From Candidatus Moranbacteria bacterium CG10_big_fil_rev_8_21_14_0_10_35_21 (GTDB lineage: Bacteria; Patescibacteriota; Minisyncoccia; Moranbacterales; UBA2206): a DNA stretch of 53,652 nucleotides. Where the stretch lies: the NCBI GenBank assembly GCA_002773095.1, contig PFCG01000017.1, forward strand, positions 1-53,652. The letters run 5' to 3'. Under the pieces are notes generated by a model. It had not been told where the DNA came from. It saw only the letters and a program-made list of their open reading frames with translations, and did no database searches. Each line of letters begins with the position of its first letter. The stretch's first letter is position 1. Made by a program: the position numbers and the translations under genes. This document shows positions 1 through 53,652 of this stretch, one piece after another.

Positions 1-244
1 TCAACACCGGAAAAACAAAAAAACAGCCCAGGAAGCTGTAAAAGTTAAAAAAAGTAAGTGTTCTATTTGACCCCTGCGGGCAGGAAAACTACGATTTTTA
101 ATTGTAGCACATAATTAGCATCCTGTCAAACCTAAAAACTTCATATTGGCTTAAATAAGCCATAATATTCCAAACAAAAAAAGCCAGATTGGCACTTTTT
201 GGCTAATTCCGGCTTTTTTCTAAAATTTTCTTTTTCCAATAGGC

Positions 245-607
245 TTAAAAACGGGCTTTTTCATCCACTACTAGACTCTTTTTAATAGAACGTGCTCCTC
301 TTCTCTGTAAGGTTCTTTTTCGTTCCTTATCTCTTCTTATTTGAATCTTAAGTTCATTTTCTACGATATCAATTGAGCCTTCAATACTTTCCGTCGTTTC
401 TTCCACCCGGTAAAGATTGGTAGGCGTTTTTATCATCACTTCTGCTCGAAACTTACCTTTTTTATCTCGATCAATTTCCACTTCCGTTCGTATAATTTTT
501 CCATTCAACTTTTCCAAGGAGCTTAATCTCTTTATAATATATTCTTCTGTCCGAGAATCAATAGTAACACCCTTAAAAAGAAAACGCATGCTTTTTTCTG
601 CTGTCAT
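245..607 (-). CDS. hpf: Ribosome hibernation promoting factor / sigma-54 modulation protein (short form)
   Basis: 120 aa; MRFLFKGVTIDSRTEEYIIKRLSSLEKL...AEVMIKTPTNLYRVEETTESIEGSIDIVENELKIQIRRDKERKR matches the HPF/YfiA pattern. Confidence 0.85.
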   Translation of the reverse strand: MTAEKSMRFLFKGVTIDSRTEEYIIKRLSSLEKLNGKIIRTEVEIDRDKKGKFRAEVMIKTPTNLYRVEETTESIEGSIDIVENELKIQIRRDKERKRTLQRRGARSIKKSLVVDEKARF

Positions 608-615
608 ATTTTTTT

Positions 616-668
616 ACCCCGTTAAATTTCGGCAGAGCCGAACCCCGCCATCGGGGATTTAACTGGGT
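616..668. repeat. Palindromic element, three-way-junction fold (copy 1, intergenic)
   Basis: accccgttaaat / ttcggc-aga-gccgaa / ccccg-ccat-cgggg / atttaactgggt; same layout as 30693-30744. Confidence 0.8.
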
Positions 669-690
669 GAATTAAAAATTACTTTCTTAT

Positions 691-1626
691 TTAAAATCCC
701 ATGTATTCCACTTCTTCTTGTAATTGCACTCCAAATTTATCTCGTACTTGTTGTTTTACAAAACTAGATAACATCACCACATCTTCTGCTGTCGCCGAGC
801 CTGTGTTGAGAAAATAAGCTACATTATCTTTACTCACCATCGCTCCCCCAATTGTTTTTCCCTTCAAGTCCGCTTTTTCCATCAACCACCCAGCTGGCAC
901 TTTTCCACCCTTACTTTTAACATTTTTTTCAGTTTCAAATTCTTTTATCAATTCTTCTTTTTCCGTCACTGGATTGACGAAATATGATCCTGCGTTAGTG
1001 GTCCCTGGCGTTTGGAGCGCGATACGTTTGGGAAGGATGGCTTTTATTTTTTCCATACTTTCCTCTTTGTTTCCCGGCGCTAATTTTATTCTAGCGGAAA
1101 CCACAATCATTGTTCCTTTTTGTTTGAAAATACTATCGCGATAACTAAACTTACACTCTTCTTTGGAAAACTCTTTAATCTGCCCGTCCTCTGTATCCAA
1201 AAATTTCACTGATTCAATTGCGTCCCCCGTTTCTCCCATAAAGGCTCCTGCGTTGCCTCGAATGGCACCACCAATAGTTCCAGGAATACCCACCGCCCAC
1301 TCCATTCCAGTCATTGATTCAGCAATAGATGAATTAACGATTCGCGCTAAAGGAACACCCGCCTGCGCTTCTACTATATTAGTACCTTTATCCACCTTGA
1401 TTTCGTTCATTCTTATTTTAATCACCAACCCGTCAAACCCTTTGTCACTCACCAGTAAATTACTACCTCCTCCTAAAATAAAATAGGTCAAATTATTATC
1501 TTCGGCATATTTCAACGCTTCTTCCAATTCCGGAACATTATTCACCTCAACAAAAAACTTCGCCGGTCCACCAATGCGAAAGGAGGTCTGACTGGCTAAA
1601 ATTATATTTTCTTGGATATTAAGCAT
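691..1626 (-). CDS. murB: UDP-N-acetylmuramate dehydrogenase
   Basis: FILGGGSNLLVSDKGFDGLVIKI, GIPGTIGGAIRGNAGAFMGE, NAGSYFVNP motifs. Confidence 0.95.
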   Translation of the reverse strand: MLNIQENIILASQTSFRIGGPAKFFVEVNNVPELEEALKYAEDNNLTYFILGGGSNLLVSDKGFDGLVIKIRMNEIKVDKGTNIVEAQAGVPLARIVNSSIAESMTGMEWAVGIPGTIGGAIRGNAGAFMGETGDAIESVKFLDTEDGQIKEFSKEECKFSYRDSIFKQKGTMIVVSARIKLAPGNKEESMEKIKAILPKRIALQTPGTTNAGSYFVNPVTEKEELIKEFETEKNVKSKGGKVPAGWLMEKADLKGKTIGGAMVSKDNVAYFLNTGSATAEDVVMLSSFVKQQVRDKFGVQLQEEVEYMGF

Positions 1627-1672
1627 ATGTGTTCCAGCATATACTAACGTATATACTTTTCAATTTAAAAAA

Positions 1673-2371
1673 TTAATACTCGTGAATCTTAATATTATCT
1701 TCATCGATAGTAATATAGGTGCAAGGATCATCGGTCCAACAGCCGGAATTGAAATATTTGATGTCATGACTATGCTTTTTCATAGCTTTGTGAGTATGCC
1801 CACAAAAAACATAATTAGCTTCATGCTTTTTTCCATAGCGAATAGCGGAACGAGCCACTTTGTCCGAAAGTCGAAGCCAGCCCTTACTTTTTCTTTTTAA
1901 CCAGTGGCTAAATTTCTTCTCATCACTATCCATTCTTTGAATAAAATCATACATAACAGTTGCCATATGACTCAACACAGCGTTATTTACCAAGAAACGA
2001 TCAAACTGATGGCCATGAGTAGCTAAATATTTTTCATGCTTATATTGCCAGGTATAAGTTTCGTAGATTCTAGCTCCCATCAATGAGTCAAAAACATTAT
2101 GTAACCCCGCATCATGATTACCCAACACCCAGCGCACTTTTCTGTCTTTGGTAATTTTTCCGATATAATTCAAAAGTTCCCAGCAATCTTTGTCTAGCTT
2201 TTTAAAATTCAAACTTTCAAAAACATCTCCTAGTAAAATCAGTTTACGAAAAGAATAACTTTGCAATAATTTCAAAGCTTTGTCCGCCCGGCTAACAGGT
2301 GTACCCAAATGTAAATCAGAAATAATCAGCGTGTGAGTTTTCTTGGTTTCGGCTTTATGATTGTGTTCCAT
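1673..2371 (-). CDS. Calcineurin-like metallophosphoesterase (UDP-2,3-diacylglucosamine hydrolase-like fold)
   Basis: ISDLHLG, LLGDVFE, GNHD, THGHQFD, CGHTHKA motifs. Confidence 0.85.
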   Translation of the reverse strand: MEHNHKAETKKTHTLIISDLHLGTPVSRADKALKLLQSYSFRKLILLGDVFESLNFKKLDKDCWELLNYIGKITKDRKVRWVLGNHDAGLHNVFDSLMGARIYETYTWQYKHEKYLATHGHQFDRFLVNNAVLSHMATVMYDFIQRMDSDEKKFSHWLKRKSKGWLRLSDKVARSAIRYGKKHEANYVFCGHTHKAMKKHSHDIKYFNSGCWTDDPCTYITIDEDNIKIHEY

Positions 2372-2389
2372 TTTTTTGAAATACGTCTT

Positions 2390-2632
2390 TTATTTTTTTA
2401 GTAATTCTAGCTTTTCCACTTTTTTCATCTTCTTAATCCGTGCTTCCTCTTTAGAAGCCGTGGAACGATTTTTAAATTTTTTTGAATAGACTAATTTTAC
2501 TGGCCGACGAGCTGAAGTATACTTAGCGCCCAATTTTCCAACATTATGCTCAACTACTCGCCGTTTTAAATCTGTAGTGATGCCAGTGTATAAAGTTTTG
2601 TCCGAGCATTTGAGAATATAGAGATAATACAT
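2390..2632 (-). CDS. GIY-YIG nuclease family protein
   Basis: [30 protein letters not shown]. Confidence 0.92.
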
Positions 2633-2633
2633 A

Positions 2634-4013
2634 TTAATTTTTCAACTTCTCCACCACTTCCCAACCATTGCCAGCTCCGATGGCAATGACTACATCTTTT
2701 TTTCCAATTTTATCTTTGAGAAATTCAACGACGTCTTCCGCTTTGGGCAAATATTCTGATTTTTGCGGATTATATTTATTAATCAAATTGGAGACGTTTT
2801 GAGAACTAATTTTTCCAGAATATTCTCGAGCCGAACCATAAATATCCAGAACAATAACTTGATCGGCCGAATCAAAACTTTGTCCAAAATCTTCCAGTAA
2901 AGCTTCCGTACGTGAAAAAGAATGTGGCTGAAAAACCGCAATAATATTTTTATCAGGATAAATTTCCCGCGTGGCTTTTAAAGTAGCTTTTATTTCTTCT
3001 GGATGATGACCATAATCGTCAATTAAAATAGCTCCGTTTCTTTCACCGATATATTCAAATCTTCTGGATGTGCCTTGAAAATTATTTATTCCTTCGCGAA
3101 TTTTTCCCAAATCTAAATTTAATTTTTGAGCCACGGCCACGACCGCGGTGGCATTTAAAACATTATGTTTCCCCACTAATTTTGTTCTGAATTTTCCTAA
3201 GCTTTTAATTTCAAATTCTTGAAATATTTCCTGACCATTATTGATTATTTTTTGTTCTCCAATCACTACATCATTTTCTTCTCCGATGCCATATTTAATC
3301 ACTTCACAAGTAGTTTCCTTGGCTATTTCCAGAGTGTCTACACTATCCCCCCAAACCACCAAAAAACCAGCCTTGGGAATTCGAGATACAAAATCACCAA
3401 AAGCTTTTTTATATTCAGCAAAACTTGGAAAAGTATCCGGATGATCATAATCCACACTGGTTAAAATTATCGCTTTCGGATTATACATTTTTAATTTATT
3501 TTGAAATTCATCTGCTTCAATGACAAAAAATTCCCCTTTTCCAACTAAGGCGTTTTTATCCCATTCTTGAACTCGACTGCCAACAACCGCCGTTGGATCT
3601 ACTCCGGCATTTTTTAGACAAGTAGCTAAAAGAGCCGAGGTGGTGGTTTTTCCATGTGTTCCGCAAACCGCCAGACCGTATTTTTGGTTAAAAAAATCTG
3701 CCAAAATTTCTGGATAGCTCACCATTAAAAGTCCTCTTTTTTGGCATTCCTGAAATTCTACATTATTGTCCGCATTATAGGCCGTAGAATAAACTACCAA
3801 CTCCACATCAATTGGGATATTTTTTTCAGAAAAATTTTCAAAATATTTTATGCCTAATTTTTGCAAAACCGCATCAGTAAAAAACTTTTCCGTTGTATCC
3901 GATCCGGAAACTTCCACCCCCATAGACAAAAGAATTTCCGCCACTGCTACAATGCCGGAGCCTTTAATACCAATTACATAGGCTTTTTTAATTTTAGAAA
4001 AGTTTATTGTCAT
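2634..4013 (-). CDS. murC: UDP-N-acetylmuramate--L-alanine ligase
   Basis: [28 protein letters not shown], 459 aa. Confidence 0.95.
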
Positions 4014-4015
4014 AG

Positions 4016-5122
4016 CTAATTTCCATCGGCCAATTCAATTATTCCATCGGCAATTTTTTCGGCTGCATCGGGATGATAGAATTTTTTTATACCTTCTGAT
4101 AATTTTTGATTTAATTCTTGATTTTCTAATATTTCGTCAATGCGACCCATTAATAAATGTTCTCCTAAATTACTCTCTTCTAAAACAATCGCTGCTCCAG
4201 AACGAGCCAATGAATAGGCATTCATCCGTTGGTGATCATTAGCAGATTTGGCAATAGGAATTAAAATAGTCGGCTTTCCGTTAGCGGCAATTTCAGAAAT
4301 TGAATTAGCTCCGGCACGGGTAATCACCAAATCGGCAGCCGCCAAAATATCCTTCAGATCATCTCCGACAAATGCTATCGGCTCATAACCTTCTCTTCCC
4401 GCTTTGAATCCTAGTTCTCCAGCTTTGCGCGTCACTTCCTCAAAATTCTTCTCTCCGGTCTGGTGGATTATTTGATATTTTTTAATTATTTTCGGTAAAA
4501 TATCCAAAATCTTTTCATTAATGTTTTTGGCACCTTGGGATCCGCCATAAACAAAAATAATTTTTTTGGAATTAGTTAATCCCAATTTTTCTCTAATCCG
4601 TTGCGCATTGCCTTGAAGAATATCTTCTCGAATAGGATTGCCGGTTAAAACCACCTGCTCAGCCGGAAATTCTTTTTCTGCTTCGGGATAAGAAACCGCC
4701 ACTCGTTGGGAAAATTTTCCAATAAAACTGTTGGCCACTCCTGGAATACTATCAGACTCGTGAGTTAAAATAGGAATGCGGTAAATCCATCCCGCCAAAA
4801 CTACTGGAATGGAAGCATAACCGCCCTTGGAAAAAATCGCATCCGGCATATAACGTAAAAGCAACCACAGCGCCTGAATAAATCCAATCGGTAGTTTTAC
4901 AAAATCAATAAAATAAAGCCAAGAAAAATAGCGACGCACTTTTCCGGCCATAATGTTTTTAGTTGGAATTCCTTCTTTCCCAAAAACTTCTTCTTCCAAT
5001 TTACCTTTCGGTCCAATAAATAAAAACTGAACCTCTGGTTTTTTGGCTTTGATTTTTTTAGCTACGGCTATTAGTGGAAAAATATGACCACCAGTTCCGC
5101 CTCCAGTTAAAACAATTTTCAT
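4016..5122 (-). CDS. murG: Undecaprenyldiphospho-muramoylpentapeptide beta-N-acetylglucosaminyltransferase
   Basis: LTGGGTGGHIFPLIAVA; VYGGSQGAKNINE; ITRAGANSISEIAANGKPTILIPIAKSANDHQ. Confidence 0.95.
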   Translation of the reverse strand: MKIVLTGGGTGGHIFPLIAVAKKIKAKKPEVQFLFIGPKGKLEEEVFGKEGIPTKNIMAGKVRRYFSWLYFIDFVKLPIGFIQALWLLLRYMPDAIFSKGGYASIPVVLAGWIYRIPILTHESDSIPGVANSFIGKFSQRVAVSYPEAEKEFPAEQVVLTGNPIREDILQGNAQRIREKLGLTNSKKIIFVYGGSQGAKNINEKILDILPKIIKKYQIIHQTGEKNFEEVTRKAGELGFKAGREGYEPIAFVGDDLKDILAAADLVITRAGANSISEIAANGKPTILIPIAKSANDHQRMNAYSLARSGAAIVLEESNLGEHLLMGRIDEILENQELNQKLSEGIKKFYHPDAAEKIADGIIELADGN

Positions 5123-5133
5123 ATACTTATATT

Positions 5134-6237
5134 CTAATCTATTCTGACACTTTTTGAAATGTTTAGCAAAATACCGATTCCAGCCATCAAAAAAACCATA
5201 GAAGTTCCTCCATAACTAATGAAAGGCAAGGGAATTCCTGTGAGAGGAATCAGCCCGGAAATGGCAGCAATATTAATAAATGACTGGAAAAAAATCCAAG
5301 CCGTAATACCCACTGCTAAAAGCTTAGAAAATTCATCGGGAGAATTTTTAGCAATTTTTATGCCCCGAATAACGACAAAGGTTAACAGGGAAATTAAAAA
5401 TAAACAACCAATTAGACCCAATTCTTCTCCGATGATGGCAAAAATAGAATCGCCTACCGGTTCAGGTAGATAATTAAATTTTTGTCGGCTATGTCCTAGG
5501 CCTACTCCAAAAATTCCGCCAGAACCAATAGCTAATAAAGCTTGATTGATTTGATAGCCAATTCCCCGCGGATCCAGTTCTGGATGCAAAAAAACCAGCA
5601 AGCGATTCATTCGATAGGCTTCCAATTTGATTAAAATTATTAAAGAAGCTACACCGCCACCCAAAATAAGAAAAATATGGGAAAGCTTGGAGCCGGAAAC
5701 AAAAAAAATCGACATCGCAATTAAAATTACCACTCCTAAAGTTCCAATGTCCGGCTGTTTGATTAAAAGAAAGCTAATCAAGGAAATAATGGCCACGAAA
5801 GGGGCTAATCCTTCAAAAAAATCCCTGATTCTTTCCTTTCTTCCTACTAGCCAAGCAGCTAGATAAATTATCAAAGAAAATTTGAGCGCTTCCGAAGGTT
5901 GGAAATTAATCGGTCCGATTTTTATCCAGCGACTAGCGCCATAAATTTTAGTCCCAATACCTGGAATAAAAACCAACACCAATAAAACCAAACTACCCAG
6001 AAAAAGTGGAAAGGATATTTTTTTCCAAAAACCATAATCTACTTTTTGGAAAAAATAGAGTGCCACTAAACCAATACCAAATCCAAATAACTGACGTTTA
6101 AAAAAGAAGTAGGGATCGTCAAATCTTATTTGTGAATAGGAAATTCCAGCCGAAGCAATCATGACCAATCCAAAAACAAAAAGGGCTAAGGCTACCCAAA
6201 GAAGTTTTTTATCAATTTTTGAATCGGTTTTACTCAT
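5134..6237 (-). CDS. ftsW: FtsW/RodA/SpoVE family lipid II polymerase
   Basis: Multi-TM SEDS protein; GVGLGHSRQKFNYLPEPVGDSIFAIIGEELGLIG; FISYGGTSM. Confidence 0.93.
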   Translation of the reverse strand: MSKTDSKIDKKLLWVALALFVFGLVMIASAGISYSQIRFDDPYFFFKRQLFGFGIGLVALYFFQKVDYGFWKKISFPLFLGSLVLLVLVFIPGIGTKIYGASRWIKIGPINFQPSEALKFSLIIYLAAWLVGRKERIRDFFEGLAPFVAIISLISFLLIKQPDIGTLGVVILIAMSIFFVSGSKLSHIFLILGGGVASLIILIKLEAYRMNRLLVFLHPELDPRGIGYQINQALLAIGSGGIFGVGLGHSRQKFNYLPEPVGDSIFAIIGEELGLIGCLFLISLLTFVVIRGIKIAKNSPDEFSKLLAVGITAWIFFQSFINIAAISGLIPLTGIPLPFISYGGTSMVFLMAGIGILLNISKSVRID

Positions 6238-6240
6238 TGT

Positions 6241-6954
6241 TTACTTCATTTTTTGAGAATTTTTTTCTCTCCACTTTTTTATTTCTTCATGATGGCCTTG
6301 CAATAAAATTTTGGGAACGGACCATTTTTGAAAAGTTTCCGGTTTAGTATATTGCGGGTGTTCGCAAATTTTTTCGAAATTTTTAATTTCGCTAGAAAAT
6401 TTAGCGTCCGCCGAATGGCGGACCCCCATACTGAAGCTTTCTTCCTCTAAAGATTGCTTATTTCCCAAAACCCCTGGAATTAACCTAGCAATTGAATCCA
6501 CCACTATCATAGCTGGAATCTCTCCGCCGGTTAAAACATAATTGCCGATAGAAATTTCTTCGTCCGCAATATATTGAACAACTCTTTCGTCTACTCCTTC
6601 GTAGCGTCCACAAATTAAAATTAACTTATCGTATTTTGAAAGCCTCTGCGCTTCTTTTTGAGTATATTTTTTTCCTTTGGCAGAAAATAAAATGGTTCTG
6701 ACTTTTATTTTTTTACTTTTATCTTTTGACTTTAAAAATTGAACACATCGATAAATCGGTTCAACTTTTAATACCATTCCCGCTCCACCCCCATAAGGCG
6801 TATCATCCACTGTTTTATGTTTATCTGTAGCATAATCTCGAAGATTATGCGTTTCAATTTTAATAATCTCCTTTTCTTGAGCTCGTTTAAGAATAGACTC
6901 TGAAAAATAAGAATCAAACATTCTGGGAAATATTGTAATGATGTCGAATTTCAT
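6241..6954 (-). CDS. trmD: tRNA (guanine-N1)-methyltransferase, with an in-frame hairpin-encoded insertion
   Basis: [60 protein letters not shown]. Confidence 0.95.
6375..6423. repeat. Three consecutive hairpins inside trmD (candidate in-frame palindromic insertion)
   Basis: cgaaatt-ttt-aatttcg, cgcta-gaaaatt-tagcg, gtccgcc-gaat-ggcggac. Confidence 0.65.
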
Positions 6955-7094
6955 ATTTCTAATTTATATCATGGCCCCAACATAAAGTCGGGGTGCTCAC
7001 TTTTACAACCTCGCTTCGCTCAGGTAAAACTGCCAGAAATTTTGTGATAATATAAAACCTTATATTTTTAATCATATCATATCACTTCCAAACA

Positions 7095-7124
7095 AAAAAG
7101 GTTCCAAAAAAAGAAACCTTTTCT
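7095..7124. terminator. Hairpin, possible rho-independent terminator
   Basis: aaaaaaggttccaaaaaaagaaacctttt. Confidence 0.5.
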
Positions 7125-7165
7125 GCTAGCGAGCTCCTCTGCGGAGCTAAAAGTGCTAATATTTT

Positions 7166-7483
7166 CTAAACTTCAATGCCGCCTACGACATCGTCAATGC
7201 TTTTTTGAGCTCGCGGTTTTCTTTCACTTCCTTCTGGCTCATTAATTTTCAGATTAACTCTGGCATTGTTTTTGGCTCCAATTACTCTTAAAAGAGTTCT
7301 AAGAGCTTTGGCAGTCGCTCCTTCACGACCAATTATCATTCCCATATCTTCAGGACTTACATCCAACGTTATAAGAACTCCCATTTCATCGATTTTTCGA
7401 TCGATTTTTACGGAATCAGGATTGTTAACTATGCTTTTTACCACATATTCAACGAAATCCTTATCCCTTACAGGTTCAGTCAT
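7166..7483 (-). CDS. KH-domain RNA-binding protein (KhpA/YlqC-like); start refined to MTEPVRDKDF
   Basis: VKSIVNNPDSVKIDRKIDEMGVLITLDVSPEDMGMIIGREGATAKALRTLLR; the upstream 35 codons of the ORF look non-coding. Confidence 0.85.
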   Translation of the reverse strand: MTEPVRDKDFVEYVVKSIVNNPDSVKIDRKIDEMGVLITLDVSPEDMGMIIGREGATAKALRTLLRVIGAKNNARVNLKINEPEGSERKPRAQKSIDDVVGGIEV

Positions 7484-7676
7484 TTTCGTGATTCTATTAT
7501 TATATTTTAAGCAAGGGTTTTTCATGGAAGATCGACCGTCTGTCCCTGTTTCACCGCAAATGGCGAAAATTCTTAACCTTGCCTTCATTATTTATTATTA
7601 TGTGCTATAAAATTGAGTTTGTCAAATTAAAATTTCGAATATTATAAGCTATTTAATTTTCCCTGCATTTTTCGGA

Positions 7677-7806
7677 TCATAGAGGAAGATTTCTAACAGC
7701 TTCGCCTATGACTTCCAGTCTTCGAAGAGTTGCGTCTTGTTTCTATCTTTTCAATATTTTCCAAAATATGCTCGAGAAAAATTTTATGATCTTTTTTTAC
7801 TTTCAT
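7677..7806 (-). pseudogene. Degraded HEPN/DUF86 (HepT-like) toxin remnant
   Basis: Start region MKVKKDHKIFLEHILENIEKIE, then, in a shifted frame, TLRRLEVIGEAVRNLPL-stop, which matches the conserved HepT RRLEIIGEA segment. Confidence 0.75.
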
Positions 7807-8083
7807 ATATTACTTTTTGATCTTTTAAAATTATGTTTTTCAGAAGCGGGTGAATGCCTCCATACGAAATAACATCTACATCTCTACTAAGCCTGTCTTG
7901 TAATTCAAGTTTAAGATCAACAAGATCGAGCAAACTCTTGCTTTTAGCAAGTTTCACTAAAATATCAACGTCGCTATTTTTTGTTTCTTCCCCTCTTGCG
8001 AACGAGCCAAAAACAGCCGCTTTGAGAACTCCTTGGCGCCTGAGAATGGGCGTTATTTTCTTTTTGATAGTTTCTACTGTCAT
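7784..8083 (-). CDS. MNT-type nucleotidyltransferase (MntA-like antitoxin)
   Basis: AAVFGSFARGEETKNSDVDILVKL motif GSFARGE-x-SDxDIL; 99 aa. Confidence 0.88.
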   Translation of the reverse strand: MTVETIKKKITPILRRQGVLKAAVFGSFARGEETKNSDVDILVKLAKSKSLLDLVDLKLELQDRLSRDVDVISYGGIHPLLKNIILKDQKVIYESKKRS

Positions 8084-8255
8084 GTCTAAATCATAGCAAA
8101 AAAAGCTAAAATTGGCAACTTACGAATTTTGATTTTGTATTTGAAATTTATCCATTTAACTATTTTTTGGAGCATATGGTTAAAATTTATTGATTGGAAA
8201 ATATTTTTTAGCGTTTTTTTGGATTATTTTTTGTGAATTAATTAAAATTAATACA

Positions 8256-8728
8256 TTAAAATCCAAAAGTTTTACAGCCGGATACTCCGGTAAAATCAAT
8301 AGGTGTTATTCCATACCACCCAGACACATTGCTATTATTACCACAAACAATTATCCCATTACCACTAACACTACAGCATAATAAGAACCTGCGCTGCTTC
8401 CCCATCCTCCACAACCATTTCCGCAATAAACAAATGTTGTGTCGGAAATATTAGGAAGTGCTCCTCCAGAACCATCAGCGCAAATAGTTGTTCCTTCGGT
8501 TCCATCGGTTGGTGGAGCGTTGAGAGAGCTTCCGCTGATTATACACATATCAGCCTGCGATTTTATAGATTGCATAGCAGATAACGCTTTGGCCTGTTTG
8601 GATTTTGTCCTCGCTCCGTTCAAACTCACCAAAACAATAGATGCTAAAATTCCAATGATGGCAATGACAATTAGAAGTTCGATCAGTGTGAACCCCCCCC
8701 CACTTGAATTTATTTTTGTTTTGTTCAT
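8256..8728 (-). pseudogene. Type IV pilin-like protein, apparently frameshifted near 8360-8370 (intact ORF 8351-8728)
   Basis: GFTLIELLIVIAIIGILAS pilin N-terminus; the other frame continues SVSGNGIIVCGNNSNVSGWYGITPIDFTGVSGCKTFGF-stop at 8256. Confidence 0.7.
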
Positions 8729-8810
8729 AATTTACACATTAGCTAAGTTTAATATATCGTCTATTTTTTTTATTATATAATATTCCATAAAAATGAAAAC
8801 TTTAAAAGAT

Positions 8811-9911
8811 TTATTTACCCATTCCTATTATGCCGATAATTACCCCGAGAATGGCTGTTACAGCTGTGAAAATCCAGGCTCTCATGGTCACCTTTGTTTC
8901 TGGCCAGCCTTTGGCTTCAAAATGATGATGTAAAGGCGCCGCTAAAAAAACTTTTCTTCCAAATAATCTTTTACTGGTTAATTGAATAACTACACTGCCT
9001 GATTCTAAAATATAAATAAAAACAATTAAAAATAAAATCAAATCAGAATTGGTCAACATAGCCATCACTCCCAAAGTGGTTCCTAGTGATATGGCTCCGG
9101 TATCTCCCATAATAAAACGGGCTGGGTAAATATTAAACCAAAGAAAAGCCAGAAGTGCACCAGCGATAGCCGCTGAAAAAGAAGCTAAGTCCATCTTATT
9201 TTGAAAAACAGAAATTATCGCAAAAGCCGAAAAGCCAAAGAGAAGTACTCCAGCATTTAATCCATCTAGTCCGTCAGTTTCATTAGAAGATATGGCACTA
9301 AAAAGAATAATAAAAATAAATACTACCACATACCAAATACCGATGGAAAAATCACCTACAGCTGGAACATGAATTTGATCCCAGCCTAATTTATCATAGA
9401 ACCACCAAGCGCCGGTTCCAGCAATGGCAAAGAGCCACCAAAATCTCATAGCAAATTTCATCCCTCCTCCTTTATTTTTTCCCCAACCGCGAATACTCAT
9501 ATAGTCATCCAATAATCCCAATATCCCGGCCGTTATTAAAATAAATAAAGGTAGCCAGGTTTGCGAACGATTAAGAAAATCCAATCTCGCAATAAAATTA
9601 ATATTCAAGGATTGCGCAATCCAAGGAAAAATATAATGAGAGGCCAAAATTAAAATCGCTACCGAAAACCAAACCAACACACCTCCCATAGTGGGTGTTC
9701 CGGCTTTTTCGGCGTGTAATTTATTTATGAAAGTAAGATCTTTGCCATCTACTGATTTACTTTTTATTTTTATTCCGATTTTATATTTATACAAAATTTT
9801 AGTCCATAGCGGAGTCAAAAGAAAAGCTAAAACAAAAGCCAAAAAACTGGTCGTTAAAACCTTCATAATATTAATCACTTCGGGAATAGTTTGTATTTGA
9901 GCAATTTGCAT
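8811..9911 (-). CDS. mraY: Phospho-N-acetylmuramoyl-pentapeptide-transferase
   Basis: AGTPTMGGVLVW; DDYMSI; NETDGLDGLNAG; FIMGDTGAISLG; APLHHHFEAKGWPETKV. Confidence 0.95.
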   Translation of the reverse strand: MQIAQIQTIPEVINIMKVLTTSFLAFVLAFLLTPLWTKILYKYKIGIKIKSKSVDGKDLTFINKLHAEKAGTPTMGGVLVWFSVAILILASHYIFPWIAQSLNINFIARLDFLNRSQTWLPLFILITAGILGLLDDYMSIRGWGKNKGGGMKFAMRFWWLFAIAGTGAWWFYDKLGWDQIHVPAVGDFSIGIWYVVVFIFIILFSAISSNETDGLDGLNAGVLLFGFSAFAIISVFQNKMDLASFSAAIAGALLAFLWFNIYPARFIMGDTGAISLGTTLGVMAMLTNSDLILFLIVFIYILESGSVVIQLTSKRLFGRKVFLAAPLHHHFEAKGWPETKVTMRAWIFTAVTAILGVIIGIIGMGK

Positions 9912-9995
9912 AAAGATAATTTTCCTCTTATATTATATCAGATTAAAATTTATTTCTAAACTATATTTTTAATCTAAATTTATAAATTATAGCTA

Positions 9996-10508
9996 TTAAT
10001 CAAACGTATATTTACACCCTGTAGAATTTCCTAAATTACTCCAAAATTGCCCTGGAGAACAATTTTGATCTTTACCTTCTAAAACCCAAAATATACTTGT
10101 TTTTTCGCCTAAAACGAGAGGTTGACCATAAAAATATCCAGAACTACCACGATTACTATCTGGGGGATCTATCGGAAGAGCTGAAACATAAGGTAATATA
10201 TAATTACTCGCAAATATGCCCCCATCATCAGTGTAGGTGCTAGAAGTCGAATTACAAAATTTACTAACACATCTCCACTTAGTATCTCCGGTTTTAGGAT
10301 AATTACCATTATAACTATTAATGGCTTCCATAGCTTTAATTAAAGATGCCACATCTTGTTTTCTACCAGCATTTCTAGCCTTACCCTTAGCACTGCTTAA
10401 TATAACTAAAACTACTGACGCCAAAATCCCAATAATCGCAATAACTATCAAAAGTTCAATCAATGTGAAACCCTGTTTTTTTGAAAGATAAACTTTTTTG
10501 GTCTGCAT
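9996..10508 (-). CDS. Type IV pilin-like / pseudopilin
   Basis: KKQGFTLIELLIVIAIIGILASVVLVILSSAKGKARNAGRKQDVASL. Confidence 0.88.
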   Translation of the reverse strand: MQTKKVYLSKKQGFTLIELLIVIAIIGILASVVLVILSSAKGKARNAGRKQDVASLIKAMEAINSYNGNYPKTGDTKWRCVSKFCNSTSSTYTDDGGIFASNYILPYVSALPIDPPDSNRGSSGYFYGQPLVLGEKTSIFWVLEGKDQNCSPGQFWSNLGNSTGCKYTFD

Positions 10509-10560
10509 TTTATTTTAAACTTTTTTATTTTGTGTTTTTTGTTTCCAACTTTTCAATTCC

Positions 10561-11580
10561 CTACTTCCATTCATACGCTTCGAAAGCCCAATTGACCAGC
10601 GTGCGCATATCTTCCCAACGTTTTTCATCATCCAAAAGCACTGCCACAATACGATGACCCTCTGGATCTTTAGCCGCAGCCAAAAGAGATTTTCCGGCCA
10701 TCGGAGTAAAACCAGTTTTTCCTCCAATAAATTTCGAATCTTCCCCCACTAAAATATCCGTATTGACCAATTCATGCATATAGGTTCCATCAGCAGAATA
10801 AAATTTTCCGTCAGGAATACGCATAATTTCCCAAATTAAATCATATTTTAGAGAATAAGCTCCAATGCGAGCAATATCATAAGCTGAAGAATAACATTGA
10901 TCTTCCTGCCCATCTATTTCTAATCCTGAAGCGGTGCAAAAATGAGTATCCTTCAATCCAAGACTTTTTGCTTTTTCATTCATCTCTTTAACAAATTTTT
11001 CTTCATTTCCAGAAATATTATAGGCCAATGAATAAGCGGCGTCATTAGCACTATTCATTAGCATTACTCTTAAGAGATTAATGGCTTTTACTTTTTCCCC
11101 AGTGTAAAGACGATTACTTGGGCAAACTCCTGATGTCGGACAGCCGACCACTGTGCCAGGAAGAAGTGATGCTTCACGAGGAATAGTGACAATATTTGTT
11201 TCTAGATTTTGAATATTTTCAACAGCTAAAATAGCTGTCATTAATTTAGTCAGAGAAGCAATTTGAGTTTTTTTCCGTCCGTTATCATAATAAAGAATAG
11301 TTCCAGAATCAACATCAATAGCGACTGACGATCCGGCCCAAATTTTTTGATCATAATAATCTTTACTTCGGGTTGGGACAACTCCGGAAGCCACCGCACG
11401 ATCAATAGGAAATAAATTATATTTATTTAAATCAATAAAATCATTTTCACCCTCTTGTCCCTTATTTTCTCTAACAATATTTATTTTTTCTTTTCCTTTT
11501 CCCAACCAACCAAAATTACTAAAGATAACCCAAATAGGAATAAGAAAAAAAATAGTTAATTTTATAATTTTTTTGATCAT
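10561..11580 (-). CDS. dacA: D-alanyl-D-alanine carboxypeptidase (serine-type, S11); start refined to MIKKIIKL
   Basis: IASLTKLMTA (SxxK), MNSANDAAYSLA (SxN), GGKTGFTPMAGKSL (KTG). Confidence 0.9.
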   Translation of the reverse strand: MIKKIIKLTIFFLIPIWVIFSNFGWLGKGKEKINIVRENKGQEGENDFIDLNKYNLFPIDRAVASGVVPTRSKDYYDQKIWAGSSVAIDVDSGTILYYDNGRKKTQIASLTKLMTAILAVENIQNLETNIVTIPREASLLPGTVVGCPTSGVCPSNRLYTGEKVKAINLLRVMLMNSANDAAYSLAYNISGNEEKFVKEMNEKAKSLGLKDTHFCTASGLEIDGQEDQCYSSAYDIARIGAYSLKYDLIWEIMRIPDGKFYSADGTYMHELVNTDILVGEDSKFIGGKTGFTPMAGKSLLAAAKDPEGHRIVAVLLDDEKRWEDMRTLVNWAFEAYEWK

Positions 11581-11590
11581 AATAAATTCA

Positions 11591-12133
11591 TCAGGCAATC
11601 ACACTTTTAATTCTTGGATCTTTTGAAAGATTTTCAAAATCCGGGAGATTTTCCACTTTTTCCATTCCTAATCTTTTCAAAAATTCAAAAGAAATTTTAT
11701 AAAGATACCCTCGCCCATCTTTAGGATTTTCCATCCGATCAACCAATCCACGCATCAAAAGCGAACGAACAATAAAACTACAATTAACTCCACGAATAGC
11801 CTCCACTTCAATTCGAGAAATCGGACCACGATAGGCAATAATTGAGAGCACTTCTAGCGAAGCTCGACTCAAGCCTTCCTGAATTTCACTTTTTACCAGT
11901 TGATCCACATATTGAGCATTTTCCGGAGTAGTAGCCAATTGCAATTCATCCTCTTTCCTGATAATAATCATCCCCTTATTTCTTCCAGAATACTCGGTTT
12001 GAAGAAGCATGACTAAATTTTCCGTCTCTGGCTTAGATATACCTAAAATTTTGGCTATTCGGGAAATTTTCATCGGCGTCCCACTGACAAGAAGCAAACT
12101 TTCAATGGCTGATTTTATTTTTTCCTGTTCCAT
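11591..12133 (-). CDS. scpB: Segregation and condensation protein B
   Basis: IESLLLVSGTPMKISRIAKILG; LSRASLEVLSIIAYRGPISRIEVEAIRGVN; GRGYLYKIS. Confidence 0.93.
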   Translation of the reverse strand: MEQEKIKSAIESLLLVSGTPMKISRIAKILGISKPETENLVMLLQTEYSGRNKGMIIIRKEDELQLATTPENAQYVDQLVKSEIQEGLSRASLEVLSIIAYRGPISRIEVEAIRGVNCSFIVRSLLMRGLVDRMENPKDGRGYLYKISFEFLKRLGMEKVENLPDFENLSKDPRIKSVIA

Positions 12134-12141
12134 AATATATG

Positions 12142-12864
12142 CTAAATTTCGCCTCGAATGGCACTTCTAGTTTTTAATTTTATTTCCTTAAATAAATCTT
12201 TTTGTTCCACTTCAACAATTCTTTGCTTAATCATTTCCAACATAGCCAGAAAGGAAATTATGATATCTACTTTATCCTGAGCTTTGGCAGTTAATTCCGA
12301 AAATGATGTTTCAATCCTATGGAGGATGGTGTCTTGCAGTTCATTTATTTTTTCTTCCAAGGTTACAACTTCTCTGACTATTTCTTCTTCCAATTTTTCC
12401 ATCAAAGGAATTTCAGCCAACACCAATTGAAAAAACTTTTTTAAATCAAAGGCATTGATATTCTTGGGTGGGAAAAACACTGCTTTCACTCCAAAAAAAC
12501 TTTCCCGAGAATAGGCTATCCTCCCTTGACCGGCTATTTTTCCTATTTTTTCCGAAGCCAATTTGAAACGACGATACTCTTCCAATTGATAGGTTAGATC
12601 TTTTATTTCATCCTTTTCTTCTTCCGTAAACTGGAACATAGGCAAAATAGCTCTGGACTTAATCAAAATTAATTTGGAAGCAATGGACAAAAAGTCAGCT
12701 AAATTTTCTAAATTAATTTTTTCATTATTTTTTATGAAATCAAGGTACTGATCAGAGACATGCGCTAAACTTAATTCGGTAATGACCATCTTTTCATTCT
12801 CAATCAACTCAAGAAGCAATTCCAGAGGTCCCTCGAATTTTTCATTTTTATATCGATACTTCAT
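12142..12864 (-). CDS. scpA: Segregation and condensation protein A
   Basis: FEGPLELLLELIENEKMVITELSLAHVSDQYLDFI; ADFLSIASKLILIKSRAILP. Confidence 0.92.
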   Translation of the reverse strand: MKYRYKNEKFEGPLELLLELIENEKMVITELSLAHVSDQYLDFIKNNEKINLENLADFLSIASKLILIKSRAILPMFQFTEEEKDEIKDLTYQLEEYRRFKLASEKIGKIAGQGRIAYSRESFFGVKAVFFPPKNINAFDLKKFFQLVLAEIPLMEKLEEEIVREVVTLEEKINELQDTILHRIETSFSELTAKAQDKVDIIISFLAMLEMIKQRIVEVEQKDLFKEIKLKTRSAIRGEI

Positions 12865-13364
12865 TATTTTTTCGCCATACTAAAACTTTCTCTTTTCGGA
12901 TTTTCATTTTTCAGATATTGAGATATGTTTATTCTTAGCGACATTTCATATTCGCCCGAACCGACATAAATTTTTTTATTTTTTTCCAAAAGCTTATCCA
13001 TAAAAATTTCTAACTTCAAAAAATCTCCGAACGGTGCGGTGGCACCAACTTTTCCGGGGATATTTTTTTTCATCCAAACTTCTTTGGCAAAATCAATTTT
13101 TTTGCAATTTTTTTCTCCTTTTTTCTTTCTGTCTACATTTATAATTTTCAACAATTTTTTCTTGTCTAAATTTTTGTTGGCTGGAATCAACGCCAAAATA
13201 TAATCATTATCCGCTTTTATTACTAGGGATTTTCCTACTTCTTTTGGCTCCACTTTTTCTGTTTGAGAAGTATCCCAAGCCGTATAGGTGGTTCGGTGCT
13301 CAATAATATCAACTTTATATTTTTTCTCCGCTAAATAGGCGGATAATCTTTTTGAAATTTCCAT
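12864..13364 (-). CDS. YbaK/EbsC-type aminoacyl-tRNA deacylase (trans-editing domain)
   Basis: VDIIEHRTTYTAWDTSQTEKVEPKEVGKSLVIKADNDYILALIPANKNLD; GATAPFG. Confidence 0.78.
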   Translation of the reverse strand: MEISKRLSAYLAEKKYKVDIIEHRTTYTAWDTSQTEKVEPKEVGKSLVIKADNDYILALIPANKNLDKKKLLKIINVDRKKKGEKNCKKIDFAKEVWMKKNIPGKVGATAPFGDFLKLEIFMDKLLEKNKKIYVGSGEYEMSLRINISQYLKNENPKRESFSMAKK

Positions 13365-13480
13365 ATAATTGCCTTATCTCCAAACGTTTTTGCGTAAGTG
13401 ATAAGTTATATAATTTAAAAAATAACCAGGTTTTACTTTACCCAGTATAGCATAGGTTTATTTTTTTATCCACCCTGCAG

Positions 13481-14686
13481 TTAAGCCCTTCTTAACTCTT
13501 TTTCGCTTTTATTGTCACGTAGTTTAAGCGCTGGAAAAAGAGCCGAAAGAACGATAATAGTTACCAAAATAAAAGCAGCTTTGAGAGGCATAAAAAGTAT
13601 AATGATTGAAGATATTCCAGTCGCCAAAATATAGGCCACCGGCTTGGATGTTCGAAAAAAATCAATAACATCAACATCATATACATCAATTTTTTTATAA
13701 AAATAGGAATCGCGCAGAATTTCAATTAATGCTGCTCCAATACGAGTAATGAAAAGCACTGAAACCCAAAGCACTATATTTAGCGAGGATATGAAATAGA
13801 TACTTAGAGTAGCCAATCCCATAAGAATTATAGAAAATATTAGAAGCTCTTTTTCTCCAGATTCTTTATCCGCATAAATTCCGGCTGGATATTGAAAAAG
13901 GACAAAAGGCAAAAGCATAATAGTAAAAATCAATCCAATTTGACTCCACTCAAACCCAATAGCTCGGAGATGCAGTGGAGTATAAATAACCATCAAGGCA
14001 TAAAAAAAATCTAAAACAAAAGCAATATAATAAATTCTCATGATATTTTTTTTGTGAAAAACTTTTCTGATTATTCCTATTATTTTCAAAGTTCGATGAA
14101 AATTATCATTTACTTTTCTGATGGTTAATAAAGCAAAAACAAAAATCAGAGAATTATAAATTAAAAGAAAACAAAAAATTCCGTAAAAATTAAATTTTTC
14201 AAGAAGCAGGGCAGATAGCATCGGGCCGAATAAAAAACCGAGATTAAAAAGCGTTAAGAAAAGTCCCCTTATCCTTCCCGAAACTTTATCAGCTGAAAAC
14301 GATTCTAAAATAATATCCATACTCACCGCTTGAGTAGAAGTGGCTAAAATATAAAGAATGACTAGCGGTACTGCAAACCAGGATGGCTCCACTAAAACCA
14401 ACGAGGTTATAATTATAATTTTAAAGAGAATGGCAAAATGGAGAAGATTAGCTTTACCGCTTATTTTTATAAACTTATGTAGATTTAAAAAAAGAAAAAA
14501 CACCAAGACATAGGCTATGGTGTAAAATATTCCTACATTTTCTGTTCCAGTCGCTAAAGAAAAATAAGAGGACATAACATAAATAAATACCGCCTCTGAA
14601 AAACCCAATAGAAAAGCGATAAAACTAATCAGTTTTACTTTCTTTTTATTTAAATTTTCTTCATGGCTGGAATAAATTTTTTTCAT
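13481..14686 (-). CDS. MFS transporter
   Basis: 12-TM-like hydrophobic profile; DIILESFSADKVSGRIRGLFLTLFNLGFLFGPMLSALL. Confidence 0.85.
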   Translation of the reverse strand: MKKIYSSHEENLNKKKVKLISFIAFLLGFSEAVFIYVMSSYFSLATGTENVGIFYTIAYVLVFFLFLNLHKFIKISGKANLLHFAILFKIIIITSLVLVEPSWFAVPLVILYILATSTQAVSMDIILESFSADKVSGRIRGLFLTLFNLGFLFGPMLSALLLEKFNFYGIFCFLLIYNSLIFVFALLTIRKVNDNFHRTLKIIGIIRKVFHKKNIMRIYYIAFVLDFFYALMVIYTPLHLRAIGFEWSQIGLIFTIMLLPFVLFQYPAGIYADKESGEKELLIFSIILMGLATLSIYFISSLNIVLWVSVLFITRIGAALIEILRDSYFYKKIDVYDVDVIDFFRTSKPVAYILATGISSIIILFMPLKAAFILVTIIVLSALFPALKLRDNKSEKELRRA

Positions 14687-14715
14687 TTTTGTTTTTGTTT
14701 TTATTCTAATGATAG

Positions 14716-16035
14716 TTAGGGAGTTAATCTTTTCACATCCCGTGGATAAAGGATAGCTTCTTTGATATTACCCAAGCCGAGAATTTTTTGAACGATTCTT
14801 TCCGATCCCAATCCCCAACCGCCGTGCGGAGGTATACCAAATTTAAAAATATCCAGATAATCTTTAAACTGTTCCGGTTTCATTTTTCGCTTTTTGATAT
14901 TTTCCACCAATTGATTATAGTCATGGATTCTTTGTCCACCACTGGCAATTTCCAAACCACGGAAAAGAAGATCAAATGTTTCGGTAAATTCAGGATCTTT
15001 TCCTGGCATTGAATAAAAGGGTCGCAAGGCTGTTGGATAATTAGTCAGAAAAATAAAATCACTACTATGTTTTTTCTTTGCCCATTCACAAATCATCCTT
15101 TCGCCTTCTGCATCAATGTCCAGATTTTCCAATTTCTTTCCAAATTCTTTTTCCAAAATTTCCGCCGCTTCAACTAGCGTAATGCGAGGAATAGGTTTTG
15201 ATTCATCAATAACAACATCGTATTTTTTTAATTCTTCTTGGCAATTTTTTGATATTGAATCCATACAAGAAAGAACCACCTTCTCAAGCTCATCCATCAC
15301 ATCTTGAAAACTTTTAATAAAACCGACTTCTCCATCCAGACCAATATATTCATTAACGTGGCGAGTAGTGTAGTGTGGCTCCGCCCGAAAAACCGATCCT
15401 ATTTCAAAAACTCTTTCAAAAAAACTCACTCCAGCTTGCTTGTAAAATTGCGGGCTCTGAGCTAAACAGGCTTCCCGATCAAAATATTTTATTTTGAAAA
15501 AATTGGCGCCTCCTTCTGTAGCTGAACTGAGAATTTTTGGTGTTTTAATTTCCACATATCCTTCTTTCCTCATTACTTCATCATATGCACTCAGGAGCTC
15601 TGAATAGATTTTAAAAATTGATTTTATTTTTTCATTTCGTAATGCCAAGGTTCGATTATCTAAAAGTGTTTCCAACTTTAAATCTAAACTTTCTTGCGAC
15701 ACGTCTATCGCCAACTCACCCTCTGGTTTAGAAATAATATTTACTTTTTTTGCTTCCAACTCCACGCCTCCGGTGGAAGAATCTTGATTAACTGCACTGG
15801 CCGGACGAGCCTTCACCAGTCCTTCTATTTCAACCACAAATTCACTGCGCAATTTTTTAGCCGTTTCATAAGCTTCTTTGGAATCTGGAATAACCACGGT
15901 TTGCATAATGCCAGTGCGATCGCGCAAATCAATGAAAATTAATTTCCCATGATCTCTTCGAATGTTAACCCAGCCAGAAAGAGAAACAGTTTTTCCTACC
16001 AGTTTTGGGGTTTCGCCTATTAATGTTCGTTCCAT
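14716..16035 (-). CDS. aspS: Aspartyl-tRNA synthetase, short archaeal-like form
   Basis: LSGWVNIRRDHGKLIFIDLRDRTG; LAQSPQFYKQ; FEIGSVFRAEPHYTTRHVNEYIGLDGEVGFI; GGWGLGSERIVQKILGLGNIKEAILYPRD; 439 aa. Confidence 0.93.
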   Translation of the reverse strand: MERTLIGETPKLVGKTVSLSGWVNIRRDHGKLIFIDLRDRTGIMQTVVIPDSKEAYETAKKLRSEFVVEIEGLVKARPASAVNQDSSTGGVELEAKKVNIISKPEGELAIDVSQESLDLKLETLLDNRTLALRNEKIKSIFKIYSELLSAYDEVMRKEGYVEIKTPKILSSATEGGANFFKIKYFDREACLAQSPQFYKQAGVSFFERVFEIGSVFRAEPHYTTRHVNEYIGLDGEVGFIKSFQDVMDELEKVVLSCMDSISKNCQEELKKYDVVIDESKPIPRITLVEAAEILEKEFGKKLENLDIDAEGERMICEWAKKKHSSDFIFLTNYPTALRPFYSMPGKDPEFTETFDLLFRGLEIASGGQRIHDYNQLVENIKKRKMKPEQFKDYLDIFKFGIPPHGGWGLGSERIVQKILGLGNIKEAILYPRDVKRLTP

Positions 16036-16065
16036 AAATTAAAAATCAGTTACTTTTTTTGTGAA

Positions 16066-16869
16066 TTATTTTTTGATTAATGTGGAAGCTTTCTTGGAAA
16101 GTTCACTTGGAATAATTTGAGTCTTTAAAATAAATTCGCTGATGCCTAAGGCTTTTACTTTTTTCACATCCTCATCTTCCACGGAGGCTGAAAGAATGAT
16201 AATTGGTTTATTTTTAGTTTTTTCTTCTAATTTAAGCTTGCTCACAATTTCCAATCCAGTCATCGCTGGTATAAACATATCAATAATAAATAAATCATAA
16301 TCGCCATCAAGAGCCTCCTTTAATCCCCAGGCTCCATTTTCAGCGAAAACCACTTCAAATCCGTCTTGTTTCAATTTTTCTCCAAACATTTCCGTAAAAA
16401 TTTTTTCATCTTCTACCATCAAAATTTTTCCCTTTCCTCCATTGGAATCTTCCGAAATTTCTTTGTTATCAATTTTAGCCTCACTTTTCCTTTGTCCTTT
16501 TTTCTGACTAGCCAAACGCTTCACTTCTTCCACTAATTCTGTCGGCCCGTATTCCGCTTTGACCACATACCCATCTGCTCCGGCCTTCAAAGCCTTATCC
16601 ATATTTTCTGCCTTGCTTAAATTAGTAAACATTATAATTTTAATATTCTGGTTATATTCTTTGCTTCTTAATTTTGCCGTAGTTTCAAAGCCATCCATTT
16701 TAGGCATCATTATATCCAAAAGAATGACATCTGTCTTACCCTCTTTGGCCATTTTTAAAACTTGCTCACCAAAAGAAGCCATCTGAACCGAAAAACCCGA
16801 TTCAGAAAATTTCTTTTGATAAATTTCCGCGATCATTGGATCGTCTTCTACCACTATTATATTAATCAT
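16066..16869 (-). CDS. Response regulator with two tandem receiver (REC) domains, no output domain
   Basis: IIVVEDDPMIAEIY...DVILLDIMMPKMDGFE...IIMFTNLS; then ILMVEDEKIFTEMF...LFIIDMFIPAMTGLE. Confidence 0.9.
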   Translation of the reverse strand: MINIIVVEDDPMIAEIYQKKFSESGFSVQMASFGEQVLKMAKEGKTDVILLDIMMPKMDGFETTAKLRSKEYNQNIKIIMFTNLSKAENMDKALKAGADGYVVKAEYGPTELVEEVKRLASQKKGQRKSEAKIDNKEISEDSNGGKGKILMVEDEKIFTEMFGEKLKQDGFEVVFAENGAWGLKEALDGDYDLFIIDMFIPAMTGLEIVSKLKLEEKTKNKPIIILSASVEDEDVKKVKALGISEFILKTQIIPSELSKKASTLIKK

Positions 16870-16937
16870 ACTTTTATTTTTATAACCTCTTAATTATACA
16901 AAAAAGGCCTAACAATGGCAACTATCAGCTTCTTTTG

Positions 16938-17810
16938 CTATAAATTTTTTAAATTTTCCATAATTTCATCAATAATCCATCCGGGAGTGGAAGCTCCAGC
17001 TGTTATTCCAACTGTTTGGCAGTTTCTTAACCATTCCTTTTTTATTTGGCTAGCCCTTTCAATAAAATAGGCTTTGGGATTAATCCGTTTAGCAATTTCC
17101 CAAAGTCGAGTGGAATTAGCACTTTCTGGGGAACCAATAGCAATAATTACATCATTACTTTTGGCCATATTCTTTAATTCAGTCTGACGATTATGAGTAG
17201 TGGAGCAAATAGTATCCATTATCTCGGCTGATGGATATTGTTTTTTGACAAAATTATTAACATATTCCGTAAAATCCTGATCTTGCGTAGTTTGAGAAAT
17301 AATGGAAATTTTTTTCTTAAGATTAAGTTTTAAGGTTTTTAAATCTTTTTTATTCTCTATTAAAATTGCCTGGCTATTAGTCCATTCGTTAATGCCTTTT
17401 GTTTCCTTGTGTTTTTTGTCTCCGATAATTATAATCTGTGCTTTGCGATCGGCAAAAATCTTGGCCAGTCGTTGTGCTTTCATTACTCTTGGACAAGTAG
17501 TATCAATCACGGAAATTTTTTTCTTTTTAGTTAGTTCATAAATTTCCGGTCCCATACCGTGAGCAGTAATTACCAAAGTCCCAACTTCTTTTTTGATGGA
17601 ATCCAGAAGTTCATTTAAGTCTTCCGTTAAAGAAATTTTTCTGACTCCTAGTTTTTCGATTCGATCCACCACATCCTGATTGTGCACTAAGGAACCAAAA
17701 ACAAAAATAGGTTTTTTGACCTTTTTGTCCTTGGAAGCTTTTTTGATAATTTCATAGGCCCGTTCCACTCCTTCGCAGAATCCGGCATATTGGCTCAAAG
17801 TTATTTTCAT
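16938..17810 (-). CDS. ispH: 4-hydroxy-3-methylbut-2-enyl diphosphate reductase
   Basis: AGFCEGVERAYEI; FGSLVHNQDVVDRI; TAHGMGPEIYE; DTTCPRVMKAQ; TAGASTPGWIIDEI. Confidence 0.93.
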   Translation of the reverse strand: MKITLSQYAGFCEGVERAYEIIKKASKDKKVKKPIFVFGSLVHNQDVVDRIEKLGVRKISLTEDLNELLDSIKKEVGTLVITAHGMGPEIYELTKKKKISVIDTTCPRVMKAQRLAKIFADRKAQIIIIGDKKHKETKGINEWTNSQAILIENKKDLKTLKLNLKKKISIISQTTQDQDFTEYVNNFVKKQYPSAEIMDTICSTTHNRQTELKNMAKSNDVIIAIGSPESANSTRLWEIAKRINPKAYFIERASQIKKEWLRNCQTVGITAGASTPGWIIDEIMENLKNL

Positions 17811-18014
17811 AGAAATAATCTAGCACAAAACCCATAAAAAACAAACTTGAATTTCCGTCCATTTCGACCAATATGACAGTCTAAAATGAAACAAAAACAA
17901 GCGTAAACCCCGACACATATCACTAAAATCTCCCCCGATAATTACACTCATACGGACGATCGTCAGTATAGGTGCAATCGTGTATATAATAATATTATGT
18001 TGTGTAAAATAACT

Positions 18015-19259
18015 TTAGAACATCTTCGCCAAATCTTCAATTTTCACAATCTGGCTTTCAGTTTCATTTCTCTTTTTAATTTCTACTCCTCCTTTTTCCA
18101 GAGATTTTTCGCTGATGATAACTCGATATGGAATACCGATTAAATCAGAGTCGGCAAATTTTTCTCCAGCCGAGGCTTCGCGATCATCAAACAACACCTC
18201 TACTCCTTTTTTAATTAAAGTGCTATATATTTCGTCAGAAATTTCATCAATTTTGAGATTTGATTTTTGACTTTTTATTTTGAGCAGGTGAACTGCGAAC
18301 GGCGCCACGCTTTCTGGCCAAACAATTCCCTTCTCATCATGCCACACCTCCACTATTGTGCCCATCAAACGACTCAATCCAAGTCCGTAGCACCCCATAA
18401 TTATAGTGATGTTTTCCCCTTTATCATCCTTGACTGTCAAATCAAACGGAGAGCTATATCTAGTCATTAATTTAAAGATATTGCCCACTTCAATAGCTTT
18501 TTCTTCTTTAAAATCAGTGCCTTTGCATTCTGGACATTCAGGAACTTCCGCTTTTATTTCTTTATTGATTGCCAGTTTGCATTTTTGGCAGATATAAATT
18601 ATGTCTTCGCCGGCTTCGGTAGTCGTTTGAAATTCGTGGGAATATTTGGAAAAAGATCCTCCGGAAGCAAAAGTTAAATAGGTTTTTTCTTTTAATCCCA
18701 CTCTTTCAAAAATTTTAAAGTAAGCATTTGTAGCTTTTTTGTAATATTCATCCAGATCTTTTTCGTTCAAATGAAAAGAATATAAATCCTTCATCAAAAA
18801 TTCTCGCCCGCGCAAAATGCCTGATTTAGCTCTAAGCTCCATTCGAAATTTATTTTGGAATTGATAAGCGGCAAAAGGCAAATCTTTATATGATTGCACA
18901 AATTTTTTAGCTAACGGCACAATTACTTCTTCGTGAGTTGGCCCTAGCGCCATTTCTTTTCCGCTCGAGTCTTTTACTTTATACAAATCATCCATCGTAT
19001 TCCAACGGCCGGTCTTTTCCCAATTTTCTTTTGGTTGAAGCGTCGGCATAAACATTTCCACTCCGCCGATTTCATTCATTTCTTCACGGATAATATTTTC
19101 TATTTTTTTCATTACCCGCAGTCCCAGAGGAAGAAAAGTATAAACTCCCGCCATTAATTTATCCACAAATCCCGCCCGAATCAAAAGCTGAGCATTGATA
19201 CTTACTTCATCTTTGGAAATATTTTTGGTAGTTTTGGTAAAAAGTTTTGATTGTCGCAT
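18015..19259 (-). CDS. proS: Prolyl-tRNA synthetase lacking the large INS editing domain; start refined to MRQSKLF
   Basis: LLIRAGFVDKLMAGVYTFLPLGLRVMKKIE; LGPTHEEVIVPLAKKFVQSYKDLP; GCYGLGLSRLMGTIVE; CQKC-CPEC knuckle where INS is expected. Confidence 0.93.
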   Translation of the reverse strand: MRQSKLFTKTTKNISKDEVSINAQLLIRAGFVDKLMAGVYTFLPLGLRVMKKIENIIREEMNEIGGVEMFMPTLQPKENWEKTGRWNTMDDLYKVKDSSGKEMALGPTHEEVIVPLAKKFVQSYKDLPFAAYQFQNKFRMELRAKSGILRGREFLMKDLYSFHLNEKDLDEYYKKATNAYFKIFERVGLKEKTYLTFASGGSFSKYSHEFQTTTEAGEDIIYICQKCKLAINKEIKAEVPECPECKGTDFKEEKAIEVGNIFKLMTRYSSPFDLTVKDDKGENITIIMGCYGLGLSRLMGTIVEVWHDEKGIVWPESVAPFAVHLLKIKSQKSNLKIDEISDEIYSTLIKKGVEVLFDDREASAGEKFADSDLIGIPYRVIISEKSLEKGGVEIKKRNETESQIVKIEDLAKMF

Positions 19260-19407
19260 AAGTTTTTTAAACGCGCGACCCCGCCTTGGCGGAGCTTTGC
19301 ATGGTTTCATAACCTCAGTTTAATACAAAATACTAATCTTGCCAAATAAAAATAGCCCTCAACATCATTAAGATGTGAGAGCTAATATTTCCGGGCTTAT
19401 TTTTTAT

Positions 19408-20289
19408 TGAACAAGTTACAATTTTTTTTCAACTGTTACGCTGATTCTGTTATTTTCGTTATGAAGTTGCAACAGATAGGTAACTTTTTACTAAATTCTA
19501 GGGGTGTTTGATAATTCAATGCTTGGTGGGGTCTATGAAAGTTGTATTCAATTAGCCATTCAGTTAATTTACGATTGAATACTTCTGGATCGGAATGGAA
19601 GTTGCCAAGTTGGATAAATTCTTCCTGTAAGGTGCGGTTGAATCTCTCATCGTTGGGATTATCTTTTAGTGTCCGGACTCTTGAATAGTATTGTTCAATT
19701 TGCAGTTTCTGGCAAGCGGATTTAAAATACTTTTCAAACTCTGTGCCGTTGTCATGGCCGACTCTCGGTATTTGGCCATCTAAAAGATAATACAATCGAT
19801 ATAGAAAATCCTCACCGTTTTTAGAACTTTTGTTTTTGTACATTCGGGCATAGGCTACTTTGCCATACTTATCCACAGCAGTGAAAATATATCTTTTTAA
19901 TCCGTTCCAGTGTACCCTTTTGGGATCTTTGGATTTATCCTCCAAGCAATACAGACTATACAAATTATCCCTATCAAATTGAGCAAACCATTTGTAGAAA
20001 GTTTTCTTGGATACACCGTAATGGCGAGCTGTCTGGATAGCGGTATTGCCTTCATAGTAGTAAATGATCCAGTCCAGTCGAAGCCGAGCTTCACGGGATA
20101 GCTTAAGCTCTTTGGACACTCTCCGCCAGCGTTCATATTCTTCCAATAACTTGATAAGTTTGATCTTGAAAAAGGTGAATTTTGACTTATACATTATGAT
20201 GAAATAATTAGGTAATTAATCCTGAATTTTAGCAAAATTTCTCAATTTTGCTAAATTCATAGTGTCACCTATGTATCTCATCTTGTTCA
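19408..20289 (-). mobile_element. IS481-like insertion sequence, approximate limits
   Basis: Integrase/DDE transposase ORF flanked by short inverted tgaacaag ... cttgttca; limits tentative. Confidence 0.5.
19436..20194 (-). CDS. Integrase-core (rve, DDE) transposase with N-terminal HTH
   Basis: YYEGNTAIQTARHYGVSKKTFYKWFAQFD; FTAVDKYGKVAYARMY; DNGTEF; TLKDNPNDERFNRTLQEEF; YNFHRPHQALNYQTPLEF. Confidence 0.92.
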   Translation of the reverse strand: MYKSKFTFFKIKLIKLLEEYERWRRVSKELKLSREARLRLDWIIYYYEGNTAIQTARHYGVSKKTFYKWFAQFDRDNLYSLYCLEDKSKDPKRVHWNGLKRYIFTAVDKYGKVAYARMYKNKSSKNGEDFLYRLYYLLDGQIPRVGHDNGTEFEKYFKSACQKLQIEQYYSRVRTLKDNPNDERFNRTLQEEFIQLGNFHSDPEVFNRKLTEWLIEYNFHRPHQALNYQTPLEFSKKLPICCNFITKITESA

Positions 20290-20312
20290 TTTGTAATAGT
20301 TTTTGCCAAAAA

Positions 20313-20338
20313 ACCCCTGTGCGTTTACACACAGGGGT
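20313..20338 (-). terminator. Rho-independent terminator-like hairpin
   Basis: acccctgtg...cacaggggt with a T-run on the minus strand. Confidence 0.55.
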
Positions 20339-20595
20339 CAATTGCTTTGTCAGAAGTTACTCTACAATTACAAATTTGTCTATTATTTCTTCCATGATTT
20401 TATTATATCAGATATTTTTCAAAAACTACCACCTCCGCGCGGAAAAGCAAGGTTTTTTTGTTACTGAAAGTGTTACTGAACACTTTACTGAACAATTATA
20501 TCACAAAAAAGATCTTTTTGATCAAATAAAAACAGCCCTTATATTTGTGGCTGGTTGAGGTTTCCGTCCTTTCAAAAACGTCAATAGAAGCATCG

Positions 20596-20791
20596 CTAAT
20601 TACACGAAACAAATTCGAGTTTATCAATCTTGCTCTTGTATCTTCCAATAAGTTCTCTTTGATCTTTATTAGCTCCCTTAATAGCAACTTTTATTATTTT
20701 CTTTTTTTCTCGAGCTGGCAAATCAAAGAATGTAACCTTTTTTTCTAATTTTTTCAAATATTTCGTTTATAGATGGATTTTCAATTGACAT
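20596..20791 (-). pseudogene. Frameshifted small ORF next to the IS element
   Basis: MSIENPSINEIFEKIRKKGYIL then, in a shifted frame, DLPAREKKKIIKVAIKGANKDQRELIGRYKSKIDKLEF; reads as one helical protein broken in an A-rich run. Confidence 0.5.
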
Positions 20792-20823
20792 AAATTTTTT
20801 TATTACGTATCGATCTACGTAGA

Positions 20824-20880
20824 TATGAACGTAGATACTTGTCCCGTCGATTATTAATTGACTGGGATCTACCGTTCATA
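20824..20880. repeat. Intergenic imperfect inverted repeat
   Basis: tatgaacgtagat ... atctaccgttcata with inner gtcgatt/aattgac. Confidence 0.6.
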
Positions 20881-20892
20881 GACATTTATTAA

Positions 20893-21282
20893 TTATTCCC
20901 TAATTTTTTTAGCTATTTGCTCCATCTCCCATTCTTTATACTTTTTTGTCGGCCAGAAATTAGCCAAGCCGTCGTTAGCATACCGAGGAATCAGATGGAT
21001 ATGAAAATGCGGAACATCCATCCCGGCAACCGAAACGACAACATAATCCGCCACCATAGATTTCTTTATTTTTCGCATTAATTTTTTTGCACTAGTAAAA
21101 AGATAGGCAATCAGTTCGTCGGGCGCATTATCCATCATCTGATGATGCTCCTTAGGAATCAATAAAACATGACCGGGACTTACCGGATTAATATCCAAAA
21201 AAGCCAAAGATTTTTCGTCTTCATAAACCTTGGCAGCTGGCATTTCGCCCGAGACAATTTTACAAAAAATGCAATCATCCAT
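20893..21282 (-). CDS. HIT family hydrolase
   Basis: CIFCKIVSGEMPAAKVYEDE; HFHIHLIPRY. Confidence 0.94.
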   Translation of the reverse strand: MDDCIFCKIVSGEMPAAKVYEDEKSLAFLDINPVSPGHVLLIPKEHHQMMDNAPDELIAYLFTSAKKLMRKIKKSMVADYVVVSVAGMDVPHFHIHLIPRYANDGLANFWPTKKYKEWEMEQIAKKIRE

Positions 21283-21388
21283 AAATGTTTATTTACCGAA
21301 ATCTAAGGCTGACGCTTTTCTTTTTGCTTTTTCGATGCTTCTTTTTGGCCATTTTCTTCTTTTTATACATATTTTTAAAAATAATTTA

Positions 21389-23341
21389 TTATTTGGAATC
21401 TACTTCAATGGTTATTCTTTTTTCTGAACTCGGCACACGGCTTCCAAGAAAGGCTGGATGATATTCAATTTCCGCGTCTTCAATTTCTGAATAAATTGAT
21501 AGGTACTCTGACAATTCTTTTTCATTTTTTCCAGCTACGCCTTTTTTCAAAATATCTAAATCAACATCTTCTCTCATACGTCCAGAAATATTAGCTTTAA
21601 TAGAAAGGATGCCGGTTAAAAAATCCACTTCGGATTTACCAAATTCTATTTTCAAAGAATTGTCAGCAATAATTTCACTGCCTCCAGCAGCTTTCAAAAG
21701 ATTTCGTGACGCAATTTTTTTGAAATCTTCTTCTCCAAAAACAATAGCGGAAACACTGGTTTTGCCAGTCAAGGTAAACTGTTTAACTGCCTCGCCTTCC
21801 GAATTAGAGACCACATAAGTTGAATCAGCCAAATTAATTGCATCTTCTAAAATAGTCATGCTTTCTCCAGCATCCTTTTTGATATTTTCCAAAGAACTGT
21901 TTTTTAGTTCTTGAGCAATTTCATTGCGCGCCGCCGTTATATCGCTTTCAGAAATTACAATTACTTCGTTTCCATTCTTACCTCCGCCGGTCATTTCCTT
22001 TGAAGATTTAGCATAAATCTTGGCATATTTTTCTGATCCACTTCCTTGAAATCCCGGAATCGAAAAAGTTGTTGCACCAATATTAAATTCCTCTCCAGAC
22101 GAATCAGCCATCACTTCTGCTTCAATGGCTCCTGGTTTTGTTTCTTCACCTACTTTAGTCATTCCAGGAATAGTTACGCCCTTAATCAAGCGGAATAATT
22201 TGTTATCGCTTGAAAGCAATCGCGTAGTCGTCACCAGAGGCTGACTCTCCGAAGAATATTCGTTATAGAGAGTAACTGTGCCGTGGGCTTTTTGGGAAGA
22301 TGATCCACTTTTTCCAGTAGCATTAAATGTCTTAGACACCTCTTCTTCACGAACAATCAGCTTGGCTGGAATAAGGCCTTCTTGAAAATTAGTTTCAGAA
22401 AGACTTGTGTCCCCCTTAATATCCACATCTATAGATTGAACCTTAGTTTTAACAAAAATTTTAATTTTGGCTGTTGGCAAAAACATATACGCTGCCGCCA
22501 AAGCAATAACCAAAACAGCTAAAATACCAAACCAAACGAGGGCTTTCCATGATTTTTTTGACACTGAAAATTCTTTTTCTGGTTTTTCTAAATTATTTTT
22601 ATTATTATAATATTTTTCTAATTTATTCACTCTGGATTGAGACCTTGAATTATCTTCCTCTACTACCCCCATTTGAAAAATTTTTCTTTTTTCTGATTTC
22701 TTTTTTATTTTATTATCTTTTAAATTTATTTCTAATCCCATCCCCTTTTGAGTAATGTCCATTTTTTTAATCATTTCATCAGAATCAAATTCTTTTTTTA
22801 TATTTTTATCTGAACAAAAAGAAAAACGACTTTTCTTTTTTTCCAAAGAAATTCCAGCTTCAGCTACTAATTCCGTATTAATTAATTTTTCAGGAGATTT
22901 TTTATCAAGATCATTTTCTGGATTACTAAAATTTTGTTGGATCTTGTGAGTTTCTTTTTCCACGAAAAACTCTTGCGATCCAATATTTTCTAATCTATTT
23001 TTTCCTTTAAGTTGTGTTTCCAATTCCATACCTATAGAATCTGTTTCAGGTTGCTCAAAATTAAAATCAACTTCTTTACCGGAAACATTCTCTAATTTTT
23101 GTTCCGTTTCAATTCCGGCTTTTTCCACTAATAATTTTCCTAGCTTATCTTGAGTGGCGATAACAATTTCTTTTTTTAATCTTTCGGCTTCCTTTTTCAA
23201 TAATTTTAAATTCACAATACTCTGAATCAACATAGCTCTTTTGGGAACTACAATTACCACTTCTTTAGCGCTAGCGTTTCTAAGACCGTCTACTATGGAA
23301 GTTATTTCTTCGTCTATATCAATGTAGATTGTTTTATGCAT
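21389..23341 (-). CDS. Large single-TM surface-type protein (baseplate J-like/adhesin-like ectodomain), function unknown
   Basis: N-terminal globular domain, low-complexity linker, single TM WFGILAVLVIALAAAYMFLP, long exported C-terminus. Confidence 0.6.
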   Translation of the reverse strand: MHKTIYIDIDEEITSIVDGLRNASAKEVVIVVPKRAMLIQSIVNLKLLKKEAERLKKEIVIATQDKLGKLLVEKAGIETEQKLENVSGKEVDFNFEQPETDSIGMELETQLKGKNRLENIGSQEFFVEKETHKIQQNFSNPENDLDKKSPEKLINTELVAEAGISLEKKKSRFSFCSDKNIKKEFDSDEMIKKMDITQKGMGLEINLKDNKIKKKSEKRKIFQMGVVEEDNSRSQSRVNKLEKYYNNKNNLEKPEKEFSVSKKSWKALVWFGILAVLVIALAAAYMFLPTAKIKIFVKTKVQSIDVDIKGDTSLSETNFQEGLIPAKLIVREEEVSKTFNATGKSGSSSQKAHGTVTLYNEYSSESQPLVTTTRLLSSDNKLFRLIKGVTIPGMTKVGEETKPGAIEAEVMADSSGEEFNIGATTFSIPGFQGSGSEKYAKIYAKSSKEMTGGGKNGNEVIVISESDITAARNEIAQELKNSSLENIKKDAGESMTILEDAINLADSTYVVSNSEGEAVKQFTLTGKTSVSAIVFGEEDFKKIASRNLLKAAGGSEIIADNSLKIEFGKSEVDFLTGILSIKANISGRMREDVDLDILKKGVAGKNEKELSEYLSIYSEIEDAEIEYHPAFLGSRVPSSEKRITIEVDSK

Positions 23342-23342
23342 A

Positions 23343-24611
23343 TTATTTTTGAATCATTTTTACGGCTCTCCTTAAAATCCCGGCCATCACTTTTTCTTCA
23401 CCCGCCAAATCCAACGCCAGGTTAGCCAATCCCATCGGAGTAATGTCCTGTGGATCTCTAAGCTCTCCGGTTTCATCATAAATTTTAATCACATCTCTCG
23501 GCTGCAGAAAACTGACTTGAGGCACTCTAGCCAAAGGTAATTTTTTGGCCCAGCCAGAAGAAGTTAATACTTTTTTTATTCCCGGCAAACCGGAACCTCC
23601 TCCGCAAAGAAAAAATTTATGAGGAATTAAATCAGCATCGGAAAATTCTTCCAATGAAAGTTCCACTAAACTCAACCACACATCACAATCACCTTCCATA
23701 ATTTTTTCAATTTTGTGACTCACATCACGCCCCAGTTCTCCCTCAGCATATTTAATTTTCAAAATTTCCGCTTCTTCAAAAGCTACTCCTAATTCTTGAG
23801 CCAACCTTTTAGTGAAAGCTCTGCCTCCTAAAGCAAACATTTTTGTTCCCTCTAATCCTCCATTTCTGACTACTGCAATATCGGTCGTGCCTCCTCCTAT
23901 ATCTATAAACACCGCGTTAAAATCAATGGCGTCTTCAATCCCCATTGAACGAGCTACCGCGTAAGGTTCGGCTGCAATGCTCAATAAAGTTAATTTTAAT
24001 TCATCAGCAATTGATTGTAGTGCTCCCAAATGAATCATAGGAGCATAGGCGTTAAAAACTGCGATTGAAACATCTTTGCCCTGAAAACCAATTGGATTAG
24101 TCACTCGATATCCGTCAATTCTCACATCCACAATGGCGGCATTAATTAATTTAACTTCAATTTCACTATGTCCAGTTTCCCAAGCCAATTGTTGCCGAAT
24201 CCTGTCAAAAGCTTTCCATTGAACTTTTTGAATAATATTTTTTAGTTCCGGAAGATCAATGCGAATTTCTGATCGAATTCTTTCATAATGAACAGTAGTG
24301 GTCGTTCCTTTTACTAATTCTCCGGCAATACCAATAATGGCTTTGTGCACTTTTTTCACGCCGGCCATTTTTTTGGATACCTCTATCGCAATTCTAGCAC
24401 TTTCAATCACTCCAGCAATATCGGAAACCGCTCCGCTTTGCATATTACCTATTTTTTGCCTGACTTTTCCAACCCCTTTAACTATCCCGTTACCAGTTTC
24501 CTTATCGATTTGAAAAACCAAAGCCTTGATGACTTCCGTTCCAATATCCAACGAGAGTAAATAATCCGAAGATGATTTTCCCAAGCCCAAAATTTTGGAA
24601 AAAATTCCCAT
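23343..24611 (-). CDS. Actin-like ATPase, FtsA family
   Basis: LLSLDIGTEVIKALV; AVFIDIGGGTTDIAVVRNG; LGGRAFTKRLAQELG; FLCGGGSGLPGI. Confidence 0.85.
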   Translation of the reverse strand: MGIFSKILGLGKSSSDYLLSLDIGTEVIKALVFQIDKETGNGIVKGVGKVRQKIGNMQSGAVSDIAGVIESARIAIEVSKKMAGVKKVHKAIIGIAGELVKGTTTTVHYERIRSEIRIDLPELKNIIQKVQWKAFDRIRQQLAWETGHSEIEVKLINAAIVDVRIDGYRVTNPIGFQGKDVSIAVFNAYAPMIHLGALQSIADELKLTLLSIAAEPYAVARSMGIEDAIDFNAVFIDIGGGTTDIAVVRNGGLEGTKMFALGGRAFTKRLAQELGVAFEEAEILKIKYAEGELGRDVSHKIEKIMEGDCDVWLSLVELSLEEFSDADLIPHKFFLCGGGSGLPGIKKVLTSSGWAKKLPLARVPQVSFLQPRDVIKIYDETGELRDPQDITPMGLANLALDLAGEEKVMAGILRRAVKMIQK

Positions 24612-24690
24612 AACTAATAATTTTTATTTCTCTTTTCGCTCTTATTATACGATAAAGCGCCTTTAATGACAAACCAAAAAGAAGTATAAA

Positions 24691-26499
24691 TTATTCTAGA
24701 ATAGCTTTTATTCTTCTAACCCCCGCTGAAGAAGCTTCTTCTTTTATAATTTTAAATTTTCCTAATTCACTTATATTTTTCACATGCGGACCTCCACAAA
24801 GCTCAACACTAAAATCTTGCCCTGATCCTGCCGAAGGGTCACCGATTTTGTAAACCTTTACTGTATCGCCATATTTGGATGGATCAAAAGAAATCTTGGC
24901 TGTTTTTAAGGCTTCCTCTTTGGACATTTCCTGCATTTCTAATGGAATCTTTTCTTGGATTTTTTCATTGACTAAATTTTCAATAGTTTTCAATTGTTCT
25001 TCAGTTAATTTTTGTGGGTAGTTGAAATCAAAACGCAATCTTTCCGCATTGATATTACTACCTTTCTGATAAATTTCCGGACTCAAAGTTTGACGCAAAG
25101 CGGCTAAGAGCAAATGGGTAGCCGTGTGCAGTCTAGTCGTATTCTCATCTTGCGATTGCAATCCTCCTTTGAATTGTCCAGCCGAAGCAGTGCGGGAAAG
25201 ATTTTTATGCTTTTTAAATTCTTCTTCAAATTCTTGTTTATTTATTTTTATTCCTTTTTCCAGGGCCAATTCTTCAGTCATTTCCAGCGGAAAACCAAAT
25301 GTTTGATATAAATTAAAAGCATCGGTTCCAGAAACATTCTCCATTTTTTCAAATTCTTTTAATCCATTCTCTAAAGTTTCTTTAAAATTATTTTCTTCTT
25401 TATCCAATTCTTCAAAAATTTTAGTGTTTTCTAAATCAGAATAAGTATCTTTGTATATTTCAACAACTACTTCACTGATTTTTTTTGTGAAATTTTCCTG
25501 AATACCAATTTGTTTTCCATATCTCACCGCTCGACGAATAAGTCGACGCAACACATAACCCCGTCCGACATTGAGAGGTTCCACACCATCCGCAATCATA
25601 AAAGTCGCTGCTTGAATATGATCGGCAATAATTCTCATTGAACGCATAACTTCAACCCAGCAATCCGGCATAACTTCAAACCCTAAATCTCCCTTGCTAA
25701 ATTTATATTTTTTGTTGGAAAGTTCTTCAATCTTTGAAATCACCGGAGCAAATAATTCTGTTTCGTAGTTATCATCTAGCCCATTGACTGCTGTCAAGAC
25801 TCGGATAAGTCCCATCCCGGTGTCTACATTTTTTTGCTTCAATGGTTCATATTTTCCTTCTGCGGTTTTGTCATATTCCATAAAAACATCATTCCAAATT
25901 TCCACCCATCCCAAGGACTCGGGATCATCCTCAAAGCTTTCTGGCACTTCACTTTCCTTGCCAACCCAATAAAACATTTCTGTGTCCGGTCCGCAGGGTC
26001 CAATTTCCATTCCCCACCAATTATTTTTTTTCGGCAATTTAGCAATTCTTTTTTCCGAAATGCCTAAACTTTTCCAAATATTGAAAGCTTCTTCATCAAA
26101 TGGCGCGTCTTCATCTCCAGCGAAAACCGAAATGGCTAAACGATTTTTATCCAACCCTAACCATTTTTTGTCTATTAAAAATTCATAACTCATTTCAATA
26201 GCTTCTTCTTTGAAATAATCGCCAAAAGACCAATTACCTGCCATTTCAAAAAAAGTATGGTGCGTAGCATCGCCCACTTCATCAATATCGCTTGTGCGAA
26301 CGCATTTTTGGATATTAACCACTCTTTTGCCTCCAGGATGAGATTCACCCGTTAGATATGGCACCAGGGGATGCATTCCAGCGGTTGTAAAAAGCACTGA
26401 AGGATCATTTTCGGGAACCAAAGAAGCTGAGGGAATAATCGTATGCCCTTTTTCCTTGAAAAATTCTAAATATTTTTGGCGGAGTTCGTTAGCGATCAT
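24691..26499 (-). CDS. alaS: Alanyl-tRNA synthetase lacking the C-Ala domain
   Basis: LRQKYLEFFKEKGHTIIPSASLVPENDPSVLFTTAGMHPLVPYL; GRGYVLRRLIRRAVRYG; TATHLLLAAL; ELCGGPHV; ends at the editing domain, 602 aa. Confidence 0.95.
   Translation of the reverse strand: MIANELRQKYLEFFKEKGHTIIPSASLVPENDPSVLFTTAGMHPLVPYLTGESHPGGKRVVNIQKCVRTSDIDEVGDATHHTFFEMAGNWSFGDYFKEEAIEMSYEFLIDKKWLGLDKNRLAISVFAGDEDAPFDEEAFNIWKSLGISEKRIAKLPKKNNWWGMEIGPCGPDTEMFYWVGKESEVPESFEDDPESLGWVEIWNDVFMEYDKTAEGKYEPLKQKNVDTGMGLIRVLTAVNGLDDNYETELFAPVISKIEELSNKKYKFSKGDLGFEVMPDCWVEVMRSMRIIADHIQAATFMIADGVEPLNVGRGYVLRRLIRRAVRYGKQIGIQENFTKKISEVVVEIYKDTYSDLENTKIFEELDKEENNFKETLENGLKEFEKMENVSGTDAFNLYQTFGFPLEMTEELALEKGIKINKQEFEEEFKKHKNLSRTASAGQFKGGLQSQDENTTRLHTATHLLLAALRQTLSPEIYQKGSNINAERLRFDFNYPQKLTEEQLKTIENLVNEKIQEKIPLEMQEMSKEEALKTAKISFDPSKYGDTVKVYKIGDPSAGSGQDFSVELCGGPHVKNISELGKFKIIKEEASSAGVRRIKAILE
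24819..24840. repeat. Short palindromic in-frame insertion in alaS encoding PSAGSGQD
   Basis: gccctgatcctgccgaagggtc; protein KIGD-PSAGSGQD-FSVELCGGPHV. Confidence 0.6.
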
Positions 26500-26563
26500 A
26501 ATAATATAATACCAAAATAATCAACTTTAATCAAAACTTTATCATAATGGTGCGACCGCATTA

Positions 26564-26980
26564 TTATGATAAATATTGGAAAAATTTTGATATGCCAATT
26601 TTTATAAAACAAAACTCTTCCAACATAAAGTCAGAAGAGAAATGAAAAGATTTGCGGGAGACAAACACCCAGCGATTGTCAGGATTCCACCTATCCTCAA
26701 GTTTGTATTTCTTTTCCTTTGTCTCCTGCACATTCTCGCCTCCTATTCTTAGCGTAGCGATTCCATTTTCAAGTTTAGATATAATTTTTTTTAGTTTTTC
26801 TTTTTCGTTTTCGTCCGCGACTTCCATTTGGCTTTTAAGTTCCACAAGTTTTTCGTTGATTTCTTTTTTGTTCTTTCCTGCCGATACGATTGATTCTTTC
26901 TTGCTGATACTCACACTCTTAGCAAAGCCTAGTGATACTGATGTAATTTCGGTTAATTCACTTATTTTTAAATCAGCCAC
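26564..26980 (-). CDS. Hypothetical coiled-coil protein in phage-like remnant
   Basis: MADLKISELTEITSVSLG...; open frame with coiled-coil composition; 3' end may be a fusion. Confidence 0.5.
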   Translation of the reverse strand: MADLKISELTEITSVSLGFAKSVSISKKESIVSAGKNKKEINEKLVELKSQMEVADENEKEKLKKIISKLENGIATLRIGGENVQETKEKKYKLEDRWNPDNRWVFVSRKSFHFSSDFMLEEFCFIKIGISKFFQYLS

Positions 26981-27001
26981 AATTTTTAATTAAATATTTA
27001 A

Positions 27002-27199
27002 TTATTGCCACCTAGTATTTATAGTTCCAATTATTTTTTTAAATCCAGACCATAATTCCACTAAAATATTATCTCCTGTTTCTTGAAGCAAATCATCGCC
27101 AGTTTCTTGAACAAGATTAGCCGCTTCACTCGCAGACGAAATTCCTGCGAGTTTATTCCACCCAGTATCCACTCCCGATGGTTTTGACCAAATTGTCAT
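27002..27199 (-). CDS. Small phage-structural-like protein
   Basis: MTIWSKPSGVDTGWNKLAG...NLVQETGDDLLQETGDNILVELW repeat pattern; ATGA overlap with the upstream frame. Confidence 0.45.
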   Translation of the reverse strand: MTIWSKPSGVDTGWNKLAGISSASEAANLVQETGDDLLQETGDNILVELWSGFKKIIGTINTRWQ

Positions 27200-27354
27200 T
27201 TTATTTTATCTATAAATTGTTTAATGCCTTCTAGTTTTTTATCCGCTTCTTTTTCTTTGGTTAAAACTGCTGTTTCCCTTTCTGATAATTCAGTCAGTTT
27301 CAGAGCGATTTCTTTTTCTTTTTTTTCAATGGATACTTTTTCTAGCAAGCAATT
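27196..27354 (-). pseudogene. 3' end of a truncated coiled-coil gene
   Basis: LLEKVSIEKKEKEIALKLTELSERETAVLTKEKEADKKLEGIKQFIDKIK-stop with no good start; upstream truncated by the plus-strand module. Confidence 0.5.
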
Positions 27355-27375
27355 TCAGGAACCATCAAAATTGGA

Positions 27376-28138
27376 CATAATGTCAAACCAATTAGGTCAA
27401 CCAAGCAAAAGTTTTTCTCAAAAGAAATTAGAAATTCCTAAATTTAAATTCTCACCACCGGAATATATCGCCGGTAAATATGGGAAAACTCAGGAAGAAA
27501 TAAATTTAGCAAAACCATCAGTTAAAGAAATTGTTTCGGCGCTTTCAAAATATCCAGCCAACATAGCCTATGGACTTTTAGATTTATTTATCCCAGAATC
27601 TGAAAAAAAGGGCAGAACTGGGGCTGAAGTTTTTGGAGTAGATGTAGAAGCTAAGACAGCAGGGGAAGCTAAGGTAATGCAACTAACTGATATCGCCACG
27701 CTTGTTCCAGCTGGAATTATGGGAGGGTTAAAAAAACTAACCCCAACCGCCGCAAAAATTGTAGAAGACTTATATAAAAACAAAGCATCAAAGAAAATAA
27801 TAGAAAAGGTTATTAAATATGGTGATAATTTTTTAGAAAATCTTAACGAAAAAGAAGCAAAAGAATATCTTGATTTTTTGAAACCAAAAACAGGACTTTT
27901 AGACAAATCAAAACAAATCAAACCCCCTCTTAAAAAAGGTATTCTTCAAGTTGCAAGAGAAGAGAAGCTGGCTAAAGAAGCCAAGTCCACAGAAGCGGGA
28001 TTAAATAAAATAAAATCATCGTCAGAGCTACCAACTGGAGTAGCACCCAAGCAAATTCCCAAATCTCCCCAAGTGTTTCAAAAAGATATTTCATATTTAG
28101 ACGGTATCACAAAAAAGAAAAAGGTCAAGTCAGCGTAA
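27376..28138 (+). CDS. Hypothetical protein, the only convincing long plus-strand gene; start near MSNQLGQPSK
   Basis: Lys/Glu-rich helical protein, natural codon composition downstream of about 27346, followed by a plus-strand terminator. Confidence 0.65.
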
Positions 28139-28172
28139 TCACTTAGCAAATATATTTATTTAATAACAAAAG

Positions 28173-28205
28173 ACCCACTGGCAGATTCACAGTGGGTAGT
28201 TTTTT
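28173..28205 (+). terminator. Rho-independent terminator
   Basis: acccactg gcagattca cagtgggt agtttttt. Confidence 0.75.
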
Positions 28206-28347
28206 CAATTAAAAAATTGCAACTAATTCGCTAAACTGGGATAGCCAACTATCCCAATAACAATTTTAAATAACAAATAATACAACAGAACCATCTTCCA
28301 ATTCAGCTTTTTCATTTTTTCTACCCTTTCGCAAGAAATAATTTTTA

Positions 28348-28632
28348 CTAAGAATTCCCTTTTTGAAGTCCTCTTAATTCTTTTCTAATTTCTCTATCAA
28401 TTTTATCTTTATTATTTTCGTAGAAACTACACGAATCATTGTCATTACAATTTCTTTTAACTAGTTCTAGTGCGCGATCCACTATATCATCAATCTCAGC
28501 GTCTTCTTTTCTAGCCAGGTTATTAATTTCACTTTCAATTTCATGAAGATGTCTCTTTAAGCTGTCTAGTTTGGGATTTTCCTCCATCCCTATTATTTGT
28601 TCCACTATTTTTTCAATTTTTGAGTAATACAT
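28348..28632 (-). CDS. Hypothetical helical protein
   Basis: 94 aa ORF in a compact series of minus-strand ORFs. Confidence 0.55.
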   Translation of the reverse strand: MYYSKIEKIVEQIIGMEENPKLDSLKRHLHEIESEINNLARKEDAEIDDIVDRALELVKRNCNDNDSCSFYENNKDKIDREIRKELRGLQKGNS

Positions 28633-28642
28633 AATTTTTGCA

Positions 28643-28939
28643 TTATTTAATTAAATTCATCTCTTTTTTGAGCTTTTTTATTTCTGCTTCAAATTGAACC
28701 AATTCATAACTAAGTTTATCCAAGGCAATTTGTTTTTCCTGCATTTGAATTTTAATTCTAGCTGTTTCTTTCTTTAGAGCTCTGACCTCAGCTTCCAATC
28801 GGGTTTTTTCTTCTAGCTTTTTATGGAGATCTGATTCCTGCATCACAATTTCTCGCTGAATGTCATTTATTTTTCGAGAATCTTTTTTTTCTTCACCTGG
28901 CTGATTGCTTTGGTTAGGATCAATATTTTGCAATTGCAT
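28643..28939 (-). CDS. Hypothetical coiled-coil protein
   Basis: 98 aa, heptad-like E/K-rich. Confidence 0.55.
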   Translation of the reverse strand: MQLQNIDPNQSNQPGEEKKDSRKINDIQREIVMQESDLHKKLEEKTRLEAEVRALKKETARIKIQMQEKQIALDKLSYELVQFEAEIKKLKKEMNLIK

Positions 28940-28948
28940 ATGTTTTTC

Positions 28949-29278
28949 TTAAAGTTTTGAATTTTTTAATATTTCCAATGTTTGATTAGAAAGTGTTTTT
29001 GGCTTTGGCCTATTTTTTTCTTTTTTCTCCAATTCCCTTACGATACTGGAAGTTTTTTCACTAACGATACTTATAGGGTTAGACGGTGGAATGGGAATAC
29101 CTTGAGTAAATGGTCTTACAACCTCTCTCTTGATGTTTTTATTTTGGCGAGAAATAGAACTGGGTTTTTCTTTTTCCATCTCAACATCTTCAGCACTTTT
29201 TTCAGACTGATCTTTTTGCGAACTATTTTGAGATTCGTATTCAGAAATATCTTGAAACCGACACAAATATTTTCTCAA
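28949..29278 (-). CDS. Hypothetical protein
   Basis: 109 aa ORF, disordered composition; ORF overlaps the next gene by 4 bp. Confidence 0.5.
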   Translation of the reverse strand: MRKYLCRFQDISEYESQNSSQKDQSEKSAEDVEMEKEKPSSISRQNKNIKREVVRPFTQGIPIPPSNPISIVSEKTSSIVRELEKKEKNRPKPKTLSNQTLEILKNSKL

Positions 29279-29553
29279 TAGTCCAGATTTTTTGCCATTT
29301 TCATGGCATTTTTTTTGGTAATCTTGCCCTCCTTAATCAAATTTTGAAAAATGTCATGTGCCTCATCTCTAGTGAGTCCGCCCTTTTGCTTTTCTGCTAA
29401 GCCTTTAATAAAAGCATTCTTGGCCTTAACTGTAGTAAAGCCCATTTCCTTAGCTATTTTAGCACGATTTTTTTTCCCAAATCTTTTTTTATTGACTCTT
29501 TTTTTATCAATTATAGCTCCGGAATCAGATTTTCGACTAAAAATTATTCCCAT
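29275..29553 (-). CDS. Hypothetical small basic protein
   Basis: 92 aa, IAKEMGFTTVKAKNAFIKGLAEKQKGGLTRDEAHDIFQNLIKEGKITKKNAMKMAKNLDY. Confidence 0.6.
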   Translation of the reverse strand: MGIIFSRKSDSGAIIDKKRVNKKRFGKKNRAKIAKEMGFTTVKAKNAFIKGLAEKQKGGLTRDEAHDIFQNLIKEGKITKKNAMKMAKNLDY

Positions 29554-30545
29554 TATAATAAATTAAATAATTTTCCAATAAACATAATGAAAAGCATTAA
29601 ATACATAGCTCCTTCCCAAATATAAATTTTTTGAGAAATGCCTGAAATTATAAAAAGTAAAGTAGCCACCGCCATAGTTGGCAAACCAATCAAAAAAGTT
29701 TGCTCATCTATGGGTAAATTGTGAATCAATCCTGGCACACCCACTACCACTAGGGCATTAAAAGCATTAGAACCAAAAATATTTCCAACGGCAATTTCTG
29801 ATTTTCCGGAAAAAGCCGCTTTGACCGAAACTAATAGTTCCGGTAAAGATGTTCCGATAGCCACAGCTGTAATGGAAATTATTCCTGGATTTATATTAAA
29901 TAATTCGGAAAGTTTAATTACTGCATCAATTAAATATTTGGCGCCTAATAAAAGTCCGGCCACGCCTACTATCAATAAGGCAAAATCTTTGAATTGAAGT
30001 TTGGGACGCTCAATTCCATTCTTCTTATCTAGATTCAAACTTTTTCTTCGTTCTTCTCTGGAGGGTAAAATCACATAGTCATCTTCAATTTTTCTTTCAT
30101 CCTTATGAAAAACAGTATAAAGGAGATATATAATATATGAAATTACTAGAATAAGTGCTTCACCAAAACCAATATGTCTGTCCCAAGCCGCTCCCAATAA
30201 GAGAACAGTAGCCGTGGCTAAGATAGGTAAATCTAAATTAATTAAATTTTTACTGACTGTTAAGCGTTTACTAATGATAGCTGATATTCCAATAATCAGT
30301 AGTATGTTAGAGATATTTGATCCAACTGCATTAGCCACCACGATTTCTGGAACGTTTTTTAAAGTGGCTACGATGGAGGAAATTAATTCCGGAAACGAAG
30401 TTCCCATACCCACGATGATGACTCCCACCACAAAAGGAGAAAGTCCAGCGGCCAAGCCGATTTTTTCGGCACCAGCCAAAAACCAATCCGCCCCCTTAAC
30501 CATCACTAGCATAGCTATAACAAAAACTACGATCCAAATTAACAT
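29553..30545 (-). CDS. Calcium/sodium antiporter (YrbG-type CaCA)
   Basis: GMGTSFPELISSIVATLKNVPEIVVANAVGSNISNILLIIG; AIGTSLPELLVSVKAAFSGKSEIAVGNIFGSNAFNALVVVG. Confidence 0.94.
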   Translation of the reverse strand: MLIWIVVFVIAMLVMVKGADWFLAGAEKIGLAAGLSPFVVGVIIVGMGTSFPELISSIVATLKNVPEIVVANAVGSNISNILLIIGISAIISKRLTVSKNLINLDLPILATATVLLLGAAWDRHIGFGEALILVISYIIYLLYTVFHKDERKIEDDYVILPSREERRKSLNLDKKNGIERPKLQFKDFALLIVGVAGLLLGAKYLIDAVIKLSELFNINPGIISITAVAIGTSLPELLVSVKAAFSGKSEIAVGNIFGSNAFNALVVVGVPGLIHNLPIDEQTFLIGLPTMAVATLLFIISGISQKIYIWEGAMYLMLFIMFIGKLFNLL

Positions 30546-30562
30546 CTTTTTATTTTAAAAAA

Positions 30563-31738
30563 TTATTCTTTGATAACTCCTCCGCCCAAAACTTCTCCAG
30601 AATTTGAGTAAAAAACAGCTGATTGTCCAGGCGTGACTGCTTTCTGCGGTTCATTAAATTCTACCACATAAACGCTTTTTTGTGGATTTTTTACCCTGTT
30701 AAATTTCGCCTTTGGCGAACCGATTTCATCGGATTTAACAGGGTGAATTATAGCACAAATTGCCTCATGCCGATATCTTATTTTAAGCTTAGTTTTTAGA
30801 GGAAATTTGGGTATTTTTCCCAACCAATTAACCTTTTCCACTAGAATATTTTTTTTGAAGATATCTGGATTTTTTGGATCGTTGGTCACTAAAAGTCTAT
30901 TTTTGGAAAAATCTTTATCCACCACATAATAGGGACCAGTGCCACCGATATTAATTCCTCTTCTTTGTCCAATCGTATAGAGAGGCAAGCCCTGATGAGA
31001 ACCTAAAATTTTTCCATCTGTATCAAAAATTTTTCCTTTTTTTAATTTAAGATTGCGTTTAAGAAATTCGGTAGGATATTTTTCCGGCGTGAAGCATAAG
31101 CCTTGCGAGTCATCCTTATTAAAGACTGGCAATTTCATCTTTTCGGCTATTTTTCTAATTTCCGGTTTTTGATATTTTCCGACCGGAAAAATAATTTTAG
31201 ATAACTGCTTTTGGATTAAATTATATAAAAAATAAGACTGATCTTTTTCCTTATCCTTTCCTTGATATAATTTATAAACAAATTCTTCATTATTTTTAAC
31301 TTTTAACTTTAAACTTTTAGCTTTGCGCACTTGTGCATAGTGTCCCGAGGCCACAAAATCCGCCTTCATCTCAAGCATTTTTTTAAATAAAAAATTAAAT
31401 TTTATCCTTTCATTGCAAACCACACAAGGGTTAGGCGTCCGTCCGGATTCATTTTCTTCTAAGAAATAATCCACCACTTCTTTTTTAAACTCCTTAGCTG
31501 CATTAACCGTATATAAAGGAACATCCAAAATTTGAGCCACCTTTCTGGCGTCTTGTTGAGCCTCTAATGAACAACATTTATTTTCCCGCAGAGCATCCTG
31601 TCCTGGCTCCTTCCAAAAATGCATAAAAATCCCGACTACCTCATAGCCTTGTTTTTTCAGCAATCCGGCGGCCACTGAAGAATCTACTCCAGAAGACATA
31701 GCCACAATTACTCTCTTTTTTTTCTTCTTTTCAGCCAT
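30563..31738 (-). CDS. mnmA: tRNA-specific 2-thiouridylase with an in-frame palindromic insertion
   Basis: VIVAMSSGVDSSVAAGLLKKQGYEVVGIFM; TPNPCVVCNERIKF; DQSYFLY; LYTIGQRRGI; EPQKAVTPGQSAVFY. Confidence 0.95.
   Translation of the reverse strand: MAEKKKKKRVIVAMSSGVDSSVAAGLLKKQGYEVVGIFMHFWKEPGQDALRENKCCSLEAQQDARKVAQILDVPLYTVNAAKEFKKEVVDYFLEENESGRTPNPCVVCNERIKFNFLFKKMLEMKADFVASGHYAQVRKAKSLKLKVKNNEEFVYKLYQGKDKEKDQSYFLYNLIQKQLSKIIFPVGKYQKPEIRKIAEKMKLPVFNKDDSQGLCFTPEKYPTEFLKRNLKLKKGKIFDTDGKILGSHQGLPLYTIGQRRGINIGGTGPYYVVDKDFSKNRLLVTNDPKNPDIFKKNILVEKVNWLGKIPKFPLKTKLKIRYRHEAICAIIHPVKSDEIGSPKAKFNRVKNPQKSVYVVEFNEPQKAVTPGQSAVFYSNSGEVLGGGVIKE
30693..30744. repeat. Palindromic element, three-way-junction fold (copy 2, inside mnmA)
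   Basis: accctgttaaat / ttcgcc-ttt-ggcgaa / ccgat-ttc-atcgg / atttaacagggt. Confidence 0.9.
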
Positions 31739-31775
31739 AAAAATATACTATTACAATTTAGTCCCTCTGTAAACA

Positions 31776-31799
31776 AAAAAGGGGTTGGCAACCCTTTTC
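31776..31799 (-). terminator. Terminator-like hairpin
   Basis: aaaaaggggttggcaacccttttct, T-run on the minus strand, directly after the small ORF at 31804-31977. Confidence 0.65.
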
Positions 31800-31803
31800 T
31801 TTA

Positions 31804-31977
31804 TTATTTCTGAATCTCTTTTTGAATCGCTTGTTCCGAGGCAAAGACTTTGGAATCTGGAAAGCCGGAAATTATTTTTTCTCCAGTGCGAATAGTAAAC
31901 CAAGCGATAAAAAGACCGATTACCATCAAGATAATCAAGGCCATCTGGCTAGATATTTTTCTATCAAAAGAAAGCAT
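31804..31977 (-). CDS. Small single-TM protein (57 aa), absent from the ORF track
   Basis: MLSFDRKISSQMALIILMVIGLFIAWFTIRTGEKIISGFPDSKVFASEQAIQKEIQK; lies 3 bp after the ATPase gene and before a terminator. Confidence 0.7.
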   Translation of the reverse strand: MLSFDRKISSQMALIILMVIGLFIAWFTIRTGEKIISGFPDSKVFASEQAIQKEIQK

Positions 31978-31980
31978 ATT

Positions 31981-33792
31981 TTATGTTTGTTTATTTTTAT
32001 TTATCAATTTTCTTACTTCTGCCAAATTAACTTCTATTTTTTTTCTAGCTGATTTAAATTTTTTCGGAGCAATTCGAGAAATTTGAGAAAGAGTCATTGG
32101 CTTTTCCTTAGGAATAAAAGCCATATTTTCCGGTTTCAAATCCGGTTCATGAACTGGTTTTTCTGGAATATTTTTTTGCCAATCTCTTTTAGGTTGTAAA
32201 CTCTCCCCTTCTTTTTTTTCATTTCTCGCCTTAGCTGTCATTCTTTGATAATCCTTAAGACATTCTCGACAAAAAGTCGGACGACTAGTGTCCGGTTTAA
32301 ATGGCACTGTAATTTTTTCTTCACAGGTATCACAAACAGCATTATACACAACACTCTCTTCCTTTTTTTCGGTAGTTTCTGCGTCTTTTCTTTCCTCCTT
32401 TTGTGCTAGAACAGATGGAGAAGCTGGCTTGGCAATAAATACTTTTTTGGATTCATTCGGAATATCAGCTACTTTTCTTTCAATTTTAATCAATTCTGAT
32501 CCAGTCATAATTCCACTCCAACGAGCTATTTTATCCTCTACTTCCGCTCGACTCTTGCCATATCTTTCCCGAGAAATTTTTATAGCTTTTTCTTCATTAT
32601 TTTTCGTTCCAGAAAGATCAATGGGGGGCAATGTCGCCGCTGAAAAAGCATCTCCAGCTATTCCATCAATCATCAATTTTAAATAAACATTAAATTTAGT
32701 CAGATTAACAATATCGTTCATTAAAAAAACCGGATCAAATTCTTTTTCCAAATGTTCCGCATCTTCTGCTCCAACTCGGAAAGAAACAATCGTTCCCACA
32801 TTACCAAAAATAGCATCCTTAACAGTTGCGTTTCCATCAAAAATAAGCTGGTTGATATATTGGTGAGCTAAAATTAAACTTAAACGGTATTTTCTAGCTT
32901 CTGAAAGAATATTAGCAAAAGATTCCGTAGCAAAGTTTTGGAATTCATCTACATAAAGATAAAAGTCCTTTCTATCCGCTTCCGGAATATCAATGCGCCC
33001 CATCGCCGCTAGCTGGATTTTGGTAATAATCATACCGCCTAAAAGTCTCATAGAATCCTCTCCAATTCTTCCCTTAGACAAATTGACAATTAAGATTTTT
33101 TGATTATCCATTATTTCCCGCATATCAATGGAGGATTTCGGCTGGCCGACAATATGACGGATAACTGAGGAAGAAAGAAATTGTCCCACTTTATTTTGAA
33201 TAGCCGCTACTGCTTCCTTTCTAAACCTATCTTCCCATTTATCAAACTCATTTATCCAAAAAGATTTAACTACTGGATCTTTTATTTTTGGATAAACTCT
33301 TTTGCGATAATCTTTATCAAACATCATCCGATTTACTCCCAACATCGTTGATCCGGGATAATCCAAAAGCGCTAAAATGGTATTATTTAAAATATATTCC
33401 ATCCGCGGACTCCAAACATCAGGCCAGATTTTTTTAAAGACACCCATCATTCCGGAAGCTACTAGATTTTTTTTGTCCTCATCCACTGATTCCAAAATAT
33501 TAAAAGCTAATGGGAATTCTGTGTCTGAGGGATTAAAATAAACCACGTCATTTATTCGTTCAGAAGGAATGGCTCGTAACATCTTTTCCGCAAATTCTCC
33601 ATGAGGATCTACCACGCAAACACCTTTTCCGTTTTGAATATCTTGAATAGCCATATTTTCCAGTAAGTTGGATTTTCCCATCCCGGTTTTTCCAATCACA
33701 TACATATGACGACGCCGATCATCTTCTTTAATACCAAAAGTCGTTTCTTGATTTCTAAAATTAGTTTTAGCAAAAAAATTTATTTCACTCAT
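31981..33792 (-). CDS. DUF87/TraG-like (type IV secretion/HerA-type) ATPase
   Basis: MYVIGKTGMGKSNLLENMAIQDIQNGKGVCVVDPHGEFAE; FYLYVDEFQNFATESFANILSEARKYRLSLILAHQY. Confidence 0.9.
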   Translation of the reverse strand: MSEINFFAKTNFRNQETTFGIKEDDRRRHMYVIGKTGMGKSNLLENMAIQDIQNGKGVCVVDPHGEFAEKMLRAIPSERINDVVYFNPSDTEFPLAFNILESVDEDKKNLVASGMMGVFKKIWPDVWSPRMEYILNNTILALLDYPGSTMLGVNRMMFDKDYRKRVYPKIKDPVVKSFWINEFDKWEDRFRKEAVAAIQNKVGQFLSSSVIRHIVGQPKSSIDMREIMDNQKILIVNLSKGRIGEDSMRLLGGMIITKIQLAAMGRIDIPEADRKDFYLYVDEFQNFATESFANILSEARKYRLSLILAHQYINQLIFDGNATVKDAIFGNVGTIVSFRVGAEDAEHLEKEFDPVFLMNDIVNLTKFNVYLKLMIDGIAGDAFSAATLPPIDLSGTKNNEEKAIKISRERYGKSRAEVEDKIARWSGIMTGSELIKIERKVADIPNESKKVFIAKPASPSVLAQKEERKDAETTEKKEESVVYNAVCDTCEEKITVPFKPDTSRPTFCRECLKDYQRMTAKARNEKKEGESLQPKRDWQKNIPEKPVHEPDLKPENMAFIPKEKPMTLSQISRIAPKKFKSARKKIEVNLAEVRKLINKNKQT

Positions 33793-33801
33793 TTTTATAT
33801 T

Positions 33802-35058
33802 TTAAACCGGCAAATTAGAAGGAGCCGAACCGCGTTTGGATCCTAAAGTGGTAATTGAGGGAGCTTTTACTCCCATATCTGGAAAATGATAAATTGTGGC
33901 TAGTTCCTTAGTAGTAAAAACAAAAGTTAGACCATCCATACTACGATCTTTATAACGCTTATATATTCTTCTTTGCCGATAGGCTAATCGATCTTTTTTG
34001 AAAAAGTAATTAGCATAAGTTTTACTATCATCTTGGGGTTTAAGATTATTTAAATTTAAATCATTAAACTGCTTCAAAGATCCAAAAAAAGCCGAAACGA
34101 AACTTTTATCAAAAACCTCTTGTCGACCAAGATATATTAGTCTCATTTTAGTTTTAAAAGCATTTCGCCCGAGATTTTCCTCTACTGCCTTTAAAACTTC
34201 CTTCTCTCCGGGAGTAAGCTTAAATTCTACCGGCTGATCATCTTTCTTTTCATCTTTTTCAAATTCTACTACTTGAGAAAATCCTTTAATAAGATTGGAA
34301 AAAACATCTGCTAAATGATCCAAAATATTTTTTTCTTTAGTTCCGGCTTTTTTAGCTAATTCATCTACCAACTCCATTTCGTCTTGTCGCCAAATTTCTT
34401 TTAAAGGCTCAACGATTATTTGTAACCAAATATTTTGACCAGGCCCTAGTCGACCAATCACTTCCGCCATAGCAGCTAATGGATCAATCATTGTGCCAGT
34501 AATATCCTCCTCAAATTTATCATAGGTTTTAATAGGGTAAGGATCTGGCATAGCCAGCTCAATGTCAGTCCCCCATAAATCCCAATTTTTATTAGGAACA
34601 GTTTTGGGAAATTTATCCACATAGTCTTCTACCTCAGTAATTTCCGAATCGGGAAATTGAGCATAGATTTGGGCTTCAATTAAATTACGTAATTTTTTTT
34701 GGGTGCGAATATAAAAATGTACCTCTCCTTCATTGCCAACTAATTCTAAACTAAAACGATCAGTAAACTTCCCTTCCAAATAAAGATCAAATGGGGTGAA
34801 ACCAACCACTACTCCGGCAATACCGGCGTAAATTGATTCCATAACCTTGGGACTTTTTTCGATATCTTTCGGTGGAATAATTTCCAATAATGTCCACTCT
34901 AGCGACTTTACCCAGGAATCAGCTGAAAGAAAAATTACAAAATCCATCCATAATAATTTAAAGAAAAAATAAAAAGCCACCGGAAAAACAATCCACCAAT
35001 AAGTATAGAAAGCGTCTCCAATAGCACTATAAGCACTTAAAAATTCTAAGAAATTCAT
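33802..35058 (-). CDS. Conserved membrane-anchored protein paired with the DUF87 ATPase
   Basis: N-terminal TM segments; 10 bp from the ATPase gene. Confidence 0.65.
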   Translation of the reverse strand: MNFLEFLSAYSAIGDAFYTYWWIVFPVAFYFFFKLLWMDFVIFLSADSWVKSLEWTLLEIIPPKDIEKSPKVMESIYAGIAGVVVGFTPFDLYLEGKFTDRFSLELVGNEGEVHFYIRTQKKLRNLIEAQIYAQFPDSEITEVEDYVDKFPKTVPNKNWDLWGTDIELAMPDPYPIKTYDKFEEDITGTMIDPLAAMAEVIGRLGPGQNIWLQIIVEPLKEIWRQDEMELVDELAKKAGTKEKNILDHLADVFSNLIKGFSQVVEFEKDEKKDDQPVEFKLTPGEKEVLKAVEENLGRNAFKTKMRLIYLGRQEVFDKSFVSAFFGSLKQFNDLNLNNLKPQDDSKTYANYFFKKDRLAYRQRRIYKRYKDRSMDGLTFVFTTKELATIYHFPDMGVKAPSITTLGSKRGSAPSNLPV

Positions 35059-35109
35059 AGGAATCGTTGTTCCTTAATTATTTTATTTTTGCGTTCGAAC
35101 CGATTTTCG

Positions 35110-36192
35110 TTATTTTACCAGAGAATACAAATTACCTTTTTTTAAGAATTTTTTTGAATCATTCAAATTTATCAAAATAGTTGCTTCTTTAACTTGCCTG
35201 ATTTTTTTCACTGCTTCCAAAATCTTTTCTCGAGTAATTGGCTTACTACTATTGTTTAAAACTTGTTCAATTACTTCCTTAACAGTTCCCTTAAAATATC
35301 CCCATTCTTTAAGAGCATAAATCCCTCTTCCAATAAGCACAAACCTTTTGTCTTTAATTAATTCATTGTGCACTGTTTGAGGATGAGATTTACGCTTCGA
35401 GAGACCAGCTTCATCAATTAAACGAGCGACTTCGGAAAAATGAAGTGGCTTACCTCTTTCTTTTAAAATCAAATAAACTCGCTCTCGAGTTCCTTTGGGT
35501 CGAATTTGATCCCAACCGGAAAGTCCCCATTTAGCAAATTTTCCTATTTCAATTTGAGCCAGCACTTCCAAAAAATTTCTGATTTTTTCCAGGGAAAAAT
35601 CAATATTTTTTTCTTTCAGTTTTTTCTGTAATGTTGAAATTAATTTTTCTTCAGTAATAGGATTATTTTCCTTTCTAAAAATATCCATAGCCAACTTTTC
35701 TATTAAATCAACTTCCTTAACGATATCCTTAGAAATAGTCCAGGAATCATGGATAAGTTCATCGCTTTCAATAACCTGAATTTTTTTGGAACATTTGGAA
35801 AAAAAACATACAGCACTCACCTCTTGCTCATTGTCTTGTCCCAGTTTTTCCAATATTTTACTTTCTTTAATTATACCATTGTTTTTGGAAATTGTAAAAA
35901 TGATGCTGTCCTCAGCCTCTCTAAACCCACTGCTATCATTTTTTTCAGCCGCTTTTTTGAGCGCATCCGAGATTATTTGTCGCACTCGCTCACGAGTTAT
36001 GCCATACTCTTTTCCAATTTTTTCCAATGTTTGGCAAACTCCATTAAAAAGACCAAACCTTTTTTTGATTATTTCTTGAGAACGTTCTGGTAAATCAGAT
36101 AGTAATTCCTCGGCTAAACCAAGAAATCGGAAGTTTTTAGCTCCATTTTTGACCCTCCCTGTTTTTTGGCTTATTGCCGATGTATTATTCAT
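35110..36192 (-). CDS. Sigma-70 region-4-like HTH fused to a HARE-HTH-like domain
   Basis: LPERSQEIIKKRFGLFNGVCQTLEKIGKEYGITRERVRQIISDALKK; C-terminal GTRERVYLILKERGKPLHFSEVARLIDEAG. Confidence 0.8.
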   Translation of the reverse strand: MNNTSAISQKTGRVKNGAKNFRFLGLAEELLSDLPERSQEIIKKRFGLFNGVCQTLEKIGKEYGITRERVRQIISDALKKAAEKNDSSGFREAEDSIIFTISKNNGIIKESKILEKLGQDNEQEVSAVCFFSKCSKKIQVIESDELIHDSWTISKDIVKEVDLIEKLAMDIFRKENNPITEEKLISTLQKKLKEKNIDFSLEKIRNFLEVLAQIEIGKFAKWGLSGWDQIRPKGTRERVYLILKERGKPLHFSEVARLIDEAGLSKRKSHPQTVHNELIKDKRFVLIGRGIYALKEWGYFKGTVKEVIEQVLNNSSKPITREKILEAVKKIRQVKEATILINLNDSKKFLKKGNLYSLVK

Positions 36193-36307
36193 ATAGATTC
36201 CCCTTTTTATTGATAATTTAGCTTCAAGTTAGATTAACACATATTCTCCTTTTTTGTCAAGAGGAGCGTTAAAAATACAACTACTTTTGGCTTTTATTTC
36301 TTTTCTT

Positions 36308-36345
36308 AAAAAACAAAGTCCCGATTAATCGGGACTTTGTTTTTT
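36308..36345. terminator. Perfect 38-bp palindrome, bidirectional terminator-like
   Basis: aaaaaacaaagtcccgattaatcgggactttgtttttt. Confidence 0.8.
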
Positions 36346-36361
36346 ACGGTTTTTTGAAAAA

Positions 36362-37372
36362 TTATAATCCGGAATTATTTTTATTAATATTATGTTCCTC
36401 TAAAGTTCGCGCAAAAAATGTTTGTCCGGTTTCCGGATCGCTCAAAAAATAAAGATAATTGGTTTTTTTCGGATTAATAGCCGCTTCAATGGCTGAGCTT
36501 CCTGGATTGCCAATTGGTCCAGGTGGAAGTCCTTTATTAATATATGTGTTGTAAGGCGAAGGCGTACGTGTATCTTGATAAGAATACTGTTTTTTTCTTA
36601 CTCCCGAAACATAAGTCAAGGTGATATCACTTTGTAAAGGAATACCAGCTACTAGTCGATTCCAAAAAATACCACCCACGATTTTTCGATCCTCTGAGCT
36701 TTTAACTTCCATCTCTATAATACTGGCTAAGGTTAAAACATCATTTAGATTTTGTTTTTGGCTACTATTGATTGAAGCTAATGGTTCGGGAGAAATTTTT
36801 TTCTCAAAATTGTTCAGCATTTTTTCGATAATTTCTTCTGAGCTATTCTTAGGGTTTAAAAAATAAGTATCCGGAAAAAGATAGCCCTCAAGAGTTTTGA
36901 TACTTTCATTCTGCAAAAAAGCATATTTTTCAGAAAACTTTTTTGGGTTTTTGGTTAGTTCCAAGAAATTATCCCCATCTATTCCGTTAGCAGTGAGTCT
37001 TTCCGCCATTTTTTTAACATCCCAACCCTCCGGAAAAGTTACTTTGACATCTCGATTACTTTGATTGGTTATTAAAAAAGCTATTTCTGGAATAGTCATA
37101 TTACCACCGATTTCATATTCACCCGGAATTATCTTATTCAATAAATTCTTATTTCTTAAATAATAATAAAAATACAACTGACCAGAAATAAGTCCTTCAT
37201 TTTTTAACCGAGAAGCAATCTCTCCGTTCCCATCTCCAGAAGTAATGGAAAAAATCTTTGTGATATCGGATGAATTTCCATGAGAAAAATATACTTTATT
37301 TCTAAAATAAAAAACTCCGCCGATAATGACGAAAACAATGGCACCTATTATTAAAATTCTTTTATTTTTCAT
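36362..37372 (-). CDS. mltG: Endolytic murein transglycosylase
   Basis: VTFPEGWDVKKMAERL; LEGYLFPDTYFL; LASIIEMEVKSSEDRKIVGGIFWNRL; IPLQSDITLTY; YNTYINKGLPPGPIGNPGSSAIEAA. Confidence 0.95.
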   Translation of the reverse strand: MKNKRILIIGAIVFVIIGGVFYFRNKVYFSHGNSSDITKIFSITSGDGNGEIASRLKNEGLISGQLYFYYYLRNKNLLNKIIPGEYEIGGNMTIPEIAFLITNQSNRDVKVTFPEGWDVKKMAERLTANGIDGDNFLELTKNPKKFSEKYAFLQNESIKTLEGYLFPDTYFLNPKNSSEEIIEKMLNNFEKKISPEPLASINSSQKQNLNDVLTLASIIEMEVKSSEDRKIVGGIFWNRLVAGIPLQSDITLTYVSGVRKKQYSYQDTRTPSPYNTYINKGLPPGPIGNPGSSAIEAAINPKKTNYLYFLSDPETGQTFFARTLEEHNINKNNSGL

Positions 37373-37389
37373 TTATTTATCTGCAAAAA

Positions 37390-37830
37390 CTACAACCCGA
37401 TAACTTGAATGACAATTTCTCGAGTTCTTGACCCGTCCATTTCTGCCAAAAAAATACTTTGTTTTTCCGTAATCAACATCCGGCCTTTTTCAATTGGCAG
37501 CGTAGCACTAATTCCTAAAAGCATTGATTTGCAATGAGAATGACCGTTACTTCTCCCATCTGAAGCATTAGATTTATTCAGTTCAAAAAGGTCATGAGAA
37601 TATTGATCATTAACCGGAACAACTTTGTACAACACCCGCATAAAATCTTGCAGTAGCATTGGCTCATTGTGATTAACCACTATTCCAGCCGAAGTATGAG
37701 GTGCATAAACCAACACTTGACCTTCCCGAATTCCAGAATGATCAATTATTTCTTCTACCTTGTCAGTTATATCAATAAACTCAATTTGAGTTTGGCTTTT
37801 TATTTCTATTTTTTTCTTATATACTTTCAC
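37390..37830 (-). CDS. YjbQ family protein (UPF0047)
   Basis: GQVLVYAPHTSAGIVVNHNEP; SDGRSNGHSHCKSMLLG; GTG start. Confidence 0.9.
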   Translation of the reverse strand: MKVYKKKIEIKSQTQIEFIDITDKVEEIIDHSGIREGQVLVYAPHTSAGIVVNHNEPMLLQDFMRVLYKVVPVNDQYSHDLFELNKSNASDGRSNGHSHCKSMLLGISATLPIEKGRMLITEKQSIFLAEMDGSRTREIVIQVIGL

Positions 37831-37955
37831 CCCGCACTAAATTTTGATATGCCTGTTAAAAAAACAAATCGTATCAAAATGCATTAAATTATTAAACTAT
37901 TTATTCTCTATACAACCTCGCAAATAAAATTTTCAATCAAAAATTAGTGCGGGGT
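37829..37955. repeat. MITE-like inverted-repeat element A
   Basis: accccgcactaaattttgat ... atcaaaaattagtgcggggt, 19/20 inverted match. Confidence 0.8.
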
Positions 37956-39089
37956 TCATTTCTGTTTTTTAAACACTTCGGCCACTGCTTTAGCTACTTT
38001 TAAGTCTAACGCTTCTGGTATTATTTTACCATAATTTGGTTTTTTTACCAAACCAGCAATGACTTCCGCCGCTTTTAATTTATGCTCATCTGTTATATTT
38101 TTAGTTTTCATGTCTAGAGCTCCTCGAAAAATTCCCGGAAAAGCCAAGACATTGTTAATCTGATTTGGAAAGTCCGAACGACCAGTAGCAATTACTACTG
38201 CTCCGCCTTTTTTAGCCTCAGCTGGCATAATTTCCGGAATGGGATTGCTCATAGCAAATACGATGGAATTTCGGCTCATTTTCCTGATATCATCTTTGTC
38301 TAAAAGATTAGGTCCAGAAACCCCAATGAAAACATCCGTATTTTTTAAAGCTTCTTTCAAATTTCCTCTGACATTATTTGGATTGGTTATCTTAGCCATT
38401 TCTTTTTTTATCGGATTCATTCCCTCTTGTCTTTCTGAAAAAATTATTCCCCTACTATCAGCCAAAATTATTTCCTCAGCTCCATACTTAATCAGCAATT
38501 TAGCTATAGCCACTCCAGCAGCCCCTACTCCAGAAATAACAATTTTTATATTTTTTATATTTTTTTTCACCAATTTCAGGGCGTTAATCAACCCCGCCAA
38601 AACCACGATAGCCGTTCCATGTTGATCGTCGTGAAAAACTGGAATATCCAATTCTTTTTTGAGCGTCTCTTCAATTTCAAAACACCTCGGAGCGGAAATA
38701 TCTTCCAAATTTATTCCGCCAAAAGTCGGCGCAATAGCTTTTACTATTTGTATAATTTCTTTTGTTTCTTGAGTCGCCAAAACAATTGGATAAGCATCCA
38801 CTCCGCCTAATTCCTTGAACAGCAAAGCTTTACCCTCCATTACTGGAAGTGCGCCTTCTGGACCGATATTCCCCAACCCTAAAACAGCACTCCCATCCGA
38901 TACAATAGCAATAGTATTTTTTCTGATTGTATAATCAAAAGATAATTTTTTGTCTTTGGCTACTGCAAGTGAAACTTCCGCTACTCCAGGGGTATATAAA
39001 ACCGACAAAGTTTCCTTAGTCAGTTTCTTTTTGGATTTTATTTCAATTTTCCCTCCAATTTTTTTGGATAAGCTTATTGATTCATGCAT
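37956..39089 (-). CDS. NAD(P)-dependent malic enzyme; start refined to MHESISL
   Basis: VLYTPGVAEV; DGSAVLGLGNIGPEGALPVMEGKALLFKELGGVDAYPI; FHDDQHGTAIVVLAGLINAL; GAGAAG-like VISGVGAAGVAI. Confidence 0.92.
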   Translation of the reverse strand: MHESISLSKKIGGKIEIKSKKKLTKETLSVLYTPGVAEVSLAVAKDKKLSFDYTIRKNTIAIVSDGSAVLGLGNIGPEGALPVMEGKALLFKELGGVDAYPIVLATQETKEIIQIVKAIAPTFGGINLEDISAPRCFEIEETLKKELDIPVFHDDQHGTAIVVLAGLINALKLVKKNIKNIKIVISGVGAAGVAIAKLLIKYGAEEIILADSRGIIFSERQEGMNPIKKEMAKITNPNNVRGNLKEALKNTDVFIGVSGPNLLDKDDIRKMSRNSIVFAMSNPIPEIMPAEAKKGGAVVIATGRSDFPNQINNVLAFPGIFRGALDMKTKNITDEHKLKAAEVIAGLVKKPNYGKIIPEALDLKVAKAVAEVFKKQK

Positions 39090-39090
39090 A

Positions 39091-39732
39091 TTATTTTTTA
39101 TTATTCCATTCATTAAAAAATTGCTTTAGAAAATTTTCCATATATTTGTGCCTTTGATTTGCAATTTTTCTCGCAGCATTAGTATTCATTAAATCTTTCA
39201 ACAGAAGTAATTTTTCATAAAAATGATTTACGGAAGAATTATTATTATTCTTATAACTCTCAAATGTTTTATGCATAATTGGTTTTATTGCAGGATTATA
39301 GATTTCCCTATTTCTGCTGCCACCAAATGCAAAGGCTCTAGAAATTCCGAGTGCCCCAATTGCATCCAGCCTATCGGTATCCTGAACAATTTTTCCCTCT
39401 AAAGTTTTAATCTTTGATTTAACTCCAGCCCCCTTGAAACTTAAATCCTTTGTTATTTCTAATATATGTTTTTTTGTTTCTTTTTGAATTTTTAATTTAT
39501 CTAGCCATTTTTCCGTTTTATTATTTACTATCCTAAGTTTCCAATCATCCACATCGTGCAAAAGTGCGGCTAATTCAATAATAAATAAATCAGCGCCTTT
39601 TTCTTTTTTCGCTATTTTTTTAGCGAGATTCCAAACTCTAAAAGTGTGCCACCAATCATGACCAGATGAATCACCTTTGAAATAATTTCTAGCAAATTTT
39701 GCGGTTTTTTTAATGATTTGCGATTTATTCAT
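39091..39732 (-). CDS. HD-domain phosphohydrolase
   Basis: DSSGHDWWHTFRVWNLA; ELAALLHDVDDWK; IVQDTDRLDAIGALGI. Confidence 0.9.
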   Translation of the reverse strand: MNKSQIIKKTAKFARNYFKGDSSGHDWWHTFRVWNLAKKIAKKEKGADLFIIELAALLHDVDDWKLRIVNNKTEKWLDKLKIQKETKKHILEITKDLSFKGAGVKSKIKTLEGKIVQDTDRLDAIGALGISRAFAFGGSRNREIYNPAIKPIMHKTFESYKNNNNSSVNHFYEKLLLLKDLMNTNAARKIANQRHKYMENFLKQFFNEWNNKK

Positions 39733-39747
39733 TTTTTGCTTAATTTT

Positions 39748-39790
39748 AATTCCGATAAACGGATCCAGTGGCGACGGCGCCTTCGGCTAA
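39748..39790 (-). pseudogene. Duplicated fragment of the trxB 3' end
   Basis: Minus-strand translation AEGAVATGSVYRN matches TrxB AEGAVAAGSVYRK at 40015-40065. Confidence 0.8.
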
Positions 39791-39814
39791 TTTTGGACAT
39801 CGGATGTCCAAAAA

Positions 39815-39980
39815 ATTAGTTTTCTAACTCTTTTAACATTTCTTTTCTTTCAATTATACCCATCACAAATTTTTCCGCAAATTCCCTATATTCTTTCTTA
39901 TTTCGAAATTGCCCCAAAATTACCTTCTTATTTTTACAAAAACCAACACCATCCTTCCCCAAATATTCCTCCCAACTAGA
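39815..39980 (-). pseudogene. C-terminal remnant of a Y1/REP-associated (RAYT-like) transposase
   Basis: SSWEEYLGKDGVGFCKNKKVILGQFRNKKEYREFAEKFVMGIIERKEMLKELEN-stop; no catalytic N-terminus present. Confidence 0.65.
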
Positions 39981-39996
39981 CTTAGAAGTTGGACTT

Positions 39997-40962
39997 CTAA
40001 GTCTTGGGTCTAGAAAGTTTGAGTTTTCGATAAACTGATCCTGCGGCGACGGCGCCTTCGGCCACAGCCGTAATGATTTGGCGAAATTTATTGGAACCAG
40101 TAGTCACATCTCCTGAGGCATAAACATTTTCTACATTAGTGGCTTGCGTTTGATCCACAATAATATATTTTTGTTCGTCCAAAGCCACACCCAAATTTTG
40201 CGCCAAAACCACTCCCGGCACTGATCCCACTTCAATAAAAACTCCTTGAACTGAAAGTTCCTTATCACCTCCTGCCCCGTGATCCTCCTCGGATTTTACG
40301 GGGTCGGCAGTTTCATAAACAATTCCAGAAACTTTCTGATCACCTTTTATTTCTTTTATATTAGAACATTGAATTTTTTCTAATTTTGAATTTTTTCTAA
40401 TTTCATCATCCCAAGACGGTTCCCAATTATAAGTATCGCGATATAAAATTTTGACACTTTTAGCAAATTCAGAAACATGAATAGCAGCTGTAGCAGCTGC
40501 GTCTCCACCACCAATCACTACCACATCTTTATCCCTGAAAAACATTGCATCACAAGTAGCACAATAGGAAATACCTTTTCCAATGAATTTATCTTCTCCG
40601 GGAACATTCATTTTTCTCGGTTTCATTCCTAGTGCTAAAATGATACTCTTGGCTGAATATTTTTCTGCTTCAACCTGCACTTCAAAATTTTCTCCATTTT
40701 TCGTGATAGCGGAAACATTAGCTTGAACAACTTTCGCATCAAAATGATCAACGTGCTTTTGAAATTTTTCCATCAAAGTTTTTCCGGAAACAGAAATTTC
40801 TCCCGCCCAATTTTCAATTTCCGACGCTTCTCCTACTTGGCCACCAATTTCATTCCCAATGATCAAATGATTCAATTTGTAGCGCGAAGCATAGATTGAA
40901 GCACCTAACCCAGAGGGCCCAGCACCGACAATAATCAAATCATAAATTTTATTTTCTTCCAT
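39997..40962 (-). CDS. trxB: Thioredoxin-disulfide reductase
   Basis: DLIIVGAGPSGLGASIYASRY; SYCATCDAMFF; VVVIGGGDAAATAAIHVS; VYASGDVTTG. Confidence 0.94.
   Translation of the reverse strand: MEENKIYDLIIVGAGPSGLGASIYASRYKLNHLIIGNEIGGQVGEASEIENWAGEISVSGKTLMEKFQKHVDHFDAKVVQANVSAITKNGENFEVQVEAEKYSAKSIILALGMKPRKMNVPGEDKFIGKGISYCATCDAMFFRDKDVVVIGGGDAAATAAIHVSEFAKSVKILYRDTYNWEPSWDDEIRKNSKLEKIQCSNIKEIKGDQKVSGIVYETADPVKSEEDHGAGGDKELSVQGVFIEVGSVPGVVLAQNLGVALDEQKYIIVDQTQATNVENVYASGDVTTGSNKFRQIITAVAEGAVAAGSVYRKLKLSRPKT
40275..40303. repeat. Short palindromic in-frame insertion in trxB
   Basis: ccccgtgatcctcctcggattttacgggg; encodes ADPVKSEEDHGAGG. Confidence 0.55.
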
Positions 40963-40970
40963 AAAATTTT

Positions 40971-41291
40971 TTATTTATTATTTTCATTTAAAAGTTTTTG
41001 AGCTTGATCCAGAATGTTTCCCATATTCTGTGGATTTTTCATATCGCCAACATTCTGCTCTCCACCCAAAAGATTCTGATATTGCCCAATCACATTACCC
41101 AACAGGGGTGGCAAATATATAATACTTAAAATTAATGGCACCACGATTAAAAGAAGATAAACGACACTTAAAATTCTTTGAACAATAACATAGTTTTTAA
41201 CGCTTTTGGTCATTTTATGAATTTCCTGAGTAAGCTGTAAATTTTCCGTCATCATTTCTTCTATTGTTTTTTTGTTTGTGTTTTCTTCCAT
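40971..41291 (-). CDS. Hypothetical single-TM protein
   Basis: VIVQRILSVVYLLLIVVPLILSIIYLPPLLG. Confidence 0.7.
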   Translation of the reverse strand: MEENTNKKTIEEMMTENLQLTQEIHKMTKSVKNYVIVQRILSVVYLLLIVVPLILSIIYLPPLLGNVIGQYQNLLGGEQNVGDMKNPQNMGNILDQAQKLLNENNK

Positions 41292-41319
41292 AAAATTATT
41301 AATTCTTAGATCAAAAATA

Positions 41320-41634
41320 TTAAATTTTCTCTAATTCACCTTTCAAAACATCTTTATTTTGCACTCCCGTAAATTCTTTAACCACTTTTCCGCCTTTAAA
41401 AATCTTAATTGAAGGAATAGACATAACTCCAAACTCCGCAGATTTTTTAGGATTTTCATCCACATTCAGTTTCCCCACCTTAAATTTATCTCCCACTTCT
41501 TTAGCCAGTTCTTCAATAATTGGACCCATAACTTGGCATGGTCCACACCATGGTGCCCAAAAATCTACCAATACTGGTTTGTTGCTTTTAATTATTTCAG
41601 AATCAAAGTTTTGGTCGGTAAATTCAATTTCCAT
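41320..41634 (-). CDS. trxA: Thioredoxin
   Basis: VLVDFWAPWCGPCQVMGPIIEELA; GVMSIPSIKIFKGG. Confidence 0.96.
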   Translation of the reverse strand: MEIEFTDQNFDSEIIKSNKPVLVDFWAPWCGPCQVMGPIIEELAKEVGDKFKVGKLNVDENPKKSAEFGVMSIPSIKIFKGGKVVKEFTGVQNKDVLKGELEKI

Positions 41635-41644
41635 ATTTTTCTTT

Positions 41645-41790
41645 ACCCCACCTTAATTTTGCTAGTATTTTTTGAGCGACACTAAGGACGAATAGTCCGA
41701 CACTATTTGGGTCAAGTGTCGCCAGAATTTTCTAAGCCGGCTATATATTTTCTACTGGCTTTTTAAATATTGGCAAAATTAGGGCGGGGT
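41645..41790. repeat. MITE-like inverted-repeat element B
   Basis: accccaccttaattttgc ... gcaaaattagggcggggt; inner gcgacact/agtgtcgc. Confidence 0.78.
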
Positions 41791-41801
41791 TTGTTAATTA
41801 A

Positions 41802-42893
41802 TTATAACCAACTACTAATTAAATATACTCCTATAAATAACATTATAACTCCAGCTATGGCATGAAGCAACCGCAAATTTTTCTGCCTCAATTCTTCCAA
41901 TTTTTTCATTCTGACTCCAAAATACATTCCGATGGTAATCGCCAGCATTGGAAGAATAAAAATGAAATTATACAAAATTAACATAGGGAAAGCTTTACCA
42001 AAATTTTCTTTTTCTGCCAGCAATCCCAAAACAACCACGTAAGGACCACTGGTGCATGGCAACAAAAAAAGGCTCACCAGAAGACCAGCGCCTACTGCTC
42101 CCAATGGACTGGTTACTTTCTTGAGAATGCTTTGCATTTTTGGTCGCCAGCTTAAAGGAACCTCCATAATAAAAACTTTTCCATACCAAAAAACATCCTT
42201 CAAATTGGCTAGACCAATTAAAATAGCAATGCTTCCGATAATGATGGAAAAAATTTGAGGTAAATTAAAAGCTCCTACCGCCTTATAAATTCCCAAGCCC
42301 ATCAAAAGATAAGAAACAAAGATTGTAGCCGAAAAAGCTAAGCCAGAATAAAGAGCTTCCTTCTTACCTTTGGCCGCAATCACAGTAGCGATTAAAAGAA
42401 TCAACACAGCAAAAGCGCAAGGATTAATAGCATCTACCAACGCTGCGCCAATTAAAACTGGCCAAGAAACTGTTACTCTTGTTTTAGAGCTTTCTTCTTT
42501 ATTTTTTTGAACTAAAGCTATTTTAATCAGTTCTTCCGTAGGATATTCCTTAGCTTCAACACTTTCAATTTCTTTAACAAAATTATTTATAATCGGCTTA
42601 TCGCCAATTAGCATCCGATCTTCAAAAAAGATAACTGGCGAACCTCTTTTCTCAGGTATTACTCCAAAAGCGTCAAATAATTTATTTAGTTGATCAATAT
42701 TATAAGGACCAGAAGTTTCAATTTTTTTTATATCGCATTCTTCGTAAATTTTATTCTTAGTAAAAAAATCATCTACATTCTTACAATGAGCACAAGTAGT
42801 GGAATAAAAATAAATGGCTTTTTTCTTTTCTTGTCCAAAAGTAAAATAAGGAATGCTTAGTAAAATCAGAACTAAAAAAATAATTTTTTTCAT
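41802..42893 (-). CDS. Thioredoxin-like domain fused to a CcdA/DsbD-like transmembrane domain
   Basis: Signal peptide; FYSTTCAHCKNVDDFF; LVDAINPCAFAVLILLIATVIA; LLPCTSGPYVVVLGLLA. Confidence 0.88.
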   Translation of the reverse strand: MKKIIFLVLILLSIPYFTFGQEKKKAIYFYSTTCAHCKNVDDFFTKNKIYEECDIKKIETSGPYNIDQLNKLFDAFGVIPEKRGSPVIFFEDRMLIGDKPIINNFVKEIESVEAKEYPTEELIKIALVQKNKEESSKTRVTVSWPVLIGAALVDAINPCAFAVLILLIATVIAAKGKKEALYSGLAFSATIFVSYLLMGLGIYKAVGAFNLPQIFSIIIGSIAILIGLANLKDVFWYGKVFIMEVPLSWRPKMQSILKKVTSPLGAVGAGLLVSLFLLPCTSGPYVVVLGLLAEKENFGKAFPMLILYNFIFILPMLAITIGMYFGVRMKKLEELRQKNLRLLHAIAGVIMLFIGVYLISSWL

Positions 42894-42904
42894 TTTGTTT
42901 AAAT

Positions 42905-43612
42905 TTATTTTCCAAATCTTCTTTTGCGATTGGAAAAATCTTTTAAGGCTTCTTCAAATTTTTTCTCCGAAAAATCAGGGAAATTTTCATCCGAAAAATA
43001 AAGCTGGGCATCGGCAATATCCCACATCATAAATCCAGCGCTTAAATGAGGATCGCCTCCAGTCCTAATCACCAAATCCACTGGTGGACAATCGCGAGTC
43101 ATCAAATTTTCCTTGATAAGTTCGAGCGTAATTTTTTTTCTGGCTGGAGCCTGACTTAAAATATTTTGCACAGCATAAACCATTTCATCCGTTCCATTGT
43201 AAGCCAACAAGAAATTTAGAACTCTTTTTTTATACTTTTTTGTCCGCTGAATAGCTTCTCGAATTATTTTTTTCAGCGATTCTGGAAATTGTTCTTCCCA
43301 ACGACCAATAACATTAATACGCACCTCTTCGTCATATATTTCTTTTCCGTCAATCAAGTTTTGAAAATATCTTTTATATATATCCAACAAAGCTTTTCTT
43401 TCTAATAATGGTCGGCGCGTCATATTATCCAGGGATGAACCCCAAAAAGAAAGACATTTAATACCATTTTTTAGGGCAAAACGAAATAATTTTTCAATAT
43501 TTTTTGCTCCAGCCTCATGTCCGTCCCAAGCTTTCAGGCCTCTTTTTTTAGCCCAACGGCGATTGCCATCCGGAATAATAGCTATGTGATTCGGAATATT
43601 ATCTTTTTGCAT
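42905..43612 (-). CDS. uppS: Isoprenyl transferase (undecaprenyl diphosphate synthase)
   Basis: HIAIIPDGNRRWAKKRGL; SFWGSSLDNMTR; DLVIRTGGDPHLSAGFMMWDIADAQLYFSDENFPDF. Confidence 0.94.
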   Translation of the reverse strand: MQKDNIPNHIAIIPDGNRRWAKKRGLKAWDGHEAGAKNIEKLFRFALKNGIKCLSFWGSSLDNMTRRPLLERKALLDIYKRYFQNLIDGKEIYDEEVRINVIGRWEEQFPESLKKIIREAIQRTKKYKKRVLNFLLAYNGTDEMVYAVQNILSQAPARKKITLELIKENLMTRDCPPVDLVIRTGGDPHLSAGFMMWDIADAQLYFSDENFPDFSEKKFEEALKDFSNRKRRFGK

Positions 43613-43623
43613 AATAAACTAAT

Positions 43624-43721
43624 CTATGGAAATATATTTTATTTTCACGTAGGGATTTTTCTTCAACCTAATTAAGGTTAAACAAAGGGCTCCCAGAGAA
43701 AATAAAGATATATTTCCATAG
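43624..43721. repeat. MITE-like inverted-repeat element C
   Basis: ctatggaaatatattttattttc ... gaaaataaagatatatttccatag. Confidence 0.8.
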
Positions 43722-43731
43722 CATAAAAAAA

Positions 43732-44787
43732 TTAGTATTTTTTAACTTCCTTTAAAAATTCTTTCAACAATTTTTTTTCATCCACCTTTTTGATAATCTG
43801 GCCATTTTTCATAATTAAACCTACCCCTCTTCCTCCCACAATCGCCAAATCAGCTTCTCGCGCTTCTCCAGGACCATTAACCACACAACCCATCACAGCC
43901 ACATGAATATCCTTATTTATCCCCACTAGGGCTTTTTCCACCTTTCCAGCTAATTCTATCAGATTTATTTCCGTTCGACCACAGGTAGGACAACTGGTAA
44001 CGGTGATGCCTTTTTTCCGAGCACCCACTGATTTTAAAATTTCCCAGCCTACCTTTACTTCTTCCACTGGATCAGCCGTGAGCGAAACTCGTAAAGTATC
44101 TCCAATTCCTTGATATAAAAGAATACCTAAACCGGCTGAAGACATAACTGTTCCCCGAAAAAGAGTTCCCGCTTCGGTTACGCCGATATGCAAAGGATAA
44201 TCTACTTTTTTGGAAAGTAGCTTATAGGCTTCTACCGTTCTTTCAATATCCGAAGCTTTCATAGAAATAGCAATATCGCGAAAATTATATTTTTCCAAAA
44301 TACGAATGTGTCGCATAGCTGATTCTACCATAGCCTTGGCTGTTACCTTCATTTTATATTTTTCCAAAATATCTTTCTCTAAAGAACCAGCATTCACTCC
44401 AATGCGAATAGGAATTTTTTTCTTTTTGGCCGCCAGCACCACTTTTTTTATTTTTTCTTCCGATCCGATATTGCCCGGATTAATCCTTAATTTATCCACT
44501 CCTTGTTTAATCGCTTCCAAAGCTAAGTCAGCTGAAAAATGAATATCCGCCACTAGAGGAATAGAAATGCCTTTCTTTATTTTTCCTAAAGCCTTAGCCG
44601 CTACCATATCTGGCACGGCTACTCGAATAATTTCACAGCCGGCTTTTTCCAATTTTTTTATTTGAGCAATAGTAGCTTTGGCATTCCGAGTGTCAGTGGT
44701 GCACATAGATTGAACAGAAATGGGGGCATCGCCTCCAATAAAAATATTGCCTACTTTTATTTTCCTGGTTTTTCTACATTTTATCAT
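43732..44787 (-). CDS. ispG: 4-hydroxy-3-methylbut-2-en-1-yl diphosphate synthase
   Basis: VGNIFIGGDAPISVQSMCTTDTRNAKATIAQIKKLEKAGCEIIRVAVPD; TSCPTCGRTEINL; VMGCVVNGPGEAREADLAIVGG. Confidence 0.95.
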   Translation of the reverse strand: MIKCRKTRKIKVGNIFIGGDAPISVQSMCTTDTRNAKATIAQIKKLEKAGCEIIRVAVPDMVAAKALGKIKKGISIPLVADIHFSADLALEAIKQGVDKLRINPGNIGSEEKIKKVVLAAKKKKIPIRIGVNAGSLEKDILEKYKMKVTAKAMVESAMRHIRILEKYNFRDIAISMKASDIERTVEAYKLLSKKVDYPLHIGVTEAGTLFRGTVMSSAGLGILLYQGIGDTLRVSLTADPVEEVKVGWEILKSVGARKKGITVTSCPTCGRTEINLIELAGKVEKALVGINKDIHVAVMGCVVNGPGEAREADLAIVGGRGVGLIMKNGQIIKKVDEKKLLKEFLKEVKKY

Positions 44788-44797
44788 AATCGTAAAT

Positions 44798-45865
44798 TTA
44801 AAATTCTCTTTCAGCCATATAATCGGCTAGTCCTAATAAAAATTCCTTGGCTTCCGAATTAAATTCCATTTTTTCTAAGGAATCTTTTCCTTGAGCAATT
44901 AAATCTCGAGAAAGTTTTTGAGCATACTCAAGAGCACCGGTTTCCAGAATAATTGAACGAAATTTTTCTATATCAGCTGACTTAATATTTTTACTTCCTA
45001 GAAGAGCTTCCAAAATTTTCTTTTGAGCTGGCGTTCCTTTTTCTTTGGCTTTTTCCACCAAAAGAGTTTCTTTCCCACCTTTAATATCCGAACCAACTTC
45101 TTTACCTATTTTTTTCTCACTCCCAAAAATTCCTAAAATATCATCTTGGATTTGAAAGGCAATACCGATTGGAACTGCGAAAAGACTCAAGTTTTTTAAA
45201 AAATTTTCATCCGTTCCGCCTAAAATAGCTCCTAAATGTAATGGACCTTCTACTGTATAGCGAGCCGTTTTATATTCATACATTTTCAAGATTTCCTCCT
45301 CAGAAGCTTTTTGGCGATATTCAATATAAATATCTTTAGTTTGTCCAACCACAGTTAAGGAAACGATGTTCTGAAGTTTATAGAGAGCCTTCAAAATTAT
45401 TTTAGAATCAAAGGAAGAATTGAAAATTATTTGATTGCCTAATGCCCCTACCATATCGCCAATAATAATGGCCATCGAATTTCCAAAGTGATCAACAGAG
45501 TTCTTGGGAAATAATTTTTTTCCAATTTTTTCATAATGAAGATTAACTGTTTCCATTCCGTGTCTTTTACCATCGCGATCAATAATATCATCGTGAATTA
45601 GTAAAAACATATGAATCAATTCAATACTAACGGCCGTTTTCAAAATTTTCTCCTTTTCTTTTCCACCAGCCGCCAAATAACCATAGAACATAAAAGCCGG
45701 ACGAAGCCTTTTCCCGCCAGCTAAAATTATTTTTTTGACATAGCGAAGAGAATCAGTAGTAATTAAATCGATTTTAGCGACTTCTTTTATGGTCGCATCA
45801 AAATAATCCTCAATCTCTTTGTCAATTTTTTTCTTGAAATCTGCTAGTTCTTTTTTTACATCCAT
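44798..45865 (-). CDS. Polyprenyl synthetase (geranylgeranyl/octaprenyl diphosphate synthase-like); start refined to MDVKKEL
   Basis: GGKRLRPAFMFYGYLA; LIHDDIIDRD; QIQDDILGIFGSEKKIGKEVGSDIKGGKETLL. Confidence 0.92.
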   Translation of the reverse strand: MDVKKELADFKKKIDKEIEDYFDATIKEVAKIDLITTDSLRYVKKIILAGGKRLRPAFMFYGYLAAGGKEKEKILKTAVSIELIHMFLLIHDDIIDRDGKRHGMETVNLHYEKIGKKLFPKNSVDHFGNSMAIIIGDMVGALGNQIIFNSSFDSKIILKALYKLQNIVSLTVVGQTKDIYIEYRQKASEEEILKMYEYKTARYTVEGPLHLGAILGGTDENFLKNLSLFAVPIGIAFQIQDDILGIFGSEKKIGKEVGSDIKGGKETLLVEKAKEKGTPAQKKILEALLGSKNIKSADIEKFRSIILETGALEYAQKLSRDLIAQGKDSLEKMEFNSEAKEFLLGLADYMAEREF

Positions 45866-46004
45866 AGTCTCAATTATATCTCTTTGATGGTATATCATCA
45901 ACTTTCAATTAGCAAGAAGCTAGAGAATATTACTCAATATTTCCATTCGCTGATTTTTTTGCTATTATTGACTTTATGTAACGGTTATTTAAAAAGGAGG
46001 TTAA

Positions 46005-46118
46005 ATGAAAAAATATTTTCGTTTAATAAAAAGATTTTGCACTGCCGCCGTTTCGATTTCTCGGAACTCTCCTCCAAAGGCGGACAAGAAAAACAGAAAA
46101 TTTTCTTTTCCTTTTTGA
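46005..46118 (+). CDS. Small plus-strand ORF with consensus Shine-Dalgarno running into the repeat; possibly truncated
   Basis: aaaaaggaggttaaATG; MKKYFRLIKRFCTAAVSISRNSPPKADKKNRKFSFPF. Confidence 0.35.
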   Translation: MKKYFRLIKRFCTAAVSISRNSPPKADKKNRKFSFPF

Positions 46119-46200
46119 AAAAAATTTGGGCGCGCGACATCAAAAAAATGTAGAGAAAATTTTTCTGTTTTGGAGTTCCGAAAATTCGGAACGGCGGAAA
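46041..46200. repeat. Palindromic flanking repeat, copy 1
   Basis: 83-bp core (46092-46174) shared with 53379-53461, same orientation, 2 differences; inverted arms aacagaaaattttc / gaaaatttttctgtt. Confidence 0.9.
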
Positions 46201-46230
46201 GCGGAGCTACGCTAAATTTTATAATAAGGT

Positions 46231-46267
46231 AAGCGTGCTTGTCCCGCCCAACCCAACGCGCACGCTT
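46231..46267. terminator. Hairpin between the repeat and the operon 3' end
   Basis: aagcgtgc ... gcacgctt. Confidence 0.45.
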
Positions 46268-46307
46268 AAACTAATATAACTCCCATTTACGAAATATGCA
46301 ATAGTTC

Positions 46308-47471
46308 CTACTTAATTTTAACAGCAATTGCATCTATTTCAAATAACAAATTATCTCGACAAATATCAGCATATACCGGAACAAACGGAATGTCTTTTAA
46401 TTTTGAATTTGCAATAAACTTTTTAAAATCAGTGTAAGCCTTTTTATTTTTGCAATATGCGGTAGCTATTACAATATCGCTAAGGCAAGATTTTTTGGTT
46501 CTCAATAATGATCTGATGCTTTTTAAAGTTTGCGCTATTTGCCCCGCTGCATCATCTAGACAAACAGTTTTTCCATTATTATCAATACTTGCTGTTCCAG
46601 AAATATACAGCGTTTCGGAGTTCTCTATTTTTACTGCCATTCCTCTTGAAAATAATGATCCATATTCTCGCGCCTCATTTTGACAAGTATTTTTCATTAC
46701 AGAAACAATGCATCTTGATGTTTTGGATATCAAAGTTAAAACATCTATAAAAATTTCTTCTTTCTCATTTCGTTTTCCCTGAATTCCTGTGCTGGCTGGC
46801 AAGTATTTTTTATTTTTACCAATTAAGCCAAACTCCTGAAAACATTTGGATCTTGCCTTATTAAATTCCGCATACCAATCGAGGATCTTTGGCATATAAA
46901 TCCAGGTGCGAATAACATTATTCATCTTATAACCATTGCTAGATAAAATATTCTTTATTTCAAAAAATGCATGTTCGGCTTGCTCACCTAGAGCAAGACC
47001 TTTTCTTTTTTGTGAACCAGAAATTCCCACAAGAAATATTTCCTTGAAATCGGCTGTTTCAAGAATTCTGCCGATAGATTCACCGCCAAAAAATACTGTT
47101 TTTGTTTTTACACTATTATTTTTTGCAATAACGCCGATGATTTGTATCCCTGCGATTATGCCGCCAACGCAAGGAGCACCCTCAATGAAAGTAAAGGGAA
47201 TGATATTTTCAGCAGGAAATAACTTTTTTATTAATCTATTTCTAATAGCAGTCGTCCTATTTCTCTTGGATAATGCCCCGTGAATTTTTTCTTGTAAGAT
47301 CCGAATGCCCTTATCTTTTAGTTGCTGATATATCTCGGAAAATAAATTACTAATCTGTGAATCGTCTTTAACGGCAACATTAAAAATCACGCTCATATAA
47401 ACAATTTTATATCCGCTATGTTCAATTTCCTGAATTTTAATGGATGCTTTTTCCCCTAGTTCAATTAACAT
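46308..47471 (-). CDS. Chorismatase-like protein (FkbO/Hyg5 family; RidA-like fold)
   Basis: NVIRTWIYMPKILDWYAEFNKARSKCFQEFGLI...LPASTGIQG; AREYGSLFSRGMAV...TLYISGTASIDNNGKTVCLDDAAGQIAQTLKSIRSLL. Confidence 0.75.
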   Translation of the reverse strand: MLIELGEKASIKIQEIEHSGYKIVYMSVIFNVAVKDDSQISNLFSEIYQQLKDKGIRILQEKIHGALSKRNRTTAIRNRLIKKLFPAENIIPFTFIEGAPCVGGIIAGIQIIGVIAKNNSVKTKTVFFGGESIGRILETADFKEIFLVGISGSQKRKGLALGEQAEHAFFEIKNILSSNGYKMNNVIRTWIYMPKILDWYAEFNKARSKCFQEFGLIGKNKKYLPASTGIQGKRNEKEEIFIDVLTLISKTSRCIVSVMKNTCQNEAREYGSLFSRGMAVKIENSETLYISGTASIDNNGKTVCLDDAAGQIAQTLKSIRSLLRTKKSCLSDIVIATAYCKNKKAYTDFKKFIANSKLKDIPFVPVYADICRDNLLFEIDAIAVKIK

Positions 47472-47480
47472 ATAACTTAT

Positions 47481-48812
47481 TTACCAATTTGTATCATTTG
47501 AAGTTAGCATATGATTAGCGCACATATGAGTAAAAAACAGATCTTTAATAAATTCTGCTTTTTCACTTGCTATATCAATAATTTGGAAAGAATGGTTGGT
47601 CTGCACATAAAGTTTTTCACCGTCCGGCGAAGGAGATATCGTTCCCACGCGACACTGTCTTTTTCCAAAAAACCCGGCGTTATTTTGTATTTCAAATTTT
47701 CGTATCAACTTCATATTTTCCGCATCCGCGATAAAAATAAAGTTTGGGGATCCGATAGCTGCTAATATTTTTTGTCCTCTGTGACTGAAAATATGAACAT
47801 TGGTTAATCTGAATAAATCTGGCTCTGTAAATACGGCCATTTCTTCTGGACCATTTTCAGTGAGTTTGTATTTATAGACGGAAGCAGGTCCGCGGAAATC
47901 AATATCGTAGGAAGCATTCCAAAGAGCTTTAAAAATATTGCTGTGCTTAAATTGAAAGTTGTGGCTTGAAAAATAAACAATATTTTGATCATTCGGGTCA
48001 AATTGAGCGTGAGCCGCTACAATAAAACGAGAGATTATCCATTGTTTTTTATTTTTCAAGTCTAAAATAAGAACCTTAGAGGGAATAATATTATTTTTAT
48101 CATCCACAAACATTCCCAACTCACAAGCCACGCAATATTGCTTATTATTGTTCACAATAATATCATGCATGTAATCCGAAAAGTTTCCTTTCCACATTTC
48201 CTCAATGTTTTCGTCATTAATCCTGCGCCTAGTGATTCTAGACGATACTTCATAGAATGGATTTTCTGTCTTTTTCAGTGAATCCGCGAGAGAATATGAC
48301 ATCTGATATAGTTCCCTTTTTTCCGGATCAAGCCACTGCTGAGAACCAAAAATATAATCATCGTCTGCGATTTTATATTCAACTGTCATTTTTTTGCAAT
48401 CAACAATTAAATATCCAAAATACGACCAAAGATTTATTATAAAACATCCGTCTTCCAATGCTGTAACTGCATGAGGAACAGTCATTATAGCCATTTGTTC
48501 CAAAGAATTAAATCCATAATGATATTTTCCCAATAATAACTTAATCACGGATTGATTTGGATATTTTTTATTCAAAACTTTCTTCAAATTATTCAAGCCT
48601 AGTTTTATGATATCCTTATGACTTATTTCAACGCAAAATCCTTCGTAATTTTTGAAATTATAAAAATAATAAGCATGCTTACTGTATTTAGATATCCAGC
48701 TTCCCTTGACGGTTGGCACAACTACCGAATGATTACCTGATGGTTTCAGTGGTAAAGTAAATTTTTCAATCTTTGCCTTAACTTTGTATGTTTTCATAAA
48801 ACTTTCTACCAA
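47481..48812 (-). CDS. Beta-propeller-like protein of unknown function
   Basis: Repeated blade-like segments, e.g. KILAAIGSPNFIFIADAENMKLIRKFEI, GTISPSPDGEKLYVQTNHSFQIIDIASEK. Confidence 0.6.
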   Translation of the reverse strand: MVESFMKTYKVKAKIEKFTLPLKPSGNHSVVVPTVKGSWISKYSKHAYYFYNFKNYEGFCVEISHKDIIKLGLNNLKKVLNKKYPNQSVIKLLLGKYHYGFNSLEQMAIMTVPHAVTALEDGCFIINLWSYFGYLIVDCKKMTVEYKIADDDYIFGSQQWLDPEKRELYQMSYSLADSLKKTENPFYEVSSRITRRRINDENIEEMWKGNFSDYMHDIIVNNNKQYCVACELGMFVDDKNNIIPSKVLILDLKNKKQWIISRFIVAAHAQFDPNDQNIVYFSSHNFQFKHSNIFKALWNASYDIDFRGPASVYKYKLTENGPEEMAVFTEPDLFRLTNVHIFSHRGQKILAAIGSPNFIFIADAENMKLIRKFEIQNNAGFFGKRQCRVGTISPSPDGEKLYVQTNHSFQIIDIASEKAEFIKDLFFTHMCANHMLTSNDTNW

Positions 48813-49456
48813 ATTAGCGGGATCATTTTTCTAACTTTTTTGCAATATTCAGAATATTTTATTCCAAAAATATCCATCAGAACAGCTTCCTCAAAATATA
48901 TGCGCCGAGTAAATGCGATAATTAGAACAATAAAATTTATAGCCACCGAAAACCATGCGTGTAAAAATAGAGCGCTAAAAGTATATGTTAATAATGCGCC
49001 AGCATATCCCGGGTGTCTCAAGAAACGAAATGGCCCTGTTTTAATTAAATTCTTACTTGTTTTGCGATCAATGTGCCAAGTGAATTGGCCTCCCAGCGTT
49101 GTAACCGCCCAAGAGCGTAGAATTAGCCCCACAAGCATTACTACTAACGCTATTGTAGTTATATAATCCCAATGCATGCTTTCCGGAAAACGTAGATATG
49201 TAGCTTCTGCAATAGTAATTATTTGGGTTATATAAATTGACCAGATTATTTGTAGGGCAGTCCCGCGATCTTCTTTGTCAACTGACTTTTTGAAAGGATT
49301 ATAGCTTGGCTGGAAAAACGAAGCAACTATACCAATTATTGCCATAATCCAAAGCTGTGGTGTATCAAGCATTTGTAAGTTTCCCACAATAGGCAAAATA
49401 ACAACTGTCGCAACAACTATTATCCCTAATAATATTTTTTGTGTATACAATTTCAT
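48806..49456 (-). CDS. ICMT/PEMT-like integral membrane methyltransferase
   Basis: GPFRFLRHPGYAGALLTY; YFEEAVLMDIFGIKYSEYCKKVRKMIPLIW. Confidence 0.83.
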   Translation of the reverse strand: MKLYTQKILLGIIVVATVVILPIVGNLQMLDTPQLWIMAIIGIVASFFQPSYNPFKKSVDKEDRGTALQIIWSIYITQIITIAEATYLRFPESMHWDYITTIALVVMLVGLILRSWAVTTLGGQFTWHIDRKTSKNLIKTGPFRFLRHPGYAGALLTYTFSALFLHAWFSVAINFIVLIIAFTRRIYFEEAVLMDIFGIKYSEYCKKVRKMIPLIW

Positions 49457-51141
49457 AATCCGATAGATTTTTTTATATGCCTAGTATCCAGGTGATGTGG
49501 AGAAGCACTCAACTGCTTCCATTTATATTGCGTATCTCTTTGACCAGACTTAACGCTATCTTTTAATATTTCATCCTCCCATTTATCATCCATAATATGT
49601 AAGCATGGTTTTTCGAGTCTGCCGGATCGTCTTTTTTGTCCATACTCAATATTGAAGATTGACAATAACTCGTCTAATTTTGGAATCAGAACGTCTGACA
49701 AAAAGATATCAGTCGGCTCTGAATTAATTTTTAGGAAAACATCATACCTATTTTTTTGTAGATTAGACACTGCTCGAAACTGTTGAACATCCAAATGATA
49801 TTGCGATTTTATTTTGTTTATCGCTAATATAAATTGATTCACATGCATTTTTTCTCCGGTTATATTAGTCATGTCTTGTCCCTTAGAAACAAATGCCACT
49901 TCAGGAGTATTTTTATAATAACCCGTTACCTCAACAATATCACTTATGTTATACCGAAAAAGTCCGCTCGTTGTGGTTAAAAGAACAAAATAACGCTTTC
50001 CGATTTCAAGCTCATGACTCAATAGCACGGATGGATTTTTGCCATTTATTTTTTCCTCGGGTATAAATTCATAAAAATTATTTTGAATCGCTAAAATACC
50101 TGAGGAACAATTATCTTCGTACGGCATCGAGATACTGCCTTCACTGGCCAGTAGGCCAGGATCCCTTTTTACAACATTTTTTCCATAAAATTTATCTAAA
50201 AATTCCGCTTGAAATCCCGCGCTTCCACCAAGCCAGCACCCAATCAACTTTAACTCTGGCCAACATCTCAAAGGAATAAGGCGATCATAATTTTTTAATA
50301 TTTGATCAAGAAAACTTGCTCTTTTTGGATCGGGTTTTATTTGGGATTGAATCTTTTTTATTATCTCCAAGTCCTTTTCATTCGGATTAAAATTCAACTG
50401 CGTATCCAATAATTTCCCTTCGCGAATTGAGCGAACTATTATGTCTTGGTGTTTTATGCCAATTTCTGCCAAGCGTATCAATGTGCTTGGATTTGGAGTA
50501 ATAATAAAAGAGATATCTGAAGCAAGCGCCATTCTCATAATTAAATAATATTTCAGTTCATAGTCTTCAATTTCCGAAACTATATATGGTATAACATAGG
50601 AGCGTGCCAATGCCCAAGGAAGATTTTTGTATATCATTCCAGAGGCACAACCGCAAGGAATACCTGATAGAGTATGTCCTTCAATCGCAGAGCCAGTAAT
50701 TCCTAAAATACCCCTATTTAACAATGCTGGATGATTCTTGGATACTCGATACAACCATTGGGTCATAAGTTTGACTGTAAGTTTTTGAGATTCATGAGTA
50801 ATAGGAATATATTTCGGCACCCCGCTGGTTCCGCTGGTTACATTAAACATTAGATGCTTATCTCGGGTTAAAATATTCTCTTTTCCATTAATAATCTTAT
50901 TTACAAGTGGCTCCAAGTTTTCATAATCTTGAATTGGAATTTTATTCTGAAAATCCATCTCACTGCGAATATCCGAAAAATTATGCAATTTTCCAAACTC
51001 CGTTTTTGCATTTTTGTTCAATATATCAAGCAATAATTTTCGTTGGGTTAAGCGAGGATTTGCAACTGCGCCCTCAAACGATTTATATAATCTTTTTCCT
51101 GCTAAATATATTGCCGTTTTCGCTAAAATACTGTTTCGCAT
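49453..51141 (-). CDS. GH3 family acyl-adenylating/amide synthetase
   Basis: LLLDILNKNAKTEFGKLHNFSDI; FNVTSGTSGVPKYIPIT; LLTTTSGLFRYNISDIVEVTGYYKNTPEVAFVSKGQDMTNITGEKM. Confidence 0.88.
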   Translation of the reverse strand: MRNSILAKTAIYLAGKRLYKSFEGAVANPRLTQRKLLLDILNKNAKTEFGKLHNFSDIRSEMDFQNKIPIQDYENLEPLVNKIINGKENILTRDKHLMFNVTSGTSGVPKYIPITHESQKLTVKLMTQWLYRVSKNHPALLNRGILGITGSAIEGHTLSGIPCGCASGMIYKNLPWALARSYVIPYIVSEIEDYELKYYLIMRMALASDISFIITPNPSTLIRLAEIGIKHQDIIVRSIREGKLLDTQLNFNPNEKDLEIIKKIQSQIKPDPKRASFLDQILKNYDRLIPLRCWPELKLIGCWLGGSAGFQAEFLDKFYGKNVVKRDPGLLASEGSISMPYEDNCSSGILAIQNNFYEFIPEEKINGKNPSVLLSHELEIGKRYFVLLTTTSGLFRYNISDIVEVTGYYKNTPEVAFVSKGQDMTNITGEKMHVNQFILAINKIKSQYHLDVQQFRAVSNLQKNRYDVFLKINSEPTDIFLSDVLIPKLDELLSIFNIEYGQKRRSGRLEKPCLHIMDDKWEDEILKDSVKSGQRDTQYKWKQLSASPHHLDTRHIKKSIGL

Positions 51142-51146
51142 ATTTT

Positions 51147-52307
51147 TTACTTTTTAGCCAGCACAATGATTTTGCTGGAATATTTAGACAAAATTTTATC
51201 ATCAATTTCAATTCCCAAACCATAACCTTTCAAAAGTGGCGCTTTTCCACCACGACCAAAATGTATCTCTTTTTTAGATATATCCTCAGCAAGTAAGAAG
51301 CTGCCAAATGATCCTTCTACAAACTCTGCATTGTTAAAATATGCGGCCAAAAAACGGCTGGCTACCGAAAGGATTGCAGTCTCACCAGCAAGACAACCTA
51401 GTTGTAATTTTAGTCCTGCCAATTCGGCCATTTTCGCAATTTCTAATGTCCTTGAAATCCCGCCTAATTTTGAAATGCGAAGATTAAAATAATCGCAAGC
51501 TTCATGTTTAATGAGATTTTTAGCGTCCGCAATAGTCACAAGTGATTCATCGGCCATAGTAGGTATTGAAATATTATCTTTTACTTTTTTGAAGTCATGA
51601 TAGTTGCTCCTTTTAATCGGCTGCTCAATACAGCTAATATTATATTGCTCGAGAATTGTTAGTGCCTTAATTGCCTTTTTTATTGTATATGCACCGTTTG
51701 CATCTAATCGTATAGAGCAAGTGTTTCCTAAAATATTTCGTATTTTTTCTATGCGAATTCGGTCATCATTATTGCCAATTTTTATTTTAATTTGCTTGAT
51801 ACCCAATTCTTTATATTTTTTTGCCAAAATTTCAGAATCCTTAATAGACCCTAGTCCAATTACTCCGCTATAGATAACGCTTTGTCGCTTTGGCCTTAAT
51901 AAATCAGAGAGTGATTTTTTTTGTTGTTTTAATAAACAATCTATGATGGCTAATTCCATCGCTCCTATAGCTGAATGCCAGGCGATGACACCCTTTGTTT
52001 TGCGATTTGGCAGACTATTTTTAATTTGAGCCAATGCTTTAATGGGGTCTCCGCCAAGTTTAATATCCGAATATTCCATACTGGAAATTTTTGGCCATAA
52101 AACTTTCTCTATATATTTAACCGCAGTTTGTATTTTTTCGCCTGTCACATAAAAACGGGGAGCTCCCTCCCCGTAACCGACAATTCCATTTTTCGTCATT
52201 AATCTAACAATTATCGACTCAGAAGTTTTTCTCACTTTCGTACTGTGGCGGAAAGTTCTTCTAAATGGAATCTTTATTATAAAAATAGTTGCGGATTGAA
52301 TTTTCAT
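51147..52307 (-). CDS. Enolase superfamily (mandelate racemase/muconate lactonizing-like) enzyme
   Basis: KQIKIKIG; SIRLDANGAYT; SCIEQPI; TMADESL; FNLRISKLGGISRTLEIA; GCLAGETAILSVASRFLA. Confidence 0.88.
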   Translation of the reverse strand: MKIQSATIFIIKIPFRRTFRHSTKVRKTSESIIVRLMTKNGIVGYGEGAPRFYVTGEKIQTAVKYIEKVLWPKISSMEYSDIKLGGDPIKALAQIKNSLPNRKTKGVIAWHSAIGAMELAIIDCLLKQQKKSLSDLLRPKRQSVIYSGVIGLGSIKDSEILAKKYKELGIKQIKIKIGNNDDRIRIEKIRNILGNTCSIRLDANGAYTIKKAIKALTILEQYNISCIEQPIKRSNYHDFKKVKDNISIPTMADESLVTIADAKNLIKHEACDYFNLRISKLGGISRTLEIAKMAELAGLKLQLGCLAGETAILSVASRFLAAYFNNAEFVEGSFGSFLLAEDISKKEIHFGRGGKAPLLKGYGLGIEIDDKILSKYSSKIIVLAKK

Positions 52308-52313
52308 AAAAGT

Positions 52314-52715
52314 CTAACTACGCGCTTGAAATTTTATTAATATATTTATCACATACACTTCACTTGGGGAGCTATTATTTGCCTTGAATGACAGAATTGT
52401 AATCATGCCGAGATTGAGCATAGTTACGCTGGTATTTGTTTTTTTTATAAAAAATGTATTATCTCTTCTTTCATTTTCCAATTTTAAAAGATTCAAAGCT
52501 TCGTTGATTTTTTTCTCGACAAATTCCGTGTGGTGAAAAATTATAAAAGAATACCGCCTTTGAATAAATAGACTTAAGGCAAGCAGAAAAACAGCCACTA
52601 TTATTTCTTGTGTATTTTTGTGATAAACCAACACAAAAACAATTGAGCAAAATAAAACTATTCCACCCAATAACCTAAACGATAGGCAGTTTATTCTCCC
52701 TAGAGCGATCTTCAT
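52314..52715 (-). CDS. Small two-TM membrane protein
   Basis: LLGGIVLFCSIVFVLVYHKNTQEIIVAVFLLALSLFI; in operon. Confidence 0.6.
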   Translation of the reverse strand: MKIALGRINCLSFRLLGGIVLFCSIVFVLVYHKNTQEIIVAVFLLALSLFIQRRYSFIIFHHTEFVEKKINEALNLLKLENERRDNTFFIKKTNTSVTMLNLGMITILSFKANNSSPSEVYVINILIKFQARS

Positions 52716-52727
52716 AAAATTAACTAT

Positions 52728-53174
52728 TTATGAATTCAATTCCAGCGCCAATTTTATATTTTGCAAAAATTGTTCAGCCTCTTTTTGGTTGGTTTGCTTC
52801 GCGACATCAAGCTTGATTTTTTCAAACAATGATTCCGGAGCCTCATATTCGACATCCAAAACTAAGTTTGTCATTCCATCATTTTCTGACAGTTGCTCTT
52901 TCCAATGGCTGGTAATTCCAATGCTGGTAGAGAAATTATAAGTTGTCGGGGATTCTATTTCATCAACTTCAACCGTTCCTTCAATTATAATCCCCGCCAT
53001 TTTGTACTTAAAATTGAATTTATCACCTTTTTTTACAGGCAGTTCAGGAACATCAGTATTTTCAATAAGGCCAGGCAATGTTAATGGGATATTATTTGGA
53101 TTTGTAACAAAATCGAAGACCTTGTTAATGGAAGCTTTAATGCTAACTTCGGCGTGCACTTTTTCTGTTTGCAT
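52728..53174 (-). CDS. SRPBCC/START-like ligand-binding protein (CoxG/polyketide cyclase-like)
   Basis: VHAEVSIKASINKVFDFVTNPNNIPLTLPGLIEN...; FKYKMAGIIIEGTVEVDEIESPTTYNF. Confidence 0.82.
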   Translation of the reverse strand: MQTEKVHAEVSIKASINKVFDFVTNPNNIPLTLPGLIENTDVPELPVKKGDKFNFKYKMAGIIIEGTVEVDEIESPTTYNFSTSIGITSHWKEQLSENDGMTNLVLDVEYEAPESLFEKIKLDVAKQTNQKEAEQFLQNIKLALELNS

Positions 53175-53223
53175 AATTTTTTGTTGATTAATTTGTTAAT
53201 TAAAACTTGTTCGACCTATATTT

Positions 53224-53252
53224 AATTTATCACAATTTTTGTCATTTAGCAA
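53224..53252 (-). promoter_or_regulatory. Candidate sigma-70-type promoter for the seven-gene operon
   Basis: Minus strand TTGCTA-N17-TAAATT upstream of the first gene. Confidence 0.3.
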
Positions 53253-53348
53253 TTTTAATGGGAGTTCCATGTTGCCGTCCGCGAACGGGTGGGTTTGGGT
53301 CAAGGACGGCCAAAGATACAAAAAGAGAGAAATCTAAAAATATTGGCT

Positions 53349-53500
53349 TTCCGCCGTTCCGAATTTTCGGAACTCCAAAACAGAAAATTTTCTTTTCCTT
53401 TTCAAAAAAAATTTGGGCGCGCGACATCAAAAAAATGTAGAGAAAATTTTTCTGTTTTGGAACTGAAATTTCTTCAAAATTTCAGGGCGGAAAGCGGGGC
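53349..53500. repeat. Palindromic flanking repeat, copy 2
   Basis: Direct copy of the 46092-46174 core; its left arm tttccgccgttccgaattttcggaactccaaaacag is the exact reverse complement of the right arm of copy 1. Confidence 0.9.
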
Positions 53501-53652
53501 GAAGCGGAAACTTTCTTCAAAAGTTTTCTTGGAAAAAAGTTCGAGCTTCGGAGTATAAAAATACCATCAAAAAACTTTCCGAAAATTTTGCGGTTTTTTC
53601 TGCGGCGATTTGCAAAAATCGCCAGTGTTTGTGCGGTGTGGCGCGCGCTTCG

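Follow-up and report, generated by a model that had tools for sequence, protein, structure and literature searches.

How do Patescibacteria, whose genomes are reduced, take up whole operons? This open question is raised by the locus described here, a seven-gene operon (46308-53174) in a window of 53,652 nucleotides (the whole stretch of DNA that was analysed) from a Moranbacteria genome, with a repeat sitting just beyond each of its ends. The original prediction described these repeats as near-identical, with an 83-bp core and 2 differences, and they are real: we measured a direct repeat of 85 bp at 46090-46174 and 53377-53461, with 98% identity and 2 differences. The inverted arms are present too, with copy 1's right arm (46146-46202) matching copy 2's left arm (53346-53402) over 57 nt with 89% identity. 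Exact repeats in the window reach 57 nt, whereas those in 20 Markov-randomised copies never exceeded 19 nt. According to a covariance model, the element is longer than its core, reaching from about 46037 to 46207 and from 53343 to 53500; because the window stops at the end of a contig, the repeat finding is cut off on its right side. From the pairing of such elements in relatives, the overlap of recombinase and tRNA genes, the join to a neighbouring contig, and an empty tRNA-Glu site, we conclude that the operon is very probably the cargo of an integrative island driven by a large serine recombinase (LSR) at tRNA-Glu, its ends marked by the repeats (Table 1).

Table 1. Coordinates of the features of the island and its left flank in the window
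Feature	Position	Strand	Basis
Left chromosomal flank: polyprenyl diphosphate synthase	44798..45901	-	adjoins murF and tRNA-Glu in relatives
Left-end cloverleaf, copy 1	46037..46207	+	covariance model R1, 94 bits; flank comparison
Inner hairpin, left end, AAGCGTGC..GCACGCTT	46231..46267		sequence; like inner hairpins beside other cloverleafs
Cargo: RidA/YjgF-fold, chorismatase FkbO/Hyg5-like protein	46308..47471	-	PF01042; PF21168 weak; TIGR04444 below cut-off
Cargo: 443-aa protein, no family above cut-off	47481..48812	-	RPE65-like match weak
Cargo: ICMT/PEMT-type membrane methyltransferase	48806..49456	-	PF04140
Cargo: GH3-family acyl-adenylating enzyme	49453..51141	-	PF03321, PF23571, PF23572
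Cargo: enolase-superfamily enzyme (MLE/OSBS/epimerase-like)	51147..52307	-	PF13378; TIGR02534 below cut-off
Cargo: 133-aa protein without family	52314..52715	-	profile searches
Cargo: SRPBCC polyketide-cyclase/CoxG-like protein	52728..53174	-	PF10604
Inner hairpin, right end, GCCGTCC..GGACGGC, G-rich loop	53274..53310		sequence; like inner hairpins beside other cloverleafs
Right-end cloverleaf, copy 2	53343..53500	+	R1, 168.7 bits; predicted fold; compensatory changes in helices
att half-site P, around GTTCGAGCTTCGGAGTATAAAAA	53532..53561	+	motif recurs at outer cassette ends across phylum
att core TACCA = tRNA-Glu 3' end	53562..53566	+	TACCA in most tRNA-Glu loci of relatives
Start of P' arm toward recombinase module on next contig (G000:C24)	53567..53652	+	inverted-copy match

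It has been suggested that the repeats are elements of the REP or MITE type, and in the extreme case dispersed REP/BIME or MITE elements would flank the operon by chance. They are indeed short, palindromic, and non-coding, as such elements are. However, a search for the core, whose occurrence at many unrelated intergenic loci would have spoken against a role in gene movement, found only these two copies: a third is absent from the 753-kb genome, where the next matches are short and at chance level (E 0.06 and above). REP/BIME elements come in many dispersed copies, whereas the repeats here stand at cassette ends, and across the phylum they are paired at the ends of cargo, beside LSR and tRNA genes. 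A MITE or DDE transposon does not fit either, as the ends consist of a P half-site and an NNCCA core at tRNA genes, profile searches gave no DDE transposase in the island, and there is no DDE-type target duplication. We therefore give chance flanking next to no weight.

Each repeat is part of a cloverleaf-like palindrome of about 160 bp, in which an outer stem surrounds three arms. Copy 2 consists of the outer stem, hairpin A, a long central arm with a GGGCGCGCG loop, and hairpin B, and the predicted fold of the outer stem and the three arms has a z of -7.2. Copy 1 folds more weakly (z = -2.4) owing to a rearrangement of its left (outer) side: the core and inner half are intact, whereas in the outer half a degenerate copy of hairpin A takes the place of hairpin B, and no outer att half-site is present.

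Elsewhere in the phylum, 22 loci have the palindromes paired in inverted orientation, reading (-)...(+), 1-9 kb apart, and the cargo between them is unrelated from locus to locus (restriction-modification, hydrogenase maturation, transporters). At a strict threshold, 45 of the 389 sampled phylum genomes, about a tenth, have a cloverleaf match, a count from which divergent forms are missing because model R1 does not detect them. Judged by these comparisons, the same kind of island, with other cargo and other tRNA targets, recurs across the whole phylum. Direct orientation is thus not the normal layout, contrary to what had been assumed; the direct appearance of the repeats in the window comes solely from copy 1, in which the core alone is turned round with respect to the adjoining inner flank. 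On this reading, they form terminal inverted repeats bounding the island's cargo half. Core flips are rare, about 3 in 25 pairs, including the window and L076. Two more loci, L075 and L082, seemed to be flipped from the direction of their BLAST alignments, but their GC-rich loop shows the usual orientation, and they were left out of both the flip count and the 22 pairs.

The cloverleaf is maintained in relatives through compensatory changes. In their alignment, double changes occur in 20 of 39 pairs and 91% of cells are paired; none of 500 shuffles was equally good, and slid controls dropped to 36-65%. Such a structure, which points outward alike at each of the two cargo ends and can also be depicted as RNA, might also be an RNA element (a terminator, an insulator, or a non-coding RNA) that shields the transcription of the cargo and has no part in DNA movement. 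We consider this unlikely, though it deserves to be kept in mind. Among 79 sequences, 88 G-U cells stand against 70 A-C cells, so that the would-be RNA strand is not clearly preferred, and this missing strand bias favours a role of the cloverleaf as DNA. A known RNA family was also rejected, the best Rfam match lying under its gathering score.

In relatives, one cloverleaf of a pair is often adjoined by an LSR with Resolvase, Recombinase, and Zn ribbon domains. At 61 of the 68 LSR loci examined, the LSR gene and a tRNA gene on the opposite strand overlap at their 3' ends; the tRNAs concerned are many different ones, and the P' arms carry the last bases of the overlapped tRNA. In L169, L167, L183, L184, L165, and L181, both ends, the one at the tRNA and the far one, carry an NNCCA core, and cassettes of relatives have P and the core at both ends, followed by native sequence past the far end. 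A phage origin was rejected: viral contigs yielded only 8 relatives of the LSR, mostly distant, and an exact core pattern gave no match.

The island's own LSR, a clear homologue of those in relatives, lies on another contig, C24. The stretch 53588-53652 together with C24:1-22 recurs perfectly in inverted orientation, over 87 nt, at C24:1613-1699, and homology continues without gaps from one contig into the other (83% over 693 nt). From this homology and from synteny, we infer that the end of the window joins C24. A 1-nt frameshift, which could stem from faulty assembly, interrupts the LSR gene, and between this gene and the tRNA lies a stretch of N. On the left, the att site of the island was not found in the window. 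As its left end lacks the far att site as well as the outer half of the cloverleaf, and its LSR is frameshifted, this copy of the island is probably immobile.

The empty site is seen in six to seven relatives, in which the polyprenyl synthase and murF flanks are adjacent with an intact tRNA-Glu between them. A second case is that of dnaX and tRNA-Gln, where G034 is occupied and five congeners are empty. The empty sites support the view that the repeats mark a mobile cassette. It had been anticipated that such sites would hold a single repeat and no operon; they do exist, but no single repeat stands beside the tRNA. This bears on the alternative that the operon was excised or inserted through recombination between two direct repeats, for which the two direct-oriented cores of the window, 98% identical, might be taken as evidence. 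The cores are nevertheless inverted in the 22 pairs of relatives, and the chromosome is interrupted outside the repeats, at the CCA end of the tRNA and past P. Recombination between the repeats is thus most improbable, and an LSR acting at the tRNA 3' end, outside them, explains the movement best.

For the LSR-driven island, the following order may be proposed: the tRNA-Glu 3' end, the NNCCA core, a P' arm, the LSR reading toward the tRNA, an inverted P' arm, the core, a P half-site, a cloverleaf, the cargo operon, an inverted cloverleaf, a P half-site, the core, and the chromosome. This order is seen in relatives, and the matching pieces are split here over two contigs. The LSR would insert the island at the tRNA gene's 3' end in a recombination between a circle (P-core-P') and the final bases of the tRNA; the gene would stay functional, its CCA being supplied at some sites by the island. 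The cloverleaf would act as DNA, as a cruciform or a single strand, probably marking the ends for recombination or transfer.

Our tentative speculation, on which we would not insist, is that Patescibacteria share phylum-wide modular cassettes: recombinase modules with P' at either end and cargo modules with P and a DNA cloverleaf at either end, joined by NNCCA cores at tRNA 3' ends and so stackable and exchangeable behind tRNA genes, with the cloverleaf needed for transfer or recombination. Cassettes without an LSR, L221 and L225 among them, were considered as independent units that might be moved in trans; L221, however, retains seven P' bases ahead of P, which suggests that its LSR was deleted. 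Alternatively, the cloverleafs themselves might be recombination sites that swap or flip cargo, the LSR merely anchoring the island. Cores are flipped in the window and L076, copies are near-identical inside one locus and divergent between loci, as if homogenised, and a TetR and ABC exporter cargo is near-identical in G068 and G090, members of different families. On the other hand, the flips, besides being rare, might also result from homologous recombination between palindromes, and no dedicated enzyme was found; we rate this alternative as rather improbable.

How does the LSR-driven island compare with known systems? It has the attributes of an LSR integrative element, namely an LSR with its domains, empty sites, and a short core shared by both ends in relatives, of which the window's own island has the TACCA of the right end only. 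SCC/ECC cassette chromosomes use CcrAB large serine recombinases at the rlmH 3' end (PMC6222049), and they resemble the present islands in being LSR-driven at a conserved gene's 3' end, with inverted repeats in the att sites and highly variable cargo. Here, in contrast, a single LSR, not a ccrA/ccrB pair, targets many kinds of tRNA 3' ends and not rlmH, its coding end lies inside the att/tRNA region, the LSR sits between inverted P' arms, and the cargo lies between cloverleafs. Tn4451-type IMEs likewise have one serine integrase and a very short direct repeat at their ends, and terminal cloverleafs and inverted half-site modules, present here, are not described for them in the consulted passages of the review PMC5704250. 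According to that review, serine-recombinase IMEs insert within genes and tRNA 3' ends are typical of tyrosine integrases. Tyrosine-integrase islands likewise enter at a tRNA 3' end without disrupting the gene, carry cargo, and have empty sites, whereas here a serine recombinase, a 5-bp core, and many tRNA isotypes are involved. The serine recombinase also sets the islands apart from integron gene cassettes, which use the tyrosine integrase IntI with attC sites.

In the open-access literature, to which our search was confined (subscription papers and preprints lay outside its scope), no earlier description of this island system was found. It offers a recognisable vehicle, with a recombinase, a tRNA target, att sites, and end structures, which is seen throughout the phylum and has metabolic as well as defence genes for cargo, and with it the acquisition of genes by these bacteria, most of them uncultured, becomes countable and testable. 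It also reveals a serine recombinase family that uses the tRNA 3' ends of nearly any isotype, according to the same review (PMC5704250) a habit of tyrosine integrases. The occurrence of the cargo itself is sporadic: among 133 genomes of the order, the GH3-family gene has a counterpart in one other genome only, with 31% identity.

The cargo operon lies between two near-identical direct repeats, as the original prediction held (Table), with two differences over 85 bp, and the right arm of copy 1 (the left repeat) matches the left arm of copy 2 in the inverted sense, as was also claimed. The longest exact repeat in the window is 57 nt, far beyond the chance level of at most 19 nt in randomised copies. 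The proposed search for the core elsewhere in the genome found no third copy (753 kb, 32 contigs). Contig C21 and the window stop together, about 190 bp past the core of copy 2.

Copy 2 folds as an outer stem around three arms, and relatives keep this cloverleaf architecture with different letters: hairpin A occurs as GTTCCGAATTTTCGGAAC, TTTTTGCTTTCGCAAAAA and CTCCGCGTTAGCGGAAG, and hairpin B as ACTGAAATTTCTTCAAAATTTCAG, ACGCAAACTTCTTCAAAGTTTGCG and CTCCGATGAAATCGGAG. In an alignment of 21 copies, standard pairs fill 91% of the pair cells and both sides have changed at 20 of the 39 pairs; none of 500 shuffles matched this pairing, which falls to 36-65% when the partner is slid by 1-3 columns. 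A covariance model (R1) made from the aligned copies matches in 29 of 133 genomes of the order and, under strict filters, in 45 of 389 genomes sampled across the whole phylum. An RNA role from one strand should leave clearly more G-U pairs than A-C mismatches; the counts are 88 and 70 of 2,877 cells (79 non-redundant copies), which favours a role as DNA, the test being only modest because the alignment leans towards the model.

At many loci, a large serine recombinase (LSR) is encoded just outside one cloverleaf. Scanning GTDB contigs with nine of these recombinases gave 79 loci, nearly all in Patescibacteria judging by record titles. Of the 68 loci inspected, 61 have a tRNA on the opposite strand at the recombinase 3' end, and in most of these the recombinase match extends 25 nt into the tRNA. 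The target tRNAs are Arg, Gly, Val, Glu, Leu, Cys, Lys, Ile, Thr, Phe, Tyr, Ala and Gln, with Ser and Asn from separate searches. In 12 of 38 loci scanned, the recombinase has a cloverleaf upstream, no more than about 700 bp away; other recombinase loci have similar folds with differing sequences. Such folds upstream of the recombinase in L112, L117, L120, L121, L149 and L152 form a second sequence class missed by R1; in several of them the loop is C-rich and the central arm is GGGCGGGCAAAAA..TTTTTGCCCGCC. Another type of serine recombinase adjoins or lies near cloverleafs in L083 (about 34% identical) and L228, so the cloverleafs may serve several recombinase lineages.

The recombinase is flanked by inverted P' arms, usually about 75 nt long and nearly identical, which in about 41 loci contain at least the final 4-5 bases (NNCCA) of the adjoining tRNA. 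Outward from the cassette, the junction reads P (GTTCGAGC..GTNGTANA), NNCCA, P'; at the far end it reads P, NNCCA and native sequence (L169, L172, L167, L183, L184, L165, L181, L186), often a terminator-like hairpin. This order of parts is observed directly, as are the empty sites described below. On the best reading, the LSR would join a presumed circular form, P-NNCCA-P', to the last bases of the tRNA, and the cloverleaf presumably has a part in this. Each cargo module would be bounded by two P half-sites and each recombinase module by two P' arms, which would leave an intact P-NNCCA-P' site between recombinase and cargo.

In this genome the recombinase homologue lies on contig C24, which begins abruptly. 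The last part of C21, followed by the first part of C24, aligns with the cloverleaf-to-recombinase stretch of a relative (G009) at 83% over 693 nt, with no gap at the join, and the P' arm split between them perfectly matches 87 nt further along C24. The core reads TACCA, the form seen at most tRNA-Glu sites of relatives; the 5' half of tRNA-Glu follows a run of N on C24, and the recombinase reading frame is broken. By eye, small GIY-YIG-like ORFs seem placed just behind tRNA genes, both next to the island in this genome and at empty tRNA-Gln sites of other genomes (L192, L195). A second serine recombinase, split over two ORFs, adjoins apparent ParB-like and methylase-like genes and perhaps marks another mobile region.

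Coordinates of features in the window and at other loci
Feature	Sequence	Position
IS-type transposase-like ORF, unrelated to the island	window	19436-20194
Polyprenyl synthase	window	44798-45901
Direct repeat, copy 1	window	46090-46174
Seven-gene cargo operon	window	46308-53174
Direct repeat, copy 2	window	53377-53461
Recombinase frame break	C24	near 566
Match to split P' arm	C24	1613-1699
GIY-YIG-like ORF (by eye)	L092 (G000:C24)	1760-2014
Second serine recombinase	L093 (G000:C25:70000-88000)	7678-9067
Other-type serine recombinase	L083	310-1998
Other-type serine recombinase	L228	14899-16212
Leucyl-tRNA synthetase	L169	6595-9018
tRNA-Leu	L169	11532-11617
Inverted cloverleafs 52 bp apart	L215	6089-6460

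The original prediction had proposed to seek strains with a single repeat and no operon; an empty site was found in relatives, with no single repeat beside the tRNA. The island's left neighbour, polyprenyl synthase, and murF, the gene past the recombinase on C24, lie close together in eight genomes of the same family (G006, G017, G018, G012, G003, G013, G021 and G025), with an intact tRNA-Glu between them in all except G025. This tRNA starts GGCCCCATCGTCTATCGGCTAGGACGTCAGGTTC in G012, and our half reads GGCCCTATCGTCTATCGGCTAGGACGTCAGGTTC; in the relatives it mostly ends in TAC, the full CCA being absent. The site in G021 may not be empty, because its tRNA ends in TACCA and 2.8 kb separate the two genes. 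A second case agrees with the first: in G034 the recombinase lies behind a tRNA-Gln with CCA beside dnaX, whereas in five congeners this tRNA ends in AAC and no recombinase was found beside it within the flank read. Judging from the few sites compared, the bases of CCA missing at such sites thus seem to come from the island.

The SCC/ECC cassettes (PMC6222049) share a common logic with the island, namely an LSR, the 3' end of a conserved gene and variable cargo. According to the review PMC5704250, IMEs with serine recombinases insert within genes, and insertion at tRNA 3' ends is a habit of tyrosine integrases. In the open-access literature we found no earlier description of LSR islands in Patescibacteria that target tRNAs and have cloverleaf ends.

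Cloverleafs form inverted pairs, (-) then (+), about 1-9 kb apart at 22 loci, always with the same side outward; the exceptions are the window, L076 and L073. In the window both cores read (+) while the inner flanks keep the usual inverted arrangement (a AAGCGTGC hairpin left, a GCCGTCC hairpin right), so the core of copy 1 is flipped relative to its own inner flank. In copy 1 a second, degenerate version of hairpin A occupies the outer half, and there is no outer att half-site. This arrangement accounts both for the direct repeat and for the inverted arms noted in the original prediction.

Different loci hold unrelated cargo between their paired cloverleafs: type I restriction-modification and a Panacea antitoxin (L074); HydF and two radical-SAM proteins (L075); TetR with an ABC exporter, near-identical in genomes of different families (G068 and G090); DUF2339 (L071); methyltransferases (L216, L219 and L223), two of these loci also having OLD/Gabija-like nucleases; a sodium:solute symporter (L222); ArsR with a pyridine nucleotide-disulphide oxidoreductase (L230); and leucyl-tRNA synthetase (L169). 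The window operon encodes chorismatase/RidA-like, ICMT, GH3, enolase-superfamily and SRPBCC proteins and resembles a small-molecule pathway, which would be unusual in a genome so reduced; its GH3 gene has a counterpart in only one further genome among 133 of the order (31% identity). The L169 island, with its leucyl-tRNA synthetase, is inserted at tRNA-Leu, and a class II (D/K/N) synthetase lies between the cloverleafs of L076; a link between target tRNA and cargo is possible. The closely spaced inverted cloverleafs of L215 form a cassette without cargo.

What the first reader, a model, noticed from the sequence alone, without database searches (positions are those of the whole stretch)
46308..53174. 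Candidate undescribed small-molecule pathway: chorismatase + GH3 synthetase + enolase-superfamily + ICMT-like operon
Seven minus-strand genes are packed with gaps of 12 bp or less, or 4-7 bp overlaps, suggesting one transcript. The set is chorismatase-like, beta-propeller, ICMT-like methyltransferase, GH3 family, enolase superfamily, small TM protein and SRPBCC. From family knowledge, FkbO/Hyg5 enzymes turn chorismate into a hydroxybenzoate or dihydro-derivative, and GH3 enzymes adenylate carboxylic acids and form amides with amino acids. Inferred model: an aryl or cyclohexadienyl acid is made, conjugated by GH3, modified by the enolase-type and methyl-transfer enzymes, and bound by the SRPBCC protein. 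I do not recognise this combination. It is unexpected in a genome that otherwise looks reduced, and chorismate might have to come from a host.
Basis: partly seen in the sequence, partly recalled or inferred. Interest (0 to 1): 0.9.

Follow-up and report, generated by a model that had tools for sequence, protein, structure and literature searches.

The report
Acquired chorismatase–propeller biosynthesis operon in Patescibacterium
A tiny-genome bacterium that appears unable to make chorismate carries a borrowed seven-gene set for building a small molecule from it, and two of those genes (a chorismate-splitting enzyme and an unnamed propeller-shaped protein) turn up side by side in at least six other bacteria, so they probably work as a pair that nobody seems to have described.

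Summary
The operon is real: seven minus-strand genes (46308-53174), gaps of 5-12 bp and one 4-bp overlap. The host has a 753-kb genome (I read it as Patescibacteria) and no chorismate synthase. Family assignments hold, and active-site residues are intact: the chorismatase has the equivalents of Hyg5 E334, C327 and G240; GH3 and the enolase-type protein keep their motifs. The whole set was found nowhere else; GH3 was absent from 93 relatives. Two things are new. First, the 'beta-propeller' belongs to no Pfam family, and it lies next to a chorismatase in all 7 cases found (this window, Myxococcota x2, Bdellovibrionota, Lachnospirales x2, a deltaproteobacterial plasmid), 4 of them found by searching with the propeller alone: a functional module reused in different clusters. 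Second, the operon is flanked by 85-nt direct repeats, 98% identical, found nowhere else in the genome, and its chorismatase nests among Myxococcota/Bdellovibrionota proteins: a horizontally acquired island. Best model: scavenged chorismate becomes a hydroxybenzoate-type acid, is joined to an amino acid by GH3, then epimerised and methylated. The chemistry is untested, and the curated chorismatase cut-off is not reached.

The parts
52728..53174 (-). SRPBCC/START-like protein (Polyketide_cyc2), 148 aa; first gene
   Evidence: Pfam PF10604 3.2e-10; no PDB relative by sequence
52314..52715 (-). Small membrane protein, 133 aa, two TM-like segments (8-34, 33-60), no family
51147..52307 (-). Enolase superfamily, MLE subgroup (dipeptide-epimerase / N-acylamino-acid-racemase / muconate-cycloisomerase relatives), 386 aa; motifs K174-I-K176, RLDAN 200, IEQP 227, ADES 252, ISKLGG 278 present
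   Evidence: PF13378 1e-43; PDB 3jva 2.8e-39, 2p88 5e-31; motif positions
49453..51141 (-). GH3 acyl-acid amido synthetase, 562 aa; ATP motifs TSGTSG 102, LLASEG 330, FRYNISD 395
   Evidence: PF03321/PF23571/PF23572 over cut-off; plant GH3 structures about 5e-23; closest found 31-33% in Planctomycetota
48806..49456 (-). ICMT/PEMT-type integral-membrane methyltransferase, 216 aa, RHP motif at 147
   Evidence: PF04140 6.8e-16; PDB 5v7p ICMT 1.1e-10
47481..48797 (-). Beta-propeller of an unnamed family, 438 aa; invariant P108-H109, A262-H263, S277/H279, R330, D358 in seven members
   Evidence: No Pfam family over cut-off; propeller model pLDDT 61, pTM 0.65, Foldseek hits are mostly propellers; alignment
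46308..47471 (-). Chorismatase (two Rid-like domains), 387 aa; E378, C371, G292 = Hyg5 E334, C327, G240
46090..46174 (.). Flanking repeat, left copy: 85-nt direct repeat, itself an imperfect palindrome
53377..53461 (.). Flanking repeat, right copy, 98% identical over 85 nt; only these two places in the whole genome

Best explanation
A horizontally acquired biosynthetic island. Its core is a two-gene module, chorismatase plus a dedicated beta-propeller protein, that turns chorismate (scavenged, because this cell lacks chorismate synthase) into a hydroxybenzoate-type acid, most likely 3-hydroxybenzoate judging by Hyg5-type residues. The GH3 enzyme adenylates a carboxylic acid, probably this one, and joins it to an amino acid. 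The MLE-subgroup enolase protein most likely epimerises (or otherwise isomerises) the conjugate by alpha-proton abstraction. The membrane ICMT-like enzyme methylates the product, probably as a carboxyl methyl ester, and the SRPBCC and small TM proteins bind or place the lipophilic product. Shown by computation: the operon, conserved active sites, the recurring chorismatase-propeller pair, the island boundaries. Inferred: every chemical step, their order, co-transcription.
For: Operon spacing. Catalytic residues conserved against Hyg5, 5ag3/5a3k (residue roles from PMC7170507) and in 84 chorismatases at independent positions R188, Y200, R207, R276, SGTA, Q311; homologues not chosen through the C..E search pattern (L008, L129, L130, L138) also keep C371/R372/E378. 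The propeller lies beside a chorismatase in 7 of 7 places, in both gene orders; L008, L129, L130 and L138 were found by propeller searches alone. Relatives sit next to DAHP-synthase-type genes (L018, L019, L129) and in NRPS/PKS-type clusters (L048, L130). GH3 ATP motifs intact; a plant GH3, PBS3, conjugates isochorismate to Glu (PMC11416591) and planctomycete OlsH makes N-acyl ornithine (PMC12493201). Enolase relatives are epimerases/racemases acting on peptide or N-acyl amino-acid alpha-carbons. Island: 98% direct repeats at both ends, found nowhere else, GH3 missing from relatives and chorismatase unique in the phylum sample, chorismatase nested with Bdellovibrionota/Myxococcota at 100/99 and 100/93 support.
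Against: No chorismate synthase in the host genome, so substrate supply is unexplained. The full gene set was not found elsewhere, so the GH3/enolase/ICMT steps have no comparative support as one pathway. Chorismatase score 47.6 bits against a curated subfamily cut-off of 325. The enolase protein could not be assigned to one reaction. The propeller's role is unknown, and the closest chorismatase relatives L018/L020 have no propeller in their genomes.
Confidence: 0.55

Rival explanations
1. Lipid-type pathway: GH3 and ICMT-like enzymes make an N-acyl amino-acid membrane lipid (as OlsH does for ornithine lipid), the enolase protein epimerises it, and the chorismatase/propeller pair makes a separate head group or is incidental.
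For: GH3 has a detectable OlsH profile match (3.4e-20) and its closest relatives are planctomycete; OlsH makes N-acyl ornithine; ICMT/PEMT proteins are membrane methyltransferases; the SRPBCC match is to a lipid-transport family.
Against: OlsH score 72 bits versus cut-off 620; no OlsI/acyltransferase in the operon; a chorismatase has no place in the OlsH pathway.
Confidence: 0.2
2. Prenylated aromatic / quinone-like product: the chorismatase supplies hydroxybenzoate for a UbiA prenyltransferase fed by the polyprenyl synthase gene next door (44798-45901).
For: Polyprenyl synthase and IspG genes lie next to the operon; two UbiA-family genes in the genome; XanB2-type chorismatases can supply 4-hydroxybenzoate for ubiquinone (background knowledge), and an Acidiphilium chorismatase-like gene sits beside UbiT/U/V-like genes.
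Against: The UbiA genes are on other contigs beside lycopene-cyclase-like and CarS/CDP-alcohol-transferase-like genes, which suggests carotenoid or ether-lipid roles; GH3 and the enolase protein are not quinone enzymes; the polyprenyl synthase lies outside the flanking repeats.
Confidence: 0.1
3. The chorismatase homologue acts on a substrate other than chorismate, so the shikimate link is misleading.
For: No chorismate synthase; the closest relatives (40-46% identity) are all uncharacterised.
Against: All tested active-site positions are conserved with Hyg5; close relatives lie next to DAHP-synthase-type genes.
Confidence: 0.15
4. Assembly or binning artefact: the operon belongs to another organism and was joined at the repeat.
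For: It lies at the contig end and is bounded by near-identical 85-nt repeats.
Against: The two copies are not identical (98%); GC (0.31-0.36 versus 0.355) and most codon usage match the contig; the operon, like most host genes, lacks Shine-Dalgarno sites.
Confidence: 0.1

Closest known systems
FkbO/Hyg5/XanB2 chorismatases
   Same: Two Rid-like domains, same catalytic Glu, Cys/Gly pair of the Hyg5 type
   Different: Scores far below the curated FkbO/Hyg5 cut-off; partnered with an unnamed propeller; sits in a genome without chorismate synthase
GH3 acyl-acid amido synthetases (plant GH3.12/PBS3, JAR1; bacterial OlsH)
   Same: All three GH3 domains and ATP-binding motifs
   Different: Distant from both plant and OlsH branches; substrate unknown; not beside OlsI
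MLE-subgroup enolase superfamily (dipeptide epimerase, N-succinyl amino-acid racemase, muconate cycloisomerase)
   Same: K-x-K, D/E/D metal ligands and final K by motif
   Different: Best model scores far below each curated cut-off, so no single reaction can be named
Chorismatase-containing biosynthetic clusters (FK506/rapamycin, hygromycin A, neoantimycin, xanthomonadin/arcuflavin)
   Same: A chorismate-derived acid feeds a ligase and tailoring enzymes
   Different: No PKS/NRPS/aryl-polyene genes; GH3 as the ligase; enolase-type and ICMT-like tailoring; propeller partner

Membership tests
FkbO/Hyg5-type chorismatase | Catalytic Glu (Hyg5 E334) | tested here: met
   E378 aligns in profile alignment to 5ag3; conserved in 84 rows
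FkbO/Hyg5-type chorismatase | Hyg5-subtype residues G240 and C327 | tested here: met
   G292 in SGTAS and C371; FkbO has SATAG and AR at these places
FkbO/Hyg5-type chorismatase | Score over curated NCBIfam cut-off TIGR04444 | tested here: not met
   47.6 bits versus 325; N-terminal Pfam PF21168 23.4 versus 27
FkbO/Hyg5-type chorismatase | Turns chorismate into hydroxybenzoate or dihydrodiol acid plus pyruvate | not testable with these tools
   needs enzyme assay
Generic single-domain Rid (imine deaminase) | Single about 130-aa Rid domain | tested here: not met
   387 aa with two Rid-like regions; profile finds Hyg5/FkbO ahead of single-domain Rid proteins
GH3 synthetase | GH3 N, middle and C domains over Pfam cut-off | tested here: met
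   206.6, 76.7, 33.1 bits against 23.6 each
OlsH lyso-ornithine lipid synthetase | Score over NCBIfam cut-off NF052613; OlsI in operon | tested here: not met
   72 versus 620 bits; no alpha/beta-hydrolase gene in the operon
MLE-subgroup enolase superfamily | K-x-K, three acidic ligands, final K | tested here: met
   motif positions, alignments
Dipeptide epimerase / NAAAR / muconate cycloisomerase (specific reaction) | Score over the curated cut-off of one equivalog | tested here: not met
   152.7 versus 335, 139.7 versus 500, others lower
Carotenoid cleavage oxygenase (RPE65) for the propeller | Pfam RPE65 over cut-off | tested here: not met
   16.3 versus 27 bits, one of six members only
Carotenoid cleavage oxygenase (RPE65) for the propeller | Four metal-binding His at the propeller axis | tested here: inconclusive
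   three His invariant in 7 members plus one near-conserved; CCD 6vcf among top Foldseek hits but TM only about 0.43 on a pLDDT 61 model
ICMT/PEMT methyltransferase | Pfam ICMT over cut-off, membrane segments | tested here: met
   58.9 versus 24 bits; three hydrophobic stretches

The most novel reading that the evidence does not exclude
Chorismatase plus this unnamed His-rich propeller form an undescribed two-protein catalytic module that makes a new chorismate-derived building block in clusters of at least five bacterial groups, and an ultrasmall Patescibacterium acquired it to turn chorismate taken from its host or neighbours into an amino-acid-conjugated signal or toxin.
Probability: 0.3. 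Interest if true: 0.85.

Novelty: new variant of a known kind. Interest (0 to 1): 0.6.

Why it matters
Patescibacteria are usually read as metabolic minimalists; a repeat-bounded, seven-gene specialised-metabolism island that uses a central metabolite the cell apparently cannot make would point to chemistry fed by the host cell. More generally, the constant pairing of a chorismatase with a propeller protein that has no Pfam family, in Bacillota, Myxococcota, Bdellovibrionota, a deltaproteobacterial plasmid and Patescibacteria, gives a directly testable clue to a missing step in chorismate-derived natural products and a handle for genome mining.

Tried and rejected
Propeller as a carotenoid oxygenase: Pfam below cut-off in one of six members, no PDB sequence relative of note, several carriers belong to groups of anaerobes (background knowledge); kept only as a fold resemblance. 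Single-sequence structure of the propeller was poor (pLDDT 42); a three-sequence alignment gave pLDDT 61. Looking for the whole operon: GH3 in 93 relatives and 380 phylum genomes, GH3 in 50 chorismatase genomes, window genes against 80 chorismatase loci, plasmids, viral contigs: no second complete copy. GH3 neighbourhoods in Planctomycetota share nothing else with the operon. Literature: no paper in the library holds both 'chorismatase' and 'propeller', or GH3 with chorismatase and gene cluster; subscription journals are not covered. The host was named Patescibacteria by gene content, size and context, not by a marker tree.
Full report
WHAT IS THERE. The window is one contig (C21) of a 753,167-base genome, 94.85% complete, 0% contamination. 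At its end lie seven minus-strand genes, 53174 down to 46308, with distances 12, 6, 5, -4, 8 and 9 bp once the propeller start is moved to the ATG at 48797. Co-transcription is inferred.

FAMILIES. Pfam and NCBIfam give: SRPBCC; a two-TM protein without family; enolase superfamily (MLE subgroup by motif); complete GH3; ICMT/PEMT methyltransferase; a propeller without family; and a two-domain Rid-fold protein whose best specific profile is FkbO/Hyg5 chorismatase, far below that model's strict cut-off.

CHORISMATASE. A profile of six homologues finds Hyg5 (5ag3, 1.5e-30) and FkbO (4bps) ahead of all single-domain Rid proteins in the PDB. The alignment puts E378 on Hyg5 E334, C371 on C327 and G292 on G240; PMC7170507 describes E334 as essential and the Gly/Cys residues as typical of the Hyg5 subfamily, which makes 3-hydroxybenzoate; FkbO differs at both discriminating places. 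Among 84 homologues, R188, Y200, R207, R276, S291-G292-T-A294 and Q311 are conserved in all or nearly all. C, R and E near the C-terminus were partly selected by the search pattern, but four homologues found by other routes keep them too. Activity remains untested, and by residues alone 3-HBA, 4-HBA or an uncharacterised product cannot be separated.

SUBSTRATE SUPPLY. Chorismate synthase (PF01264) is absent from the genome, while the same search rings in 14 of 14 control genomes. With about 95% completeness an unlucky gap is possible but not likely.

THE RECURRING PAIR. The propeller is recognised by no Pfam model over its cut-off and no convincing PDB sequence. A model from three sequences (pLDDT 61, pTM 0.65) is mostly beta strands, and the Foldseek matches are propellers of many kinds, including an archaeal carotenoid dioxygenase and NirN; I take only the fold from this. 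Searching with the propeller alone gave one plasmid (CP026658, cockroach-gut deltaproteobacterium Smac51), one further Myxococcota genome of 284, one further Lachnospirales genome of 295 and one Bdellovibrionota genome of 369. In each the neighbouring gene is a chorismatase. The two other cases (L019 Myxococcales, L048 [Clostridium] polysaccharolyticum DSM 1801) came through the chorismatase scan. In 50 chorismatase genomes the only two propellers were the adjacent ones. The gene order is chorismatase-propeller in L019, L129 and L138, and propeller-chorismatase in the window, L008, L048 and L130. The surroundings differ: NRPS adenylation/carrier protein, B12 radical SAM, KAS-III-like and aminotransferase-like genes (L048), NRPS/PKS-like genes with carbamoyltransferase and a peptidase-U32-family protein (L130), DAHP-synthase-type genes plus B12 radical SAM or U32 (L019, L129). 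A constant pair in changing company and in both orders is the signature of two proteins that act together. In seven propellers P108-H109, A262-H263, S277/H279, R330 and D358 are invariant, with a further His 4 residues after R330 in most (5 in the window); a metal or acid-base site is plausible but inferred.

ORIGIN. The chorismatase tree places the window with Bacteriovoracaceae L018 and L020 (support 100/99), then with the two propeller-linked Myxococcota proteins (100/93). GH3 is missing from all 93 family/order relatives and occurs in 4 of 380 sampled phylum genomes, window included; the others are at most 30% identical. Chorismatase is unique in the same sample (the other hits are single-domain Rid stretches). 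The operon is bounded by an 85-nt direct repeat, 98% identical, which is also an imperfect palindrome and occurs nowhere else in the genome. This fits a mobile or repeat-mediated island. Composition is host-like except ICMT, TM and enolase-type genes, and like most host genes the operon lacks Shine-Dalgarno sites, which argues against a foreign contig.

MODEL. Chorismatase (with propeller) makes a chorismate-derived acid; GH3 activates an acid and makes an amide. Precedents: the plant GH3 PBS3 joins isochorismate to glutamate (PMC11416591); planctomycete OlsH joins fatty acids to ornithine (PMC12493201). An MLE-subgroup enolase would act naturally on the alpha-carbon of an N-acyl amino acid, as dipeptide epimerases and N-succinylamino-acid racemases do (relatives), though the specific reaction could not be assigned. 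The ICMT-like enzyme could methylate the remaining carboxylate. SRPBCC and TM proteins suggest a lipophilic or membrane-near product. I give this whole sequence about even odds and rate the lipid variant as the main rival. Secondary-metabolite clusters are described as uncommon in streamlined genomes (PMC12455944), although an antibacterial cluster has been reported in one CPR bacterium (PMC9927545).

LIMITS. No second copy of the complete operon was found, so the links between GH3, enolase, ICMT and the chorismatase rest on this operon alone. Metagenome contigs could not be scanned. The library of papers lacks most subscription journals.

Noticed in passing
L012 9881-12759, L013 9824-12810, L024, L028, L046, L047, L052, L054, L069, L072, L075: A different, larger chorismatase association: related chorismatases in Planctomycetota, Verrucomicrobiota, Bacteroidota and others lie near a YncE-like/cytochrome c propeller protein, in some loci also with SUMF1/EgtB-like and cytochrome c biogenesis genes. 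Function unknown; looks like a widespread undescribed gene set.
   Followed up: partly
L126 (another Patescibacterium, G143) 7063-13486: GH3 with a GNAT-like protein and B12-type radical SAM-like genes among ribosomal protein genes; a similar set in planctomycete L125 and on a Citrobacter portucalensis IncF plasmid (L015 9938-20395).
   Followed up: partly
L135 (own genome C25) 3976-10850: Genes that look like archaeal-type or unusual lipid synthesis: acyl-CoA-reductase-like, CarS-like, dolichol-kinase-like, CDP-alcohol transferase-like, PEP-synthase-like and a UbiA-family gene (only UbiA was HMM-checked; the rest read from sequence).
   Followed up: no
L136 (own genome C20) 8168-10539: Two small lycopene-cyclase-like ORFs beside a 543-aa UbiA-family protein, suggesting carotenoid chemistry in this reduced genome (cyclase naming by eye).
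   Followed up: no
L010 3491-7280 (Acidiphilium cryptum pACRY03): XanB2-like Rid/chorismatase gene next to SCP2 and two U32 genes (UbiT/U/V-like) on a conjugative plasmid: possible oxygen-independent quinone hydroxylation cassette with its own hydroxybenzoate source.
   Followed up: no
L129 12164-13537 and L130 886-2007: Peptidase-U32-family proteins (43-47 bits, cut-off 22.4) near the chorismatase-propeller pair; U32 relatives such as UbiU/UbiV are known to perform oxygen-independent hydroxylation using prephenate (background knowledge), so they may hydroxylate the aromatic product.
   Followed up: no
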